IMG/VR virus record: IMGVR_UViG_3300042691_041667
Location: 1 to 51,879 of that record
Direction: 5' to 3' (one strand)
Source: a virus
Length of the DNA stretch: 51,879 nucleotides
Numbering within the stretch: the first letter of the stretch is position 1; every line of letters starts with the position of its first letter. The position numbers and the translations under genes are program-made. Below the pieces are notes generated by a model. The model made no database searches. It saw only the letters and a program-made list of their open reading frames with translations, and was not told the origin of the DNA. This document shows positions 1-51,879 of this stretch, in pieces.

Positions 1-228
1 AACTTACGTAAAGCAAATGTATTTATAAACAATCAAAATCAAGGAGACAGAAAAAATAATACGTCTGGATGCAAGGGAGTGTCGTGGTCAAAACAAAGAA
101 GTAAATGGCGTGCCACAATTACAGTGAACAGGCGACACAAGCATCTTGGATTTTTTGTTACAAAAGAAGAAGCTTTTGAATGTTATCAGCAAGCTAAAGC
201 TATGCTTCATTGCACTGAGGTTAGTTGA
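1..228 (+). CDS. C-terminal part of an AP2-domain (HNH-type) homing endonuclease
   Basis: The gene starts before the window; frame 1 is open from base 1 to the TGA at 226-228, giving 75 residues. The last 50 residues resemble an AP2 DNA-binding domain: SGCKGVSWSKQRSKWRATI, then a basic stretch, HLGFF, and a helix around TKEEAFECYQQAKAM. In phages this domain is commonly the DNA-binding tail of HNH homing endonucleases. The nuclease core would lie upstream and is not visible, so the endonuclease part of the call is inference. The stop overlaps the next start codon (TGATG). Confidence 0.75.
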   Translation, partial: NLRKANVFINNQNQGDRKNNTSGCKGVSWSKQRSKWRATITVNRRHKHLGFFVTKEEAFECYQQAKAMLHCTEVS

Positions 229-488
229 TGGACTACACCGACATCACCAAGGTAGAGCAGTGCCCAGTCTGCGAAGTCAGCTGGATTCATTCCTACATTC
301 CTCAAGAGTCTATAGACAAGGGTTATTATTCTTCTACTTCGAAGTTTTTTAGCCGTGTTGTTGGTGTGGAGTATTTGGGGACTGACCGTGTCAATCATTA
401 TCAGTGTCCTGATTGTAATAGCTGTTGGGATCGAAAAGGTCAATTAGTTAAGATAGACAATCTCCCTGATGTTTCGTCCTTGAGGTAA
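228..488 (+). CDS. Small zinc-ribbon protein
   Basis: This 86-residue protein has two CxxC pairs, CPVC at residues 12-15 and CPDC at about 60-63, which fits one structural zinc ribbon. It has no signal peptide or membrane segment, and I do not recognise a specific family. The ATG at 228 overlaps the upstream stop by one base, so it is probably co-transcribed with the endonuclease gene. A TTG directly in front is an alternative start. Its end overlaps the first of three related hairpins found in this cluster. Such small zinc proteins in early phage regions often bind nucleic acid, but nothing here proves that. Confidence 0.7.
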   Translation: MDYTDITKVEQCPVCEVSWIHSYIPQESIDKGYYSSTSKFFSRVVGVEYLGTDRVNHYQCPDCNSCWDRKGQLVKIDNLPDVSSLR

Positions 489-504
489 GACGTTAAACTG
501 CCTC
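482..504 (+). promoter_or_regulatory. Conserved-loop hairpin, copy A, upstream of ssb
   Basis: GAGGTA (482-487) pairs with TGCCTC (499-504), with one G-T pair, and encloses the 11-nt loop AGACGTTAAAC. The same loop pattern, with different but complementary stems, recurs at 1595-1617 and 4957-4981. CGTCC precedes all three copies. The start codon of the SSB gene follows 22 nt after the stem, with no clear Shine-Dalgarno sequence between them. The conserved loop and compensating stem changes suggest an RNA element that a protein binds. Confidence 0.7.
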
Positions 505-526
505 TCACACAACCTTCTGGAATCAG

Positions 527-1342
527 ATGAACCAAGCTTTTGTTTGTGCTCAAACCACCGAGGAACCCCGCGAGGTTTCTATCTCTGCTACCTCATACGC
601 TTTGAGGTGCAATGTTTTGTTGCCGCCCGTGGGTAACAAAGCACCTACTGCAATTGAACTCAACGTCTATGGCAAGAACTCAGAGCGTTTTGCACGTACT
701 GCAAAGAACTCTCTGATCTATATCCATGGCGCCAAGCTGCGGTATGACCTTGAGTCACGTACGCATTCGCTGCATGGTGGTGTGATCACTTCAGTGACTG
801 AATCATTTCCGATTCTTAACACCATCATCTTGAGTGGGCGTTGTGTCAAAGACATCCAGCAGGATGATCCACGGGCATTCAAGACAACAGCAGAAGGCTT
901 GATGATCTGTAACCAGACGTTGTCTGTGAATACTGGTCGCAATCAAGCTGATCTGTTCAACTTCTATGCCATCAATTCACACCAAGACAAACTGAATAAC
1001 GCACAGTTGCTTGTTGACTTTACGCGCAAAGGAACTGGCTTGACGATCAATGGTCGTTTAGTTACTGATTCTTGGCAGGATAAAGAAAGCAACCAACGGC
1101 GTTCCGTTTCCAAGATCCAATTGGTATCCATGACACTGGCACCAAAGGTGTCAGGAGATACTGCTGCCCCATCCATCAAGCCTCAGACTGTTGTGGCTAG
1201 CTCAGACAAGGTTGCTCCCTTGTGGGGCGGCCGTACTGCTGAGGAGGCTGGTGATCCATGGACTGCTGCCTCTGGTGGTGGCCTGCCTGATCTGCCTGGT
1301 CACTATGGCAATGCACCTGACCTCGAAGAAGTTCCCTTCTGA
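527..1342 (+). CDS. ssb: Single-stranded DNA-binding protein with two OB-like halves
   Basis: The 271-residue protein reads like an SSB. Its second half, from LSGRCVKDIQQDDPRAF at about residue 101 through GLTINGRLVTDSWQDK to SVSKIQLVSMTLAP at about 205, has the strand pattern of an OB fold. The first hundred residues look like a second, more diverged copy. A glycine- and proline-rich linker leads to an acidic end, DLEEVPF, which matches the DDDIPF-type tip that bacterial SSBs use to recruit partner proteins. It should coat single-stranded DNA during phage replication. The gene follows hairpin A, and its stop overlaps the next ATG. The length is above the usual 150-180 residues because of the duplicated domain and the linker. 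Confidence 0.75.
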   Translation: MNQAFVCAQTTEEPREVSISATSYALRCNVLLPPVGNKAPTAIELNVYGKNSERFARTAKNSLIYIHGAKLRYDLESRTHSLHGGVITSVTESFPILNTIILSGRCVKDIQQDDPRAFKTTAEGLMICNQTLSVNTGRNQADLFNFYAINSHQDKLNNAQLLVDFTRKGTGLTINGRLVTDSWQDKESNQRRSVSKIQLVSMTLAPKVSGDTAAPSIKPQTVVASSDKVAPLWGGRTAEEAGDPWTAASGGGLPDLPGHYGNAPDLEEVPF

Positions 1343-1584
1343 TGGCTAAAGCAACTGAAGATCAGTTCACTCTTCTCTACGAAGATGGCAGCAACAGGGT
1401 CTTGCATGAATTCAATGCTTTATTTGCTGATGAAGTTATCCCACACCTTATAGATTTTCTTAAGGGCTGTGGATATATGGAAGAAAGTATCTTTGGCAAC
1501 ATGCAGGCGCTATCTGAAGCCTATTTCGATTCATTAAGCGGGAGCACCTGCGCAATGAAAAAGTGCAAGCCTGAGGCAGAATGA
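1342..1584 (+). CDS. Hypothetical 80-residue protein
   Basis: This small acidic protein starts at an ATG that overlaps the SSB stop (TGATG), so the two are translationally coupled. It has no membrane segment; helices are likely around FNALFADEVIPHLIDFL and NMQALSEAYF. Two cysteines lie near the C-terminus. I do not recognise a family. Its place between SSB and the DUF5895-like gene suggests a role in DNA metabolism, by neighbourhood only. Confidence 0.6.
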   Translation: MAKATEDQFTLLYEDGSNRVLHEFNALFADEVIPHLIDFLKGCGYMEESIFGNMQALSEAYFDSLSGSTCAMKKCKPEAE

Positions 1585-1594
1585 TGCCACGTCC

Positions 1595-1617
1595 TGGACA
1601 TGACGTTAAACTGTCCA
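1595..1617 (+). promoter_or_regulatory. Conserved-loop hairpin, copy B
   Basis: TGGACA (1595-1600) and TGTCCA (1612-1617) enclose the loop TGACGTTAAAC. The preceding bases ACGTCC match copy C. The stem sequence differs from copies A and C while pairing is kept. It lies 20 nt upstream of the ATG at 1638, which is why I start the next gene there rather than at 1581, since a start at 1581 would place the element inside the coding region. Confidence 0.7.
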
Positions 1618-1637
1618 CCCCTGACTACGAACCCATC

Positions 1638-2654
1638 ATGACCTCTTCCATGGCTACCAAGAAAACTTCTGCGCTTGCAACCCGTGGGCTCGACTCCTTC
1701 CGGATGTTCCAGTCCAAAGAATTTGTATCTGGCTACCAGAACCTTGTCACAATTCAACCCCTAAACAAATCAAAAGTACGTGGTTGGTTTGTACGCAAAT
1801 CCGATCTGGATACATGCGGATGGCTAGCAACTGAAGATCAGTTTGTCAAAGGCTCTGTCATCTGGGATTACAAGCAGACATTTGGCATGGCGCCTAACAC
1901 CTCCATCGAGGAAGGCCTGAACTTTACTGAGCCACGTATTCAAATCCTGCTGCGTTCTCCTCTGATGGTTGAAGAAACCACAGGGATGCGTCAGACGATT
2001 GGTACCTTTGATAACCCAGATGTCAAAGAGTTGTTTGATGCTGACAAGATTGCAGCCGATCTTGCCAACAGCAAAGGTGAAATGTACAAGCGCAAGTACA
2101 GCGTGCGTACAAAGTACCTGATCTACATCCTGACTCAGGAGAACAAGCGTGCTCACAAGATCCCCATGGTTCTTACCCTGAAAGGATTGAATGGCACCGA
2201 CGTGTCTGACAAAGTCAAGATGTATGAAAAGGAAATGTCCAAGTGCCTGAGCAAGGCACTGGACTCTGAAGTACCTCTGGCCTTCAATGAAAAGTTCTAT
2301 GCCACTACCGTATTTGCTCCGGTACTTGCCAATGAAATGCGTGGCGCCAACAACGTTGAGATCTGCGCAATTGAATCTTTTGACATCCCTGATTATGTCG
2401 ATCAAGACACCGCCGTCGAATCGCTGAGCCGCATGTCTATTCCTGATGAAGATCGGGAATCAACCTGGAAGTACCAGGAGATGTTTGGTGATTACATCAA
2501 CCAACATGCACGGCAAGACGCTGAGAAGCTTGGCGGTGCCTACGGGATCAAGCAGGGTGTCGAGATTCTTCCCGTCACCCGCACCACGGATACGGTCGAT
2601 GTGAAAGCATTGCCTTCCCGTGATCCCATGACTGGTGAAGACAGCAGCCTGTGA
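1638..2654 (+). CDS. DUF5895-like cyanobacterial/phage protein
   Basis: The 338-residue protein has the layout I know from the cyanobacterial DUF5895 family: a segment around GWFVRKSDLDTCGWLATEDQ, then RIQILLRSPLMVEE, then YLIYILTQENKRAHKIPM followed by LKGLNG, and finally FYATTVFAPVLANE. The function of that family is not known to me; its members often sit near SSB or plasmid replication genes, and here SSB lies two genes upstream. The start at 1638 (MTSSMATKK) lies 20 nt after hairpin B; 1650 is a second possible ATG. The family name is from memory. Its stop abuts the convergent minus-strand gene within a palindrome. Confidence 0.55.
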   Translation: MTSSMATKKTSALATRGLDSFRMFQSKEFVSGYQNLVTIQPLNKSKVRGWFVRKSDLDTCGWLATEDQFVKGSVIWDYKQTFGMAPNTSIEEGLNFTEPRIQILLRSPLMVEETTGMRQTIGTFDNPDVKELFDADKIAADLANSKGEMYKRKYSVRTKYLIYILTQENKRAHKIPMVLTLKGLNGTDVSDKVKMYEKEMSKCLSKALDSEVPLAFNEKFYATTVFAPVLANEMRGANNVEICAIESFDIPDYVDQDTAVESLSRMSIPDEDRESTWKYQEMFGDYINQHARQDAEKLGGAYGIKQGVEILPVTRTTDTVDVKALPSRDPMTGEDSSL

Positions 2655-2661
2655 TCAGGCT
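2646..2661. terminator. Palindromic hairpin between two converging stop codons
   Basis: AGCCTG TGAT CAGGCT forms a perfect 6-bp hairpin holding the stop codons of the plus gene (2652-2654) and the minus gene (2655-2657). TTT follows on the plus strand. It may act as a weak terminator in both directions, but neither strand has a good T-run. Confidence 0.35.
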
Positions 2662-2912
2662 TTGATGTCAGGGTTAGCCAAGTCTGTTTGATCAATAGCT
2701 TTGTTATTGAAAATAAACATGTCTTGGACTAACCCACGAATTACACCTTGACGTTGAGTGGCGATCTGCGCAAGCAAGGTCGCCATTTCTTTTAAGGTGC
2801 TAACCGAGTTGCAATCTTCAATGGAGCGTTTAATTTTCTCAAGCCAAAACTTATCATCAAGCGTTGGTTCAATCTGGAATTGAGTTAACGGTACGTATTT
2901 GATTTCTTCCAT
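2655..2912 (-). CDS. Small cyanobacteria-type protein, weakly NblA-like
   Basis: This 85-residue protein is the only minus-strand gene in the first 7.5 kb. The region from TLDDKFWLEKIKRSIEDC to LKEMATLLAQIATQRQ and VIRGLVQDMF has the helix-turn-helix spacing of NblA (x-LEQQF...REQA..LL..LY.Q...R), but the identical positions are few. Small cyanobacterial proteins of unknown role share this pattern, so NblA is only one option. I start at ATG 2912; a GTG at 2930 adds six residues. Its orientation means it is not part of the plus-strand early transcript and needs its own promoter. Confidence 0.5.
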   Translation of the reverse strand: MEEIKYVPLTQFQIEPTLDDKFWLEKIKRSIEDCNSVSTLKEMATLLAQIATQRQGVIRGLVQDMFIFNNKAIDQTDLANPDIKA

Positions 2913-2991
2913 GGTGTATTTGAATTGCACTCATAGGTTACATCTATAGTAAACCCTAGTTCAAAACTTCAAAATGTATTAACAACCACAA

Positions 2992-3195
2992 ATGAAACCA
3001 GAAGAAAAAGCTGCTGTCAAAGAAGGTGCTGCTACAGCGGCAATTGCTGGAGCCGTAGCACTTGTCATTGGCAACCCCGTGTGCTGGGCGGGCGTTCTTT
3101 ACGGAACGTATCGGATGGCACGCTCAGCCTACAAGCGGTCCAAGTATCGTGATACACTTCACGACAGAGGCCAGGACACTGATCTCTTCATCTAA
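2992..3195 (+). CDS. Small membrane protein with glycine/alanine-rich helix
   Basis: The 67-residue protein has a charged N-terminus (MKPEEKAAVKEG), one or two membrane helices spanning about residues 13-40 rich in Ala, Gly and Val, and a basic, polar tail with RMARSAYKRSKYRD. This fits a small inner-membrane protein made early in infection. I do not recognise a family. A further ATG frame at 3062 is a shadow. Confidence 0.6.
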   Translation: MKPEEKAAVKEGAATAAIAGAVALVIGNPVCWAGVLYGTYRMARSAYKRSKYRDTLHDRGQDTDLFI

Positions 3196-3209
3196 CTCAA
3201 CTCAGACTC

Positions 3210-4151
3210 ATGCAACTCCAAACCGAACTCAATTCAGCTCAAGCCCTTATCTACTCCCGGTCTAACATCCGTCGTGCATACGCAGACTTTGATGACACCG
3301 AAATCTCTGGCATTTATCTGCGAGATGGCAATTGCATCGTGGTGCGTTGTGATGGTAGTGAGCAGGCTTACGACCTGACTTTGATTAAGACTGCGTTCCA
3401 GCAGTATACCCACCGTTTGAAGGATTTCTTTTCTTACCTTGGCCCTAACTATCGTGGCCCTAGTGTATGGCACAACAATGCTTACGTCATGTTTAAAGGG
3501 TGGAACTACACCCACGCGCTAGGACATCTGACTTCCAATGCAAAACTACAACAGCATTGGGCAGACAAGTTCATTCATTTATCTGACCCTAATAAAGTTA
3601 TTGCGCTTCTTCAGAATGACCAAACGGACCTGGGGCATTTGGTTGCACCCGACGGGCTTCGGAGTCCGACTCGGCCAATTGACTTGGAGTCTGACTTGGA
3701 GGAAAACGCCTCCGGTGTTCAGGCCAGCACTCTTGAACCTTACTGCTCATGTGGGTCCTTTCAGCGTCAACTTCTTAATGTTTCGTTATTCCAAGCAGAG
3801 ATCGAAGGATTCAAACCCTGGTGCATCCACCTGACCTGGTTCCATAAGTACCGTGAGCTGCTGTGCAAACGTACTGAGGTACGTAATGCACTGCCTAGTG
3901 GTACGCCAGACAAGTGCGTGGCATGGTGGTACGCTCCGCCCCAAGACCACATCAGTGAGGGCAAGTTTGTACTGCTGCATACCAAGTCAGGTGCTCAGGC
4001 GCCTTTGACTCATTGGCGTACCTACCGACCGAAGGAGGTGTTCAGCCAGGAACATGCCTGGGATCTTTTCTTTAATATGCTTGAATCACACTATGTGCCA
4101 TTCCCTGGTACTGCATTGCCACAATTGCAATCTGCTGTAAAAAAGAAATGA
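3210..4151 (+). CDS. SWIM zinc-finger protein of unknown function
   Basis: The 313-residue protein has no family that I recognise, but it carries CSCGSFQRQ at about residues 182-190 followed by WCIHL near 208, which fits the SWIM zinc-finger pattern CxCx(n)CxH. Such fingers bind DNA or protein. The N-terminal part (GIYLRDGNCIVVRCDGSEQ) is beta-rich and the C-terminal part is rich in Trp and Tyr. It lies in the early cluster, 14 nt after the preceding gene, and its end overlaps the next gene by 4 nt. A repair or recombination accessory role is possible, but that is inference from the SWIM domain alone. Confidence 0.6.
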   Translation: MQLQTELNSAQALIYSRSNIRRAYADFDDTEISGIYLRDGNCIVVRCDGSEQAYDLTLIKTAFQQYTHRLKDFFSYLGPNYRGPSVWHNNAYVMFKGWNYTHALGHLTSNAKLQQHWADKFIHLSDPNKVIALLQNDQTDLGHLVAPDGLRSPTRPIDLESDLEENASGVQASTLEPYCSCGSFQRQLLNVSLFQAEIEGFKPWCIHLTWFHKYRELLCKRTEVRNALPSGTPDKCVAWWYAPPQDHISEGKFVLLHTKSGAQAPLTHWRTYRPKEVFSQEHAWDLFFNMLESHYVPFPGTALPQLQSAVKKK

Positions 4152-4399
4152 CACTTGATCGAGAGCTGTTTGATAGAGCAATGGATATTGTTGATCGATA
4201 CAGTACACTTCCCAGTAACCCAATTGACAACCCAAAACCCATGCCTGAAATTCACCACTACCATCTTGACATTGATGACGATACCCACTGGGGCCTTGTT
4301 AAACTAGGCGCAGAAATTAAAATAGACTATGAGGTCTATGCAGAGGAGGTATTAAAAGCTCATGTTGAACATGAACTGGGTAAACAAATTAAAGATTGA
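4148..4399 (+). CDS. Hypothetical 83-residue protein
   Basis: The gene starts at an ATG overlapping the previous stop (ATGA) and encodes an acidic protein with helices at both ends (TLDRELFDRAMDIVDRY and YEVYAEEVLKAHVEHEL). A histidine- and aspartate-rich centre (HHYHLDIDDD) could bind metal. No family is recognised. It overlaps the next reading frame by about 38 nt or less depending on the start used. Confidence 0.6.
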   Translation: MTLDRELFDRAMDIVDRYSTLPSNPIDNPKPMPEIHHYHLDIDDDTHWGLVKLGAEIKIDYEVYAEEVLKAHVEHELGKQIKD

Positions 4400-4553
4400 A
4401 TACATTGAAGAGGATGACGGCAGTGGTACTATTCAAATTGAATGGGACAACACCGATCCAGATCTTCAATATTGGGCTGACCTTGGTGAAGAAGGTCAAA
4501 AAACGTTTATTCTAGATTCACTCCAACAAGCACTTGATTGCTATGTCGATTGA
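4362..4553 (+). CDS. Hypothetical acidic 63-residue protein
   Basis: This short acidic protein reads LKIEYIEEDDGSGTIQIEW followed by an amphipathic helix (TFILDSLQQALDCYV). A second ATG at 4371 would reduce the overlap with the upstream gene. Its stop overlaps the next gene by 11 nt, so all three genes look translationally coupled. The fold looks like a small beta-alpha domain; no family is recognised. Confidence 0.55.
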   Translation: MLNMNWVNKLKIEYIEEDDGSGTIQIEWDNTDPDLQYWADLGEEGQKTFILDSLQQALDCYVD

Positions 4554-4923
4554 AACCTACGGCCTCAGCTCTGAACAGTACGCAGAGTTTTTTGGGAACA
4601 ACATCCGCGCTGCAGCTGCACTTTATCTGCAGACTTGTAATGCTTTAGCTTCAGTTAATGTTGACCTCAAAACAATTCTTGATCTGTATCAAGAAAGTGT
4701 TTATGCAACCAACGATGATTGTCGTCGGTACCAGAAAGCTAACAACCCTGAGGCCATTAAAGACAATGACTTGTTTGGGTTGACACCTAGCCGAGAAGAA
4801 CTGATGGAAGAAATTCAATCCGTCAATACTAAAGTCGACGCTCTTGTTGATTACATCTCCAAGCTGGTAGAAACCACAACTGATGGTCTCAACGGACTGG
4901 TTAAAGTGATGGACAAGGATTGA
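4543..4923 (+). CDS. Hypothetical helical protein with C-terminal coiled coil
   Basis: The 126-residue protein is predicted to be mostly helical, with a C-terminal heptad region from about residue 85 (MEEIQSVNTKVDALVDYIS) that looks like a coiled coil. ATG 4543 is chosen because it begins MSIETYGLSSEQ; a weaker in-frame start lies at 4534. It overlaps the upstream gene by 11 nt and ends about 30 nt before hairpin C. No family is recognised. Confidence 0.6.
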   Translation: MSIETYGLSSEQYAEFFGNNIRAAAALYLQTCNALASVNVDLKTILDLYQESVYATNDDCRRYQKANNPEAIKDNDLFGLTPSREELMEEIQSVNTKVDALVDYISKLVETTTDGLNGLVKVMDKD

Positions 4924-4956
4924 TTTTTAAATTGCCACTGTAGATGGTGAAACGTC

Positions 4957-4981
4957 CTGGTCATGACGTAAAACTGACCAG
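4957..4981 (+). promoter_or_regulatory. Conserved-loop hairpin, copy C
   Basis: CTGGTCA (4957-4963) pairs perfectly with TGACCAG (4975-4981) around the 11-nt loop TGACGTAAAAC. It is preceded by ACGTC as in copy B. The next ATG (5000) is 18 nt downstream, and no Shine-Dalgarno sequence is visible in the C-rich spacer. This copy has the longest stem of the three. Confidence 0.7.
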
Positions 4982-4999
4982 TCCACCTCACCTTAACTC

Positions 5000-5119
5000 A
5001 TGTTTGAATCCTTGTTTGCCATCGTCTTTCCCGTGGTTAAAGATCTTCTTTGGGCAGCGGCAGGTATGCTGCTGACCTATGCAATTAACAAAATTCAAAC
5101 CCAATTTAATCCCATCTGA
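5000..5119 (+). CDS. 39-residue single-pass membrane protein
   Basis: This short frame begins MFESLFAIVFPVVKDLLWAA and continues with a hydrophobic helix to LLTYAINKIQTQFNPI. A membrane helix covers roughly residues 5-28, with a polar tail. It lies exactly between hairpin C and the Gp157-like gene, and its TGA is followed two bases later by the next ATG. The position after a conserved regulatory hairpin and the tight spacing support a real gene despite its size. Confidence 0.55.
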   Translation: MFESLFAIVFPVVKDLLWAAAGMLLTYAINKIQTQFNPI

Positions 5120-5121
5120 TC

Positions 5122-5835
5122 ATGACCCACATCACCAAGACAAAGCTTGAAGATCTCAGCATCATCAAGTTATATGACCACTATGGTGCCCTGGAACGCT
5201 CTCTTCCTCTCCTTACTCCTGAGTCCCAGGAATTGGCAAAAGCCGAGCTGGAATGTTGTGCCAACCTACGGTCTGAAAAGATTGATCGTATTTATTATGC
5301 GATGGCTGCCCATGAAGATGCTCTGGAGCGCATCAAAAAAGAAGGGGATCTAATTGCGCAGGCCAAACGTCACCATGAATCTCAGCTGACTCAACTTAAA
5401 AATCTACTAGGCTGGTTGCGGCGGGCACTGCCGCTTAATTCAAATAGAATCCAAGGTAAAAACTATGAGTTTGTCCTTTCTAAAAAGAAGGACTTCACGG
5501 TCGAGATCACGTCGGATCCGGAGTTTTGGCACACTGACGAAAGGAGTAAGTACTGCATCCAGCAGGAAACAACCACAACCAAAAGAATTGTGGTACGTTC
5601 AATATCAGGAGAAGTTCTCTCTGACAGAACAGAACCTAAAACAAAACTTGAAACGCTCCCCAACCTCGATGCCATCCGCAACGCTTACCAAAACGGTGAA
5701 CACCTCCCGTCTGGAGTCAAAGTTGAACAACAATATGCAATCCGAAAGAACCGCCTCTTCTCTGCCAAACGGATGGAAGCACAAGCACCCGAATATTTCG
5801 GAGAGCTTTTACAAGAATCTGATCCCGCCGACTGA
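5122..5835 (+). CDS. Gp157-like phage protein
   Basis: The 237-residue protein matches the layout of the siphovirus Gp157 family: an N-terminal helical part, a long charged coiled coil (about residues 55-95, including DRIYYAMAAHEDALERIKKE and HHESQLTQLKNLLGWL), then a beta-strand region beginning KNYEFVLSKKKDFTVEI that resembles the conserved C-terminal segment. The family is linked to phage DNA metabolism and resistance functions, but its exact role is not settled. It belongs to the early plus-strand operon. A frame inside it from 5465 is out of phase and continues into the next gene; I regard only its end, from 5858, as coding. Confidence 0.6.
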   Translation: MTHITKTKLEDLSIIKLYDHYGALERSLPLLTPESQELAKAELECCANLRSEKIDRIYYAMAAHEDALERIKKEGDLIAQAKRHHESQLTQLKNLLGWLRRALPLNSNRIQGKNYEFVLSKKKDFTVEITSDPEFWHTDERSKYCIQQETTTTKRIVVRSISGEVLSDRTEPKTKLETLPNLDAIRNAYQNGEHLPSGVKVEQQYAIRKNRLFSAKRMEAQAPEYFGELLQESDPAD

Positions 5836-5857
5836 CCTAGAGGATGCACATATCTTG

Positions 5858-6085
5858 ATGTGTTGTCACCAGCAGTCAGTTGATGACTTCCAGATGCAAA
5901 TCGAGATGGTTGACATTGAGATCAGTATGCTCTGTGAAGATGGCCGTGATCTTCCTGTCTATCAAGAAAACAAACTTGATGAGCTGGAGGAACGCAAACT
6001 TAAACTGCTGTCTGGCAAGCGGTTCCACCAGAACGCGCGTCATGCCTACTGGTACATCACTGCACGTGGGGATAAAAACAACTGA
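5858..6085 (+). CDS. Hypothetical 75-residue protein
   Basis: The start MCCHQQSVDDFQ at 5858 gives a 75-residue, mostly helical protein with an acidic middle (ENKLDELEERKLKLLS) and an aromatic C-terminus (NARHAYWYITARGD). The frame is open back to 5465 but that part lies out of phase within the Gp157-like gene, so I begin here. No family is recognised. It ends 35 nt before the next gene. Confidence 0.55.
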   Translation: MCCHQQSVDDFQMQIEMVDIEISMLCEDGRDLPVYQENKLDELEERKLKLLSGKRFHQNARHAYWYITARGDKNN

Positions 6086-6095
6086 AGTAAAATAA

Positions 6096-6114
6096 CCTAA
6101 CAACGTCGGTTAGG
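6096..6114 (+). promoter_or_regulatory. Hairpin covering the ribosome binding site of the next gene
   Basis: CCTAAC and GTTAGG form a 6-bp stem around AACGTCG. The right arm and the GG after it make up the purine stretch TTAGGGG, located about 5 nt before the ATG at 6121. Folding would therefore hide the ribosome binding site, which suggests translational control. The loop differs from that of hairpins A-C. Confidence 0.45.
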
Positions 6115-6120
6115 GGTTCC

Positions 6121-6384
6121 ATGGCAAATGAAGAACAGCTTAGTAGATTACTGGCTAGCTTCACTGTCGATGGGACTCCTTTAACTGCGCTCATTGGTAA
6201 CAAGCTGGAGTGGTCGGTCACTATCTTGACTGCTGCCATGCTTTCTAATGAAAATCTTGCGGCCTCTATGGAGCCAGAAGAAATGGTTGATGCTGCAATT
6301 AACTACTCCAATCTGATCCAAGAGCGTCTTGGTTATTACGAAAGTGTTAAGGTTCACTCCCTCGAAAGACTGCTCGGCACCTAA
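6121..6384 (+). CDS. Hypothetical 87-residue helical protein
   Basis: This helical, mildly acidic protein (MANEEQLSRLLASFTVDG...) follows a hairpin that covers its ribosome binding site. It contains no cysteine or membrane helix, and helices such as ILTAAMLSNENLAASM and MVDAAINYSNLIQERLG are likely. No family is recognised. A 40-nt gap separates it from the next gene. Confidence 0.6.
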   Translation: MANEEQLSRLLASFTVDGTPLTALIGNKLEWSVTILTAAMLSNENLAASMEPEEMVDAAINYSNLIQERLGYYESVKVHSLERLLGT

Positions 6385-6424
6385 TAAAATTGCTGCTAAA
6401 GTACTTGAGTCTTCTTTCGTTTAA

Positions 6425-6622
6425 ATGGAACCTGTTGTTGTGCCTAAGTTAACCGTATCATTTGCGGTTGACATTGATGTTGAATACAATTCCTTTGGCG
6501 GTAGGACTGCCGATGAAATTGCAGAGGCTCTTCAAGATGATCTGGATGATCTTCTCTTTGAACTGAGTCCTCACGTCAAAGGCGTCTATACTTCTACAAC
6601 AGCCATCAACTTCAATGACTGA
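6425..6622 (+). CDS. Hypothetical 65-residue acidic protein
   Basis: This short acidic protein has a beta-rich start (VPKLTVSFAVDIDVEY) and a helix (ADEIAEALQDDLDDLLFEL). It overlaps the next gene by 8 nt (ATGACTGA), which suggests coupling. No family is recognised. Confidence 0.6.
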   Translation: MEPVVVPKLTVSFAVDIDVEYNSFGGRTADEIAEALQDDLDDLLFELSPHVKGVYTSTTAINFND

Positions 6623-6905
6623 CGACATCCTCAAGAAACTTAACACCACTGGTGCCTTTGATACTCCTTGGCTTAAAGAGCAGCTCCAAAGCTGGAGCGT
6701 GATAAGGGAGCAGCGTAAAGCTGACTTTATGGAGCACATGTATCAATGCTCTGGGCGCCAGGATGGCCTGTACAGCGGCCTGTGGCAAGAGTTCTGCATC
6801 CGTGAAGCTGGCCCCTACTGCCGAGAAGATTACTTCCGTAGGTTGCAGTTTGTTAAAGATCTGGAAGAAGGAAAGTTTAAGGATGAGGAAATGCTCGTCT
6901 CCTAA
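6615..6905 (+). CDS. Hypothetical 96-residue protein
   Basis: The 96-residue protein is helical and aromatic (WLKEQLQSWSVIREQRKADF, then DGLYSGLWQEFCIREAGPYC). Its start overlaps the end of the upstream gene, and a strong intrinsic terminator follows 28 nt after its stop. This makes it the last gene of the first early operon. No family is recognised. Confidence 0.6.
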   Translation: MTDDILKKLNTTGAFDTPWLKEQLQSWSVIREQRKADFMEHMYQCSGRQDGLYSGLWQEFCIREAGPYCREDYFRRLQFVKDLEEGKFKDEEMLVS

Positions 6906-6932
6906 AACGTAACCTGAACTACAACTTAGAAT

Positions 6933-6969
6933 AAGGGAGTGCTTCATTGTTAAAGCATTCCCTTTTTTT
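6933..6969 (+). terminator. Intrinsic terminator closing the early operon
   Basis: AAGGGAGTGCTT (6933-6944) pairs with AAGCATTCCCTT (6953-6964) over 12 bp including one G-T pair, and the stem runs into seven T residues ending at 6969. The next gene's ATG begins at 6970, directly after the last T, so its ribosome binding site would lie inside the terminator hairpin. Confidence 0.85.
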
Positions 6970-7155
6970 ATGGATGATCAATCTCCCATTGCCGCTCTTA
7001 GGCAGCTTGATATTAATTACATCCTTTACGTAGCAGAACGAAATAACCCCAAATGTAAACAAGGAAGGACAGACGAGTGGTTGGAGGGTTATCATCAAGC
7101 TGTTAATGACCTTGCTTCTTACCTTGGCAAAGACAGAAACCCACAGCAATCTTGA
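6970..7155 (+). CDS. Hypothetical 61-residue protein
   Basis: This small protein (MDDQSPIAALRQLDINYILY...) begins immediately after the terminator T-run, an odd arrangement that leaves no free leader unless transcripts read through. Its C-terminal half contains WLEGYHQAVNDLASYLGKD, a likely helix. The end overlaps the next gene. No family is recognised. Confidence 0.5.
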   Translation: MDDQSPIAALRQLDINYILYVAERNNPKCKQGRTDEWLEGYHQAVNDLASYLGKDRNPQQS

Positions 7156-7537
7156 GAAAATCTACGACGACGCCTTCACTGAATTCACAAGAAAGATGCG
7201 TGAGCCCCAGGGCATGGCAGCTAAAGACCGCAGGGAGGCTGACGAAAAAACCAGTCAGTTCATTAAAGAAAACTTTAAGCCAGAGGCAGACGTGCTTGCA
7301 CCAGCCGACGGGAAGTGGTCCAGTTTCTTTTGTGAATCTAAAGCTAAAGCAAAAGAGAAGCTGCGTGAATATCTTGCAGATACCGTCAGTGAATTCGTTG
7401 ACACTAATGTATTAAGCGGCAACGAATTCTTTGACGTTCTACTGGAAGTTGTTTACGACAACTGGTTGTTCTATAAAAAGAATGCTGACGAAAACGAAAA
7501 GCTTCTTAAGCTGTTGCAAAATGTAGACAACGATTAA
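7106..7537 (+). CDS. Hypothetical helical protein
   Basis: The frame encodes up to 143 residues. The ATG at 7106 overlaps the upstream gene by 50 nt; a later ATG at 7196 (MREPQGMAAK) is also possible. The protein is charged and helical, with KAKAKEKLREYLADTVSEFV and a final NADENEKLLKLLQNVDND. Its stop meets the converging minus-strand virion gene, overlapping by 4 nt. No family is recognised. Confidence 0.5.
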   Translation: MTLLLTLAKTETHSNLEKIYDDAFTEFTRKMREPQGMAAKDRREADEKTSQFIKENFKPEADVLAPADGKWSSFFCESKAKAKEKLREYLADTVSEFVDTNVLSGNEFFDVLLEVVYDNWLFYKKNADENEKLLKLLQNVDND

Positions 7538-7872
7538 TTAGCTGCCAGACCAAACGTCACTACGGCGCTAGTACCACCAGCTTCTGAAACAAACACGGGC
7601 TTGATATACTTCACTGGAGTATTAGCAAGCCCGTAATATTGTGTACCATTGCCCGTAATGGTTTGGCCAGTGATCAACTGTGCGTAGTTGATGCCGTCAA
7701 TTGAACCGTCCAGACGCACCACCACATTAGTATCGATGCTGGCAACTGTTACATACAACCCAATGTTCTTGGGTGCATGACGGTTGGGCTGATCAATTGC
7801 ACAAGCAGGCCCTTCTCCTGTGGCCGTCAGGCCACTGGTGAATACATACAAATTCTTTTGGAGATATGCCAC
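7534..7872 (-). CDS. Small beta-rich virion-type protein
   Basis: The 112-residue protein (MAYLQKNLYVFTSG...) is rich in Thr, Gly and Val and in short beta strands such as IGLYVTVASIDTNVVVRLDG and GTSAVVTFGLAAN. This composition is typical of head decoration or tail accessory proteins, but no specific family is recognised. It is transcribed away from the large structural gene at 7938, with a 65-bp AT-rich region between them that probably holds divergent promoters. Confidence 0.55.
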   Translation of the reverse strand: MAYLQKNLYVFTSGLTATGEGPACAIDQPNRHAPKNIGLYVTVASIDTNVVVRLDGSIDGINYAQLITGQTITGNGTQYYGLANTPVKYIKPVFVSEAGGTSAVVTFGLAAN

Positions 7873-7937
7873 GTGTTACGTTGTATATTTCTTTTATTTT
7901 AACAGGCGTAGAATAAGTCATATACATATACAAGGCA

Positions 7938-9239
7938 ATGCCTAACTATCGCGACCCCACGGATGAGAATCTATATCCCGTACATAAAGTTCAAACTTGT
8001 AGTGGGCGTCCGTTAGAAATAACAACTGTTAGCGGATACTCAGTATCAATTACCCCCGCTGGTACAACAGCTGCAGATGCTTTCGGTAGGCTGCGTGTAT
8101 CGCAACCGTATACACTTTTTGATAGCCAACATCGTTATCAAGAAAATGATAAGTGGACAAACGTTAGTGGTGGCAGTGCAACAGTAACGTATAGCACTAA
8201 TGAAAGCGCAGTAAATCTAAACGTTACCACTGCATCTGGGGATTACATCTACAGGGAAACGCGAAAAGTTTTTCCTTATCAGCCAGGTAAATCACTTCTG
8301 GTTTTAAACTCGTTTACTTTTGCATCCGGAATTACTAACCGCCGGCAACGTGTAGGTTACTTTGGTACTGAAAACGGTATCTTTTTTGAACAAAGCGGCA
8401 CTACAAATTATTTTGTATTACGTAGTTACGTAAGTGGCGCAGTTAACGAAACGCGAGTTCCACAATCTGAATGGAATGCGGATCGTTTTGACGGTACAGG
8501 AACAAGTCAAAGGGCTTTAGATCCTACTAAAGGAAACATCCTCTGGATGGATGTGGAATGGCTAGGTGTTGGTGATGTGAGAACAGGTTTTGTTGTAGAT
8601 GGCAGTATGGTTATTGCTCATGTTTTTCACAATGAAAACATAAACAACACCACTTATATGACGACGGCTGCTTTGCCGTTGCGGCAAGAGATTGAAAATA
8701 TTGGTGTTGTCTCTGCCAGTGGGACTGCAAAACAAATCTGTAATACCGTTGCCTCGGAAGGCGGGTACGAAGGTTTTACTCGCCGTTACAACATTGCAAC
8801 CAGTACAACACCAAAAACTTTAACGTCTTCTGGTATTACGTATCCCATTGTTTCTATCCGCATGGCCTCTGGTCGTACAGATAGTGTCATTGTCCCATCC
8901 TTTTTAAGTGTTGCGTTAGAACAAACGCAAAACAACAAGCCGGACATTGTTCAATATCGTATTTTGCTTAACCCAACCCTTAGCGGCGCCAGCTGGCAAA
9001 CTCATTACAATGGTAATGTTCAATATGACACTACTGCTACTGGTGTGAGCGGGGGCACCGATGTTATTGGTGGTTACATTGTTTCTGACGGTACACTTTC
9101 TTTAAGTGATGTGCGTGACTTTAACTTCCAGCTTGGCCGTACACAGGCTGGTGTAAGCGATATCTTTACCCTAGTTGCAGCACCTACTATTAGTGGCGCG
9201 AAAATGTACGCAGACCTATCGTGGTTTGAAATTATCTAA
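7938..9239 (+). CDS. Cyanophage-type virion structural protein
   Basis: The 433-residue protein opens with a polar leader, then ADAFGRLRVSQPYTLFDSQH at about residue 47 and many Thr/Ser/Gly-rich strands. I recognise the 'D-A-F-G-R-L-R-V-S-x-P-x-T-L-F-D' segment from large structural proteins in myophages of cyanobacteria and other marine bacteria. It should be part of the virion surface or baseplate; its exact position is not known. No membrane or signal segment is seen. It lies downstream of a divergent intergenic region and upstream of two further genes on the same strand. Confidence 0.65.
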   Translation: MPNYRDPTDENLYPVHKVQTCSGRPLEITTVSGYSVSITPAGTTAADAFGRLRVSQPYTLFDSQHRYQENDKWTNVSGGSATVTYSTNESAVNLNVTTASGDYIYRETRKVFPYQPGKSLLVLNSFTFASGITNRRQRVGYFGTENGIFFEQSGTTNYFVLRSYVSGAVNETRVPQSEWNADRFDGTGTSQRALDPTKGNILWMDVEWLGVGDVRTGFVVDGSMVIAHVFHNENINNTTYMTTAALPLRQEIENIGVVSASGTAKQICNTVASEGGYEGFTRRYNIATSTTPKTLTSSGITYPIVSIRMASGRTDSVIVPSFLSVALEQTQNNKPDIVQYRILLNPTLSGASWQTHYNGNVQYDTTATGVSGGTDVIGGYIVSDGTLSLSDVRDFNFQLGRTQAGVSDIFTLVAAPTISGAKMYADLSWFEII

Positions 9240-9276
9240 TTAGTTCCCTTTACAATAGAACTACAGCTAAAAAATC

Positions 9277-9831
9277 ATGTATACTCCTGCCCCTCAACAG
9301 TATCAAGCCGTTGAGACCCCACAGACTCAACCGGTTCCTCAGCCCCAGGACAAGCCCAAGGCTCCCCCCAAGTCCAAGGCTGGCGGCGATGTTGGTGCAT
9401 TCATCCAGCAGTGCATCTCCCTTTGCTCTTACCTCAAGGAGCTGGAGACCCAAAGCCATCTGATCCATCTGAACTACGAGGGTGGTAACTTCCTTGGGGT
9501 CCATGCATTCTTAAAAGATCAATATGAAGCGCACCTTGAACAGTTTGATACCCTTGCTGAGTTTATTCGCAGCATGGATTATTTACTCCCTATGTGTGGT
9601 AGTGGGCTTAAGGATGCAGCTCCTCCTATGCAGACTGTGACTTCCTACAAAGGCACTGACATGCTTGGTGTGTACTACAAAAACCTTGAGGAACTTGGCA
9701 TGAAGGCCAAGAAGCTTGAGCCCATTGCTGCCAAGGTAGGGGCCATTGACATTCAAAACTACATGGCTGATCTTGTGGGTCAGGCATTCAAAGCAGCTTG
9801 GTTTGTAAAAGCAACACTGCGAAATAGCTGA
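9277..9831 (+). CDS. Hypothetical protein with proline/glutamine-rich N-terminus
   Basis: The 184-residue protein begins with a low-complexity leader rich in Pro, Gln and Lys to about residue 40, followed by helices (VGAFIQQCISLCSYLKELE, FLKDQYEAHLEQFDTLAEF and others). The helical body suggests an oligomeric virion or assembly protein. Its stop and the next ATG overlap (TGATGAG). No family is recognised, and structural assignment rests on its neighbours. Confidence 0.55.
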   Translation: MYTPAPQQYQAVETPQTQPVPQPQDKPKAPPKSKAGGDVGAFIQQCISLCSYLKELETQSHLIHLNYEGGNFLGVHAFLKDQYEAHLEQFDTLAEFIRSMDYLLPMCGSGLKDAAPPMQTVTSYKGTDMLGVYYKNLEELGMKAKKLEPIAAKVGAIDIQNYMADLVGQAFKAAWFVKATLRNS

Positions 9832-11489
9832 TGAGCTTAGAACGCATTAAACAACGTTTAGATCCTAATAGCCCTTATTCATCTGAGCCAGCTCAAAACA
9901 CGGCTGCAGCATTAGGTGCTTTGGGTGCCATTGGTTCTCCCCTTTTAGGCTATTCAATTTCTTCTGGGTCTGCCGCAACAGGAGAACAACTGATTGATCG
10001 TGCTGAACTTGCGGGGAAATATTTTGACAAGGATATTGATCCCCGTCTTAAGGATATTTTTTTAAAAGAAGGTGGCTATGGTTTGCAGTTTAAAGCTGGC
10101 CCAGTACTGCAAGAATTAATTCCTTCTACAAAAACACCTTTTGTTCCGGCTGATCTTTCATTGGCTGGCAAATACGCAGAACAATTAAAAACCGTACAAC
10201 CTGCCAATTATCAAGCAGATATTATTACTGTTACACCAGGTCCTAATCCTGCGCGTTTTGCAACTCCTGAATTAACGCCGGCTGAGATTGGTGAAGGTGG
10301 AGCAAAAGGTTATCTTTGGGGCAACCCAAAGGAACCTCAATGGAGCTATGCACGGGGAAATACAAGAAAAGAAACAGTTGTAACTTCTAACCCAACGCTT
10401 TACATGACGCGTTTGGATTTGATGCCAGAAGCAAAAGGTAAGTTTAAGACAACAGGTGAAGTTGTTGCTGATCCTAGTTTAATTACAAATCGTGCATGGG
10501 GACAACGCGGCACAAACGAAGGAGATATTTATTTCCCAAAAGAAAGCATCAGAGCACGTGGAGAAGTTACAGCTGCAGACCTTTATACAAAACTTGAAAA
10601 CTATGGATTTGCGCCTACACCTATAGCTGATGTCAATCGGCCAGATGAATATTTTATGCAGCTGGCAAATCGTCTTGCGCAGCTAGAAGGTACCCCAGGT
10701 AAACCAAAACCTCTTAATCAAGTTCTTTTAGAAACAGCTTCACCTGTTCCCGCATTAGGCGAGTCAACTCGTGAACGAGGCAGTGTTCCAATTTTTAAAG
10801 ACTTTGATATAGAAGGAGCAACAGCAGAACAAAAAACAAAGGCTGGAATCGATAAAATCTTTATCGATCCAATGAATCCGTCTAGCTATGCCAAACCATT
10901 AAGCTGGGATTATGTTCACGTTGGCAACAAAGAAAGGACTTTGACGTTGCCTGCTGATATTGTGCGAGAGCCTTCTACTTTTGCAGGGCAAATGTTTAGA
11001 AATATTAACCCACTGACTACAGGTAGTTTTGTTGCGGGTGCCTTGTATAGCCCAGAAGTTTTTGAAGATTTTCAAAAAGGTCAGTATGGTGCTGGCTTAT
11101 TAAAAGCTGGGGCCAGTGCAACAACAGGTGCGTTGGCAGAAGGCTTAGTACGTAGTGGTGTGACCAAAGCTGCGCAAGCAGGTATTGCTGCTCCTGCTCG
11201 TGCTTTAGCAGTTGCCAACCCCTTGATTGCTTCTATTGCAACGGCAACATTAGCTCCAAGTTCTTCTCCTCAACCACGAGCTGTTGGTACTTACAAAGGT
11301 TCAACTGTCTTCCGTAATCCACAAGGAGCTTTGGTTGCTGCCCCAGGTGGTCGGCCTGTTCGTTTAGGTACCGCTGTCAAAGGTGGTAAACCAACATTTG
11401 TACCATGGGGTTCTGTTGCAGGAACTAAAGTTGGGCCACGTACTGTTGGTCGTCCTTGGTGGGACCTTGGTCAATTTGTTGGGCGCTAA
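9831..11489 (+). CDS. Large virion-associated protein of unknown role
   Basis: The 552-residue protein has an N-terminal Ala/Gly stretch (AAALGALGAIGSPLLGYSIS), a polar middle part, and a C-terminal half with hydrophobic Ala-rich segments (GAGLLKAGASATTGALAEGL, ALAVANPLIASIATATLAP) that could insert in a membrane. The end is basic and glycine-rich (GTKVGPRTVGRPWWDLGQFVG). The combination suggests an internal virion or ejection protein, but I do not recognise a family. Start and previous stop overlap by one base. Its end overlaps a converging HNH gene by 4 nt. Confidence 0.55.
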   Translation: MSLERIKQRLDPNSPYSSEPAQNTAAALGALGAIGSPLLGYSISSGSAATGEQLIDRAELAGKYFDKDIDPRLKDIFLKEGGYGLQFKAGPVLQELIPSTKTPFVPADLSLAGKYAEQLKTVQPANYQADIITVTPGPNPARFATPELTPAEIGEGGAKGYLWGNPKEPQWSYARGNTRKETVVTSNPTLYMTRLDLMPEAKGKFKTTGEVVADPSLITNRAWGQRGTNEGDIYFPKESIRARGEVTAADLYTKLENYGFAPTPIADVNRPDEYFMQLANRLAQLEGTPGKPKPLNQVLLETASPVPALGESTRERGSVPIFKDFDIEGATAEQKTKAGIDKIFIDPMNPSSYAKPLSWDYVHVGNKERTLTLPADIVREPSTFAGQMFRNINPLTTGSFVAGALYSPEVFEDFQKGQYGAGLLKAGASATTGALAEGLVRSGVTKAAQAGIAAPARALAVANPLIASIATATLAPSSSPQPRAVGTYKGSTVFRNPQGALVAAPGGRPVRLGTAVKGGKPTFVPWGSVAGTKVGPRTVGRPWWDLGQFVGR

Positions 11490-11743
11490 CCAACCCAGTG
11501 CTCAAGCCTGTGGCAGTTGCAGCATAGCGGAATACATTTCTTTATTTCCTCTTCGATGCGGCGCCAGCCGTATCCGTGGTTAACCATATTTGATATGTTA
11601 TGGTCCTTGTCACCAACGTGGTGGAACTCAAGGACACGATGATCATCCAACCCACAGTGCTGGCAATTCAAAGTCTTCTTGTACTCAAGAAACTTTTGTC
11701 TATTGCGCTGGAGCTTTTCTTTGGAGGTTGGCACCAAAGCCAA
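11486..11743 (-). CDS. HNH endonuclease, probably homing
   Basis: The 85-residue protein has a compact HNH nuclease motif: CQHCGLDDHRVLEFHHVGDK, then a helix (WRRIEEEIKKC) and CCNCHRLEH. Two CxxC pairs bind zinc, and HH at about residues 46-47 supplies the catalytic histidine. The protein at 47343 has the same CxxC-F(D/H)H-CxxCH layout, so the two are likely related mobile genes. It sits between a plus-strand structural gene and the conserved gene at 11772. The short N-terminus (MALVPTSKEKLQRNRQKFLE) may help DNA binding. Confidence 0.8.
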   Translation of the reverse strand: MALVPTSKEKLQRNRQKFLEYKKTLNCQHCGLDDHRVLEFHHVGDKDHNISNMVNHGYGWRRIEEEIKKCIPLCCNCHRLEHWVG

Positions 11744-11771
11744 GCATTACTGCAGTAAATATAACAGTAAA

Positions 11772-12407
11772 TTACTGGTCGCTTGTGGTTGTTGTTTCGT
11801 ATATAAAATGGTCGGACGTTTCAATCATCCGTGAATTTTCTACGCTGTACTCAGTCAAGTCAATCTCGTAACCAGGGTTCTTTTCAATACGGTTCTTGAG
11901 CCAGGCATCGTCGTACCAGATGATCCGATTATTAGGATACGCATAGAAGTTGCCGTCATCCATCCGGAAGAAGTGTGCACACTTATGCTCAGGTGTTTCA
12001 CTGAAGTTTGTATTAAGAGTTGATTTGGATTCCCATGACCAGTCAAGGGTGAACATGTAGATGCCGCCCTTCTTCTCCCCTTTGAAATTGATCAGTTGGG
12101 CGCGTAAGTTTGAAAGGCGTGACCTGACTTGTACATCGATATACGGAGAGAAACAATCCCACCACATACATTCATTTAATTCGGGCTTAGGGGCATCAGG
12201 TTTCCAGCAGAGAGCATGTATCGGACGCCTTGTCCAGTTGACTCCATTCTCTAGAAAGACTTCAAATAAAGGGACGTGTTTCTCCAGGGAAGCCACTGAG
12301 TGGACATCGCACAACGTCACATCACCATGGCCTTGCTTGTGGTTGTATAGGAATTCGTTTCGGATGTAGCACGTAAACGTAGGCAGGTTGTGGTTCAGGT
12401 AACTCAT
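11772..12407 (-). CDS. Conserved cyanophage protein of unknown function
   Basis: The 211-residue protein has the pattern of a widely conserved cyanophage protein that I remember but cannot name: PTFTCYIRNEFLYNHKQGHG near the start, WDCFSPYIDVQ in the middle, GIYMFTLDWSWE, HFFRMDDGNFYAYPNNRIIW, and a closing segment on YSVE. No enzymatic motif or membrane helix is obvious. It lies just downstream of tRNA-Pro on the same strand and may share its transcript. The conservation claim is from memory. Confidence 0.6.
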   Translation of the reverse strand: MSYLNHNLPTFTCYIRNEFLYNHKQGHGDVTLCDVHSVASLEKHVPLFEVFLENGVNWTRRPIHALCWKPDAPKPELNECMWWDCFSPYIDVQVRSRLSNLRAQLINFKGEKKGGIYMFTLDWSWESKSTLNTNFSETPEHKCAHFFRMDDGNFYAYPNNRIIWYDDAWLKNRIEKNPGYEIDLTEYSVENSRMIETSDHFIYETTTTSDQ

Positions 12408-12424
12408 CTATTGGCCATGGTGAA

Positions 12425-12496
12425 TCGGGATGGTAGGGATTGAACCTACGACCTTCTGTTCCCAAAACAGACACGCTGCCGCTGCGCTACATCCCG
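12425..12496 (-). tRNA. trnP(UGG): tRNA-Pro (anticodon UGG)
   Basis: Read on the minus strand, a full cloverleaf forms: acceptor CGGGATG/CATCCCG, a 4-bp D stem with GG in its loop, anticodon stem TCTGT/ACAGA with the loop TTTGGGA (anticodon TGG), and T stem GTAGG/CCTAC with loop TTCAATC. The discriminator base is A, and no CCA is encoded. It would read CCA and, by wobble, other Pro codons. It lies six bases after the structured RNA at 12503-12578. Confidence 0.93.
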
Positions 12497-12502
12497 AGTT
12501 TA

Positions 12503-12578
12503 AGTGATGGGCCAGGTGTAACAAGGACTTACTCGACGGGTCTCCGTATGCCTTGACAGGGACCTGGCCTCTATCACT
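12503..12578 (-). ncRNA. Unidentified structured RNA directly upstream of tRNA-Pro
   Basis: The 76-nt segment folds into one long hairpin of nested stems: AGTGAT/ATCACT at the base, GCCAGGT/ACCTGGC next, CAAGG/CCTTG inside, and ACGG/CCGT around the loop AGAC at the tip. A promoter with its predicted start at about 12576 places the RNA at the very 5' end of the transcript that continues into tRNA-Pro. It is not a cloverleaf, since the stem interior is too short, and I could not match it to a known ribozyme or riboswitch. No reading frame in it looks coding. Confidence 0.65.
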
Positions 12579-12582
12579 CAGT

Positions 12583-12611
12583 AGTATAACAAAAAAACCT
12601 CGGTTGCTCAA
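12583..12611 (-). promoter_or_regulatory. Sigma-70-type promoter for the structured RNA and tRNA-Pro
   Basis: On the minus strand, TTGAGC (12611-12606) and TATACT (12588-12583) are separated by exactly 17 bp. The expected start is near 12576, at the base of the structured RNA. The -35 box lies within the hairpin of the terminator that ends the upstream operon, so the two signals are packed together. Confidence 0.7.
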
Positions 12612-12617
12612 GCCGAG
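12591..12617 (-). terminator. Intrinsic terminator before tRNA-Pro promoter
   Basis: On the minus strand, CTCGGCT and AACCGAG pair over 7 bp (one G-T pair) around a 5-nt loop, and seven T residues follow. It should end transcripts coming from the small basic genes at 12700-14462 and insulate the tRNA promoter. Confidence 0.8.
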
Positions 12618-12699
12618 ATCTAGAACTAACTACTTACCGCCAATACCTACGGGACGAGACGTGTGTATTGAGCACTGAAAGTATAGCGCGATACTTGTC

Positions 12700-12900
12700 C
12701 TACGATTTGCTATCTTGATAGCGACGGGCTGCACGTCCAGCTAGCTTTGCTTTTTTGGTGTTTGAAACAAACTGTTTGCCTTCGCGACTGGCGGCGCGTT
12801 TCTTTTGATCTGTTTCCGTACGTTCTTCTGGGGACAATGAGGCCCAGGCTTTTTCTGGAAGGTAGCGCTTGGTGTATCCCTTTTGAATTGCCTTATCCAT
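12700..12900 (-). CDS. Small basic protein, second domain of the KPGQWSARKAQ family
   Basis: The 66-residue basic protein contains RYLPEKAWASLSPEERTETD and GKQFVSNTKKAKLAGRAAR. In homologues that I remember from cyanophages and algal viruses, these motifs follow the KPGQWSARKAQ domain in the same polypeptide. Here they form a separate frame whose ATG overlaps the preceding stop (TAATG), so the two halves are coupled. Both this protein and the preceding one end in a similar tail (RYQDSKS here, KYKDSK there). Its function is unknown; the strong positive charge fits nucleic acid or virion packaging roles. Confidence 0.65.
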   Translation of the reverse strand: MDKAIQKGYTKRYLPEKAWASLSPEERTETDQKKRAASREGKQFVSNTKKAKLAGRAARRYQDSKS

Positions 12901-13208
12901 TACTTACTATCTTTGTATTTTTGTGCAGCAGATTTAGCTTCCTTCCTTTTTTTATACTCGTCTTTAGTCATCCATTTTTCACGGCCCCACTTCTCCAAAG
13001 ACTTTTGCTTCTCGCCTTTACCTCCTTTATATCCACCGCCTGCAGACTTGTATTCACTTGCAACAAGCTGAGCTTTCCGTGCCGATATTATTTAGCCTCA
13101 CGGCTACGACCATTCCCCTGGCTTGCCACCACGACCTTCGCGCATTACACGATTCTTAATACGTTCGCGAAGATCAGGTTTGGTGTACTTGCTTTTGTCT
13201 TCAGCCAT
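12900..13208 (-). CDS. Small basic protein interrupted by a 24-nt stop-rich gap; candidate translational bypass
   Basis: The ATG at 13208 opens 34 codons ending KPGEWS, directly followed by TAG. After 24 nt the same frame continues with ARKAQLVASEYKSAGGGYKG and 40 more residues to the TAA at 12902-12900. Joined, the halves restore the conserved KPG(Q/E)WSARKAQ motif without loss or gain of a residue. The gap (13106-13083) has TAG, TGA and TAA in frame, a hairpin TAGCC-GTGA-GGCTA starting at the first stop, and TCG codons just before it and at its end. No ATG, GTG or TTG start exists near the second half. A pseudogene is the alternative. The start overlaps the endonuclease VII gene by 8 nt, with GAGGAA as ribosome binding site. 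Confidence 0.7.
13083..13109 (-). other. Putative ribosome bypass site (take-off TCG, hairpin with stops, landing TCG)
   Basis: The take-off codon TCG is at 13109-13107 and the landing codon TCG at 13085-13083. TAG follows the take-off codon directly and forms the first bases of a 5-bp hairpin (13106-13093) with a GTGA loop. GAGG, within the hairpin, lies 10 nt before the landing codon and could pair with 16S rRNA. Each part has a counterpart in T4 gene 60: matched codons, a stop in a small hairpin, and an internal Shine-Dalgarno-like element. Confidence 0.6.
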
Positions 13209-13809
13209 AGCTTCCTCGCTCTTTAAGATAAATGACTGCATTTGTCAATACATCTATATTATCACCAAACAAGCCTAAGGCCCTATTACATTCTTTGCAA
13301 AGTAAGCCTCTAAACTCATTTGTTTTGTGATTATGATCCATTGCTAAAGAGTGTGTGTCTTTGGGTGGTTGTTTGCAAATTGCGCACAGACCTTGCTGTA
13401 TTTCAAAAACAAGTTCATATTGTTCTTTGGTAATACCTCTTCGTTCATATTTTTTGTGATTTTTGTGCAGTAAATTTTGCCCTTGTTTTTTAACTTTTTG
13501 ATAACGTTCTTTATTATTTTCTACCCATCTGTCCCATTTAATTCTGTTGCATGCTTTGCATGAAGAATGTAAATACAGCTTTCCATCTTGTTTTCTTTTT
13601 CTAAAACAATCCCAATTCAAAAAATGGGCACATTCAGAGCATTGCTTTTGGCCGTCTGTTCCATACAAAAGTCTGAATCTTTTGTTTACTAAAGAGCTGC
13701 AGTCCTTGCAAACGCTGTCACGTTTTATGTTTCCGGCTGATGTGTATCCTTTGTTGTGAAAATTTTCATGCGGTTTTCTGGTGTTGCATTCACGACAAAG
13801 TTTTTGCAT
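13201..13809 (-). CDS. Endonuclease VII-type HNH homing endonuclease
   Basis: The 202-residue protein starts MQKLCRECNTRKPHENFHNK with a zinc ribbon, has a second CxxC set (CSECAHFLNW and CKACNR), and ends with a clear endonuclease VII domain: CAICKQPP, LAMDHNHKT with the catalytic histidine, and GLLCKECNRALGLFGDN. Free-standing genes of this type are usually homing endonucleases. It sits between a truncated copy of the KPGQWSARKAQ family (13845-13940) and an intact but gapped copy (12900-13208), overlapping the latter's start by 8 nt. A TTG at 13842 would add 11 residues. The truncated copy breaks at the same codon region as the gap, which suggests that this is the endonuclease's target site. 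Confidence 0.8.
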   Translation of the reverse strand: MQKLCRECNTRKPHENFHNKGYTSAGNIKRDSVCKDCSSLVNKRFRLLYGTDGQKQCSECAHFLNWDCFRKRKQDGKLYLHSSCKACNRIKWDRWVENNKERYQKVKKQGQNLLHKNHKKYERRGITKEQYELVFEIQQGLCAICKQPPKDTHSLAMDHNHKTNEFRGLLCKECNRALGLFGDNIDVLTNAVIYLKERGSYG

Positions 13810-13844
13810 TGGATTGTTTGTGCTTTTCTTACAATAGCACAAAT

Positions 13845-13940
13845 TTATTGACCCGGCTTGCCACCCTTGGAGCCGGCCATCACACGATCTTTAATCCGTT
13901 CGCGCAATTCCGGCTTTGTATAACTATTCTCCTGAGACAT
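13845..13940 (-). pseudogene. Truncated paralogue of the KPGQWSARKAQ family
   Basis: The frame reads MSQENSYTKPELRERIKDRV and on through MAGSKGGKPGQ, then TAA after 31 codons. It is clearly related to the N-terminus of the gene at 13208, with about two thirds identity by eye. The coding sequence stops within the tryptophan codon of the conserved GQWSARKAQ motif, and the endonuclease VII gene begins right after. The rest of this copy is missing. This fits insertion of the endonuclease gene at that point with loss of the 3' part. Its start overlaps the preceding gene by 17 nt. Confidence 0.65.
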
Positions 13941-14163
13941 CAGGATTGTCTTTACGTTCTTTTAGTATTTTAGCCCACTTACATTCCTTGGTATTTACCG
14001 CCCAGTTTGCAGGCGGATTGGGGATTAATTTTTCTAAATCCCAAAAATATTTTTGGAGGCGATCAGCCTCCGATAAACAATGCCTTTGAGGTTTACTCAA
14101 AATCTTTGAAAGAACGGGAAGACGAAGGGTCTGCTTTGTTACCAAACTTTTGCATAATCTCAT
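13924..14163 (-). CDS. Hypothetical 79-residue basic protein
   Basis: The frame ends at 13924 and overlaps the start of the truncated paralogue. An ATG at 14163 gives 79 residues with ADRLQKYFWDLEKLIPNPPA and KECKWAKILKERKD. The first third overlaps the upstream gene in another frame, so the true start may be further downstream. No family is recognised. Confidence 0.45.
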   Translation of the reverse strand: MRLCKSLVTKQTLRLPVLSKILSKPQRHCLSEADRLQKYFWDLEKLIPNPPANWAVNTKECKWAKILKERKDNPDVSGE

Positions 14164-14359
14164 CCATTGATTCAATGCTTTCGCAACGCATCAAGATGTC
14201 AGAGATAGTGCCAATGGTTACGGCATGTTCAGACCGTGCAGCAAAAGCAAGGGCATCACGCAGGTGATTGACTGCCTGGTTGACTGAATCCTTCACCTGC
14301 GTCGAGAGAGCCATCTGCGATTCCGTTGGTTGTTTCGTCAGTATAAAGGTTGTTGTCAT
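14093..14359 (-). CDS. Hypothetical 88-residue helical protein
   Basis: This protein (MTTTFILTKQPTESQMALST...) is helical after residue 20 with VKDSVNQAVNHLRDALAF and ISDILMRCESIESMDEIMQK. It overlaps its neighbours at both ends, as is common in this stretch of short minus-strand genes. A later ATG (MALSTQ) is possible. No family is recognised. Confidence 0.5.
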   Translation of the reverse strand: MTTTFILTKQPTESQMALSTQVKDSVNQAVNHLRDALAFAARSEHAVTIGTISDILMRCESIESMDEIMQKFGNKADPSSSRSFKDFE

Positions 14360-14462
14360 TTGCTTGTCTCGATAGCAATAAACTTTCTAGAAGTTTGTTG
14401 TGATTTGCGACCAGGGACTTACCCTCTTCTATCGCTTGTACATAGTCTGGCAGCTTTTCCAT
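14256..14462 (-). CDS. Hypothetical 68-residue acidic protein
   Basis: The short protein starts MEKLPDYVQAIEEGKSLVAN and ends in a Gly/Ser-rich acidic tail. It overlaps the following gene by about 100 nt in a different frame, so one of the two starts may be wrong. It lies 40 bp downstream of the stop of the glycosyltransferase gene. No family is recognised. Confidence 0.45.
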   Translation of the reverse strand: MEKLPDYVQAIEEGKSLVANHNKLLESLLLSRQANDNNLYTDETTNGIADGSLDAGEGFSQPGSQSPA

Positions 14463-14505
14463 TTAAATCAAATACGGAGAACGTGAATAAACAATACGGT
14501 TTACC

Positions 14506-15243
14506 TTAGTTCCCGAGGTGGGTAAGAAGGATATTGTACAGCCCAATACAGCTGTACCCACGCATTGAAAACTCATAACAGATGTTAGTGGTGTCGCAGT
14601 CCCAGGACTCAGTCAACGGGTTGATGCCGGAGAAACGGGCGCCTTCCGCAAAGGGACGTGCGTAGTACACGCAAAAACAGTTGAAGGTTGCAGCTACACC
14701 AAGGCGGGGCGGCATCTCAAAAATACGTGGGCCTTTGAAGATGTCATCCTCGGCGGCAAGGCGTGTAGCCCAGCTGTCATAAATCCAACGATGACTTTGC
14801 ACATCCATGGGATGCACGCTATAAGGAGAAGCAATGTCATCATCAACCCAAAAGAGCTGGCTAATTTCTTCGGGGTCGAAGTCAATGTCGGGTTCAATGA
14901 ACACAACTTTGTTGTAGTACTTGAGCCCAACTTCTTGCTCAGCTTTTTCCAGGCATTCGTTGCGGGCCTCAGCTAGATACTTAACGCGATCCTCTGCACG
15001 CACTGATCCAAAGTAGGGCCAGTCTTTTTTGACGCATTGGATCCATACATTGTTAAGTTCTTCTTTTAGCTCAGGCTCAATTGATTGCAAATACTCAACA
15101 CTGCCATCGGTTGAGTCGTTCTCAAACACAGATAGGTCAAAGGTGATGCCAGGATTTTCATCCTTAAGGCAAAGGATCTGGTCCTTCCACCCAAACAGGA
15201 ATGGTTCCCTGTTGCGAATGATGCTACAAATTAGTACTCGCAT
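14506..15243 (-). CDS. GT69/CAP59-like glycosyltransferase
   Basis: The 245-residue protein has the features of the CAP59-like mannosyltransferase group: IIRNREPFLFGWKDQI near the start, ENDSTDGSVEYLQS, DRVKYLAEARNECLEKAEQ, and VVFIEPDIDFDPEEISQLF, an acidic metal-binding region. It should transfer a sugar from a nucleotide donor to a glycan. Its ATG lies directly at the stop of the sugar dehydratase gene, so both come from one minus-strand transcript. Together with the gmd and dehydratase genes, it could attach a modified mannose-derived sugar to a phage or host glycan. The substrate cannot be read from sequence. Confidence 0.65.
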   Translation of the reverse strand: MRVLICSIIRNREPFLFGWKDQILCLKDENPGITFDLSVFENDSTDGSVEYLQSIEPELKEELNNVWIQCVKKDWPYFGSVRAEDRVKYLAEARNECLEKAEQEVGLKYYNKVVFIEPDIDFDPEEISQLFWVDDDIASPYSVHPMDVQSHRWIYDSWATRLAAEDDIFKGPRIFEMPPRLGVAATFNCFCVYYARPFAEGARFSGINPLTESWDCDTTNICYEFSMRGYSCIGLYNILLTHLGN

Positions 15244-16421
15244 CAGAATGCCTCGTATTGATCCAGTGCCTTAGACAGTTCTTTGATGTCAGCTTCTTTG
15301 ATGAAGTGATTGTTGCCGATGTAGAACGAATGGGTATGCATCCGCTCACTATTGGGGAGAGCAATTAAAGAGTTGTAGTCTTCCATGAAGGGCTGACGTA
15401 GAAGGTTGCCCACCAAGAACGGTCGCGTCTCAATACCAATCAACTGAAGAAAATTTTTGATTTCAGCGGCTGCCTTAGATTCTTTGCAATGGAACGGAAG
15501 GGTCATTGCACTGTTGCCGGTAGGTTCTGGCAGGGTATCGAACCAAGAGCGGCCAATCATTTCTTCCCTGAACAGCGCATAGTTTTTATTGCGTTGCTCA
15601 TTCCAACTGTCAAGTTTCTTGAGTTGGACGCGCCCCAGGACTGCCCCTGTTTCTACGTTGCGGAAGTTGTAACCCTTGGTGGGGAAAAGGAAGGTGGGGT
15701 CAACATCCGGATACTTCTCTTGGATTTGGCTCCGGTAAGACGGCAGCATCTCACGCGATAAACCGTGAGAACGCTTGGCACGCAACAGGTTGTAAAGACC
15801 TTCGTCCTGCACACAAACCATTCCACCCTCAACGGTGGTCATGTGGTGGCCAAAGTAAAAGGAGAAGGTGGAGCCAATACCTGTGTTGCCGACCTTCACA
15901 TTTGTTTTGGCATCACGAGCACCGTGAGATTCACAGCAGTCTTCAATGATGGTCGCATTGGGCCACAGCTCTTTGATCCTGCCCATGTCATTGGAGATTC
16001 CCAAGACGTGCGTCAGGTAAACGATGTCGGGCTCTAGACCTTTTGAGGCAAGGTCCTCGGCTGACTCTTTGGTTGGGCTGTAGGTTTCATAGTCAATGTC
16101 GTAGAAATATACGTTGTGATGTTGTTGACAAAAAGTTGAGATGTTAGTAGCCCAGTTGATGGCTGGTGCAAAGATTGTTAGCTGCTTCTTGCCAGGGAAG
16201 TAATACTCGTGTACTGCGTCCAGCAGTAGGAAGTTGGCAACGGATCCGTTGGCTACATACAGAGAGTACGGCACCCCTTGCCATTCACTCCATTCGTTTT
16301 CAAACTGGCGGCACTCAGGGCCATTGGTGAAACGGTCAGAAGTCAGGATGAATTTTGCCAGCGTCAGGCGCTCCTTCCAGCCAATTGTGTTTTGTTGGAG
16401 CGGCCAGTTGAACAGCATCAT
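15243..16421 (-). CDS. PLP-dependent sugar 3-dehydratase (ColD-like member of the DegT/DnrJ/EryC1 family)
   Basis: The 392-residue protein has the DegT/DnrJ/EryC1 fold: FTNGPECRQFENEWSEWQGV and YSLYVANGSVANFLLLDAV near the start, IIEDCCESHGA in the middle. At the place where aminotransferases have the PLP-binding lysine it reads TFSFYFGHHMTTVEGGMV, with histidine instead. That change is known from ColD, which removes the 3-hydroxyl of GDP-4-keto-6-deoxymannose, and from RfbH-type dehydratases. The divergent gmd gene makes exactly the ColD substrate. The length matches the family. This supports a 3,6-dideoxysugar pathway, though the final epimerase/reductase is not in the window. Confidence 0.75.
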   Translation of the reverse strand: MMLFNWPLQQNTIGWKERLTLAKFILTSDRFTNGPECRQFENEWSEWQGVPYSLYVANGSVANFLLLDAVHEYYFPGKKQLTIFAPAINWATNISTFCQQHHNVYFYDIDYETYSPTKESAEDLASKGLEPDIVYLTHVLGISNDMGRIKELWPNATIIEDCCESHGARDAKTNVKVGNTGIGSTFSFYFGHHMTTVEGGMVCVQDEGLYNLLRAKRSHGLSREMLPSYRSQIQEKYPDVDPTFLFPTKGYNFRNVETGAVLGRVQLKKLDSWNEQRNKNYALFREEMIGRSWFDTLPEPTGNSAMTLPFHCKESKAAAEIKNFLQLIGIETRPFLVGNLLRQPFMEDYNSLIALPNSERMHTHSFYIGNNHFIKEADIKELSKALDQYEAF

Positions 16422-16440
16422 GACTAAGCGTTGTTTTAAT

Positions 16441-16455
16441 GGTTATACTTTAACC
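16441..16455. promoter_or_regulatory. Palindrome between divergent sugar genes
   Basis: GGTTA TACTT TAACC forms a 5-bp inverted repeat in the 49-bp gap between the dehydratase gene and gmd. It contains TATACT, a good -10 box for the plus strand. A regulator binding here could control both directions. No convincing -35 box is seen for either. Confidence 0.4.
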
Positions 16456-16470
16456 ACGCAGATATGGCAA

Positions 16471-17493
16471 ATGAAACGCGCACTGATCACCGGCATTACT
16501 GGCCAAGACGGCTCGTATTTGGCACGCAACCTAATCGACAATGGCTACAAAGTTTGTGGTGTTGTCCGGAACCACACGCTACCCAACCATCTCGAGAAAC
16601 TGAAATGGGCTTTTGGCGGGGAGCTGCCAGGGGATGTGTCGGTTGAGTACTCGGATCTGACTGATGCACCTTCTTTGACCAGGGTGATCCAGGACTTTGC
16701 TCCTGATGAGGTGTACAATCTGGCTGCCCAGAGTCATGTGGGTGTCAGCTTTAAGTCGCCCGTCAGCACGGCAGCGGCAAACGCTATTGGTGTCATGAAT
16801 GTTCTGGAGGCATGCAGAGCGGGGGCATCTAGTCCACGTTTCTACCAAGCTTCTACCTCCGAGATGTTTGGGAAAGTCAAATCGTTTCCACAAGATGAAG
16901 AAACTGGTTTCTATCCCAGAAGTCCTTACGGTGTCGCCAAATTGTTTGGCTATTGGCTAACCGTCAATTACCGCGAGAGCTACGACATGTTTGGTGCCAA
17001 TGGCATCCTATTCAATCATGAAAGCCCCATCCGTGGTGATAACTTTGTAACCAAGAAGGTGACCAAAGGATTAGTTGCTGTAATGCGCAATAAAATCCCT
17101 GTGCTGGAGCTTGGGAACCTGGAAGCTAAACGCGACTGGGGGCACGCGAAAGATTATGTGGAGGCTATGCGGCTGATCCTCCAGCAAGAAACGCCCCAAG
17201 ACTATGTGATTGCAACGGGTATCCAGCACAGCGTCCGACAGTTTTGTGAGATTGCTGCTGACTACCTGGATCTGGAACTGGAGTGGCAAGGGGAAGGTGT
17301 CAATGAAATTGGGTACAGCCATAAGCTAGGCAAAACAATCATTGCTATCAACCCACAGTTCTACCGTCCAGCTGAAGTCGACACTCTCCTGGGTGATTGC
17401 ACCAAGGCGTATCGGGAGCTTGGTTGGGAACCGCGCATTGGCTTTGAAGACCTTGTGAAGGAAATGATTACCTACGATTTGGCAACCGTCTAA
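16471..17493 (+). CDS. gmd: GDP-mannose 4,6-dehydratase
   Basis: The 340-residue protein is a short-chain dehydrogenase/reductase of the GMD type. It has the nucleotide-binding GITGQDGSYLARNLID at residue 7, ASTSEMFGKV in the active-site region, and the catalytic YxxxK in SPYGVAKLFGYW, followed by LFNHESPIRGDNFVTKK. It converts GDP-D-mannose to GDP-4-keto-6-deoxy-D-mannose using bound NADP. The start at 16471 gives MKRALITGITGQDG, the normal N-terminus; the open frame upstream to 16234 is antisense to the dehydratase gene and not coding. gmd genes are known among cyanophage metabolic genes. Its stop overlaps the converging gene by a few bases. Confidence 0.92.
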   Translation: MKRALITGITGQDGSYLARNLIDNGYKVCGVVRNHTLPNHLEKLKWAFGGELPGDVSVEYSDLTDAPSLTRVIQDFAPDEVYNLAAQSHVGVSFKSPVSTAAANAIGVMNVLEACRAGASSPRFYQASTSEMFGKVKSFPQDEETGFYPRSPYGVAKLFGYWLTVNYRESYDMFGANGILFNHESPIRGDNFVTKKVTKGLVAVMRNKIPVLELGNLEAKRDWGHAKDYVEAMRLILQQETPQDYVIATGIQHSVRQFCEIAADYLDLELEWQGEGVNEIGYSHKLGKTIIAINPQFYRPAEVDTLLGDCTKAYRELGWEPRIGFEDLVKEMITYDLATV

Positions 17494-17690
17494 AGGTCAA
17501 CGCGTAAATAGGGCTCGCCTTCTTGGGTTAAACAATCCTCGAAGGCGTTTGCCTTTGCTGTGTCCACGTCATCAAAGGCCACACCATTCCTGCTGCGATG
17601 CTCAAGCTTTATGAATGACTTGAGATCAATACTTGGGTCACAGTAATAAAAACGAGTAATGTTGCAAGCCATGCCAAAAGCGCAATCCAT
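17490..17690 (-). CDS. Hypothetical 66-residue protein
   Basis: This small protein (MDCAFGMACNITRFYYCDPS...) has four cysteines and a charged C-terminal half ending TQEGEPYLRVDL. It converges with gmd and overlaps its stop. A TTG at 17747 and an ATG at 17672 are other possible starts. No family is recognised. Confidence 0.45.
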   Translation of the reverse strand: MDCAFGMACNITRFYYCDPSIDLKSFIKLEHRSRNGVAFDDVDTAKANAFEDCLTQEGEPYLRVDL

Positions 17691-17772
17691 TTGATCTTGA
17701 TGCAAGTCCAGGTAATTTGCAACAAAACCCCCAGGCAGGACAACCAACCCTCAATGCCCAGTCGGATTTTTG

Positions 17773-17862
17773 TCAGTGGATCCAATGGGGTGCTAGCTGA
17801 CTGATCGATGCCACAAGCATAGCCAACAATATTGTCAAAACAACGAGCTTAAAATCTTCCAT
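17773..17862 (-). CDS. 29-residue membrane peptide
   Basis: The frame encodes a 29-residue peptide that is almost all one hydrophobic helix, MEDFKLVVLTILLAMLVASI plus a short polar tail. It lies in the gap between 17690 and 17911, divergent from the nuclease gene. The helix supports a real peptide, but a frame this short can occur by chance. Confidence 0.35.
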   Translation of the reverse strand: MEDFKLVVLTILLAMLVASISQLAPHWIH

Positions 17863-17869
17863 TCTTAGT

Positions 17870-17910
17870 TTGAAACCTGTTATATTGTAGCTAATATACA
17901 AAACCTGTTA
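17870..17910 (+). promoter_or_regulatory. Promoter with direct-repeat operator upstream of the nuclease gene
   Basis: TTGAAA (17870-17875) and TAATAT (17892-17897) are 16 bp apart, with a predicted start only about 7 nt before the ATG. The 10-bp repeat AAACCTGTTA occurs at 17873-17882, overlapping the -35 box, and again at 17901-17910, directly before the ATG. Two half-sites one promoter length apart look like an operator. Confidence 0.55.
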
Positions 17911-18765
17911 ATGGTTGCTAAACTGAATACATCAGATCCTTGGATTGACGCCAAGGACCAGCAACCAGAAATGATGCGGTCTATTAATAGGACCGCTGCC
18001 AGAATTACGCTTAACGGAAAACGTCATTACACGACGCCGTTACCCACTGGACCAGCGCCGTCCGTAACTACTATCATTAGTGAAACAGCTTCCGAAGCAA
18101 ACAAGCGGAAGCTCGAAATGTGGTCTAAAAATAATCCAGGTGTCAAAGAACAAGCAGCCGAGCGGGGCACTGCCATTCACTATGGTATGGAGCAGTACCT
18201 CAAAGGGAACAAGACTCCGGAAATCAAAGATGAATATTCGGACTTTTGGGCTGGCATGCCGGCAATTCTGGATCAATTCCAGGAAATCCTTTGGGCCGAG
18301 TCTCCGGTTCTGGATAAGTTTGACTTCACTATTGGCGCTGATGACGTTGCTCGCGTCTGGGGTTGTGACGGAGAAGGACGCTCTTGGGCTGGTGCTCCTG
18401 ATATTATTGCTGTGGCTAACAATAAACTGACGCTTGCTGACCTAAAGACCAGCGTCAAACCCTACAGTCGCAAGTGGCCCAAAGACTTAGAGAAGGGCAC
18501 GCCTGAGTGGCGTGATCTCTTAGGTGGGCATCTGAAATTTAAAAAGACTTGCAAGCAGCTCGCTGCGTACGATATCGCTATTGAACAGACCCTTGGCATG
18601 AGAGTACAACAGGCGGCAATCTTGGTGTCGACGCCTGTTCGTACTCAAGTCTTCAAGATCTCCAGGCGCTTCCTGGATTCCCTAAGAGAAGATTGGCTGA
18701 AGATCGTTGCCGAATACTACAGCCAAATTGAAAATTGCAATGTTTATGATCCAGATTTAATTTAA
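17911..18765 (+). CDS. RecB-family (PD-(D/E)XK) exonuclease
   Basis: The 284-residue protein shows the ordered motifs of RecB-like nucleases: a helix motif RGTAIHYGMEQYLKGN at about residue 86, WAGAPDIIAVANN with the metal-binding aspartate, LTLADLKTSVKPY with the DxK pair at about 176, and KQLAAYDIAIEQTLG with the QxxxY motif. It should degrade or resect DNA during phage replication, recombination or host genome breakdown. It stands alone on the plus strand behind its own promoter with a repeated operator-like sequence and a very short leader. The length is normal for phage members of this family. Confidence 0.8.
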   Translation: MVAKLNTSDPWIDAKDQQPEMMRSINRTAARITLNGKRHYTTPLPTGPAPSVTTIISETASEANKRKLEMWSKNNPGVKEQAAERGTAIHYGMEQYLKGNKTPEIKDEYSDFWAGMPAILDQFQEILWAESPVLDKFDFTIGADDVARVWGCDGEGRSWAGAPDIIAVANNKLTLADLKTSVKPYSRKWPKDLEKGTPEWRDLLGGHLKFKKTCKQLAAYDIAIEQTLGMRVQQAAILVSTPVRTQVFKISRRFLDSLREDWLKIVAEYYSQIENCNVYDPDLI

Positions 18766-18772
18766 ATCCGGC

Positions 18773-19195
18773 TCAGCGCTTAGCCCCTGGTTTAGGCTTA
18801 TTGCCAATACCAACAGTGCGGCTGCCACCGATACCGCCAGTCCGACTACCGACATTTGCACTGCCAAGCCCAAGTCCTGCTCTACCAAGACGATTTGAAT
18901 AACGCTTATCGTTATTCATCCCAGCTTCTTTCATAGCTGCTTTTTGTGCAGGTGTATAAGTGCGTGGCGGACCGGCAAGGTCAAAAGAAGGAGTTGGAAC
19001 GGGTGCAGGAGTAGGGGTTGGCCCTGCACTTTTAGGTGTTTTACTTGGCGCGTTTGGTGGGGTTGGGGGCGTAGGTTTTGTGGCACCGCGAACAACTTTT
19101 TTCCCGCGAGGCTTAGGCATACTTTTTTTGCCGCCTGCTTTATCAACAGAGGAAGGGCCTGCTTTTTTGTTGCCGCCTGTACTTTGATTACGCAT
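18773..19195 (-). CDS. Low-complexity Pro/Lys/Gly-rich basic protein
   Basis: The 140-residue protein begins MRNQSTGGNKKAG and is strongly basic, with a proline-rich middle (TPTPAPVPTPSFDLAGPPRT) and a glycine-rich end with repeated GSRTGGIGGSRTVGIG. Such disordered basic proteins are common in virions and scaffolds. No family is recognised. An in-frame start at 19213 would add six residues. It converges on the nuclease gene, 7 nt from its stop. Confidence 0.5.
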   Translation of the reverse strand: MRNQSTGGNKKAGPSSVDKAGGKKSMPKPRGKKVVRGATKPTPPTPPNAPSKTPKSAGPTPTPAPVPTPSFDLAGPPRTYTPAQKAAMKEAGMNNDKRYSNRLGRAGLGLGSANVGSRTGGIGGSRTVGIGNKPKPGAKR

Positions 19196-19272
19196 GTTAA
19201 TGCTTCGTATCAACTAATTATATCAACAATATTTAAAGTAGATTAAATTCAAAGTGTTGAAGCCGTTAAGCA

Positions 19273-19455
19273 ATGGGTTACGATCCAGGAGATCCTGCAG
19301 TGCGTCGCAAGCAACACGCCTGGTCTGTTGCGTGTTCATCCTCTATCCAGACGAGGGAGGATCCTCTTCTGATTTACAACAGATTAATGAATCAGTTTGA
19401 GACCATTGATAAAGAAAAGCATATGTCTTTGAATGAGTCCAATAAGTCTAAGTAA
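19273..19455 (+). CDS. Hypothetical 60-residue protein
   Basis: The protein (MGYDPGDPAVRRKQHAWSVA...) is basic and polar, without recognisable motifs. It lies upstream of the primase operon on the same strand. The reading frame is short, and support is limited to a clean ATG and the absence of a better frame here. Confidence 0.4.
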   Translation: MGYDPGDPAVRRKQHAWSVACSSSIQTREDPLLIYNRLMNQFETIDKEKHMSLNESNKSK

Positions 19456-19522
19456 TTTTAGGAAACTGTAAAGGCTTGGCTGGATTGTTCGCCGTAGGAT
19501 GAGAAGACACTCAAGACAAGCC

Positions 19523-19554
19523 CTCCCGTGGAAATTCAAATTTTCATGGGGGAG
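19523..19554 (+). promoter_or_regulatory. Long hairpin upstream of the primase gene
   Basis: CTCCC (19523-19527) pairs with GGGAG (19550-19554), and GTGGAAA pairs with TTTTCAT (19541-19547) with two G-T pairs, around the loop TTCAAA; a two-base GG bulge separates the stems. No T-run follows, so it is not a terminator. The ATG of the next small gene (19546) lies in the right arm. Confidence 0.45.
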
Positions 19555-19713
19555 TGGATCAACGCACTCCAGCACCGCATGTCAGACGCGGTCGATGGAG
19601 ACTGCTTTTCTCTCCCCACCCCTATGCACCTTCACGCTTTTTTATTGCTTAAAGAGGCAAGCTTCCCCAATAAAAACTTTAAAGTAGAAGTCCGACAGGA
19701 GTCCCAGGTATGA
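19546..19713 (+). CDS. Hypothetical 55-residue protein leading into the primase gene
   Basis: The frame reads MGEWINALQHRMSDAVDGDC and continues PTPMHLHAFLLLKEASFPNK, with its stop overlapping the primase ATG (ATGA). A GTG at 19528 would add six residues. The start codon lies within a strong hairpin, so translation may be controlled and, through coupling, also affect the primase. No family is recognised. Confidence 0.5.
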   Translation: MGEWINALQHRMSDAVDGDCFSLPTPMHLHAFLLLKEASFPNKNFKVEVRQESQV

Positions 19714-22337
19714 CCAATACCAATCAGCAAGCTCTCAAGCCTGGTGAAATCAAGCTTGATTACATTCCTGTCGACTGGCCCTTGACCCCTTTGGGTCCGA
19801 ACAAAGATCCGTATGTGGCTGGCTGGCAAAAAAAGCCTTTTAGTCCCCAGGAAATTGAAGAGGAGATCCTGGGTGGGCGCTGCAAAGCTGTTGGCTTACT
19901 TGGCGGTCCGGTCTACAACCACCCCTATGGTTTTGTTTGGGTTGATGTCGATGGTCCTACCGTCTACCAACTCATCGAGGAACTCTCGGAGCTTCCCTTT
20001 GATCAGGCACTTCCACAAACCTTAACAATTCTTAGCGGGAAGGAGGGGCGTGAGCGGAAGCTGTACAAGCTTTCCCGCGATCAGCACAAACAATTCATCC
20101 GAAACAAGTACACCTGGCACTCTGAAGGACCCAAGGAAAAGCTGGAAATTCTGTGGAAGCGGCACCAAGGTGTGTTAATGGGCTTGCACCCAGAAACATC
20201 CGGTTACTTCACCGCTCCAGACCAGGGGTTTGAGTGGATTGAAAACCTGCCTGAGTTTCCGGACTGGTTACTGAATGCCATCGTTCAAAAGAATGTTAAG
20301 CAAGGGGTGCCGGCAAAAGAAACAACGCGCATCATCGGACCTTCCTTTGCAATCAACGCTGAAATTTCCCTTGAGCGGGACATGCAGCTTGCATTGGAAG
20401 CAATGTGGGGCATGCCACCAGAAGCAACAGATGATTACGACATCTGGATCACGGTTGGCCAGTCGCTTCATTCACTAGATGAATCTCTGCTGGATCATTG
20501 GGATGAATGGTCTCGGCAATCTGATAAGTATCGGGATGGGGAGTGCCAGCGGCGTTGGCTTTCCTTCTCGAAAGGTGGTGGTCGCAGCATTGGTTCCATC
20601 GTTCACGTCGCCAAAGAGAACGGTTGGAAGCCGTCTGAAAACCACAAAGCAATGAATGTAGATGATGCCATGCTTGATCACGTGTCCAAACTATTAACAG
20701 AACTGGAAGACGACTTGGGTCTTAACACGCCAGAAACTAGTGAATCTCTGAGGCAAGCGCCGGCAACCGGTCGGCAGCGCCGTACTGATTTTGCGGATAA
20801 GCAAGGGAAAAGCCAAAAATCTCGCAATCCTTCTTCCGATGTAATTACTGGTATCCTCCTGCAGGACTACAAAGGTAACCTTCGCTATAGCCAAGCCCAT
20901 GGCGCATTTTTCATGTATGAATACCAGCGGAAGGGACTGTGGTCACAGCTTTCTGAATATGAAGTAAAGGGCGATATCAAAGGCCGTCTGGATGCCATCA
21001 AAGAAGGCTTGTTGCACAGCGGCTATTCCATGAATCTGATCTCAGATTTGATGGAGCAGTTGCGTATCTCCACCATCTTTGATGACTGGTATGAAGGCAA
21101 CGACCACCTGCTGTTTATGAACGGCATCTTAAAGGTAGACACACGGGAACTTCTTCCCTTCAACCGGGAGATGTACATCACGCAACAGCTGCCATACGAA
21201 TACGATCCTTATGCCACTTGCGAATCAATTGTTAAATGGCTAAAGAGCACGCAACATGACAGCTGGGGTCGTGTCCAGGTACTGAGGGCTTGGCTGCGGG
21301 CAGTGCTACTCAGCCACTCCGACATCCAAAAGTTTGTTGAGATTGTAGGCCCAGGTAAATCAGGTAAGTCCACCTACAGCAACCTTGCCCACGCATTGGT
21401 TGGTGATGACAATGCCATGATCTCCTCGCTAGAGCATCTGGAGAAGAACAGGTTTGAGACCGCCAACTTGTATAAGAAAAAACTACTGCTCTTCAATGAC
21501 GTGGAGCGTTACGGTGGCTCGGTCTCTGTCCTTAAGGCAATCACGGGACGTGACTTGATCCGTAACGAAAGAAAGTTTCAGGCGGGTAGCCAGAAACCGT
21601 TTAAGTTCAATGGACTTGTCATGATCACCGCCAATGAACCTATACAAACCACAGACCCAACTTCGGGCTTGGCTCGCCGTCGTCTTACTATCCCATTCGA
21701 TCAGCCTTTCACTGGTAGCTCCGCTGAGCAACGCACCCTTATCGATATGGATGATCGCGGTCATCCTTTCGGTGAGTTTGCGGCTCTGCTTCCTGGTCTC
21801 GTGAACTGGGTCTTGGATATGACGGAAGCTGAGATGCGTGAGTACCTGATGGAAACCAACCAGAAGGTCAGCTTCTTTGCTAAGCACCATAAGGAACAGA
21901 TCCTTAAGTCCAACCAGATCTTGGATTGGATGCAACATTGTGTGGTGTTTGACCCAGGTATCTCCACTCCTGTTGGTTTGGCTAAGCATGCGCCGGGAGG
22001 TGTATCAAACCTGTACATCAACTGGGATAAGTGGTTGTATGCCAGCTACTGCGAATTCTCCCGTGGTTCAAACAGCAACATCCTTGGTCGCAGCCGATTT
22101 GAATCCCTGCTTATGGACGTATGCGTTCATCAGCTCAAGCTGAATGTCTATCAATTTAAAAACAGTCGTGGCATGCGGGTAGTCAACATTGCTCTTCGGG
22201 CGTTTGGGCCCAAATATGAGCAATATCCTTCCCTTGTTGAGGTTGGGCTTAACAAAGAGGAATGGCGTACGTTCTACGGGGATATTATTGACAAGACATC
22301 TAATGCGACAATGGAAGAAGTGGGAGAAGAACTTTGA
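19710..22337 (+). CDS. Bifunctional primase-polymerase / D5-like helicase
   Basis: The 875-residue protein combines replication modules. The N-terminus has the archaeo-eukaryotic primase-polymerase pattern, with VWVDVDGP at about residue 73 as catalytic acids and TLTILSGKEGRERKL after it. A PriCT-like domain covers about 225-305 (DYDIWITVGQSLHSLDES, KGGGRSIGSIVHVAKENGW). The C-terminal half has a Walker A motif GPGKSGKST at about 545, an acidic Walker B-like LLLFNDVERYGG near 590, and ITANEPIQTTD near 640, as in D5-type superfamily 3 helicases. It should prime and unwind DNA at the replication fork. No DNA polymerase gene lies in the window. The following speD gene starts inside its stop codon. 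Confidence 0.85.
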   Translation: MTNTNQQALKPGEIKLDYIPVDWPLTPLGPNKDPYVAGWQKKPFSPQEIEEEILGGRCKAVGLLGGPVYNHPYGFVWVDVDGPTVYQLIEELSELPFDQALPQTLTILSGKEGRERKLYKLSRDQHKQFIRNKYTWHSEGPKEKLEILWKRHQGVLMGLHPETSGYFTAPDQGFEWIENLPEFPDWLLNAIVQKNVKQGVPAKETTRIIGPSFAINAEISLERDMQLALEAMWGMPPEATDDYDIWITVGQSLHSLDESLLDHWDEWSRQSDKYRDGECQRRWLSFSKGGGRSIGSIVHVAKENGWKPSENHKAMNVDDAMLDHVSKLLTELEDDLGLNTPETSESLRQAPATGRQRRTDFADKQGKSQKSRNPSSDVITGILLQDYKGNLRYSQAHGAFFMYEYQRKGLWSQLSEYEVKGDIKGRLDAIKEGLLHSGYSMNLISDLMEQLRISTIFDDWYEGNDHLLFMNGILKVDTRELLPFNREMYITQQLPYEYDPYATCESIVKWLKSTQHDSWGRVQVLRAWLRAVLLSHSDIQKFVEIVGPGKSGKSTYSNLAHALVGDDNAMISSLEHLEKNRFETANLYKKKLLLFNDVERYGGSVSVLKAITGRDLIRNERKFQAGSQKPFKFNGLVMITANEPIQTTDPTSGLARRRLTIPFDQPFTGSSAEQRTLIDMDDRGHPFGEFAALLPGLVNWVLDMTEAEMREYLMETNQKVSFFAKHHKEQILKSNQILDWMQHCVVFDPGISTPVGLAKHAPGGVSNLYINWDKWLYASYCEFSRGSNSNILGRSRFESLLMDVCVHQLKLNVYQFKNSRGMRVVNIALRAFGPKYEQYPSLVEVGLNKEEWRTFYGDIIDKTSNATMEEVGEEL

Positions 22338-22684
22338 GCAACGGACGCCACCTCATTCTTGATCTCTATGAATGTGATCAAGCTATTCTTGATGACTACG
22401 AGGAGCTTGAGCGGTTGCTTGAGGTGGCCCTCAATATGGCGGGCGCAAATATCTTGCGTATTTTTGGTGAAAAATTTCAGCCGCAAGGGGTCACACTCCT
22501 TGCGTTGCTGGCAGAATCCCATGCATCTATCCACTCATGGCCCGAGTTGGGCTATGCAGCCATCGATCTCTATACTTGTGGTAACACAACGAATACCCAC
22601 AAGGCTGCCGAATTCCTAAAAACTAAACTCAAATCAAAACGATCAGAGGAAAAAGAACTGGTACGGTCTACAACTCCTCAATAA
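22334..22684 (+). CDS. speD: S-adenosylmethionine decarboxylase
   Basis: The 116-residue protein is a bacterial-type AdoMet decarboxylase proenzyme. LAESHASIHSWPE at residues 59-71 has the self-cleavage site between Glu61 and Ser62, where the pyruvoyl group forms, with His67 as catalytic residue; DLYTCGN at 78-84 has the catalytic cysteine. It makes decarboxylated AdoMet for spermidine synthesis. speD is a known cyanophage metabolic gene. The start is TTG at 22334, overlapping the primase TGA (TTGA); no ATG in frame would keep the fold. A C-terminal charged tail of about 20 residues goes beyond the conserved domain. Confidence 0.92.
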   Translation: MSNGRHLILDLYECDQAILDDYEELERLLEVALNMAGANILRIFGEKFQPQGVTLLALLAESHASIHSWPELGYAAIDLYTCGNTTNTHKAAEFLKTKLKSKRSEEKELVRSTTPQ

Positions 22685-22688
22685 TTCG

Positions 22689-22726
22689 TATACTATCTTC
22701 AGTCAGTAACTATTTAAATGACTGAA
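22689..22726 (+). promoter_or_regulatory. -10 box and start-codon hairpin before the glycosyltransferase
   Basis: TATACT at 22689-22694 is a good -10 box without a clear -35 partner. TTCAGTCA (22698-22705) pairs over 8 bp with TGACTGAA (22719-22726), so the second and third bases of the ATG at 22718 lie in the stem. Transcripts coming from speD would carry the full hairpin and could be poorly translated, while a start near 22701 would disrupt it. Confidence 0.45.
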
Positions 22727-23992
22727 AATAAGCCCAAGCTTTTGTGGGTAGGTGACATTGTTGCTACCACTGGTTTTGCTCGTGTTACCGAAAACGTACT
22801 GAGCCGTCTGAAAGATCGGTATGAGATCCACGTTCTTGGCTGCAACTGGCACGGAGACTATACTCCGTTGCAACAGGAGTACTTCATGTACCCTGCCGCC
22901 AACATGTACCAGAACCAACCTTTTGGTGAGGCGCGGATTCGTGAAATTACAGAACGGGTGCGGCCCGACGTAATCTTTACAATCAATGACTGTTGGATCA
23001 TTAATAATCAATGGTCTCAAGTCAAAGATTTGCGCGATGAGATTGGCTTTAAGTTTGTGGGTTACTACCCCATGGACTCCTATGGCTGGTATGGCTGCTT
23101 GACCGAAACCATGCATGAGTGGGACGCAGCTGTTTGCTACACCAAATTCGGGGCAGAAGAGACGTTAAGTTCTGGTGTAGACAAACCAATCTGGGTGATT
23201 CCCCATGGTGTTACCGCTGGTCAGTTCTATCCCAAGGACAAGGCAGAGTGTCGGAAGAGCTTGGGCCTAAACCCTGATGACTTCATTGTCTTTAACGGGA
23301 ACAGGAACCAATTCCGTAAGCGCATCGACTTGACTATCTCGGCATTTGCCAAGTTTGCAGTCGATAAACCTGATGCCAAGCTGTACCTGCATATGGGGCA
23401 AAAGGACCAGGGCTGGGACCTGATGCCGCTGTTTAATCGGGAGATGAGCCGTCAAGGCTTAGATCCAAACGGTCGCATCATCATGACCGCACCTACGCCC
23501 CACGGCCCTTCTGTGCCTGTAGAGCTGCTTAACACCATCTATAACGTTGCTGATGTTGGCATCAATACTTGTAAAGGAGAAGGCTGGGGACTGGTGAACT
23601 TCGAACATGCTGCCTGCCGCGTGGCACAGGTTGTTCCTGATCACACCTCATGTAAGGAAATCTTTGAAGGCTGTGGTCCCCTGATTCGCAACCTGCACGC
23701 AGATGTAGACACCAACTTTGGTCGCATCATGCCGTGCCCTGATGACAACCATCTGGCAAGCATCCTTACGGATCTTTACAACAACCGCGACAAGCTGGAC
23801 GAAGTGGCGCAGAAGTGCTACGACCGCGTCACTGATACCTGCTTTAACTGGGATACGGTTGCAGCTGATTTCAATGATGTGTTCCAAGAGGTGCTGACCA
23901 CGAAGGAGGAGCCTCAGATCAAAACCAGTAAGCGGAAAAAGAAGCAGGAAAAGACTGAGAAGAAGAAGGAGTTGACCGAGGCAACTGCATGA
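22718..23992 (+). CDS. GT-B fold glycosyltransferase (group 1 / GT4-like)
   Basis: The 424-residue protein has the two Rossmann halves of a GT-B enzyme. The first begins KLLWVGDIVATTGFARVTEN and includes FTINDCWIINNQWS; the second starts near DDFIVFNGNRNQFRKRIDLT and includes GEGWGLVNFEHAACRVAQVV, the donor-sugar motif with the conserved E-x7-E type acids. The last 40 residues are a lysine-rich tail without structure. It should transfer a sugar from a nucleotide donor. The ATGA overlap with the isomerase-type cupin gene places both in one operon, probably with the mannose pathway genes. Confidence 0.8.
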   Translation: MTENKPKLLWVGDIVATTGFARVTENVLSRLKDRYEIHVLGCNWHGDYTPLQQEYFMYPAANMYQNQPFGEARIREITERVRPDVIFTINDCWIINNQWSQVKDLRDEIGFKFVGYYPMDSYGWYGCLTETMHEWDAAVCYTKFGAEETLSSGVDKPIWVIPHGVTAGQFYPKDKAECRKSLGLNPDDFIVFNGNRNQFRKRIDLTISAFAKFAVDKPDAKLYLHMGQKDQGWDLMPLFNREMSRQGLDPNGRIIMTAPTPHGPSVPVELLNTIYNVADVGINTCKGEGWGLVNFEHAACRVAQVVPDHTSCKEIFEGCGPLIRNLHADVDTNFGRIMPCPDDNHLASILTDLYNNRDKLDEVAQKCYDRVTDTCFNWDTVAADFNDVFQEVLTTKEEPQIKTSKRKKKQEKTEKKKELTEATA

Positions 23993-24330
23993 CCTACCGG
24001 GAGGAAAGGCCCTGGGGATCGTTTGAAACGATCTGCTCGGGGCCCAATTACAAAGTCAAGACACTCTCAGTCAAACCTTATGAACGGCTCAGCCTTCAAA
24101 AGCATGAGCACCGCGAGGAGCACTGGGTTGTCGTGGCTGGAACCGGAACCATCACGGTGGGCGACAGGCAACTGATCGCCTTCCCCGGTACCACAGCCCA
24201 TATCCCCAAGGGCGAGATCCATCGCCTAGAGGCTGGGGAGTCGGAACTCATCCTGATTGAGGTCCAGAGGGGCTCTCAACTGTACGAGGATGACATTACG
24301 CGCCTCAGCGACGACTACGGACGCAAGTAG
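23989..24330 (+). CDS. Mannose-6-phosphate isomerase-type cupin
   Basis: The 113-residue protein is a single cupin equal to the C-terminal domain of type II phosphomannose isomerase/GDP-mannose pyrophosphorylase. It reads RPWGSFETICSGPNYKVKTL, then SLQKHEHREEHWVVVAGTGT with the metal-binding His and Glu residues, HIPKGEIHRLE, and DDITRLSDDYGR at the end. It could interconvert fructose-6-phosphate and mannose-6-phosphate, feeding GDP-mannose to gmd. Stand-alone cupins of this type are usual. Start and upstream stop overlap (ATGA), and a terminator follows 32 nt after the stop. Confidence 0.85.
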   Translation: MTYREERPWGSFETICSGPNYKVKTLSVKPYERLSLQKHEHREEHWVVVAGTGTITVGDRQLIAFPGTTAHIPKGEIHRLEAGESELILIEVQRGSQLYEDDITRLSDDYGRK

Positions 24331-24361
24331 GGCACAGGGCCCACGGGGAGCTGATCTGAGG

Positions 24362-24390
24362 AGGGGGCTGCGACAACAGCCTCCTTTTTT
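24362..24390 (+). terminator. Intrinsic terminator after the sugar operon
   Basis: AGGGGGCTG (24362-24370) pairs with CAGCCTCCT (24377-24385), with one G-T pair, around the loop CGACAA, and six T residues follow the CC. It closes the primase-speD-glycosyltransferase-cupin transcript. Confidence 0.85.
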
Positions 24391-24668
24391 GTGGGTACGA
24401 GTCTCAGGTTGAGACTTGAGTGAGGTGTGCAAGAACAGAGAATAGGACCCTGTTACATCCCCCCCTAAGGCGAATTACAGTTTGAGAAAGGGGTGTAATG
24501 TTAAAAAGTGCAGGGAGTCAGCAAAGAGAAATAAAGTACGTACACTGTGGTCAAGCGGCGTCATTTAACTAAGTATAGAGAATAAAATGCCCCATTCTTA
24601 GTTTTTTCCGCACCCTTGACGCTCCGTGCCGACCCTATTACTATGTTTTTCAGTCCCACGGGAGCCGC
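24391..24668 (+). other. Structured noncoding region with promoter
   Basis: No convincing gene lies here. GTCTCA-GGT-TGAGAC at about 24400-24414 is a 6-bp hairpin. TTACATCCC near 24452 can pair with GGGGTGTAA near 24499 over 9 bp around a C-rich loop. AACTAAG (24567) and CTTAGTT (24597) form an A/T-rich terminator-like hairpin with a T-run. After it follow TTGACG (24616-24621) and TACTAT (24639-24644), 17 bp apart, a good promoter for the gene at 24669. Confidence 0.55.
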
Positions 24669-25028
24669 ATGTCTCGCAACCACAAGGAAATGCCACCCCT
24701 TTGGAGGGTTGAAGAGCTTCTCCAACTGTCTGACCGGTATCCCAGTGGCCTGGAGTGGCGTGTCAAGAAGGCTTGCAACCCTGCCGGTAGCCAAGCAGGG
24801 CGCCTCAACAAGGCAACGGGCTACTACATGATCTGCCTCGACAACGTCGTCTACCTTGCGCACCGTGTTGTGTACTATTTGCGCACTGGCACAGACCCTG
24901 TCAATACTGATGTGCTCCACGAAGAGGTGAACAAGGACAAAGACAACCGAAAAACCTTGGTTGCCAGCAAAAAATACGGGAACAAGAAAAAACCTGACCT
25001 CGGTTGCGTCCAAACCGTCCTGTCTTAA
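24669..25028 (+). CDS. HNH_3-like protein with a degenerate nuclease motif
   Basis: The 119-residue protein resembles HNH_3 homing endonucleases: NKATGYYMICLDNVVYLAHR is the conserved beta-hairpin, followed by VVYYLRTGTDPVNTDVLHEE. In active members the next motif is of the form DHIDGN...NNR.ENL; here it reads VLHEEVNKDKDNRKTL, where the usual DHID pair is lost. A basic tail with KKYGNKKK follows. It may bind DNA without cutting, or cut weakly. It has its own promoter and terminator-like insulation, and its stop lies two bases before the next ATG. The family assignment is moderate. Confidence 0.6.
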   Translation: MSRNHKEMPPLWRVEELLQLSDRYPSGLEWRVKKACNPAGSQAGRLNKATGYYMICLDNVVYLAHRVVYYLRTGTDPVNTDVLHEEVNKDKDNRKTLVASKKYGNKKKPDLGCVQTVLS

Positions 25029-25030
25029 CC

Positions 25031-25693
25031 ATGGCAAACCTTCATCGTTCCGCAAAAAAAGTAGCGGAAGCTACAAACTTTCGCTTTGTTCAAGCTATTG
25101 ATGCGTTAAGCGATGATGAGTTGGATAAACGTGGTTACTACAGAGGATTTATTTGCCCCCATGGGCATACAATCCGTGATTCACAGCAGCACTGGTGCTA
25201 TCACTGCGTTCACAAGATTCAATCCAATATCTGTGGTTTTGACATCAACTATATTCACGTTGAGTACAAAGCAAAATACCATAAGCTTTGGCCTCAAGTT
25301 GAAGTAGGTGATCCTGAGGCTTGCTGGACGATCAAAACTCCTGGGCTCTATGCGCCAAAGCGTGTGTGTATGCCCTCCTATCGGTCTGCCTACAGCCATC
25401 AAAAGGCTGAGAACCTGAGTTTCCACAAGGCCATCTACACTTGTGCCTGGGGGGACGTGGGGGCAATGATTGTGACACGCACCTGTGGCAACCCAAGGTG
25501 TGGCAATCCTTTGCATTTGGTTTCCAGCTGGAACAGAGCCTTTCCTCCTGAGAGTGTCTATCCGTTTGAATTGGCTTTTGAAGCGGAGAAACTTATGGCC
25601 TATGGCAAACACAAGGAAGACCCCCTGGTCTTTAATCAAGTGTTTCGCAATACCATAACGTTCCCCAAAGATACAGAAATACCAGACGAGTAG
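25031..25693 (+). CDS. Zinc-binding His-Me-finger-like phage protein
   Basis: The 220-residue protein has one zinc site in ICPHGHTIRDSQQHWCYHCV at about residue 38 and a second in TRTCGNPRCGNPLHLVSSWN at about 150. The latter matches the zinc-binding loop of His-Me finger homing endonucleases (CxxxxCxxPxHL). The middle part (CWTIKTPGLYAPKR and FHKAIYTCAWG) also fits that fold. Whether it has nuclease activity cannot be told. It follows the HNH_3-like gene by two bases and shares its promoter. Start ATG 25031 is preceded by no strong ribosome binding site. Confidence 0.55.
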   Translation: MANLHRSAKKVAEATNFRFVQAIDALSDDELDKRGYYRGFICPHGHTIRDSQQHWCYHCVHKIQSNICGFDINYIHVEYKAKYHKLWPQVEVGDPEACWTIKTPGLYAPKRVCMPSYRSAYSHQKAENLSFHKAIYTCAWGDVGAMIVTRTCGNPRCGNPLHLVSSWNRAFPPESVYPFELAFEAEKLMAYGKHKEDPLVFNQVFRNTITFPKDTEIPDE

Positions 25694-25721
25694 AATACAT
25701 CTAAAGGTTTACAGCATATAA

Positions 25722-26462
25722 ATGGCACGTAGTCAGGATGTTCAACGTCAAAGGACGCAGGACAATCCTTTAAATATGGGGCAGTTTAGTCAACTGTCTC
25801 TACGTAATTTAAAGGGAAGCTTGGGGCCCAAGAACCAGGTAATTGGCCGTAGCGATACCAATCAATTATCCTTTGGCGGCTATGGCGGCGGTTCTTATAA
25901 CCATTGGTTTAGTTTTACCATCACTGCCAATGCCTGGATCATTGTCGCAAAAGGAGGCCCAAGGCCTAAATACATCAACGCGTCTGTATACGATTTGAAC
26001 CTGATTCCGATTCAAGGAAGGGGAATTTTTCAAGATGACAGTATTACCACAACAATTGATGGAGAAATCTACAATCCATATGTAGGGCACGTCATGAATG
26101 CCCAGTCAGATTTATACAATACTTTTGATCCAAACCGTCTTGACAGGGGTGACGACAGGTATTACCCCTTGACCAGGGGGACGTATCTCTTGTGTATTTC
26201 AACAACACGCAACGAACCCTTAGATTACGAGGTTGGTGTTGTTATCGAATTTCCAACTGGTGACTTTGAGTTATTACTGGAAGATTTTACGTATATTTTG
26301 TTTGAGAATAATGACTTTATCTTGAATGATCATACGGAATTTTATGAAGGCCAAGATGTTCACGATCATTCCTTAAATGAATGGGACGAAGCATGGCGGC
26401 GTGAGCACCAGGCTGACGACCGCTTTCCCGCCTTCCTTGTACCTTTTGCTACAGTGCCATGA
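25722..26462 (+). CDS. Hypothetical beta-rich protein, possibly virion-associated
   Basis: The 246-residue protein has a polar N-terminus and several beta strands (NHWFSFTITANAWIIVAKGG, YLLCISTTRNEPLDYEVGVV), then an acidic end (DFELLLEDFTYILFENNDFI). The strand pattern resembles pre-peptidase C-terminal or lectin-like folds seen in phage adhesins, but no family is certain. It may be a tail or receptor-related protein. The ATGA overlap at its end couples it to the 46-residue gene. Confidence 0.5.
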   Translation: MARSQDVQRQRTQDNPLNMGQFSQLSLRNLKGSLGPKNQVIGRSDTNQLSFGGYGGGSYNHWFSFTITANAWIIVAKGGPRPKYINASVYDLNLIPIQGRGIFQDDSITTTIDGEIYNPYVGHVMNAQSDLYNTFDPNRLDRGDDRYYPLTRGTYLLCISTTRNEPLDYEVGVVIEFPTGDFELLLEDFTYILFENNDFILNDHTEFYEGQDVHDHSLNEWDEAWRREHQADDRFPAFLVPFATVP

Positions 26463-26599
26463 TTAAGCTCTACAACTGGTTGATTTGTAAATTGTTTAAA
26501 CAATGTCAGATTGACATCAATAAATGCCCAACAAAAGCCTTTAAACAACACTGCGAAACAGAACCATGGGCGCACGAATGTCGCATCTATGAAGATTAA
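26459..26599 (+). CDS. 46-residue cysteine-rich protein
   Basis: The frame starts at an ATG overlapping the upstream TGA and reads MIKLYNWLICKLFKQCQIDI followed by NKCPTKAFKQHCETEPWAHE and CRIYED. Five cysteines in 46 residues suggest metal binding or disulfides. The N-terminal part is amphipathic. The coupled start supports a real gene; no family is recognised. Confidence 0.5.
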   Translation: MIKLYNWLICKLFKQCQIDINKCPTKAFKQHCETEPWAHECRIYED

Positions 26600-26640
26600 A
26601 TAGCTAGACGTAGAATATAAAAATCCACTAAGGTTATCCC

Positions 26641-26805
26641 ATGGAACACCTCAATAAATACCTGGAAGTGGCGCTGGCTGTCCATGCCGCTTGCTCTGCA
26701 ATCTGCGCGTTAACTCCGACTCCCAAGGATGACAAAGTTGTCCGCAAACTCTACAAACTTATCGAGATCGGCGGCTTGATAATTGGTCGTGCTAAGCAAC
26801 GCTAA
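26641..26805 (+). CDS. Holin-like small membrane protein
   Basis: The 54-residue protein has a helix LEVALAVHAACSAICAL, then TPTPKDDKVVRKLYKLIEI and a second hydrophobic stretch (GGLIIGRAK). I remember this layout, with the motif LTPTPKDD, from small phage membrane proteins that are sometimes annotated as holins. The converging endolysin gene 160 bp away supports a lysis role. The helix is short for a classical holin, so the call is tentative. Confidence 0.5.
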   Translation: MEHLNKYLEVALAVHAACSAICALTPTPKDDKVVRKLYKLIEIGGLIIGRAKQR

Positions 26806-26807
26806 AG

Positions 26808-27011
26808 TTAGTCTTCTAAAGCCGTAAACCACCATACACAACCATCGTTGTTTTCAACCCATTTTTTAGTTGCGTAAGCCTCTTCTTTGCTGAGGGTTAC
26901 GCACTTTTTTTCGTCACCAACTTCCCAGCACATATTGATGCGTAGCTTTAAATCTTTATTGCGTTTCACTTTGATACAATAATTGCCCAGCCTGTATTGT
27001 TGCCATCGCAT
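26808..27011 (-). CDS. Hypothetical 67-residue protein overlapping the endolysin end
   Basis: The protein (MRWQQYRLGNYCIKVKRNKD...) has a small beta-rich N-terminal part and a C-terminal helix with KEEAYATKKWVENNDGCVWW. It overlaps the last 46 nt of the endolysin gene in another frame, so it is likely translated from the same transcript. A start at 27029 is also open. No family is recognised. Confidence 0.5.
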   Translation of the reverse strand: MRWQQYRLGNYCIKVKRNKDLKLRINMCWEVGDEKKCVTLSKEEAYATKKWVENNDGCVWWFTALED

Positions 27012-28096
27012 TCCCAACGGCGCAGCCAATTTTTCCGGCTGTACTTAACACCTTTGCCACGAGAGGCAGAATTGCTGACGTACCCTCCATTCACCATATC
27101 AGCTTCACCGTTTGGATCATTGTGCACAAAGCAATCAGGCGTAAAACCTATACAACAAGTCCAATGTCCACCACCGGTGGGATAGTTAATATTGCCCTGA
27201 TGCAGCCAACCGACTGCTACTGGCCGACCATTGCGTAATTCATTTTCCAACAAAGCAGCATTGCCGTTGGTAATAAATTTTGCTTTGAGTCCCAGGGAAT
27301 GTAACGCAGCCAGCTGTGCGTCTTTGTCTGTAGTGTCTCCGTATTTAGCGCGAATTTTATTGTATTCGTCATCGGTTTTTACTAGGCCGTAATAAGCCGA
27401 AATCATCGCGCAGCTTGAGGAAAAACACTCGCGGTAACCTGTTCCAGATACATTATCAAGCTGGTAGAAATAAGGTACAGACAAAGTTTTTGAAGTGACT
27501 GCATCAGTTGTATTGCCACCGGGAGTGCCAAGCTGCCTATCCAGAATCTGAATTAATTTGGTGCTATAAGCTGGATCCGTGGCGTACCCTTCGGTAACCA
27601 ATAATTGTGCGCAGCTATTCCTGCTTGTGGCTCGATTAACACCTTTGTATGTTCCGTAGTCTTTGTACCACCTATCAACTAAATAGCAAGTGCAGGTGTA
27701 AAGATCTGGAAAATCAATAAAACCAGCTTTAATTGTTACCCATTGACCATTAATAAACTCCTGGGTATTGACCGTTGTACCCGATCCCTTGAGACCGTAG
27801 TAATTATGGGCACCTGAAGTGTCTTTACCCCAATTTGATTCAAGTGCCCATTGAGCGGCAACGCATTCTGGGTATTTTGCGCCTGCGTCTTTACCTGCTT
27901 TCAGTACGCCTTCCCAGGTGTTGGGATAAGAGTTTACTGGTGTTGGCGCGGTGCGATACTTAACTGCAAAAGACTCCAGGGTCTCAGATGAAATCTGAGT
28001 CTGGAGCCAATTCCATGCGTTAATTTGGTGCGGCTGCTCTTTAAAATAACGCGCCGCCTCAACAAGTTTAATAGACATCGACCTAGAGCTTTTCAT
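26966..28096 (-). CDS. Modular endolysin: glucosaminidase plus C39-like peptidase
   Basis: The 376-residue protein contains two hydrolase domains. Residues about 60-190 match FlgJ/LytG-type glucosaminidases, with CVAAQWALESNWGKDTSGAH including the catalytic Glu, and YYGLKG. Residues about 205-376 match C39-like cysteine peptidases: SVPYFYQLDN, YRECFSSSCAMISAYYG with the active cysteine, GGHWTCCIGF with the histidine, and VHNDPNGEA. It should cut both glycan strands and peptide links in the host wall at lysis. No signal peptide is present, so a holin is needed. A start at MSIKLVEAARYF is possible. Confidence 0.8.
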   Translation of the reverse strand: MKSSRSMSIKLVEAARYFKEQPHQINAWNWLQTQISSETLESFAVKYRTAPTPVNSYPNTWEGVLKAGKDAGAKYPECVAAQWALESNWGKDTSGAHNYYGLKGSGTTVNTQEFINGQWVTIKAGFIDFPDLYTCTCYLVDRWYKDYGTYKGVNRATSRNSCAQLLVTEGYATDPAYSTKLIQILDRQLGTPGGNTTDAVTSKTLSVPYFYQLDNVSGTGYRECFSSSCAMISAYYGLVKTDDEYNKIRAKYGDTTDKDAQLAALHSLGLKAKFITNGNAALLENELRNGRPVAVGWLHQGNINYPTGGGHWTCCIGFTPDCFVHNDPNGEADMVNGGYVSNSASRGKGVKYSRKNWLRRWECDGNNTGWAIIVSK

Positions 28097-28120
28097 TAAC
28101 TCTAAGCTAGGTGCATCAAG

Positions 28121-28303
28121 TCACTCAACGCCTTCAGTTTTGGTATTAACAGTTTCTTCTAACTCTTCATGCTCAAACTCAATGGTTTCAAGAAGTTGAA
28201 CAAGAAGTTCACCAGCAAAAGCAATGAGCTTCGCGTCTCCAGTGGTACGCGCAGACCCAAAAGAATTAATGGCAGAGATAAGTTCAGACTTTTTACAGGT
28301 CAT
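28121..28303 (-). CDS. Hypothetical 60-residue protein
   Basis: This helical protein (MTCKKSELISAINSFG...) ends in an acidic tail (EFEHEELEETVNTKTEGVE). It precedes the endolysin on the same strand by 25 nt and may belong to the lysis transcript. ATG 28303 is preferred over a TTG at 28312. No family is recognised. Confidence 0.5.
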   Translation of the reverse strand: MTCKKSELISAINSFGSARTTGDAKLIAFAGELLVQLLETIEFEHEELEETVNTKTEGVE

Positions 28304-28330
28304 TTTAAACAAGTGACTTTATAAATACTA

Positions 28331-28654
28331 TCACCAAGGGACGCCTGCTGCGGATGTCGGATTTAACTTCTGCTGGATTTGGTTGTGAAGTGCTTCTTCA
28401 ATAGAAACAACTTGGTCAACACCAATAGCCGAAAGTGTCCAGTTAATAACTTCTTCTTTTGTCAGCTCACTAAAGGGAGTGAAATCATCTGGGTCTGGAT
28501 CACCAAGGCCAACACTGCCATACGCACCGGCAGCCTCACCATTTTCCTCTAGGGAAGCTGTCCAATGCACGGTGTAAATAGCACCGTCAGGACAGGTTTC
28601 CCCATCAGGCAGATGACGCTCAAGCTGAGCAATGTCCCAAATAGTGTTAGCCAT
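28331..28654 (-). CDS. Conserved hypothetical phage protein, 107 residues
   Basis: The protein starts MANTIWDIAQLERHLPDGET and has YTVHWTASLEENGEAAGAYG in its middle and a helical end. I remember similar small proteins (IWxIxxLER....DG.V..vHW......G) next to tail-fibre genes of cyanophages. They are found beside tail genes, as here, but their role is not known to me. It lies downstream of the fibre gene and a 46-residue gene on the same strand. Confidence 0.6.
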   Translation of the reverse strand: MANTIWDIAQLERHLPDGETCPDGAIYTVHWTASLEENGEAAGAYGSVGLGDPDPDDFTPFSELTKEEVINWTLSAIGVDQVVSIEEALHNQIQQKLNPTSAAGVPW

Positions 28655-28702
28655 GACAAATGTTTTTTCTTATTCTAACCCTAGACACATAAGTGTCAAA
28701 GA

Positions 28703-28843
28703 CTAAGGGAACTGGCGGCGATAGTCCTCAAGCCACTCTTCGCCCATCAATTCAACCAACTCTTCGCGGGTGAGATTGTGGATCCAGTTAAGGCAGGCTT
28801 TGAAACGCCGCTCATTTTCCTCAGGAGTTATGTCGCCAAGCAT
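28703..28843 (-). CDS. Hypothetical 46-residue protein
   Basis: The frame reads MLGDITPEENERRFKACLNW and then a helix with TREELVELMGEEWLEDYRRQ. It begins 17 nt after the tail-fibre stop. The pattern of a small acidic helical protein following a fibre gene recurs in cyanophages, where such proteins may act as assembly helpers; that is inference. The frame is open further upstream, inside the fibre gene, but that part is a shadow. Confidence 0.5.
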   Translation of the reverse strand: MLGDITPEENERRFKACLNWIHNLTREELVELMGEEWLEDYRRQFP

Positions 28844-28860
28844 CGTAGTGAAGGGGACTA

Positions 28861-31110
28861 CTAGCTCAGGCGGTAGGTAACAAACGTGTTGGCAGCAGTG
28901 CGACGAGAAGCAAAGCGACCTGACGTGCCAGTGGCAACAGAACCAGAGCCAACGATGGTGTGAGCAGTGGCAGCTAACACTCGCACCAAGCTGGGTCCAG
29001 TATTGATGACACTCCACTCAAAGGTGAAGTTTGTGTAGAGTCCGCTAAAGCCGCCTTCAGTGTCAGTGCCAGTAGGCAATGTCATGTCAGTCGCTGCCGC
29101 TGATGTGCTGGTGACAATGCCAGTCTTGAGGTTTGCAACTGTAAGAGTCGCAGTGGCGTTTACTGCTGCTGGAGAGGCTTGGTTGTAACCCTGCACGCCA
29201 TCGTTAGTAATCCTCATCCGCTCCGTCGGAGAACTTGCCCCGTCGGCGGTAGTGGAGAACACTAGGCGGCCTGGCATGTCATTAGCGCCAGGGGTTCCGT
29301 CTACAAAAGCGGAGATAGATGCACAGGAAACCAGCTCAGATCCATCTGCCGCCTGGAATGAAACTGCTCCAACTTCGTTTCCACTGCTAACAAGGGCATT
29401 CCCGCCCACAGAACCAGAATTAGTCCTACCAAGAATCAAGAACGGCGCCTCGGTGCCATCTGCTCGGTTGGATACGATTGAAAAAGACGCCCCAGCGGTT
29501 CCAGTTCCTTCTAGTTGGAGGGCAGTTGCCTGGGCAGTGTTAAAGAAATTGCTACGCGCACTAGACGTACCAACTAAGAGCCTGCCGTTGGAGTCGATGC
29601 GGGCATACTCGCTGCCACCAGTAACATTACGGAAGCGATGATTAGTGCCGTCATACACAACGTCACCATTCCTATCCAACTCGATATTTCCACCCGTACC
29701 GCTTGCCCCACCTGCCTGAAGCACAACAGTTGTGTTACTTGAGTCCGCTGCGCCAAACAAACGAAACGAGCCCGAGTTAGAGCTGAGACGTATATTGCCG
29801 TTGACTTCAAGGGCTTCGCCAGGGCTCGTAGTGCCAATCCCTACGCGGCCTGAGGCGTCGATACGAAGACGCTCAGCCCTATTGGTGTAAAAATTAAGAC
29901 TTGTAAAACCGCTTAAACCAACTGAAAACGACTCTGCGGATGGTTGAAAAGTGAGGCCATAGTCAGCGGTTACATTGCCACCGGGTGGCGTGAAATTACT
30001 GGACAAATCAAATCCAATCCTGCGCCCTGCAACTTGCTCATCAATTTCAATGTTGCCACCAAAGACGGACAGTTTTTCCCCAGGTGAACTAGTCCCTATG
30101 CCTACGAGCCCTGCCGAGGTAATGCGCAGTCGTTCAATACTGTTGGTTTGAAAGTTAAGATCTTTTGCTCCTTGGCTTTGAATATAGTTAAGGGTACTGC
30201 CTGCTCCTATATATAGTGCTCCTGCTACGGCAGCATCATCTCTTGTAAGAGCAAGAACGGGATTGACTCCTGTTCTGCGAACGTCAAGAATTTCAGCAGG
30301 GTTATTAGTCCCCACGCCCACGAGTCCTGAGCTGGTTATACGCAGGCGTTCGGTGCCGCCGGCAAAGAGCTGAACATTTCCACCCGTCCCAACAAGCTGA
30401 CCGATTTGCAGGTTGCAGTTATTGTTTGCTGTGAATAACCGTGCATTCGTATCAGTGCTGGCATCAAGAACGTAAACACTGCCTGTATTAGTCGTGTTGC
30501 TGATGCTTAGCTGCCCGCCTTCTCCTCCTGTCGCGCCAAGAGTTAGAGATCCGCCAGTTGCGACGATGTCCCCATTTGCATTCACGACCAGCCTTTGAGC
30601 CCCACCAGTGCTGATGGCTAGTTGGTCTGCGCCGGGTGAATAGATGCCGGTGTTTGGGTCCCCGTTAAAACTAATAGATGGGCTACTAGCAGTCCCACTG
30701 GGAACAGAAAGGCTAGAGCTAAAAAAGCCTTGGCTGCCACTGATGGTACTAAATAAGCCAAGGTCGCCAGAAATAGTGGCGCCAGAAATACTAGTTGTAA
30801 AAACGCCAGTAGCTGTAGTAAGAGTCGTAAATTGACCAGACGTGCCAGTTACCGTAGCACCAGAGATCCGGCTTGTAAACGTGCCAGAAACACCTGTGAT
30901 GTTGGTGAATTGTGCAGTACCACCAGTGATAGTGGTAAATTGACCCGCATTACCAGTGACGGTAGCACCAGAAACACTGGTTGTAAAAACGCCGGAAACA
31001 CCAGAAATTAACGGTGAGCCGGATATTGCAATACCACTAATAGCAACGCTGACATCACCTGTTGCGGTGTAGTAAGTTAAAGTGTCAGCTTTAAGAATTC
31101 CGTATGGCAT
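28861..31110 (-). CDS. Repeat-rich tail fibre with conserved C-terminal part
   Basis: The 749-residue protein starts MPYGILKADTLTYYTATGDV and has an N-terminal region (about 30-130) of short repeats such as SGATVTGTSGQFTTL. The central part has several repeats of the type ERLRI(T/D)SSGLVGIGT(N/S)SPGE (near 255, 330, 415), typical of trimeric beta-helical phage fibres. The C-terminus (ESFSVGLSG... to TAANTFVTYRLS) ends in an aromatic Arg-Leu-Ser tail, as in other cyanophage fibres. It probably contacts the host surface. The downstream gene is a small acidic protein. Repeats make recombination with the adjacent fibre likely. Confidence 0.8.
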   Translation of the reverse strand: MPYGILKADTLTYYTATGDVSVAISGIAISGSPLISGVSGVFTTSVSGATVTGNAGQFTTITGGTAQFTNITGVSGTFTSRISGATVTGTSGQFTTLTTATGVFTTSISGATISGDLGLFSTISGSQGFFSSSLSVPSGTASSPSISFNGDPNTGIYSPGADQLAISTGGAQRLVVNANGDIVATGGSLTLGATGGEGGQLSISNTTNTGSVYVLDASTDTNARLFTANNNCNLQIGQLVGTGGNVQLFAGGTERLRITSSGLVGVGTNNPAEILDVRRTGVNPVLALTRDDAAVAGALYIGAGSTLNYIQSQGAKDLNFQTNSIERLRITSAGLVGIGTSSPGEKLSVFGGNIEIDEQVAGRRIGFDLSSNFTPPGGNVTADYGLTFQPSAESFSVGLSGFTSLNFYTNRAERLRIDASGRVGIGTTSPGEALEVNGNIRLSSNSGSFRLFGAADSSNTTVVLQAGGASGTGGNIELDRNGDVVYDGTNHRFRNVTGGSEYARIDSNGRLLVGTSSARSNFFNTAQATALQLEGTGTAGASFSIVSNRADGTEAPFLILGRTNSGSVGGNALVSSGNEVGAVSFQAADGSELVSCASISAFVDGTPGANDMPGRLVFSTTADGASSPTERMRITNDGVQGYNQASPAAVNATATLTVANLKTGIVTSTSAAATDMTLPTGTDTEGGFSGLYTNFTFEWSVINTGPSLVRVLAATAHTIVGSGSVATGTSGRFASRRTAANTFVTYRLS

Positions 31111-31137
31111 CAGTAACTATCAACCTTTATTTCTAGT

Positions 31138-33120
31138 TTAATCTAAGATTTTCCAAGTTGAACCAGATGGAACCGTTACAGTGCTCCCAGAAGCAATTTC
31201 AACCGGTCCAACGGATAACCCATTATAACCAACGCCAATGGCATAGTTAATATCAATAACAATTTTAGTTTCCGCGATTGCGTTAGTGACAAGAGTTCCT
31301 GTTGTGGTAGCGACAGTCCATGTGGTCTGTCCATTTCCAAGTGTTGTCAGTACATAGCCTGATGTACCAGGGGATGGAGGGAAAGAAAACTGGTTAAAGG
31401 GACGTACATCACCTGCGCCGGATGCAAAGACAACCCCGCCCGCAATGTATGTGCCTCCTGTAATACGAACAAAAGTACCTGTGCCAACGCTTAGGCTATT
31501 GCCTGTGATTGTCGCCCCAGAAAGATTGACGTATTGGCCGCTAACTGTTGCAGTAGAACCAAATAAACCAGTGGCACCTGTAATTGTTGTACCAGAAACC
31601 CTGGTGAAATTACCCGTACCTACTGTTTGAACAGCAAATAAACCCGTAACTCCAGTCAGGGTACCGCCTGAGGCATAGATAAAGTAACCACTACCAACGT
31701 TTAAAGTACTGGCATTGACGGTGTTGCCTGTAACTGTTGCCCCGCTCAACAATGTTGTAAAAACACCAGTGACCCCAGTAATGGAGCGCCCCAAGAGCAC
31801 GTCACCAGTTACTGTTGGAGCATAGACAATTGTGTTTCCGTAAATACCATTACCAGTAACACTGTCAAATAAAGCAGTCGTACCGGTTACTGTTGAACCA
31901 GAAATTGTTCCACTGACGGTAAAACCACTGACAACAACTCCCGAACCGCCAATAAACAAATCGCCACTGGCAGAAAGATTACCAGTAGTTGAAATTGTGC
32001 TGACGTTAATTTGGTCTGTAAAAGTACCTGTTGCTGCCGTCAGGGTTGTAAATAAACCTGTGACGCCAGTAATAGTCTGACCGGATAAACGGTTTGTAAA
32101 CGTACCGGATACGCCAGTAACGTTTGCAAATTGAGCCGTATCGCCGGTAATTGTTGCACCAGAGAGGCTAGAGCTAAATGCCCCAGATACCCCCTGAACT
32201 TGAGCAATGTTACCAGTAAGTGCAGTAATCGTTGCACCAGAAACACCAATAGTTCCTGTGACGTAAGTGGCCGTCAGACTGGTGAATTCGCCAGTTCCTC
32301 CCGTTACTGTTGCGCCAGACAGGTTAACAAATTGCCCAGTGACACCATTGAGTTGTGTGAATTGTCCTGTTACACCTGTAATAACAGCACCAGACAAGCG
32401 CGTTGTGAATGTCCCAGAAACACCTGTGGTATTCGCAAATAAAGCTGTGTTGCCAGTAATAGTTGCTCCAGAAAGTCTTGAGGTAAATGTTCCCGAAACT
32501 CCTGTTAAGTTTGCAAAACGTGCAGTGTCTCCTGTGACAATGGCCCCAGAAACACTGGTAGTAAAAATCCCCGTTGCACCCGTGATCGAAGTGGCGTTAA
32601 TAGCAATAGCATTAACAGTATTTCCGGTGATGGTTTGACCGGTAATTCCACTAGCGGCAATGGTGTTTCCAGTAATAGCTCCACCACTAATGTTGGTGGA
32701 AGTAATGGAATCAAATGCTGCGTTTGGCGCCTGAAGCGAAACAAAGTATCCGTTGTTTCCGTTGACATTAAAGCCTTGGATGCTTTGGCCTGTAATGGTA
32801 GCGCCACTGATTGTTCCAGTAACAGTCAGATTGCTGATCGCTAATGCATTAAAAGTGCCTGTGCCAAGGACACTTAAATTCCCCCCAACAGTCGTATTAC
32901 CGGATACGTTTAAATTATTGGTTACCGTTAAAGCGGTAACAGTACCGCCGGTGAGCTGTAGGTAATAATTATTAAGATACGCCCGATGCTCTTGTACGGT
33001 AAATTTCTTATTTTTTAAACCTGGATCAACTTCGCTTACATGAACAATAGTAAATAAATCGGCATCGGCGATGTCGATCGAAGTGATTGCAGGTAAATCT
33101 GAGATCCGCCTATTGGCCAC
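31138..33120 (-). CDS. Repeat-rich tail fibre or fibre connector
   Basis: The 660-residue protein opens with a conserved cyanophage fibre N-terminus (RRISDLPAITSIDIADADLF and VQEHRAYLNNYYLQL), which probably attaches to the tail. From about residue 70 to 600 it consists of degenerate repeats of about 15-26 residues: GVTGxFTT.LSGATITG..., each starting with a Thr/Gly/Val turn. It ends in a strand-rich unit (SGSTVTVPSGSTWKILD). It lies 27 nt upstream of the second fibre gene on the same strand, and the two share the repeat type, so they likely form one long fibre. DNA repeats of the same period are visible. Confidence 0.8.
   Translation of the reverse strand: MANRRISDLPAITSIDIADADLFTIVHVSEVDPGLKNKKFTVQEHRAYLNNYYLQLTGGTVTALTVTNNLNVSGNTTVGGNLSVLGTGTFNALAISNLTVTGTISGATITGQSIQGFNVNGNNGYFVSLQAPNAAFDSITSTNISGGAITGNTIAASGITGQTITGNTVNAIAINATSITGATGIFTTSVSGAIVTGDTARFANLTGVSGTFTSRLSGATITGNTALFANTTGVSGTFTTRLSGAVITGVTGQFTQLNGVTGQFVNLSGATVTGGTGEFTSLTATYVTGTIGVSGATITALTGNIAQVQGVSGAFSSSLSGATITGDTAQFANVTGVSGTFTNRLSGQTITGVTGLFTTLTAATGTFTDQINVSTISTTGNLSASGDLFIGGSGVVVSGFTVSGTISGSTVTGTTALFDSVTGNGIYGNTIVYAPTVTGDVLLGRSITGVTGVFTTLLSGATVTGNTVNASTLNVGSGYFIYASGGTLTGVTGLFAVQTVGTGNFTRVSGTTITGATGLFGSTATVSGQYVNLSGATITGNSLSVGTGTFVRITGGTYIAGGVVFASGAGDVRPFNQFSFPPSPGTSGYVLTTLGNGQTTWTVATTTGTLVTNAIAETKIVIDINYAIGVGYNGLSVGPVEIASGSTVTVPSGSTWKILD
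31400..32830 (-). repeat. Degenerate tandem repeats within the tail-fibre gene
   Basis: Many copies of a degenerate unit (plus-strand fragments such as CCAGTAATAGTTGCTCCAGA and CCTGTAATAACAGCACCAGA) recur at variable spacing of about 45-80 bases. They encode the Gly-Ala-Thr-Ile-Thr-Gly repeat. Similar units continue at 30780-31010 in the neighbouring fibre gene. They have no constant repeat or unique spacers, so they are protein-coding repeats. Confidence 0.7.
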
Positions 33121-33173
33121 CTATATGCTCGCAAACCTTATAACTAAAATTATAGTTTAGGTTTGTCGTATTT

Positions 33174-33515
33174 TTATTTGACTCTGATCTCCACTTGAGG
33201 TAAGATGCGAGCCCCTAAACCCCACAATGCTTGTACGCCGGTAACCAAGCCGCACGCAAGCAGTAAAGCCAGCAAGATTTCGGCGACTGTCAGGTTGCGT
33301 TTTACATAAACAACCTGAGGTTGAGCAGGTGGCGCTGGGGGTTGGAACGAAGGGAGAGGCGACACCAGGCGCTGGGGCTGAGCTTGTTGCTCTGCCATGG
33401 TTTGCGCAATCGCACGTTCACGAGCCATCGCTTTGAGCATTTCAATTTGCTCAGTGGACAGCTTTTGCGGAGCTGGGAATTCAGGAGGCATACTACCAGG
33501 AACTTGCTCTTCCAT
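33174..33515 (-). CDS. Single-pass membrane protein with proline-rich cytoplasmic part
   Basis: The 113-residue protein has a charged helical N-terminus (STEQIEMLKAMARERAIAQT), a proline/glutamine-rich linker (LPSFQPPAPPAQPQVVYV), then a membrane helix EILLALLLACGLVTGVQALW at about residues 79-98, and a short basic end. It is upstream of the fibre genes on the same strand. Tail-associated or lysis roles are possible; no family is recognised. Confidence 0.6.
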   Translation of the reverse strand: MEEQVPGSMPPEFPAPQKLSTEQIEMLKAMARERAIAQTMAEQQAQPQRLVSPLPSFQPPAPPAQPQVVYVKRNLTVAEILLALLLACGLVTGVQALWGLGARILPQVEIRVK

Positions 33516-33568
33516 AACCTAACAATTTTGTTGTAAATACCCTAGCATTTAGCCAAAACAATTGTTGT

Positions 33569-34051
33569 ATGGCCTACGGGATCAGAAAAGGACTTGAAGA
33601 TGTTGCCTACGAATTGAAAGGAATTCGCAACATCCTCGCCAGTCTATGGGCCTTGCAAGAAGGTGCCGGTGACAAGGGCAGCACAAATCCTGAGATGTAT
33701 GCAGATGAGTATATCTCAACCGAGGAGTGCGCCAGGCGTTTGTCAATTTCTGACCAAACGATCAGGAATTGGATTGCCCTGGGGAAAGGTAATAAAACTG
33801 GCAAGGGCTGGATTGAAGGTATTCATTACGTCAACGTCAATCCCTCTGCAGAGAAAAAGAATCGCCTGCGCATCCCATGGAACCAACTGGTGCGTTCCTT
33901 TGCGCAAAATCCTGAACTAAGAACTAAAGACTATAAGGTTCAAGACTCCCACAGCTACCGGACAAACAAACATTCGATTGACGCCTACCTCGCCTCCTTA
34001 GAAGAAACCCCAGATGCAGAAAACGACAATACCCCTGGCGCATCGATTTGA
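33569..34051 (+). CDS. Helix-turn-helix DNA-binding protein (excisionase-like)
   Basis: The 160-residue protein has a central winged-helix-like motif: YISTEECARRLSISDQTIRN at about residues 48-67, then WIALGKGNKTGKGWIEGIHY with a basic wing, and RLRIPWNQLVRSFAQN. This order matches excisionase/MerR-like HTH domains that read an operator or att-like site. The N-terminal 40 residues are helical and may dimerise. It is the first gene of a plus-strand cluster with overlapping members ending in the methylase-like and dCTP deaminase genes. Its end overlaps the next gene by 38 nt. Confidence 0.65.
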   Translation: MAYGIRKGLEDVAYELKGIRNILASLWALQEGAGDKGSTNPEMYADEYISTEECARRLSISDQTIRNWIALGKGNKTGKGWIEGIHYVNVNPSAEKKNRLRIPWNQLVRSFAQNPELRTKDYKVQDSHSYRTNKHSIDAYLASLEETPDAENDNTPGASI

Positions 34052-34502
34052 AACGTTTGACATTGAAAACGTAACGATCAAGAACCACAAGGAACTGCTG
34101 CCTGCATCTTTGTGTCTGCAGGTAGAAAACTTTCTTCCTCCAGAGGGATCGTTCGATGACGGTTGCTTACGTCGTTACTTGGAAGTCGTAAAGACGTACG
34201 AAGAGGAGGACGTTAACTCCAGTATGACACTGGCAAATAGGTTGCGTGTTGCTTTCAGTGACATGAGCCCAGATACGATCTGTACCAAGTTCCCAGCAGC
34301 AGAGCTGGCCTTGAAACGAAGGCTTCGATGCGTTGCCGAGTACTTGATACGGTCTGGTGAATTTGACAAGCTAAGGGACGAAAACGGAAAGTTAATTAAA
34401 AAACGCGGCATCCTTGGAAAATTGGTGGTAATCTATCAACCACTACCCAAGCTCCAAGAAGTCTTACACAAACAAGGATTGATTAAAAATGAACAGGCGT
34501 GA
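34014..34502 (+). CDS. Hypothetical 162-residue protein
   Basis: The protein begins MQKTTIPLAHRFETFDIENV and is helical, with DGCLRRYLEVVKTYEEEDVN, AELALKRRLRCVAEYLIRSG and a basic end (KLQEVLHKQGLIKNEQA). No enzymatic motif is seen. The overlap with the HTH gene and with the next gene points to coordinated expression. No family is recognised. Confidence 0.55.
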   Translation: MQKTTIPLAHRFETFDIENVTIKNHKELLPASLCLQVENFLPPEGSFDDGCLRRYLEVVKTYEEEDVNSSMTLANRLRVAFSDMSPDTICTKFPAAELALKRRLRCVAEYLIRSGEFDKLRDENGKLIKKRGILGKLVVIYQPLPKLQEVLHKQGLIKNEQA

Positions 34503-34875
34503 AAAGTTAATTGGTCAAGCCCTTGGACCTGACATCAATGACACAAAGGTAAAGATGCTGGACGCCACTGTCCGCATCATCTTGGGTGACATGGGTGAGC
34601 ACTACTACAAAATGTGGGAAGTGGAGGGGCCAGGGGTAATGGTCTTTCAACCGAAGAACAAAGAACGTTCAATGTTCTTTTGGACCTTAAAAGAAATCCA
34701 TGCGGCCCAAGAAAGTTGTGAAAGTTCCAACGATGGTGACATGGCAGAAACATTTCGTCGTATCTTGACAGCTGCGCAAAAGATTGATCCGATGGAAAAG
34801 GCGGGCTATGTCATCGCTGATAACGAAGGCATCCGTTATTTTGAAATTGACTACAACCAAGCAACCAATCAGTAA
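34489..34875 (+). CDS. Hypothetical 128-residue protein
   Basis: The protein starts MNRREKLIGQALGPDINDTK and has a mixed alpha/beta pattern, with EGPGVMVFQPKNKERSMFFW and a helical part AETFRRILTAAQKIDP before GYVIADNEGIRYFEIDYNQA. It overlaps its neighbours by 14 and 1 nt. No family is recognised. Confidence 0.55.
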   Translation: MNRREKLIGQALGPDINDTKVKMLDATVRIILGDMGEHYYKMWEVEGPGVMVFQPKNKERSMFFWTLKEIHAAQESCESSNDGDMAETFRRILTAAQKIDPMEKAGYVIADNEGIRYFEIDYNQATNQ

Positions 34876-35462
34876 TGGCAATTACGAAAAGCGGCATGCG
34901 CCGTGAAGATCTGGAGCTTGTTACAAATGCAGATCTGGTAGCAGCCGCGCATGGTTTGATGGGGAAAATTGATCTTGATGTAGCTAGCTCTGATTTTGCA
35001 AACGAATACGTCAATGCAGAAAACTACTTCAAGCCAAGTGACGATGGCTTGAATGACCAAGAGTGGTTCGGCAAGGTTTACTTGTTCCCTCCCAGCGGTA
35101 CATACTTCTGGGACAAGCAGAACGCTCGTTGGAAGATGACAAGGGCCTGTTCGGCGACCTTGACTTCTTCTCATGCGGTTTGGTTCCGAAGGCTATTCAA
35201 AGCCTGGTACCACAACGAAATTGAAGAAGGTCTTTACTTTTCCAACTGCCCTGACATGTTTCGTTACGAGCAGCGGCTATTCGATTTTCCAGTGTGCATC
35301 CTTAGGACTGTTCCAAACCTTGTCGCACGCACAAGCGAGGGTGTCAAGAAACATAACACCTGCACTTCCTTCTTGGTTTATCTGCAACCAAAACGGGATG
35401 TCGAGAAAGCAACCCAAAGATTTATCGACATTTACGCGGAAAAAGGCCGTGTTCTTTGCTGA
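34875..35462 (+). CDS. Dam-like adenine methyltransferase family protein with altered catalytic motif
   Basis: The 195-residue protein resembles phage DNA N6-adenine methyltransferases (Dam family): KIDLDVASSDFANEYVNAEN corresponds to the segment before the SAM-binding region, and DGLNDQEWFGKVYLFPPSGT matches W-x-G-x-V-(W/Y)-(L/V)-N-P-P-Y-G. The catalytic NPPY is replaced by FPPS, so activity is doubtful or changed. The C-terminal part (CPDMFRYEQRLFDFPVCILR) fits the family's last strand region. Start and preceding stop overlap (TAATG). It could still bind SAM or DNA, or be a recent loss of function. Confidence 0.55.
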   Translation: MAITKSGMRREDLELVTNADLVAAAHGLMGKIDLDVASSDFANEYVNAENYFKPSDDGLNDQEWFGKVYLFPPSGTYFWDKQNARWKMTRACSATLTSSHAVWFRRLFKAWYHNEIEEGLYFSNCPDMFRYEQRLFDFPVCILRTVPNLVARTSEGVKKHNTCTSFLVYLQPKRDVEKATQRFIDIYAEKGRVLC

Positions 35463-35494
35463 ATCACCTATATTGAAAAAGCTTTAAAAAGTCT

Positions 35495-36082
35495 ATGAGC
35501 GTTCTCTGCGACAAAGAAATCCGCCTGCTTGCGGAAGAAGACGAGATGATCGTTCCGTTCCAGGATCGTCTAGTAAGCAAGGAGGATGGTCGTCGTATCT
35601 TGAGCTATGGCCTTAGCTCTTATGGGTACGACATTCGCCTGTCCGCTGAGCAGTGTTTAATTTTTGGACGCATCTCAGAGGGTGAATGCGATCCAAAAGA
35701 TTTCAAGCCTGAGATCCTGACCAAGGCTCAGCTGATGGAGGACGAGAAGGGCAAATATTTCCTGCTGCCTCCCTATGGTTACTGCCTGGGGGTAGCACGT
35801 GAGCGTCTTAAGCTGCCTCGTGATGTGACCGTGGTAGCGGTTGGTAAATCTACATATGCTCGATCAGGCATCCTGGTGAACATCACGCCAGCAGAGAGCG
35901 GGTGGGAGGGCTACCTTACGCTTGAGATCAGTAACTGCACTGGTCTGTTCAACCGTATCTACGCTGACGAAGGCGTCACCCAACTCCTTTTCTATCGCGG
36001 CAACCCTTGCGAGGTGAGCTACCAGGACAGGAAAGGTAAGTATCAAAACCAGGCCCCTGAAGTTGTCTTCAGCAAGGTCTAG
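35495..36082 (+). CDS. dcd: dCTP deaminase
   Basis: The 195-residue protein has the dCTP deaminase/dUTPase fold. Conserved parts are LSYGLSSYGYDIRLSAEQ near residue 37, VGKSTYARSGILVNITPAES at about 115 and GWEGYLTLEISNCT at about 136, with the catalytic glutamate in the last of these, and YADEGVTQLLFYRG. It converts dCTP to dUTP and ammonia, feeding thymidylate synthesis for phage DNA. The length is normal for bacterial Dcd. It follows the methylase-like gene by 32 nt and is likely in the same transcript. A bifunctional dCTP deaminase/dUTPase cannot be excluded. Confidence 0.9.
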   Translation: MSVLCDKEIRLLAEEDEMIVPFQDRLVSKEDGRRILSYGLSSYGYDIRLSAEQCLIFGRISEGECDPKDFKPEILTKAQLMEDEKGKYFLLPPYGYCLGVARERLKLPRDVTVVAVGKSTYARSGILVNITPAESGWEGYLTLEISNCTGLFNRIYADEGVTQLLFYRGNPCEVSYQDRKGKYQNQAPEVVFSKV

Positions 36083-36601
36083 TTAACCAAAGGAGTCACG
36101 CCAGTTATATGGTTTGCCTGACCTTGGCTGAGGCCCATTGGGATAGTTAATACTACCCCGAGCACCAGGAGCCTCACCAAGGCTTGGCAATTCTTGACCA
36201 CCGAACGGATAACCAAACGAACGAAAGTTTGTCATGACGGAATTTCGAGCGGTTTCATTACCAATTATTGGCCGCTTAATATTCTGTTGCTGTTGGTATT
36301 TACTTGACAGTCGCGTAGCTTTTATTGCGTTCCCAAGGTAATCTTTTTTCTCAATACTCTGTTGATCTTTTGGATAAGAAAATTCCTTTCTGTTGATAGT
36401 ATTGTCTACACTGCTTCTCTCTTCTGGATCTAAACGACGCAAGTCAACAGAATATTGACGCTCTGGAGTAATGTCTGATATCTCACCACCAGAAGAACCA
36501 GAGTCTTGTCGTGGGTCGTACTGCACACGCCCTCTATAACCAACCGGCGTATCCACTGGTTGGTTAGCTTTTTCGGCGCGAGGATCATAGAATCTTGCCA
36601 T
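36083..36601 (-). CDS. Hypothetical disordered protein
   Basis: The 172-residue protein starts MARFYDPRAEKANQPVDTPV and is polar, rich in Gly, Pro, Arg and Ser, with RPIIGNETARNSVMTNFRSF and a glycine-rich end. It is probably disordered. It abuts dcd tail to tail with no gap. No family is recognised; virion or scaffold roles fit the composition. Confidence 0.5.
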   Translation of the reverse strand: MARFYDPRAEKANQPVDTPVGYRGRVQYDPRQDSGSSGGEISDITPERQYSVDLRRLDPEERSSVDNTINRKEFSYPKDQQSIEKKDYLGNAIKATRLSSKYQQQQNIKRPIIGNETARNSVMTNFRSFGYPFGGQELPSLGEAPGARGSINYPNGPQPRSGKPYNWRDSFG

Positions 36602-36642
36602 GTTAATATTGTAATCGAGGCAATTTAGGCCAAGATATTCCC

Positions 36643-36999
36643 ATGCATAACTCCGCTGACTACCGCGACGGTCTCGGCCAAAACATTATCGATGAGGTCA
36701 TGTGTCGTTGTCTGAACCAGGCGACATTTGGCACTGAGCTCGACAACGAAGAAAATGACGTGCCATTATATGATCAGTACAATCGCGGACTTACGCTATG
36801 CGAAGAGGGGATGCCACGGCAAAGCCTGGAACTCGAGGGGGCACGGCCTGGACTGACGAACTACATTCCGTCGATGGAGGAAGCACTGGAGATGTACCCA
36901 GCTTCATCTCCACGTCCGAAAAGTTTAGTGATGGACTTGGGCTCAGCACCGGAGATGGAACTACTTCTTTCTCAGAAAAGGCGTGGTTTGAGCCGGTAG
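36643..36999 (+). CDS. Hypothetical 118-residue protein overlapping the DUF3310 gene
   Basis: The frame begins MHNSADYRDGLGQNIIDEVM and is plausible up to about residue 60. After position 36798 a second frame with the DUF3310 gene is open in parallel for 200 bp, and the end here (ASSPRPKSLVMDLGSAPEME) looks less gene-like. Either both genes overlap, or ribosomes change frame from this gene into the DUF3310 frame. Confidence 0.45.
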   Translation: MHNSADYRDGLGQNIIDEVMCRCLNQATFGTELDNEENDVPLYDQYNRGLTLCEEGMPRQSLELEGARPGLTNYIPSMEEALEMYPASSPRPKSLVMDLGSAPEMELLLSQKRRGLSR

Positions 37000-37325
37000 G
37001 TACCGACGACACCATTCAACTTTTTGGCGCCTCAGCTGTGGAATGCAAGGACGGCGTGTGCCCTGTGCCCTGGGCAGTTAAGGAAGAAGCTCCTGTTGTT
37101 CTGCCGGATACGGTGAACCATCCGCCGCATTACACAGATGGTGGCATCGAATGTATTGAAGCAATTGAAGCGGCTTTAACCAATGAAGAATTCCGTGGTT
37201 ACTGCAAAGCAAATTGTTTGAAATATATCTGGCGTGAGCGCCACAAGGGCAATACAGAATCACTGAAGAAGGCTCAGTGGTATCTGAGCCGCCTTATTCA
37301 ACTAGACGAAGCTCAGAACGGCTGA
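36798..37325 (+). CDS. DUF3310 family protein
   Basis: The 175-residue protein has an acidic, serine-rich N-terminal half and a conserved C-terminal domain. NHPPHYTDGGIECIEAIEAA at about residue 106, then YCKANCLKYIWRERHKGNTE and LKKAQWYLSRLI match DUF3310, a small domain common in phages that is often annotated as nucleotide kinase-like. The domain is intact. The N-terminal half overlaps another frame from 36643. The true start may be downstream of 36798, though no ATG is present before the domain. It overlaps the minus-strand gene at its end by 13 nt. Confidence 0.75.
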   Translation: MRRGDATAKPGTRGGTAWTDELHSVDGGSTGDVPSFISTSEKFSDGLGLSTGDGTTSFSEKAWFEPVGTDDTIQLFGASAVECKDGVCPVPWAVKEEAPVVLPDTVNHPPHYTDGGIECIEAIEAALTNEEFRGYCKANCLKYIWRERHKGNTESLKKAQWYLSRLIQLDEAQNG

Positions 37326-37600
37326 AGCTCATCGTCATCATCCTCGTCGTCGTAGATGCATGCGGCGGCGAGTTCTGCTAGCTCCAGGTCGGTGGGAATG
37401 TCGAAGTCAATTTCGATATTCTCATCAGCCATCAAAGATTTAACTGCATACCACTCCATCAACCGTTGGTGGTACAGGTTTAACAGAGCGGCATACAGCT
37501 GTTCCCATGTCATCTCCTGCGCTTGAAGCTCAGCTTTGCGCATTGAAAATTGAAGCTCTAAAGGAAGCTCAAACTCGCGGGGTTCGACAGATCCGTCCAT
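37313..37600 (-). CDS. NblA-like (phycobilisome degradation) protein candidate
   Basis: The 95-residue protein has the layout of NblA/Ycf18: FELPLELQFSMRKAELQAQE lines up with the family's L-S-L-E-Q-Q-F-x-(L/I)-R-x-x-E-x-Q-V-Q, and MTWEQLYAALLNLYHQRLME with M-S-x-E-Q-A-x-x-x-L-x-x-L-Y-x-Q-M-M. The final NblA motif, a Trp-Gly near the end of the second helix, is missing, and a long acidic tail (IYDDEDDDDELQPF) follows. NblA leads phycobilisomes to the Clp protease, and some freshwater cyanophages carry it. The alignment is by eye. It overlaps the DUF3310 gene's 3' end. Confidence 0.55.
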   Translation of the reverse strand: MDGSVEPREFELPLELQFSMRKAELQAQEMTWEQLYAALLNLYHQRLMEWYAVKSLMADENIEIDFDIPTDLELAELAAACIYDDEDDDDELQPF

Positions 37601-37636
37601 TCCTAACTGCGTGCTCCAATTAAAACCATTTTAAAG

Positions 37637-38308
37637 CTAAATGTCACAGATGCCAGTCAGGTCAAATTCGTTGGCATTCTGGAGGCCACCGTCCCAGGGA
37701 TCTTCGTCAATTCGAAACTCGTTAGCAAACTCCGACAAAGTATAAGGGTTGATGCTTTCTTCCAGGTGTCGAATGGCTCGCACTTGATGGGCGGAAGCAG
37801 CATAATTCCGAAACGCTGCCAATAAAATTTCAGTAGAGCGCCATCCGTTTTCGTTGACTTCTCCAAGGAACAAGCTCACTTCGTCCTGGCGCCTGTGCAA
37901 GAAAGACCCAACCATCTTGTGGTCTTGATCAAAGATCCACTTGGTGATTTCTTTGCTGACCCCACGCCAGTCCTCTTGCTCTAAGCAGTCGATAATACTG
38001 CTGTACAGGAAAGCGTTCCAGCCGATTGAATGAATAAAAGAAAGCAGTGCTTGATGCATGGAATCATCAAGGCCTAGATTTAACTTTTTTAACTCGGTAT
38101 CCAATACTTCCAACTCATGGTACAAGTACTCCAGGGCTTTGCGCTTTGTGCAGAGATGTCCGCGCCGTACTGGAGAACCGTCCGGATAATACTGTGTGCC
38201 ATAGCCAAGAGTGTACGGCTCAGCACCCGTGCCTTGGTCTGGGTAGGCCTTCTCGCTATACCCTTCGTACTTTCTGATTAATTCAATTGCGGCAGAAAAA
38301 TCAGACAT
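37637..38308 (-). CDS. GH24 lysozyme (T4-type) endolysin
   Basis: The 223-residue protein begins with a T4-lysozyme-like domain: IRKYEGYSEKAYPDQGTGAE and PYTLGYGTQYYPDG contain the catalytic E, D and T triad in the usual spacing, and LLSFIHSIGWNAFLYSSI belongs to the second helical lobe. It should hydrolyse peptidoglycan glycan strands. The C-terminal 80 residues (from about 140) are an extra helical region without a known cell-wall-binding motif. The start at 38308 (MSDFSAAIELIRKYEG) is the best fit. It is a second muralytic enzyme besides the 26966-28096 endolysin. Confidence 0.8.
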   Translation of the reverse strand: MSDFSAAIELIRKYEGYSEKAYPDQGTGAEPYTLGYGTQYYPDGSPVRRGHLCTKRKALEYLYHELEVLDTELKKLNLGLDDSMHQALLSFIHSIGWNAFLYSSIIDCLEQEDWRGVSKEITKWIFDQDHKMVGSFLHRRQDEVSLFLGEVNENGWRSTEILLAAFRNYAASAHQVRAIRHLEESINPYTLSEFANEFRIDEDPWDGGLQNANEFDLTGICDI

Positions 38309-38346
38309 AAGGGGTAACCAAGTTACCCCCAATCATACACAAATTA

Positions 38347-38472
38347 TTACTTACCCTGCCCGCGAGTTTTCTTACGTCCATGATTAGGAAGGGAGTGAAG
38401 CCCTTGGCCCTGTCTCGTCTTCTTCGGCTTGGACTCAATCTTGAGAGAGTTGGTGGACTTGGGTTTTGCCAT
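38347..38472 (-). CDS. 41-residue basic cyanophage protein
   Basis: The frame reads MAKPKSTNSLKIESKPKKTR and continues QGQGLHSLPNHGRKKTRGQG. I remember closely similar small basic proteins (SLKI...K..RQGQG.H..P...K...RGQG) from cyanophage genomes, where they are conserved without known function. It lies upstream of the lysozyme gene on the same strand. The strong charge suggests nucleic acid or ribosome contacts. Confidence 0.65.
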   Translation of the reverse strand: MAKPKSTNSLKIESKPKKTRQGQGLHSLPNHGRKKTRGQGK

Positions 38473-38530
38473 GGTGAGTTGGGGTGGGCGTACGCAGCTT
38501 AGCAGCAAACCACAGCTTTACCACTTGGCT

Positions 38531-38959
38531 TTATCTACCACTTAACCTTGTGGGATTCTTTCTTCTGTTATTGCATTGTTCTTTGTGTGTAGCCCATCTA
38601 ACATTACCTGATTCGTAGTGCCCCCAGGGATCAATCCGATCTAAACTTTTACCTTCTGGTCTTGGCCCTATTTCTTTGTAAAACTCTTCAAAAGATTTAA
38701 ACTTAAACTCAACGTCAGCATAGGCATTGTGATGATTTTCGTTTACGCGCTTTTTTGCTCTCCAATAACTTTTCCATGCTCCCGCTTTTACTGGGTCATG
38801 CTTGGCAGAAGGTTTTTTTAGATCTAATTTTCTACCAGAAAAAGCGCACGAACGACAAACCCATTGTTTTCCCTTGCGATTATACTGATCAATTCGAATG
38901 CTCCCTTCTGTTCCGCAAGCCGTGCACTTTACGTCAACGTAGTTCCAACGTGAAGACAT
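38531..38959 (-). CDS. HNH-type homing endonuclease
   Basis: The 142-residue protein starts MSSRWNYVDVKCTACGTEGS with a zinc ribbon (CTAC...CRSC), and its C-terminal half has the pattern of small HNH/AP2-linked endonucleases: FKSFEEFYKEIGPRPEGKSL, then DRIDPWGHYESGNVRWATHK and EQCNNRR. The histidine in HYESGNVRWAT is the likely catalytic residue. The protein at 42489 has the same layout. It sits at the 3' end of the small conserved gene 38929-39300 and overlaps its last 31 nt. An in-frame GTG at 39004 would extend it. Confidence 0.75.
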   Translation of the reverse strand: MSSRWNYVDVKCTACGTEGSIRIDQYNRKGKQWVCRSCAFSGRKLDLKKPSAKHDPVKAGAWKSYWRAKKRVNENHHNAYADVEFKFKSFEEFYKEIGPRPEGKSLDRIDPWGHYESGNVRWATHKEQCNNRRKNPTRLSGR

Positions 38960-39300
38960 GTGTGGAGTAACTCTGGAATTATCATACCACTTAAGATCAT
39001 CCACTTCACCTTGTGGCTCCAGTAACGTGCCGACATCTTGTCTGGATTGGGATCTTGTGCGTTATGGCGGGCGTAATAAGACTTCTTACGGGCTTTGTCC
39101 TTGGCAGTCTGAGGATTCTTGCCAGCACCTTCTACGCCCTGCTGACCAAAGCGAACAATCTTCTCCTCTCCCCCTTCGCAAGCCTTGACGATATGACTCT
39201 TGGTTTTATGCCCAGGAGTCCGTTGTGGCTTGTTGCATGCCATCTTATCCTTCTGGTAGCGCTTGGCTGCAGCAACGGCTTTCTTTGGCTTGTCCGACAT
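38929..39300 (-). CDS. Conserved basic phage protein with extended C-terminus
   Basis: The 123-residue protein contains KMACNKPQRTPGHKTKSHIV, KACEGGEEKIVRFGQQGVEG and AKDKARKKSYYARH..KMSARYWSHKVKW. These are signatures of a basic protein family I know from cyanophages and plankton viruses, whose members normally end at KVKW. Here 23 further residues (MILSGMIIPELLHTCLHVGT and TLT) follow and read into the HNH gene. Insertion of the homing endonuclease gene has probably removed the original stop. The function of the family is unknown. Confidence 0.65.
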   Translation of the reverse strand: MSDKPKKAVAAAKRYQKDKMACNKPQRTPGHKTKSHIVKACEGGEEKIVRFGQQGVEGAGKNPQTAKDKARKKSYYARHNAQDPNPDKMSARYWSHKVKWMILSGMIIPELLHTCLHVGTTLT

Positions 39301-39670
39301 AATTAATATGAACTAAAGAGTAGTCGCCTTCCCGTTCCCACTGCAAAGGTTGGAAAGGATCTTGGTCAATCCATCTTTCAATTCTATTTAACCTAGCTTT
39401 GGAGAAGAAGTCCTGCGCAAGGTACCATTCATGCAGCTTGCAAGAAGCCTTCGAAGTATTGCAGCGACGGCATGCAGGAACAAGGTTCTTTCGTGTGGTT
39501 TCCCCTGACTTATAACGTGGGACCACGTGATCCAAGCTTGTCGCATTGTCGCCGCAATAAGCGCACAAGTGATTCCAGGATTTGTAAATTTCGTCTCTAA
39601 ATCTTTTCTTCGCTAGTTTAGGAGTCAGTTCAACGAGTAAAGCAATGGGCTCATGCTCGCTGTAATACAT
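39245..39670 (-). CDS. HNH endonuclease (HNH_5-like)
   Basis: The 141-residue protein has a canonical HNH motif: HLCAYCGDNATSLDHVVPRY (with DH as the catalytic pair) and NLVPACRRCNTSKASCKLHE. Related proteins occur widely in cyanophages, where they are conserved and may take part in head packaging or homing. The last 18 residues overlap the next gene. The start MYYSEHEPIALLVELTPKLA is supported by an upstream spacer. Confidence 0.75.
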   Translation of the reverse strand: MYYSEHEPIALLVELTPKLAKKRFRDEIYKSWNHLCAYCGDNATSLDHVVPRYKSGETTRKNLVPACRRCNTSKASCKLHEWYLAQDFFSKARLNRIERWIDQDPFQPLQWEREGDYSLVHINYVGQAKESRCCSQALPEG

Positions 39671-39752
39671 GCTCTCAAGTTGCCGTTAACTAATTCTAAT
39701 TTCTTTAAGCTTCACACACCGTTACAATCACATTAAAAAAGTATGAATACCC

Positions 39753-39780
39753 TTGACTCTTGGCTCTGGCACGGTACTCT
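39753..39780 (+). promoter_or_regulatory. Possible promoter for the HTH gene
   Basis: TTGACT (39753-39758) and TACTCT (39775-39780) are 16 bp apart. The -35 box is good, the -10 box is weak. The start would fall near 39787, about 25 nt before the ATG. Confidence 0.4.
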
Positions 39781-39810
39781 ACAGGAGTCGTTCACCCTGA
39801 CGCCAAAGTC

Positions 39811-40029
39811 ATGGCTCAAAACACAGGCTGGGTTTCTGTCAATCGCGCAGAAGAACTCCTCGGAATCGCTCGCAAAGACCTCTTTCGTATGCGTGACGAC
39901 GGCACCCTGAAGCTGGGTCCACACTTCGCGGCATTTCCTGAGACTCGCTCCAGGGATGGCTACCGTTGGAACGTGGAGGCCGTACGGAAGCACTTGCGCA
40001 AACAAGAACAGCTAGCTGCTGCAGCCTGA
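39811..40029 (+). CDS. Small helix-turn-helix DNA-binding protein
   Basis: The 72-residue protein starts MAQNTGWVSVNRAEELLGIA and continues RKDLFRMRDDGTLKLGPHFA, followed by a wing-like DGYRWNVEAVRKHLRK. The order of helices with a charged turn fits a small winged-helix/excisionase domain. Such proteins regulate transcription of phage operons. The frame extends upstream to 39760 without ATG. A strong terminator follows 30 nt after the stop, so it is a single-gene transcript. Confidence 0.65.
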   Translation: MAQNTGWVSVNRAEELLGIARKDLFRMRDDGTLKLGPHFAAFPETRSRDGYRWNVEAVRKHLRKQEQLAAAA

Positions 40030-40057
40030 TAGTTTTGCGGTAATTCTTGCATATGCC

Positions 40058-40090
40058 AAACGACCTTGCGTTTTGCAGGGTCGTTTTTTT
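40058..40090 (+). terminator. Intrinsic terminator after the HTH gene
   Basis: AAACGACCTTGC (40058-40069) pairs with GCAGGGTCGTTT (40075-40086) over 12 bp with one G-T pair, around a short loop GTTTT, and the T-run continues to 40090. It lies between the HTH gene and the converging structural gene. Confidence 0.85.
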
Positions 40091-40103
40091 GTGCGTCGAA
40101 AAC

Positions 40104-41642
40104 CTATGGCTTGTACGCTTGGCCGTTTTTGTTGAACATGGTAAACCCACCCATCACAATGAAGTCTGCTGGGACGTTGAATAATTTCTGCATCATTGGC
40201 ATCATCATGGGACTTTGGCAGTTGTATGGAGGCACATCCATATCCGAAAGAGATTTTTTTGTCATCAAAAAAGAAGCGGCTTCTTTCTGCTCACTTTCTG
40301 TGTTGGTTACTAGCTTTTGCTCCCACGCAACCATGCTTCCAATTTGTACAGGGAAATCTGAAGGTTCAGGCGGAAAAGTATTGTCTTTAAATTTAAGCGC
40401 GTAAATATGTTTGCAATAACGCATCTCATCTAGCAAGGGAGTCCAGTTGTCTGTAATGGCATTAATTACTCCTTGCTCTGATGTGTAGTCCTCATAAATA
40501 GGCATGCCCTCAGCCCTTGCCCCAGGAATAGCTGGGTTGGAGGTGCTTCTTAAGTATGTGGCTCCAAAGTCTCTGTATACGCCTACATTGTCCCTAGTAG
40601 CCCCATTGTCAATTGTTGTGCTTGTTGACAAAGAAAAAGGAACAGCAAATCCAGAGGGGGCATATACGTCCATTTGTCTGTTGACAGACGCATCGTTCAT
40701 TGCGTTGTTGTCGACAACCCCACTTAACGTAGTGACTTCATACCGCCCAGGCTTTATTGATGCGATGTTGTTGCGTGGAAAAAACTTACGATCATTAGCG
40801 GCAGGATTAGTTAAAAATGAATAGTCACGATGCGTAAAGTCTTGGCAAGAACAACAGAATCTGGCGCCTGTAATAAGGTATCTACCAACCGTAAACTTTG
40901 CTGGTGATGGAGTTATATACTCTTGGTCCGGTGTCACTTGCACAGAACCAGCTTTCTTAAATGTAAGGATACCTGTGTTTTGATTCACTGCTGTCAACAC
41001 AGCTTGCACGTAGCCGTATCGCTTTTGAGTTGTTGGATCAATGGTGTCTTTATCAATGATATCGCCGCCTACAGTAATGACCCGGTCTTCCAGGATCTCA
41101 GTAACCAAAGGCTTCAGGCCCCCTGGCACCCCTGGCACAACCACATAAAAAGGAGGCGGCAAGGGATTGGCTACGCTCCAAGATCCGGCAAGTTTTACGT
41201 ACCAGTTTGAAGAATCTTCTGTGATGCTTTCAATGTATAGATTGTTGTTGGTGACCGGGTCTTTTAACTTATCACTTCTCATTGAGCCTGCATAACGCCA
41301 TCCGGCCCAATGCATTCCAAGCTCTTTGTTTGTCGTTGGAAAGCCTACAAAAACACCAGAGATTATTGGGTTTGGGTTTGCAATTGAGCTGGGAGTACCA
41401 GAAGGTACAGGGATTTGATACTGAAATGGATAAGAAAAATCGTTGTCATAAAAAGCTGCCGTAGCTAACTCGTAACCACGGCGCCATCTTGACCAGGCGG
41501 ATTCCCTATTTGCTGTACTAAGAGAGTCAGGAACCGATCCTTGTGAGAACTCTGTTGTAATTGGTTTTAAACGAAAAGGATCCTTGTCTTTTTCCTTGGT
41601 AAAGGAAGAAAAGGATCCAAAGTTATTTTTAGTGTTGGTCAC
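40104..41642 (-). CDS. Large virion structural protein
   Basis: The 512-residue protein has a polar N-terminus and many beta segments, with RESAWSRWRRGYELATAAFY at about residue 47, SNWYVKLAGSWSVANPLPPP, and a middle region with CCSCQDFTHRDYSFLTNPAA that resembles a cysteine-rich metal site. The C-terminal part is helical (DEMRYCKHIYALKFKDN). I cannot assign a family, but length, composition and its place at the start of the structural block fit a tail, neck or baseplate component. It is transcribed towards the HTH gene and separated from it by a terminator. Confidence 0.6.
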   Translation of the reverse strand: MTNTKNNFGSFSSFTKEKDKDPFRLKPITTEFSQGSVPDSLSTANRESAWSRWRRGYELATAAFYDNDFSYPFQYQIPVPSGTPSSIANPNPIISGVFVGFPTTNKELGMHWAGWRYAGSMRSDKLKDPVTNNNLYIESITEDSSNWYVKLAGSWSVANPLPPPFYVVVPGVPGGLKPLVTEILEDRVITVGGDIIDKDTIDPTTQKRYGYVQAVLTAVNQNTGILTFKKAGSVQVTPDQEYITPSPAKFTVGRYLITGARFCCSCQDFTHRDYSFLTNPAANDRKFFPRNNIASIKPGRYEVTTLSGVVDNNAMNDASVNRQMDVYAPSGFAVPFSLSTSTTIDNGATRDNVGVYRDFGATYLRSTSNPAIPGARAEGMPIYEDYTSEQGVINAITDNWTPLLDEMRYCKHIYALKFKDNTFPPEPSDFPVQIGSMVAWEQKLVTNTESEQKEAASFLMTKKSLSDMDVPPYNCQSPMMMPMMQKLFNVPADFIVMGGFTMFNKNGQAYKP

Positions 41643-41648
41643 AATGAA

Positions 41649-42428
41649 TCAGAAGAAACCACCCTGTGCATAAATGTGAGCACCTGGGTTATAACCAGAA
41701 ATGTTGGGACCTTCCGCAAATACACCCACGTAAATACGGTCGCCTCGCTCCAGGTAAATACCCTTGTTGCGGAGTGGTGCACCAGCACCTAAGCCGGATG
41801 TATTGCCTGCAGTAGGCATGGGCACGGCCAGTTGAGGCATCACGTCAGAGCAATCAACAAGGCCACTGTTAGCAGGGACTGTTTTTGCAAACAGTACACG
41901 ATAGTCACCACTTGCAGGAATAGGAGTAGTGGTATTACGTGTCTGGTAAAAAACAAAGGTAACGGCAGGTTGAGAACCGTAAGCAACCCCTTGGAACAAG
42001 AAACCGCTGGTGATGCCACCAGAATAGTTCAGAGCTGTATTGACGCCAGTTAACGTGCCCGAACCAGTGTAAGTGTAGTAACCAACGCCACTGGCAGTAC
42101 CACCTGTAAGGACTGCAGCGGATTGAATGTAAACAACTTGACCGCTAGTTAAAGCAACAACCGTGCCAGAGGTGCTGGCATTAACGGTGTAATCAGCGTC
42201 CCGATAACGGTCATTGCGCGCAATCGTGATGGAGTCAACAACCCCACCACTGTTGTTGTCTTCGCTAAGAGCAGCGTCCATGTCCACCAGGATCGATGGC
42301 GCTTGGCCACCCTGGACAAACACAGTATTACTGGCTTGACTTCCAACAGTCTGAGTAGTGACACGCACCGTATCAAATAACGGACGGTCAATAAATAGGG
42401 GCTGCTTGTTCGAGCTTGTCGATGACAT
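41649..42428 (-). CDS. Beta-rich virion protein, possibly capsid decoration
   Basis: The 259-residue protein is Thr/Ser/Gly-rich with repeated strand segments (TVNASTSGTVVALTSGQVVY, VTFVFYQTRNTTTPIPASGD) and ends with GDRIYVGVFAEGPNISGYNP. The composition is typical of head decoration or tail accessory proteins. It precedes the large structural gene on the same strand by 6 nt. No specific family is recognised. An HNH gene on the opposite strand interrupts the spacing upstream. Confidence 0.6.
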   Translation of the reverse strand: MSSTSSNKQPLFIDRPLFDTVRVTTQTVGSQASNTVFVQGGQAPSILVDMDAALSEDNNSGGVVDSITIARNDRYRDADYTVNASTSGTVVALTSGQVVYIQSAAVLTGGTASGVGYYTYTGSGTLTGVNTALNYSGGITSGFLFQGVAYGSQPAVTFVFYQTRNTTTPIPASGDYRVLFAKTVPANSGLVDCSDVMPQLAVPMPTAGNTSGLGAGAPLRNKGIYLERGDRIYVGVFAEGPNISGYNPGAHIYAQGGFF

Positions 42429-42488
42429 GTGCGTTCTCGCTGGTTGAGCTTTTGTGCTAAGCTCTTGAGGTTCCTTGGTTTTATTTTA

Positions 42489-43088
42489 ATGGAAGCACTC
42501 TTTATTTGTTCAAAGTGTGGTCAACCTTTTGAAAGCAAGTGGCCCGCAAGTGTTCGTTCGCGTTTAAAAAAGAATGGAGCAGTTTATTGTTCAAAAGCAT
42601 GTTACGCAACAAAGCATGGCGCTTGGTCTAACGAAAGTAAATACCACTCGGAATACAAATCATGGGTGGCAATGAAAGGACGTTGCAGTAACCCTGGATG
42701 CAGTCATTACGAACGATATGGTGGGCGTGGAATAACCTATGAAAAAAGCTGGAATGATTTCAATGAATTTTTAAAAGATATGGGGCCAAAGCCAGATCGG
42801 AAAATGGAACTAGATCGTATTAACAACGATGGGAACTACTGCAAAGAAAATTGCCGTTGGGCTACGCGTAAAGAACAAACACGTAATCGTGGTGGCAAAC
42901 GCGCCACGCGGCTTTACACCTTTGAAGGAAAAACAATGTGTATTTCAGATTGGGCCAAGGAAGTTGGTATCAGTCCGCAATCAATGCAAAAACGTTTAAA
43001 CAATGGATGGCCTTTGGAAAAAGCGTTTTCTAAAGAACGTCACGACAAAAAAGGCTCCACGCATGTGAAGCCTAAAGATCAAAACTGA
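42489..43088 (+). CDS. HNH homing endonuclease with C-terminal HTH
   Basis: The 199-residue protein starts MEALFICSKCGQPFESKWPA with a zinc ribbon (CSKC..CSKAC). The nuclease region reads YKSWVAMKGRCSNPGCSHYE, RYGGRGITYEKSWNDFNEFL, MGPKPDRKMELDRINNDGNY and CKENCRWATRKEQTRNR, the order of small HNH endonucleases with the active site in LDRINNDGNY. The C-terminus (MCISDWAKEVGISPQSMQKR) looks like a helix-turn-helix. It is inserted antisense between two minus-strand virion genes and overlaps the end of one by 10 nt. The 38531 protein is a shorter relative. Confidence 0.8.
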   Translation: MEALFICSKCGQPFESKWPASVRSRLKKNGAVYCSKACYATKHGAWSNESKYHSEYKSWVAMKGRCSNPGCSHYERYGGRGITYEKSWNDFNEFLKDMGPKPDRKMELDRINNDGNYCKENCRWATRKEQTRNRGGKRATRLYTFEGKTMCISDWAKEVGISPQSMQKRLNNGWPLEKAFSKERHDKKGSTHVKPKDQN

Positions 43089-43804
43089 GTTAACGATTCT
43101 AAAAGAGAACTGCGTGGCGTATATAGCGACGCCACGCTTATATCCGATTCCAACTCTGTTGCTGGACGCTTGAACAACGACTTGAGTAACTGCTCTTGTA
43201 CTGTTGGTTCTTTGAGAGTTTGATTAAGCAATAAGTTCTTAAGGATAAAACCCTCAAGGAATTGCTTAGCACTAGAACCAGTTGCCTCTGCGGGCTGAGC
43301 AGAAGCAGCAGAAGCAGCAGCAGTAGCAGCAGTAGCAGACGAAGCAGTTAAGGGGTCCCCCAAGGTGGCTTGCGCTCGCTTATAAAGGCCTCCACCGGGT
43401 TTAAACCCAGGTAAAGAAGAAGCGACCGAGGTTCCAAACGAATCTTTAGCGTGTAAACTTACGTTTGGATTTCCCCCAAGAATCGTGGCATATGCACGAT
43501 CAATGCCCATTTGACCAGGTTTAAAACCACGGTCAACTAAGAACTTTTCGACTGCAGGCAGTTGTTCGGCAATCGTATAACTACCAAGCTTGCTTGGATT
43601 CAAATACTTGGCTCTTTCGGGGCCGCCAAATTGAATCAGGCCATAATAATTGCCGCCAGCGCCACCGTATATGTTTGGACTAAAGCCAGACTCCTGGTGG
43701 ATTAACGCCCCAAATTCATAGGGGTCTAGCCCAAGACGTTGCGCTGTTTGAAATACAGCTGCACGATCTCCTGGTTTTAGTGTACCAACGCGTCCAGTAG
43801 CCAT
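43079..43804 (-). CDS. Lytic transglycosylase-like virion protein
   Basis: The 241-residue protein opens with a lysozyme-like fold: AVFQTAQRLGLDPYEFGALI, HQESGFSPNIYGGAGGNYYG with the catalytic glutamate in HQES, and LIQFGGPERA, a pattern found in SLT-type transglycosylases. The second half has an alanine-rich low-complexity stretch (about residues 155-180) and a helical end. It probably opens peptidoglycan during DNA entry as a tail-tip or internal virion enzyme. The start follows the upstream 40-residue gene on the same strand. Confidence 0.65.
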   Translation of the reverse strand: MATGRVGTLKPGDRAAVFQTAQRLGLDPYEFGALIHQESGFSPNIYGGAGGNYYGLIQFGGPERAKYLNPSKLGSYTIAEQLPAVEKFLVDRGFKPGQMGIDRAYATILGGNPNVSLHAKDSFGTSVASSLPGFKPGGGLYKRAQATLGDPLTASSATAATAAASAASAQPAEATGSSAKQFLEGFILKNLLLNQTLKEPTVQEQLLKSLFKRPATELESDISVASLYTPRSSLLESLTQF

Positions 43805-43811
43805 TTTTGTA

Positions 43812-43934
43812 TTAACCTCTAGCTCCTACCCAGTTTGAACTTGCCTTGAGACCAGGGATAAAGACGGTTTGCAGCGCAAGGGCCGTGGCTAAATAGGTCA
43901 AAGTACGTTTAACAAACTTAGGACAGAGAATCAT
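43812..43934 (-). CDS. 40-residue hydrophobic protein
   Basis: The frame reads MILCPKFVKRTLTYLATALA and continues LQTVFIPGLKASSNWVGARG. A basic start and a hydrophobic helix (about residues 11-28) suggest a membrane or signal-anchor peptide. It fills the gap between two minus-strand virion genes. A plus-strand frame of 31 codons shares the CATG start region, but the minus frame agrees better with its neighbours. Confidence 0.45.
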   Translation of the reverse strand: MILCPKFVKRTLTYLATALALQTVFIPGLKASSNWVGARG

Positions 43935-44024
43935 GGTTTTAAAAGCAACAACACTGGCCCCCGTGAATCAAAAGATTCGTGTCCAGTTGGCTGGTCTTAC
44001 ATGCTGTGCAATGCCAGTATTAGT

Positions 44025-44981
44025 TTAGCGTGACGACCACGAGCTATTCAAGAGCCGTTGGAAGAGATCGCTACGGTTCTTTTCAGCAGGGGTATTGAAG
44101 GAGAACGGATCTAGGGAGATGCCGTCGATTGGACTTAGGTTTGTTGCGCCTTCGTAAGTAGCCTCCGCTGGATTAACGGGAGGAGCTACAACTGGTGGCT
44201 GACTAGGCTCACTCAAGAACCGATTAAACATCTGTGCTTGGAGTTGGTTCTGTGGAGTGTTGAATTCAGTGCGGGGTAGTGGAAGGCCTACAGGCTGTAG
44301 GTCAGACGCGCCTGCGTAAGAAGGAATGCTTTGAAGAGCGTTTGTCCCAAGAAGAGAGTCAGGTGCAAAAGGAAGATCAGCTGGAGCACCCATGGCCCCT
44401 GCGTTCAAAACACCTTGGATGACATCATAACCTGCTTGGCCCGGCTTGACTTTACCTGCAAGTGTCTTGTTGCGTTCTGCCCAGATCCGCATTCCAGCGT
44501 CTTCGGCGGACTGAACTTGCTCTGGGGTTGCTCCTTTTGCAGCAGCAAGCTGTCGTGCTGCTTCGTACCGCTGAACATCGGGGTCTTGAGCAGTGAGCTG
44601 TGCAACACGTGACACTTCTTGCTGGTACGCACGCTCAGCGGCGGGAGAGGAACTTGAACCTGTACTCACTCCAGGTGTATAGCTTTGCGTGGAAGGCCTT
44701 CCATATCGGCCATACATACCAGTCTGTTGCGCTTGTTGTGGGGGAGCGGTATAGGGAAGGCGCCCTTGCATAAGCTGGCCGCTCATGTAACTAAGCTCAT
44801 TCCAGGCAGAACGTCCAGCGTCAGTATTCTTGGTCGAAGGAATAGATTGAAGGGCTCTTTCTAAAGTTGAACCAGGGCGGCCTTGAGTGAACAAAGCTGC
44901 ACCTGCAGCTGGAGCAGCAACAAAACGATTAAGCACGCCCCTCAAACCAGCAAGTTCTTTTCCAGTTGCAAAACTAGGCAT
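44025..44981 (-). CDS. Low-complexity virion-associated protein
   Basis: The 318-residue protein is rich in Ala, Gln, Pro, Ser and Gly. It starts MPSFATGKELAGLRGVLNRF and has helical parts around ERAYQQEVSRVAQLTAQDPD and AEDAGMRIWAERNKTLAGKV. The end (NPAEATYEGATNLSPIDGIS) is polar. GGAGG, 8 nt before ATG 44981, is a strong ribosome binding site. A minor virion or scaffold role fits its position; no family is recognised. Confidence 0.55.
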   Translation of the reverse strand: MPSFATGKELAGLRGVLNRFVAAPAAGAALFTQGRPGSTLERALQSIPSTKNTDAGRSAWNELSYMSGQLMQGRLPYTAPPQQAQQTGMYGRYGRPSTQSYTPGVSTGSSSSPAAERAYQQEVSRVAQLTAQDPDVQRYEAARQLAAAKGATPEQVQSAEDAGMRIWAERNKTLAGKVKPGQAGYDVIQGVLNAGAMGAPADLPFAPDSLLGTNALQSIPSYAGASDLQPVGLPLPRTEFNTPQNQLQAQMFNRFLSEPSQPPVVAPPVNPAEATYEGATNLSPIDGISLDPFSFNTPAEKNRSDLFQRLLNSSWSSR

Positions 44982-44983
44982 AA

Positions 44984-45502
44984 CTACCTCCAAACCTCAT
45001 GTAAATAAAGACGAGAGCCAACTGCGGTGTCGGCAGGTCCAGGTAATGCCTGGATAAATTCAGCACCAGAGCGTTCGTAACGGTAACGAGCCTGGAAAGG
45101 ATCTTTATAGTTGGGAACGTACAGGATGCCAGCAAGGCGATTGGTTTCGTAGAGATAAATCTCGTCCCAAACCTTTAAAGCCTCCTTGGCATTGCTGGAG
45201 CGAATTGTGCGGTCCACGTCTCCGAGGATGCTTTCAATTCGTGTAGAAGGTGTCGATGCAACTTCTGTTTTCTTCTCAGCCGTATCGCAACGACCAAGTT
45301 GAATAACAACCTTGTCATAGAAGTATGAATCCGGAACGGTATTCATTGCTTCTTCTAGCCGGCTATAATCACCAGCTGGAACAGACACGGTAAAGTAGCC
45401 CAGGTGATACCTAACTCTACTTTTATCAAAGTCGCTCAGTTGCACGGGCCGCGCCTGGACAAGTCTTTTGTTATTATAGCTGTAGATTTCAAATGACTTC
45501 AT
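44984..45502 (-). CDS. Hypothetical virion-block protein
   Basis: The 172-residue protein (MKSFEIYSYNNKRLVQARPV...) has a beta-rich first part (YHLGYFTVSVPAGDYSRLEE) and a helical second part (SNAKEALKVWDEIYLYETNR). It could be a head-tail connector or neck component by size and position, but no family is recognised. The start codon overlaps head to head with the start codon of the GIY-YIG gene on the other strand (shared CATG at 45500-45503). Confidence 0.55.
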   Translation of the reverse strand: MKSFEIYSYNNKRLVQARPVQLSDFDKSRVRYHLGYFTVSVPAGDYSRLEEAMNTVPDSYFYDKVVIQLGRCDTAEKKTEVASTPSTRIESILGDVDRTIRSSNAKEALKVWDEIYLYETNRLAGILYVPNYKDPFQARYRYERSGAEFIQALPGPADTAVGSRLYLHEVWR

Positions 45503-46082
45503 GAATACGTATTACACGTACGCATGGTTAAATGAACACAAAAAACCGTTTTACATAGGAAAAGGAAAAGGCAGAAGGGCTTGGCAAAAACACATAAACC
45601 TTAAAGAAGCGCAAGATTTAAAATATACAGTTTTAATTTTAAAACAAAATTTAACAGAGGAAGAGGCGTTTTTTCATGAACGTTACATGATATTTGTGCT
45701 AGGTAGAAAAGATTTAAATACAGGAATACTCTTGAATAAAACAAGTGGCGGTCAAGGATGGGACCTCTCTTGGAATGAAGAAAGACGAAATGCCGTCAGC
45801 CTGTTTCACTCTGGCAGAAAACGTTCAAAAGAAACGCGTTTGAAAATAAGCAGCGCTCATCAAGGTAAAAAAATAACAAAAGATCACTTTCAAAAACTTG
45901 AAGCAGGAAAACTTAAAAAATTACAGAAACAAATTACTGTTGTAAACATAAAAACAAAAATTGTTAAATCATTTAAAAGCTATAAAGACGCGGCTTCTTT
46001 TATCGGTGTTCATTCCAGCAATGTTAGCAAGCTTGCTAACAACAAGATTAAAAGCTTAAAGGGGTGGCAAGCAGTCAGATAA
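45501..46082 (+). CDS. GIY-YIG homing endonuclease
   Basis: The 193-residue protein starts MNTYYTYAWLNEHKKPFYIG with the GIY-YIG equivalent (YYTYAW...FYIGKGKGRRAW), then a catalytic-region helix with EEEAFFHERYMIFVLGRKDL and NKTSGGQGWDLSW. The C-terminal part has an NUMOD-like unit (SKETRLKISSAHQGKKI) and a helix-turn-helix (KSYKDAASFIGVHSSNVSKL), the usual DNA-binding tail of Seg/I-TevI relatives. It lies antisense in the structural block, starting exactly at the start codon of the 44984 gene. Confidence 0.85.
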   Translation: MNTYYTYAWLNEHKKPFYIGKGKGRRAWQKHINLKEAQDLKYTVLILKQNLTEEEAFFHERYMIFVLGRKDLNTGILLNKTSGGQGWDLSWNEERRNAVSLFHSGRKRSKETRLKISSAHQGKKITKDHFQKLEAGKLKKLQKQITVVNIKTKIVKSFKSYKDAASFIGVHSSNVSKLANNKIKSLKGWQAVR

Positions 46083-46127
46083 CTGCACGTCTACCTTTCG
46101 TTATAGTTTAATTATAAAGTAATCAAT

Positions 46128-47195
46128 TTACCTAACACCTGGCAGGGGCGAGCTCATGTACTCAGCCAGGAACTGTTGCGACATGCTGGGTTGTGGCGCC
46201 AAGGCTTCCCCAAGTGTCTGCTCAAGCATCACCTCTTGCAATGTCCTTTGCTTTGGTTTTGTCAGTTGCAAAAGAGACATCAGTGACGAAAGATCATCTT
46301 CAGAAGATTCGCCTTTTTGTTGTGTAGAAGCAACTAGATCAGCCCCTGGCATGATGTCAGTCAGTTTGCCTTCTGCCGTTTTATACCGACCAGTAGCAAG
46401 CCATTCAAGTTGTTGATCTGTAAGAGGTTTTGTGCCTTCAAGCGCCATGTGTACGTGCGTGTCGTGCCCTGGGTCACCTGGGCCCAAGACTTCACTCAAA
46501 AGTCCTTGCTTTTGTAATTGCTTTCCACGCCAGCTAAGATTGCCTGTGCGCGTCTTCCAATCAAGTTTAGGGCCGCCTTCGTATGCAGGGGCCATGTCAG
46601 GGCGCCAATCAGTTACGTCAATTGCAAGGCCCTTGGGATGATAGCCAGTAGGTGAATGGCCGCCCCCAACGCCGCCAAATGCAGGATTTTCGCCAACGCG
46701 TAAACCCATGCGTTGTAGGTACTTGCCGATATCAACGATACCTCTTGAGGGGGAGGAAGAAGAGGAAGAGGAAGACACTGCAGCCGGTTTTGGAATACTG
46801 TATAAATTTGAGTAGCTTTCAGGGTGAACTGCATCGCTACCCGGTTTAAAACCGCCGAGAAAGCCAACGCCTGATTGGCGTGTCAACTGAGACAATAAAT
46901 TATTTTGCGCATCGTATCTGCCCTGGGCAAGACCGATAAAACTAGGGTTAGCCCCAGCTTGTTTTAGAAGTGCAATCTGCCTTTTTACGCCTTGAATATC
47001 TTGAGGATTGTTACTTAACCCAGAGGAAATAAGTGGTTTGGCGCCCTTAAATGCAGAAGGGTTTGAGGTAATCGCGCTTTGCAGCATATCTGCAATTGCA
47101 GAAGGCCCAAGACCTACCTTGGCACTTCCTCCAAGGCCAAGTGCCCCTTGCAGTCCAACAGCGAGACTGTCTCCCCAAACGCCCGTATAACTCAT
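46128..47195 (-). CDS. Bimodular virion hydrolase: GDSL-like plus M15-type peptidase
   Basis: The 355-residue protein has an N-terminal SGNH-like part: YTGVWGDSLAVGLQGALG holds the GDS motif, SNNPQDIQGVKRQIALLKQA resembles the third block, and AVHPESYSNLY may hold the final Asp/His. The C-terminal domain, after a poly-serine linker, has GGHSPTGYHPKGLAIDVTDW and GDPGHDTHVHMALEG, the H...D...HxH zinc pattern of M15-like peptidoglycan peptidases. It probably removes cell-envelope esters or sugars and cuts peptide bridges during infection. It lies 27 nt downstream of a minus-strand terminator, so it needs its own promoter. Confidence 0.65.
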   Translation of the reverse strand: MSYTGVWGDSLAVGLQGALGLGGSAKVGLGPSAIADMLQSAITSNPSAFKGAKPLISSGLSNNPQDIQGVKRQIALLKQAGANPSFIGLAQGRYDAQNNLLSQLTRQSGVGFLGGFKPGSDAVHPESYSNLYSIPKPAAVSSSSSSSSPSRGIVDIGKYLQRMGLRVGENPAFGGVGGGHSPTGYHPKGLAIDVTDWRPDMAPAYEGGPKLDWKTRTGNLSWRGKQLQKQGLLSEVLGPGDPGHDTHVHMALEGTKPLTDQQLEWLATGRYKTAEGKLTDIMPGADLVASTQQKGESSEDDLSSLMSLLQLTKPKQRTLQEVMLEQTLGEALAPQPSMSQQFLAEYMSSPLPGVR

Positions 47196-47221
47196 TATCT
47201 TTTTCTTTTTATTTTAAAACG

Positions 47222-47245
47222 AAAAAACCCCTGGTTTCCCAGGGG
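47222..47245 (-). terminator. Intrinsic terminator (minus strand) upstream of the hydrolase gene
   Basis: On the minus strand CCCCTGG and CCAGGGG form a perfect 7-bp stem with the loop GAAA and are followed by six T residues. It ends transcripts coming from 47815 and above, or serves the antisense HNH region. Confidence 0.8.
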
Positions 47246-47342
47246 CTGCAATGGGAGTGAATTGATCAAACCCTGACTAAGTCGGCTGCCAGTACTGCAT
47301 CATGACGATATTTGTGCTATCGTTTTACTTTGTTGAATTAAC

Positions 47343-47786
47343 GTGAAACGGTTAAATCCAGAAACAGGTGCTCCTTTTTGTCATGGTTACTACAGAGAAG
47401 ACGGATACATGTTTACCGGCTACAACAAAAATAAAATCAAAAAAGATGGAATGTATCAAGAAGTCTGGGTAAGCCCTGAAACAGTAAAAAGAAAAAAACA
47501 ATATGACAAAAAACGCTGTAAAAAAATCTCGGAAAAAAATAAAGAGTGGATGAATAATCTAAAAAAAGAAGCTGGCTGCGCCTGTTGTGGTTACAACGAA
47601 TATCCTGAAGGTTTAGATTTCGATCACTTGCACAGCAAGAAATTTAACATTGGAAGAGGGGGTACTCTTAATAGAAAAAGACTGGCAGAAGAAATTAAAA
47701 AATGTCAAGTATTGTGCGGAACATGTCATCATATAAAAACCAGAAACCCAAAGCTGTTTAATATCTTAATAAAAAAGGGGCTTTAG
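47343..47786 (+). CDS. HNH homing endonuclease
   Basis: The 147-residue lysine-rich protein has a clear HNH domain in its second half: CACCGYNEYPEGLDFDHLHS, KKFNIGRGGTLNRKRLAEEI and VLCGTCHHIKTRN, with two zinc CxxC pairs and DH as the active site. The first half is a basic DNA-binding part. It is inserted antisense between two minus-strand genes and lies exactly between two minus-strand terminators (47222-47245 and 47771-47792); its stop codon is in the loop of the second. The start is GTG or the next in-frame codon (VKRLNPETGAPFC). Confidence 0.8.
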   Translation: MKRLNPETGAPFCHGYYREDGYMFTGYNKNKIKKDGMYQEVWVSPETVKRKKQYDKKRCKKISEKNKEWMNNLKKEAGCACCGYNEYPEGLDFDHLHSKKFNIGRGGTLNRKRLAEEIKKCQVLCGTCHHIKTRNPKLFNILIKKGL

Positions 47787-47792
47787 CCCCTT
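47771..47792 (-). terminator. Intrinsic terminator (minus strand) after the HhH gene
   Basis: On the minus strand AAGGGGC and GCCCCTT pair over 7 bp around the loop TAAA and run into T residues. It lies 23 nt after the stop of the HhH protein gene and ends the capsid-gene transcript. The plus-strand HNH stop codon lies in its loop. Confidence 0.8.
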
Positions 47793-47814
47793 GCAATAAA
47801 ACAACAAGAAAAGT

Positions 47815-48225
47815 TCAAACTCGAATGAGATCATCGCTAAAAATAGCGTCCCAGTCCACACGCTTAATCTGTCTTAACTGCTCAAGGCTATTAAACTTCT
47901 CACCCGATAAGGACATCTGAAGATCTTTAATCTCTCTAGCTGTCTTGACACCAATTCCCTTGATGTGATCAGCGATCATTTGGGGGGTGGCAGTATTAAT
48001 GTTTAAACGTGTTTCGGGCGGGAAAACACGAGGCTCTTCTTGGGCAGCCTTATCCTTAACCTGAAGGGTTGCAACTTTTTTTGTTGCTACTTCATCTGGG
48101 GTCAACTCAGTTTTGTAAGCAGTGTAAAGGCGGCCGTCCTGATCTTCGACCATGAACCAATCGCCGTTATCCCATTCGCTTACAACTTTGACGCGAGCGC
48201 CAGTTTTACGATGCTGGTAAAGCAT
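47815..48225 (-). CDS. Helix-hairpin-helix protein (ComEA-like)
   Basis: The 136-residue protein has an SH3-like N-terminal part (GARVKVVSEWDNGDWFMVED) and a C-terminal helix-hairpin-helix domain: LNINTATPQMIADHIKGIGV, KTAREIKDLQ and FNSLEQLRQIKRVDWDAI, typical of ComEA/UvrC-type nonspecific DNA binding. It could bind packaged or entering DNA as part of the virion or neck. It is the last gene of the capsid operon before the terminator at 47771-47792. Head-completion roles are a reasonable guess but unproven. Confidence 0.65.
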   Translation of the reverse strand: MLYQHRKTGARVKVVSEWDNGDWFMVEDQDGRLYTAYKTELTPDEVATKKVATLQVKDKAAQEEPRVFPPETRLNINTATPQMIADHIKGIGVKTAREIKDLQMSLSGEKFNSLEQLRQIKRVDWDAIFSDDLIRV

Positions 48226-48265
48226 AAGGACCAGATGTTTTAATTCTGGTCCTAGTTTAACCTAA

Positions 48266-49072
48266 TCAGCTAACGGTGCGGCCGAGGATATACTCTTCGA
48301 TATCTTCGTAGCCAGGTGCGTCATCAGGTTGGATGTAGCACACTTCAACCACGAGATAGCCTTTCAGGCCAGCGTTGTAATCGGCATCAGCCAGATACAC
48401 GCCACCAGACACGCCAGTATCGGTGTTGGTGCCACGGGCGAACACCTTGAAGGTGGTAGCGCTACTGAGAGCCTTGTACACGCCAGAGGGGCCCACACCG
48501 GTCGCACCAGTGGTGGTCAGGAAAGGCGTGGAGCCAAGGGCTTGAGTGCCAGCAGCGAACACGATCTTGGTAGATGCGTCACCAGAGGTGGTGGAGGTGA
48601 GGTTGGCCTGAGCGATAGGCTCGCCCACACCGGTCACAGCCACGGGGCCACTGGAGTCGCGACCGAAGGTAACCACGTTACCGGTCGAGGCATACACGCC
48701 AGTAGCAACGCGACCATCACCCCAGCCAGAAGCAACCGAGATCGCAGCGCGATAAACGAAAGCAGGTTGGGTGGCGCTACCAGAGATCACCATGCCGGTG
48801 ATGTCGGGGCGAGTGTCGTCCTGGCGGTAAGGCGAAGGAACGATCACGCTCATGGTTTGGCCATAGGTGGCTGCATCACCGGAAGTCCAGGACACAGGCA
48901 CGTAACCGCGCTGTTGGAAGTAGCGGTAGCCAGGGACAGCCAGCACCGAGGTGGGGCCACCCTTGGAATAATCATTGCTGCCGTCAGCGACGACATCAAT
49001 GTTCTTGTACCAGCCGTTCAGGGCATTGGTCCAGTTACCTGGATAGATCTTCTTGGAAGATAAGTAGGACAT
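48266..49072 (-). CDS. Beta-rich capsid-associated protein
   Basis: The 268-residue protein lies directly after the capsid gene on the same strand and has a good ribosome binding site (GGAGAAATAAATG). It is Thr/Gly/Val-rich with repeated strand units (GDGRVATGVYASTGNVVTFG, TTSGDASTKIVFAAGTQALG) and an acidic end (DDAPGYEDIEEYILGRTVS). It could be a head decoration or vertex protein, since such genes often follow the capsid gene. Family unknown. Confidence 0.6.
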   Translation of the reverse strand: MSYLSSKKIYPGNWTNALNGWYKNIDVVADGSNDYSKGGPTSVLAVPGYRYFQQRGYVPVSWTSGDAATYGQTMSVIVPSPYRQDDTRPDITGMVISGSATQPAFVYRAAISVASGWGDGRVATGVYASTGNVVTFGRDSSGPVAVTGVGEPIAQANLTSTTSGDASTKIVFAAGTQALGSTPFLTTTGATGVGPSGVYKALSSATTFKVFARGTNTDTGVSGGVYLADADYNAGLKGYLVVEVCYIQPDDAPGYEDIEEYILGRTVS

Positions 49073-49106
49073 TTATTTCTCCGTTAAATTGGATTTATTT
49101 TCTTTA

Positions 49107-50258
49107 TCAGATGGTGCCGTCATCAGAGACAAAGCTGAAGGCGGTGGTCACGAAGTCCTTGTTCAGGATCTCGAAGCCAGCGTACAGTTGCCAAATCAGG
49201 ATAATAAAACGGCTGAAATCATCGTTGTTGTTGATAAGCACCTGGGCGTTAGGGCCACCGATGCCAACACCGATTGCTTGAGGACCAAAGAAGTAACCTT
49301 GGGCAACTTCTTGGTTGCTGTAAGAAGGAGTGTCGGTGAAGCTTGCGCTAACCGTCTTGGTCGGGAAGTTGGTCGACTCGAAGAACTTCACGCCTTCAAA
49401 CTGAACGCCGGTCGGCATCACAGGTTCACCAGCCAGGAAATAGCCCTGACCAGCTTGGGGACCCATGTAGAAGCTGGCGTTGTTAGGCATCATGGGGTTG
49501 CCCATGTACATGCCTTGACCGGGGTTGCCGCTGTAGCGAGCAATCTCACGGAAGTCTGGGTCACGACGCAGGTGCATCATGAAAGTAGGATCGCAAATGC
49601 AGCGATACAGACCATCAGAGAAGGTAGGAACGTTGCGCTTACGCAGGTCCTTAACAACGGTCAGAAGGTCGGTGCGCACCTGGAACTGCTGCACTTGAGC
49701 AGCGTACTCAGCAGCGGTATAGGCAATCGAACCGTTGGCTGCTTTACCCTTGCCACCGGGGAAGTAGTAACCACCCTGGGTAGAAGAAGCTTCACCGTTG
49801 GCTTCGGCTTTGGCCAGTTCGTCAATAAAGACGCGGTCGCGCCAGCGGCGGTAGTCGTCCAGCAGGGTCAGGCTGCCGATCGACTGGTGGAACATGTTCA
49901 GGTTGCCGGTATCCAGCAACAGGCGCTGCGCGGTGATCAACGTCTCCCGAGCAATCTTGAAGGTCGAAGGCTGGGTAGGATCGCCGGGGTCCGCAGGGCC
50001 AGTATACTCCTTAAGCACCACCAGAACTTTTTCCTTGGTGATGTTACGGCTGTTGGCAGTACCGATGGTTTGGTCGGCAATACGCTCACGGCTGTCCTTA
50101 GTACCAGGGGTACCCCAGAACTTGTAGCGGTCTAACTGAACGGTTTGACCAGGCTGACGAGTGAAGTCGTGGACAACCACGGGCTCCACTGCCATCTCGG
50201 CAATATAAGCGGGGTGGGGACGGTAAAGTTCCGCACCTAAAATCTTTGGAAAGTCGTT
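49107..50258 (-). CDS. Probable major capsid protein, main exon
   Basis: The frame is open from exon boundary 50258 and reads NDFPKILGAELYRPHPAYIA, EMAVEPVVVHDFTRQPGQTV and QLDRYKFWGTPGTKDSRERI, then helices and strands over 383 residues to the stop at 49107. A major capsid role is inferred from its length, its position beside the decoration-like and scaffold-like genes, and the general pattern; no search was made. The ATG at 50195 (MAVEPVVV) is the first methionine, but the frame stays open through NDFPKILGAELYRPHPAYIA up to the group I intron, so I take the intron as splitting the gene. Exon 1 is at 50585-50617; spliced length would be 394 residues. Confidence 0.7.
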   Translation of the reverse strand, partial: NDFPKILGAELYRPHPAYIAEMAVEPVVVHDFTRQPGQTVQLDRYKFWGTPGTKDSRERIADQTIGTANSRNITKEKVLVVLKEYTGPADPGDPTQPSTFKIARETLITAQRLLLDTGNLNMFHQSIGSLTLLDDYRRWRDRVFIDELAKAEANGEASSTQGGYYFPGGKGKAANGSIAYTAAEYAAQVQQFQVRTDLLTVVKDLRKRNVPTFSDGLYRCICDPTFMMHLRRDPDFREIARYSGNPGQGMYMGNPMMPNNASFYMGPQAGQGYFLAGEPVMPTGVQFEGVKFFESTNFPTKTVSASFTDTPSYSNQEVAQGYFFGPQAIGVGIGGPNAQVLINNNDDFSRFIILIWQLYAGFEILNKDFVTTAFSFVSDDGTI

Positions 50259-50584
50259 CTCCTGGTCTCTAGTTTCTTAGAGGGGTGGACTATCTCTTCA
50301 TCCCTGTGGGATGCCGGACGCTAAATCTGGTATTACGTAACAAGAACGTGTTACCCCCAGTAGTCTCTGCACCTTCCAATCACGCTTGATTGGCTTGGCT
50401 CAGGATTACCCTCGGCTTTACGTTAGGGCTTCCCTGAATTCATCCAGTTTGCACTCATCGATTGCTCGGTGAGGTGACAACGTTGAGCGTTCAGTTGAAA
50501 CAAATAAATTTGTTTACCAGGACCTGAACCAGCTATCAATGAACACTTTGGTTTATCCTCCAGTGTCAGTGTTTTTATCGGGTG
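50259..50584 (-). ncRNA. Group I intron in the capsid gene
   Basis: The minus strand shows the conserved group I core: the Q-type segment AATCCTGAGCCAAGC (about 50391-50405), CAATCA-AGCG-TGATTG for P6, the R-type segment GTGCAGAGACTAC, and the S-type segment AAGAGATAGTCC. GACTA and TAGTC form P7. CATCCC-ACA-GGGATG forms P8 and CTCTA-AGAAAC-TAGAG forms P9. TTTATCTTTC at the exon 1 border pairs with GGAGGATAAA as P1, with G-U pairs. I place the boundaries at 50584 and 50259 because this keeps the coding frame; exact ends are inference. There is no endonuclease gene inside. Confidence 0.88.
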
Positions 50585-50617
50585 AAAGATAAAGACACTT
50601 AATGTCTTATCTAACAA
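50585..50617 (-). CDS. Probable exon 1 of the capsid gene
   Basis: The 33 nt before the intron encode MLDKTLSVFIF if TTG at 50617 is the start, which splices in frame to NDFPKILGAELY in exon 2. No ATG is available between the upstream gene and the intron, and no Shine-Dalgarno sequence is seen. The boundary follows from the P1 pairing and the frame. The start codon is the weakest part of this model. Confidence 0.45.
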
Positions 50618-50644
50618 AAATTTTAGCAGGTGGTAACTTAAAAG

Positions 50645-51169
50645 TTACATGTACTGCATGGTCGGCACGCCCATACGCGCCATACTGGTGTTATTGGAAC
50701 CGTAGCTTTCGGGGTCAATTGGTGCACCTTGCTGGAACCCAGAGATGCCCATGGCACCTGCAAGACCACCAGCGGCTAAACCACCGAGACCAGCAGCGCC
50801 TGCGGCAAGGGGAGCGCCAGCAACTGCAGCTGCTTCTTGGCTAATGCCACGGTTGATGACATCAGCCACAGGACCCATTGCGCCACGGGCAAATGCGGCA
50901 CGCTTGCTGCCAGCTGGGGCAGAGGCGCCAATAGCCCCAAGGCCTTCAATCGCTGTAGATGCAGCAGCTGCACGAGCAGGACCGGCATATTTACCAGCCA
51001 GACGTGCAGCGCCAAGGGCACCACGGGCACCAAGACCTGCGGCTACACCGCCAAGTACAGCACTACCTGGGTCTTCGCCCTGTGCGGCAAGAGCCCCGCC
51101 CGCCAGAAGACCGGCGGCGACGGGGACTCCATATGCAAGACCAGGACGACGTTGTCCTAATGGTTGCAT
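50645..51169 (-). CDS. Ala/Gly-rich hydrophobic protein
   Basis: The 174-residue protein is almost entirely alanine and glycine with hydrophobic runs (PVAAGLLAGGALAAQ, GAPLAAGAAGLGGLAAGGL) and a C-terminal MGVPTMQYM tail. It could be an ejection, scaffold or membrane-associated virion protein. It lies between the partial scaffold-like gene and the capsid gene, starting 4 nt after the former. No family is recognised. The plus-strand frames over it (for example 50745-51608) are shadows due to the Ala/Gly bias. Confidence 0.55.
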   Translation of the reverse strand: MQPLGQRRPGLAYGVPVAAGLLAGGALAAQGEDPGSAVLGGVAAGLGARGALGAARLAGKYAGPARAAAASTAIEGLGAIGASAPAGSKRAAFARGAMGPVADVINRGISQEAAAVAGAPLAAGAAGLGGLAAGGLAGAMGISGFQQGAPIDPESYGSNNTSMARMGVPTMQYM

Positions 51170-51173
51170 TGCC

Positions 51174-51879
51174 TCACTCCATCACGAAGAGTTTGTTAGA
51201 CACGGTGCCAGGCTGAGCTTGGTTCAGAACGCGCCAGGCATTCTGGGGATCACGCGCCATCATGTCGTTGAAGGTGCCCCAGAAGTTGGTGGGTTGCTGA
51301 GGAGCGGCTGCAGCAGGAGGAGCAGGGAACTCGCCATAAGCATACGGATCAACCTGCTCGGTTGGGTAACCGTAAGCTTCCAGATCTTGCTCACCTTCGT
51401 GAACAGGATATGGACCTTCAGGGCCAAAGAAGCGAATGGTGTAATCGCTCAGCACATCAGGGTTGGTAAGAATCTCGTTATAAGCAAGATTCTCGGTGTG
51501 AGACTGGGTAGCAAACTCAGCATACTCTTGAAGAGTACCGGTCATTTCCTGTCCCCAGGCAACAGCGCTATCCAGCAGGCCTTCGAGCTGAAGGGCGTAA
51601 TTATTTAGAATTGCGGGAGCTTCGCTTCCGAACGCTGCGATTACTTGCTGGCTTTCCAGGCTCAGACCCTCCGAGGAGGTTGGGGAAGAGCTGGGCGAGT
51701 AAGCCTGGTTGGTTGACCAAGTCTGCGGAGCCGATTGTTGCGTAGCTTGGCTGCTCACCGAACCGTAGTTGGCTTGGCCGTAGCTCGTCGTCGGAGCTGA
51801 TGGTTGACCCTGGAACGGGGATTGAACTGGTGCGCTCAGTAGATTCACTACTTTGTTGAACGCCGACTCCCATGGATTC
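51174..51879 (-). CDS. Partial gene, scaffold-like protein
   Basis: The frame stays open to the window end and reads NPWESAFNKVVNLLSAPVQS at its start, so the true start lies beyond base 51879; the GTG at 51848 is internal. The visible 234 residues have a Gln/Ser-rich region, a helical centre (SEAPAILNNYALQLEGLLDS, MTGTLQEYAEFATQSH) and an acidic Pro-rich end. Helical, polar proteins just upstream of the capsid gene are usually scaffolds or prohead core proteins; that is inference. The frame at 51601-51873 is a shadow. Confidence 0.6.
   Translation of the reverse strand, partial: NPWESAFNKVVNLLSAPVQSPFQGQPSAPTTSYGQANYGSVSSQATQQSAPQTWSTNQAYSPSSSPTSSEGLSLESQQVIAAFGSEAPAILNNYALQLEGLLDSAVAWGQEMTGTLQEYAEFATQSHTENLAYNEILTNPDVLSDYTIRFFGPEGPYPVHEGEQDLEAYGYPTEQVDPYAYGEFPAPPAAAAPQQPTNFWGTFNDMMARDPQNAWRVLNQAQPGTVSNKLFVME

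Follow-up and report, generated by a model that had tools for sequence, protein, structure and literature searches.

The nuclease genes and their setting

The DNA analysed here (the window; a stretch of 51,879 nt, IMGVR_UViG_3300042691_041667) is a fragment of an S-EIV1-like cyanophage. A sequence-only reading had placed three homing endonuclease genes, of the HNH, GIY-YIG and HNH type, on the plus strand within the block of minus-strand virion genes, and the three open reading frames are present as described (Table 1). Their homing-type identity was borne out by the PHROG profiles, which all three match, and their variable presence by relatives without them: occupied and empty alleles of the same site were found for each of the three genes. 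The GIY-YIG gene matched the Pfam GIY-YIG model at 1e-4 only, which is under the Pfam cut-off, and the second HNH gene had no Pfam match. A scan of the loci for relatives of the GIY-YIG gene returned a single match, which came from the same virus (L082). The GC content of the three genes is 42%, 34% and 35%, respectively, versus 47% for the whole window. For the first HNH gene the start at 42489 is to be preferred over the longer frame from 42429, because its homologues, among the matches listed, align from 42489 onwards.

The same reading counted four other genes towards an unusual endonuclease load. This holds for the HNH genes at 38531 and 39245 (the latter Pfam 2e-10). The gene at 13201 matches endonuclease VII (Pfam 4e-21), and the gene at 11486 shows a weak HNH match alone (Pfam 0.04). 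A relative of the 39245 gene was present in 68 of 153 loci; this occupancy figure, like the one given below for gene B, rests on searches that kept the best 80 matches each and is not a population frequency.

Table 1. Positions of the nuclease genes, inserts, gene ends and neighbouring genes in the window
Feature	Positions	Strand	Basis or remark
Sense HNH gene at gene K 3' end	38531-39004	-	phrog_374, 2e-17
Insert at K 3' end	about 38535-39000		break 38534/39001 versus L086 and L013, 14 nt overlap
Relic of K 3' end	38535-38552	-	HKVKW and stop
Gene K	38929-39300	-	stop lost at insertion, frame longer by 23 codons
Late genes A-J	40104-51169	-	
Gene B	41649-42428	-	ORF; 5' side borders first HNH gene
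First HNH gene, upstream of gene B	42489-43088	+	phrog_3377, 8e-48
Gene E with foreign 5' end	44984-45445	-	phrog_29158; GTG start at 45445
New (rescue) E start	45431-45445	-	5 codons
GIY-YIG insert, 639 bp	45434-46072		break 45433/46073 versus L004 and other relatives
TATAAT-like box	45465-45480	-	inside insert, 33 nt before new E start
GIY-YIG gene	45501-46082	+	phrog_314, 2.6e-18
Relic of native E start	46073-46088	-	sequence equals E start of L004, L002 and L003
Native E promoter-like region	46099-46118	-	beside relic; L004 has this sequence upstream of E
Relic of native G 3' end	47266-47301	-	DAVLAADLVRV and stop; close match to G end of L004, L002 and L003
HNH insert, 544 bp	47302-47845		break 47301/47846 versus L004 and other relatives
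Second HNH gene	47343-47786	+	phrog_3106, 7e-23
Terminator-like hairpin	47771-47792	-	between new G stop and stop of second HNH gene
New (rescue) G 3' end	47815-47850	-	DAIFSDDLIRV and stop
Gene G with foreign 3' end	47815-48225	-	ORF; helix-hairpin-helix-like
Major head protein	49107-50195	-	

Inserts that carry a gene end

All three genes were described as sitting at gene borders. That describes where they lie now; the insertion points of the GIY-YIG and the second HNH gene, however, fall within ancestral coding sequence. The comparison with relatives, proposed earlier as a check, yielded clean empty sites for both: once joined, the flanks of the 639 bp insert agree with L004 at 184 of 200 positions and those of the 544 bp insert at 184 of 204. 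At each site the resident gene runs in frame into an end that was brought by the insert, and its native end is found as a relic on the other side. The homology of gene E to its relatives begins, among the matches listed, at the GTG at 45445. The new and the relic start encode the same peptide, VQLSD, with three of the five codons different, although the duplication comprises these 5 codons only. For gene G (Pfam HHH_3 1.6e-5, under cut-off) the residue is altered in 5 of 12 codons and 6 of 11 residues are kept. The hairpin behind the new G stop belongs to a class of terminator-like sites that are no commoner in the region than in shuffles. It is this cargo of the two inserts, more than their orientation, that is of importance; the sequence-only reading had not noticed these duplicated, recoded gene ends.

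At the 3' end of gene K, the HNH gene lies in sense and has left a short relic. It is probably a cassette of the same kind; the K end was not neatly restored, as the stop was lost.

Near the first HNH gene a search of the window for a relic of the B start found none. The gene is absent upstream of B in 98 of 154 B starts (overlapping loci included), and a clear relic of the B start accompanies it in 4 of 33 distinct copies. Beyond the nuclease gene lie the former promoter region and first codons of B in L208/L057, L196 and L207; in L226 the former promoter region there runs down to the start codon. More distant homologues on other viral contigs (L249-L269) gave no match tied to a gene end; their best relic score was 45 (L263), versus a control maximum of 41. 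The first HNH gene probably represents the same kind of cassette at a later stage, with the relic gone.

Recurrence in related phages

Cassettes at gene ends recur at four sites, the 5' and 3' ends of gene E and the 3' ends of gene G and of the terminase gene, and they involve several endonuclease families. The L005-type and L028-type nucleases match HNH_3 (Pfam 6e-12 and 5e-12, respectively). An earlier tally of 119 copies included duplicates. After removal of exact duplicates (endonuclease and 60 nt on each side; one copy with a short flank was skipped) 38 distinct copies were tested, 31 of them from IMG/VR contigs; they include related copies and are not independent insertions. The peptide scan for relics gave 519 matches at threshold, nearly all of them noise, and those at the matching gene end were kept (in L028, for example, with scores of 52 and 55 in two scans). 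By the peptide test a gene-end relic was found in 26 of the 31 distinct IMG/VR copies: 7 at G 3', 4 at E 5', 7 at terminase 3' and 8 at E 3'. With the GIY-YIG gene of the window, the relic of which was recognized by its nucleotides, 27 of the 31 combine a foreign in-frame gene end with a native relic. In L167 and L212 the cassette occupies the same sites and the relic is gone, and no convincing relic was seen in L290, L291 and L294. The same holds for L295-L302, eight isolates of phages whose HNH homologues are distant; here a score of 67 for L299 was rejected, as the peptide, judged by itself, reads like a repeated tRNA-like sequence. The partial matches L280 and L289 were left out of the relic test that included the isolates.

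At the E 5' end a promoter-like element accompanies the new start. A TATAAT/TAGAAT box lies 27 or 33 nt upstream in 4 of 5 distinct rescues. The box is present in all 82 single-copy E upstream regions and in all 4 relics, typically at 28 nt, versus 11% of the shuffles.

Recoding and divergence of the inserted ends

Across the wider phage group the foreign ends keep most of the amino-acid sequence with other codons. The relics are near the relatives and the inserted ends farther away, with the protein kept, a pattern that is weaker for the G end of the window (6 of 11 residues). At E 5' the identity to single-copy alleles is 95-100% for the relics and 96-100% for the gene bodies, versus 81-85% for the rescue segments. 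Overall, the rescue ends show 72-89% identity to the sampled single-copy alleles and the relics 92-100%, except for the L279 relic with 79%. In 19 relic-rescue pairs we counted 207 synonymous differences over 215 sites and 76 non-synonymous differences over 679 sites; these pairs were hand-picked from the 26 relic-positive copies and the window GIY-YIG gene, with L201 and the E 3' copies of L156 and L217 left out, and L281 and L283 share a relic. The pooled pS of 0.96 looked extreme, yet the counting method inflates six-fold codons. Considering this inflation and the fact that the relic-rescue divergence exceeds natural allele divergence only at E 3', where it is larger than in all 50 single-copy alleles, we do not claim selection for maximal recoding. 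At G 3' and terminase 3' the divergence falls inside the ordinary range between alleles.

Endonuclease and inserted end vary jointly: the identity of the endonuclease correlates with that of the rescue at all four sites (r 0.76, 0.96, 0.99 and 0.99) and more weakly with that of the relic (r -0.03, 0.79, 0.74 and -0.27), although these correlations rest on few, non-independent pairs. The endonuclease identity also tracks the gene body at three of the four sites (r 0.90, 0.75 and 0.89; -0.02 at E 3'), and common descent may account for some of the pattern.

Proposed cassettes with a rescue end and the alternatives

The observed anatomy, the empty sites, the relics, the recoding and the way in which foreign end and endonuclease vary together suggest that two of the nuclease genes, the GIY-YIG and the second HNH, are likely free-standing homing-type endonuclease cassettes that carry a recoded rescue gene end. 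Each lies within the terminal part of a conserved late gene, with its foreign end joined in frame to the resident body and the original end left as a relic. The G cassette brings a new stop and the terminator-like hairpin, the E cassette a new start and the promoter-like box. Apparently, the gene keeps working because the cassette replaces the end that it breaks with one in a different spelling. In a co-infecting phage, the endonuclease may cut the native end of the gene close to where body and relic meet, and repair would then copy the cassette into the cut phage. Recoding would make the occupied allele immune and would hinder recombination between the two copies, and with it the loss of the cassette. 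We lean slightly towards the further reading that these cassettes are natural home-and-rescue drives, in which the nuclease would deprive competitors of an essential gene's conserved end by destroying it. It would be packaged with a resistant, recoded version of this end and a promoter or terminator, and would move between lineages as a unit. If so, loss of the relic, as in L167, L212 and most copies of the first HNH gene, would turn the cassette into an ordinary gene end.

Alternatively, ordinary free-standing homing with co-conversion could have imported the gene end of a divergent donor along with the adjoining nuclease, the duplicate being a by-product of one-sided homologous repair and not an evolved rescue. 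Co-conversion of flanking markers is described as standard for phage homing endonucleases in the available part of PMC12724721, and two findings would fit, the allele-like extent of divergence at the 3' ends of G and terminase and the correlation with the gene body at three sites. We nevertheless consider it rather unlikely, given that the rescue ends are near no sampled single-copy allele (the sole match of 1.00, of the G rescue to the 'single-copy' L154, is to a slice of the window itself), that four gene ends show the same outcome although the endonucleases involved are unrelated, and that the 5' cassettes bring a promoter-like box.

The earlier suggestion that the antisense orientation is itself the point, through timed expression or antisense transcripts that act on late genes, appears very unlikely. 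Relatives do keep the orientation at these sites: in all 56 cases in which the first HNH gene lies no more than 1500 nt from a B start it is on the opposite strand, and in none on the same strand (154 B starts, overlapping loci included), and all 7 distinct G 3' copies and all 4 HNH copies at E 5' are antisense. It is not a general rule, however, as HNH genes related to these occur in sense elsewhere in the phage group, at terminase 3' (7 distinct copies) and E 3' (8), with the same anatomy, and so does the gene at K 3'. Staying out of the late transcript, as had been proposed, is thus not a defining property.

That the inserts are introns, or are removed or skipped in some other way with the native end in use, is the least probable option. 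In its favour, a genuine group I intron sits close by, at 50266-50507, and the relic ends can still be read from the DNA. Against it, no Rfam intron match was found between 42300 and 48300 with E values of up to 1 allowed, nor at gathering score in L096, L028, L271 and L046, although absence of a match is no proof, since the head-gene insert of L083, which is intron-like, escaped this search as well. In addition, every gene is already closed in frame by a stop or start of its own.

Relation to known systems

The closest known system, and the printed precedent that we found, is that of the mobile ORFs of fungal mitochondria, which replace gene C-termini in atp6 of Allomyces macrogynus and in atp6, atp9, cox2 and nad3 of Glomus sp. 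As described in the available part of the source, an endonuclease ORF comes with a foreign 3' end in frame with the host gene and the native end lies downstream; the DNA of the two ends is far apart, the protein much less so, and the native end is near that of relatives (PMC3630166). The fungal elements differ in being mitochondrial, in using LAGLIDADG or GIY-YIG nucleases, in replacing 3' ends and in having the nuclease in the gene's own transcript, downstream of the inserted end. The phage cassettes, in contrast, use HNH and GIY-YIG nucleases, also replace 5' ends with a promoter-like box and are often antisense, as are all three nuclease genes in the virion block of the window.

In the phage ribonucleotide reductase a free-standing endonuclease is reportedly found inside essential coding sequence, the gene working in two pieces. 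Here, the cassette instead supplies the missing end. The splitting of that gene by a homing endonuclease gene is mentioned in PMC10448857. Free-standing phage homing endonuclease genes and their islands resemble our cassettes in that intron-less HNH and GIY-YIG genes lie beside essential genes, with variable presence and exchange of flanks, but the available parts of these papers describe no carried recoded gene end or relic (PMC10448857, PMC12724721). A phage case of a gene-end-replacing endonuclease cassette was not found in the open-licence literature searched.

In the engineered home-and-rescue drive, a recoded copy within the drive is said to restore the essential gene. The drive is CRISPR-based, was built in flies and aims its nuclease at an essential gene, according to the available part of PMC7968924. 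The phage cassettes look like its natural counterpart; the drive is synthetic, and the likeness is one of logic, not of descent.

Implications

If the proposed reading is true, endonuclease genes without an intron or intein can occupy conserved coding sequence and not destroy the gene, by bringing the missing end. Engineered rescue drives would then have a natural system to be compared with, and the predicted cut sites would be the boundaries of gene body and relic. Moreover, the ends of a phage structural gene may have another history than its body, a point of relevance to both trees and annotation.

The endonuclease genes and their surroundings

The window is a virus record (IMG/VR) of 51,879 bp, and ~1.6 kb of its head region has 80.5% DNA identity to Synechococcus phage S-EIV1. 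It was compared with 152 viral-contig loci, some overlapping (handles L001 and so on), that were collected using head-protein and gene E queries (best 80 matches each). The three plus-strand endonuclease genes (HNH, GIY-YIG, HNH) claimed in the sequence-only reading are all present, encode proteins of those types and are higher in AT than the window as a whole.

Features of the window
Feature	Position	Strand
tRNA-Pro gene	12424-12497	
Endonuclease VII-like gene	13201-13842	minus
Gene K	38929-39300	minus
Late gene A	40104-41642	minus
Late gene B	41649-42428	minus
X1 (HNH)	42489-43088	plus
Late gene C	43079-43804	minus
Late gene D	44025-44993	minus
Late gene E	44984-45445	minus
X2 (GIY-YIG)	45501-46082	plus
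Late gene F	46128-47195	minus
X3 (HNH)	47343-47786	plus
Late gene G	47815-48225	minus
Late gene H	48266-49072	minus
Late gene I (major head protein)	49107-50195	minus
Group I intron	50262-50533	minus
Late gene J	50645-51169	minus

Replaced ends of genes G and E

Both X3 and X2 lie in inserts that break into coding sequence, leaving a displaced native gene end (relic) beyond the insert and a foreign end (rescue) joined to the gene body. The X3 insert (544 bp) has a clean break, 47301|47846, relative to loci lacking it (5 nt overlap in L004), and with the flanks joined 184 of 204 positions are the same as in L004. The body of G reaches ...GTGGACTGGGA and continues into an insert-derived new end, DAIFSDDLIRV plus stop, while the native, L004-like end, DAVLAADLVRV plus stop, is found at 47266-47301 beyond the HNH gene. 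Over these 12 codons, stop included, rescue and relic have 2 identical codons, 5 synonymous changes and 5 residue changes. A terminator-like hairpin lies between the new G stop and the HNH stop, although such sites are not enriched in the region (7 versus 7.2 in shuffles). Next to this insert, the N-terminal part of F (46697-47192, around residues 1-150) has a match only in L082; in all other loci with an F relative the matches start at residue 136 or later, and this part may be a recent acquisition.

The X2 insert (639 bp) likewise shows a clean break, 45433|46073 (4 nt overlap in L004; 184/200 positions the same once the flanks are joined). The relic of E, GTGCAGTTATCTGACT, is located at 46073-46088 and the new start, GTGCAACTGAGCGAC, at 45431-45445, with three of the five codons synonymously changed. 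Given that the native start codon of E is GTG (VQLSDFDK...) and recurs in relic and rescue, the longer frame, which begins at 45502, probably does not mark the true start of E. The cassette also carries a TATAAT box, 33 nt upstream of the new start. Among single-copy alleles (endonuclease-free gene ends), TATAAT or TAGAAT occurs within 60 nt upstream of E in all 82 distinct upstreams, typically at 28 nt, as compared to 11% of shuffled upstreams. The box was retained in 4/4 distinct E relics tested and stands at 27 or 33 nt in four of five distinct E 5' rescues, the fifth having TACAAT.

Recurrence in relatives

Gene ends were scanned against their own surroundings, followed by targeted searches for further copies. 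HNH genes lie inside E in L046 and L096, where the first 28 E codons are duplicated; a sense HNH_3 gene, which also matches AP2 weakly, is found at the E 3' end (L005, L028), and in L115 a sense HNH gene at the 3' end of the terminase gene (identified as terminase by phrog_38, 3e-75). Counting was based on 38 distinct copies of these endonuclease families with both flanks. The seven from isolates of other hosts showed no convincing relic. A peptide test recovered a relic in 26 of the remaining 31 (G 3' 7, E 5' 4, terminase 3' 7, E 3' 8), to which the window GIY-YIG is added on basis of nucleotides. In L167 and L212 the endonuclease occupies the same sites and the relic is lost, and relics are absent from two copies at other places (L097/L099 and the second copy in L279). 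Since scores reached 31 in the opposite-strand control and 36 on the same strand among isolates, the weakest cases (window G, 36; L276, 39) depend on site and alignment rather than on score.

Gene K has a sense HNH gene (38531) at its 3' end, together with a short relic, HKVKW; K has lost its stop and its frame is extended by 23 codons. For X1, upstream of B, no relic is visible in the window. The old B promoter region persists in 4 of 33 distinct X1-bearing relatives, with the first B codons in L208/L057, L196 and L207, and as far as the start codon in L226. The neighbourhoods of L004 and L085 are nearly identical, but the X1 protein of L004 shares 97% identity with that of the window and the one of L085 only 68%, with the same C-terminal DNA in both, which suggests recombination within the endonuclease gene.

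Origin of the foreign ends

At the E 5' site, relics (95-100%) and bodies (96-100%) resemble single-copy alleles, whereas rescue segments reach at most 81-85%. Over all four sites the values are 92-100% for relics (L279, 79%) and 72-89% for rescues; the sole exception, 1.00 for the window G rescue, came from a segment of the very record that the window represents. Relic and rescue differ, in 19 chosen pairs, by 207 synonymous changes on 215 sites and 76 non-synonymous changes on 679 sites. Within sites, endonuclease identity follows rescue identity (r 0.76 for E 3', 0.96 for G 3', 0.99 for terminase and 0.99 for E 5') and, more weakly, relic identity (-0.03, 0.79, 0.74 and -0.27, respectively). 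It also tracks the gene body at three sites (r 0.90, 0.75, 0.89; -0.02 at E 3'), so the pattern is partly due to common descent, which makes a home-and-rescue drive slightly less probable. The comparison of L096 with L161, where rescues are 96% alike versus 82% for relics and 83% for bodies, speaks for a cassette that moves as one piece. The identity pairs are few and non-independent.

Other insertions and annotations

The Group I intron (Rfam RF00028 at 50266-50507, 92 bits) is missing from L002 (break 50261|50534). Once its flanks are joined, the reading frame of the head protein stays open beyond the annotated ATG in the upstream direction, and the intron therefore probably lies within the first part of the head gene. 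At 50498|50515 several relatives are longer by ~560 bases, which may represent an endonuclease gene. In L083 an 890-bp insert (1715-2604) follows codon 23 of the head-protein gene; it has no Rfam match at gathering score, and its open frame resembles a LAGLIDADG endonuclease by eye. The Endonuclease VII-like gene (Pfam 4e-21) lies ~0.7 kb from the tRNA-Pro gene, and in L083 and L087 weak relatives are found next to partial matches of the X3 type. Gene A homologues of L002, L005, L013, L078, L086 and L093 are longer by ~215-260 bases around residue 300, where a domain may have been inserted. In S-EIV1 itself (L001:17169-18395; KJ410740.1) the head protein matches along its whole length on the minus strand, whereas the annotation there consists only of a short stretch on that strand and an ORF antisense to it.

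Proposed homing with a replacement gene end

Mobile ORFs of fungal mitochondria act likewise, with the same kind of replacement at gene 3' ends (PMC3630166), and a C-terminal duplication next to endonuclease ORFs is described in PMC6279837. Phage endonuclease genes are known close to essential genes, where neighbouring DNA is exchanged and domains are shuffled (PMC10448857, PMC12724721, PMC2248197), but carried gene ends are not described in the parts of these papers covered. No phage case was found in the open-licence literature, to which the search was confined.

These elements are most likely homing endonuclease cassettes aimed at a conserved late-gene end, with a recoded replacement aboard. 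The nuclease would cleave that end, the cassette would home into it, and the hybrid gene with its rescue end would be expressed. Recoding could give immunity to the element's own nuclease or prevent recombination between the two copies, and the data fit either. Later loss of the relic would leave a nuclease adjoining a normal-looking gene, as X1 had appeared in the sequence-only reading.
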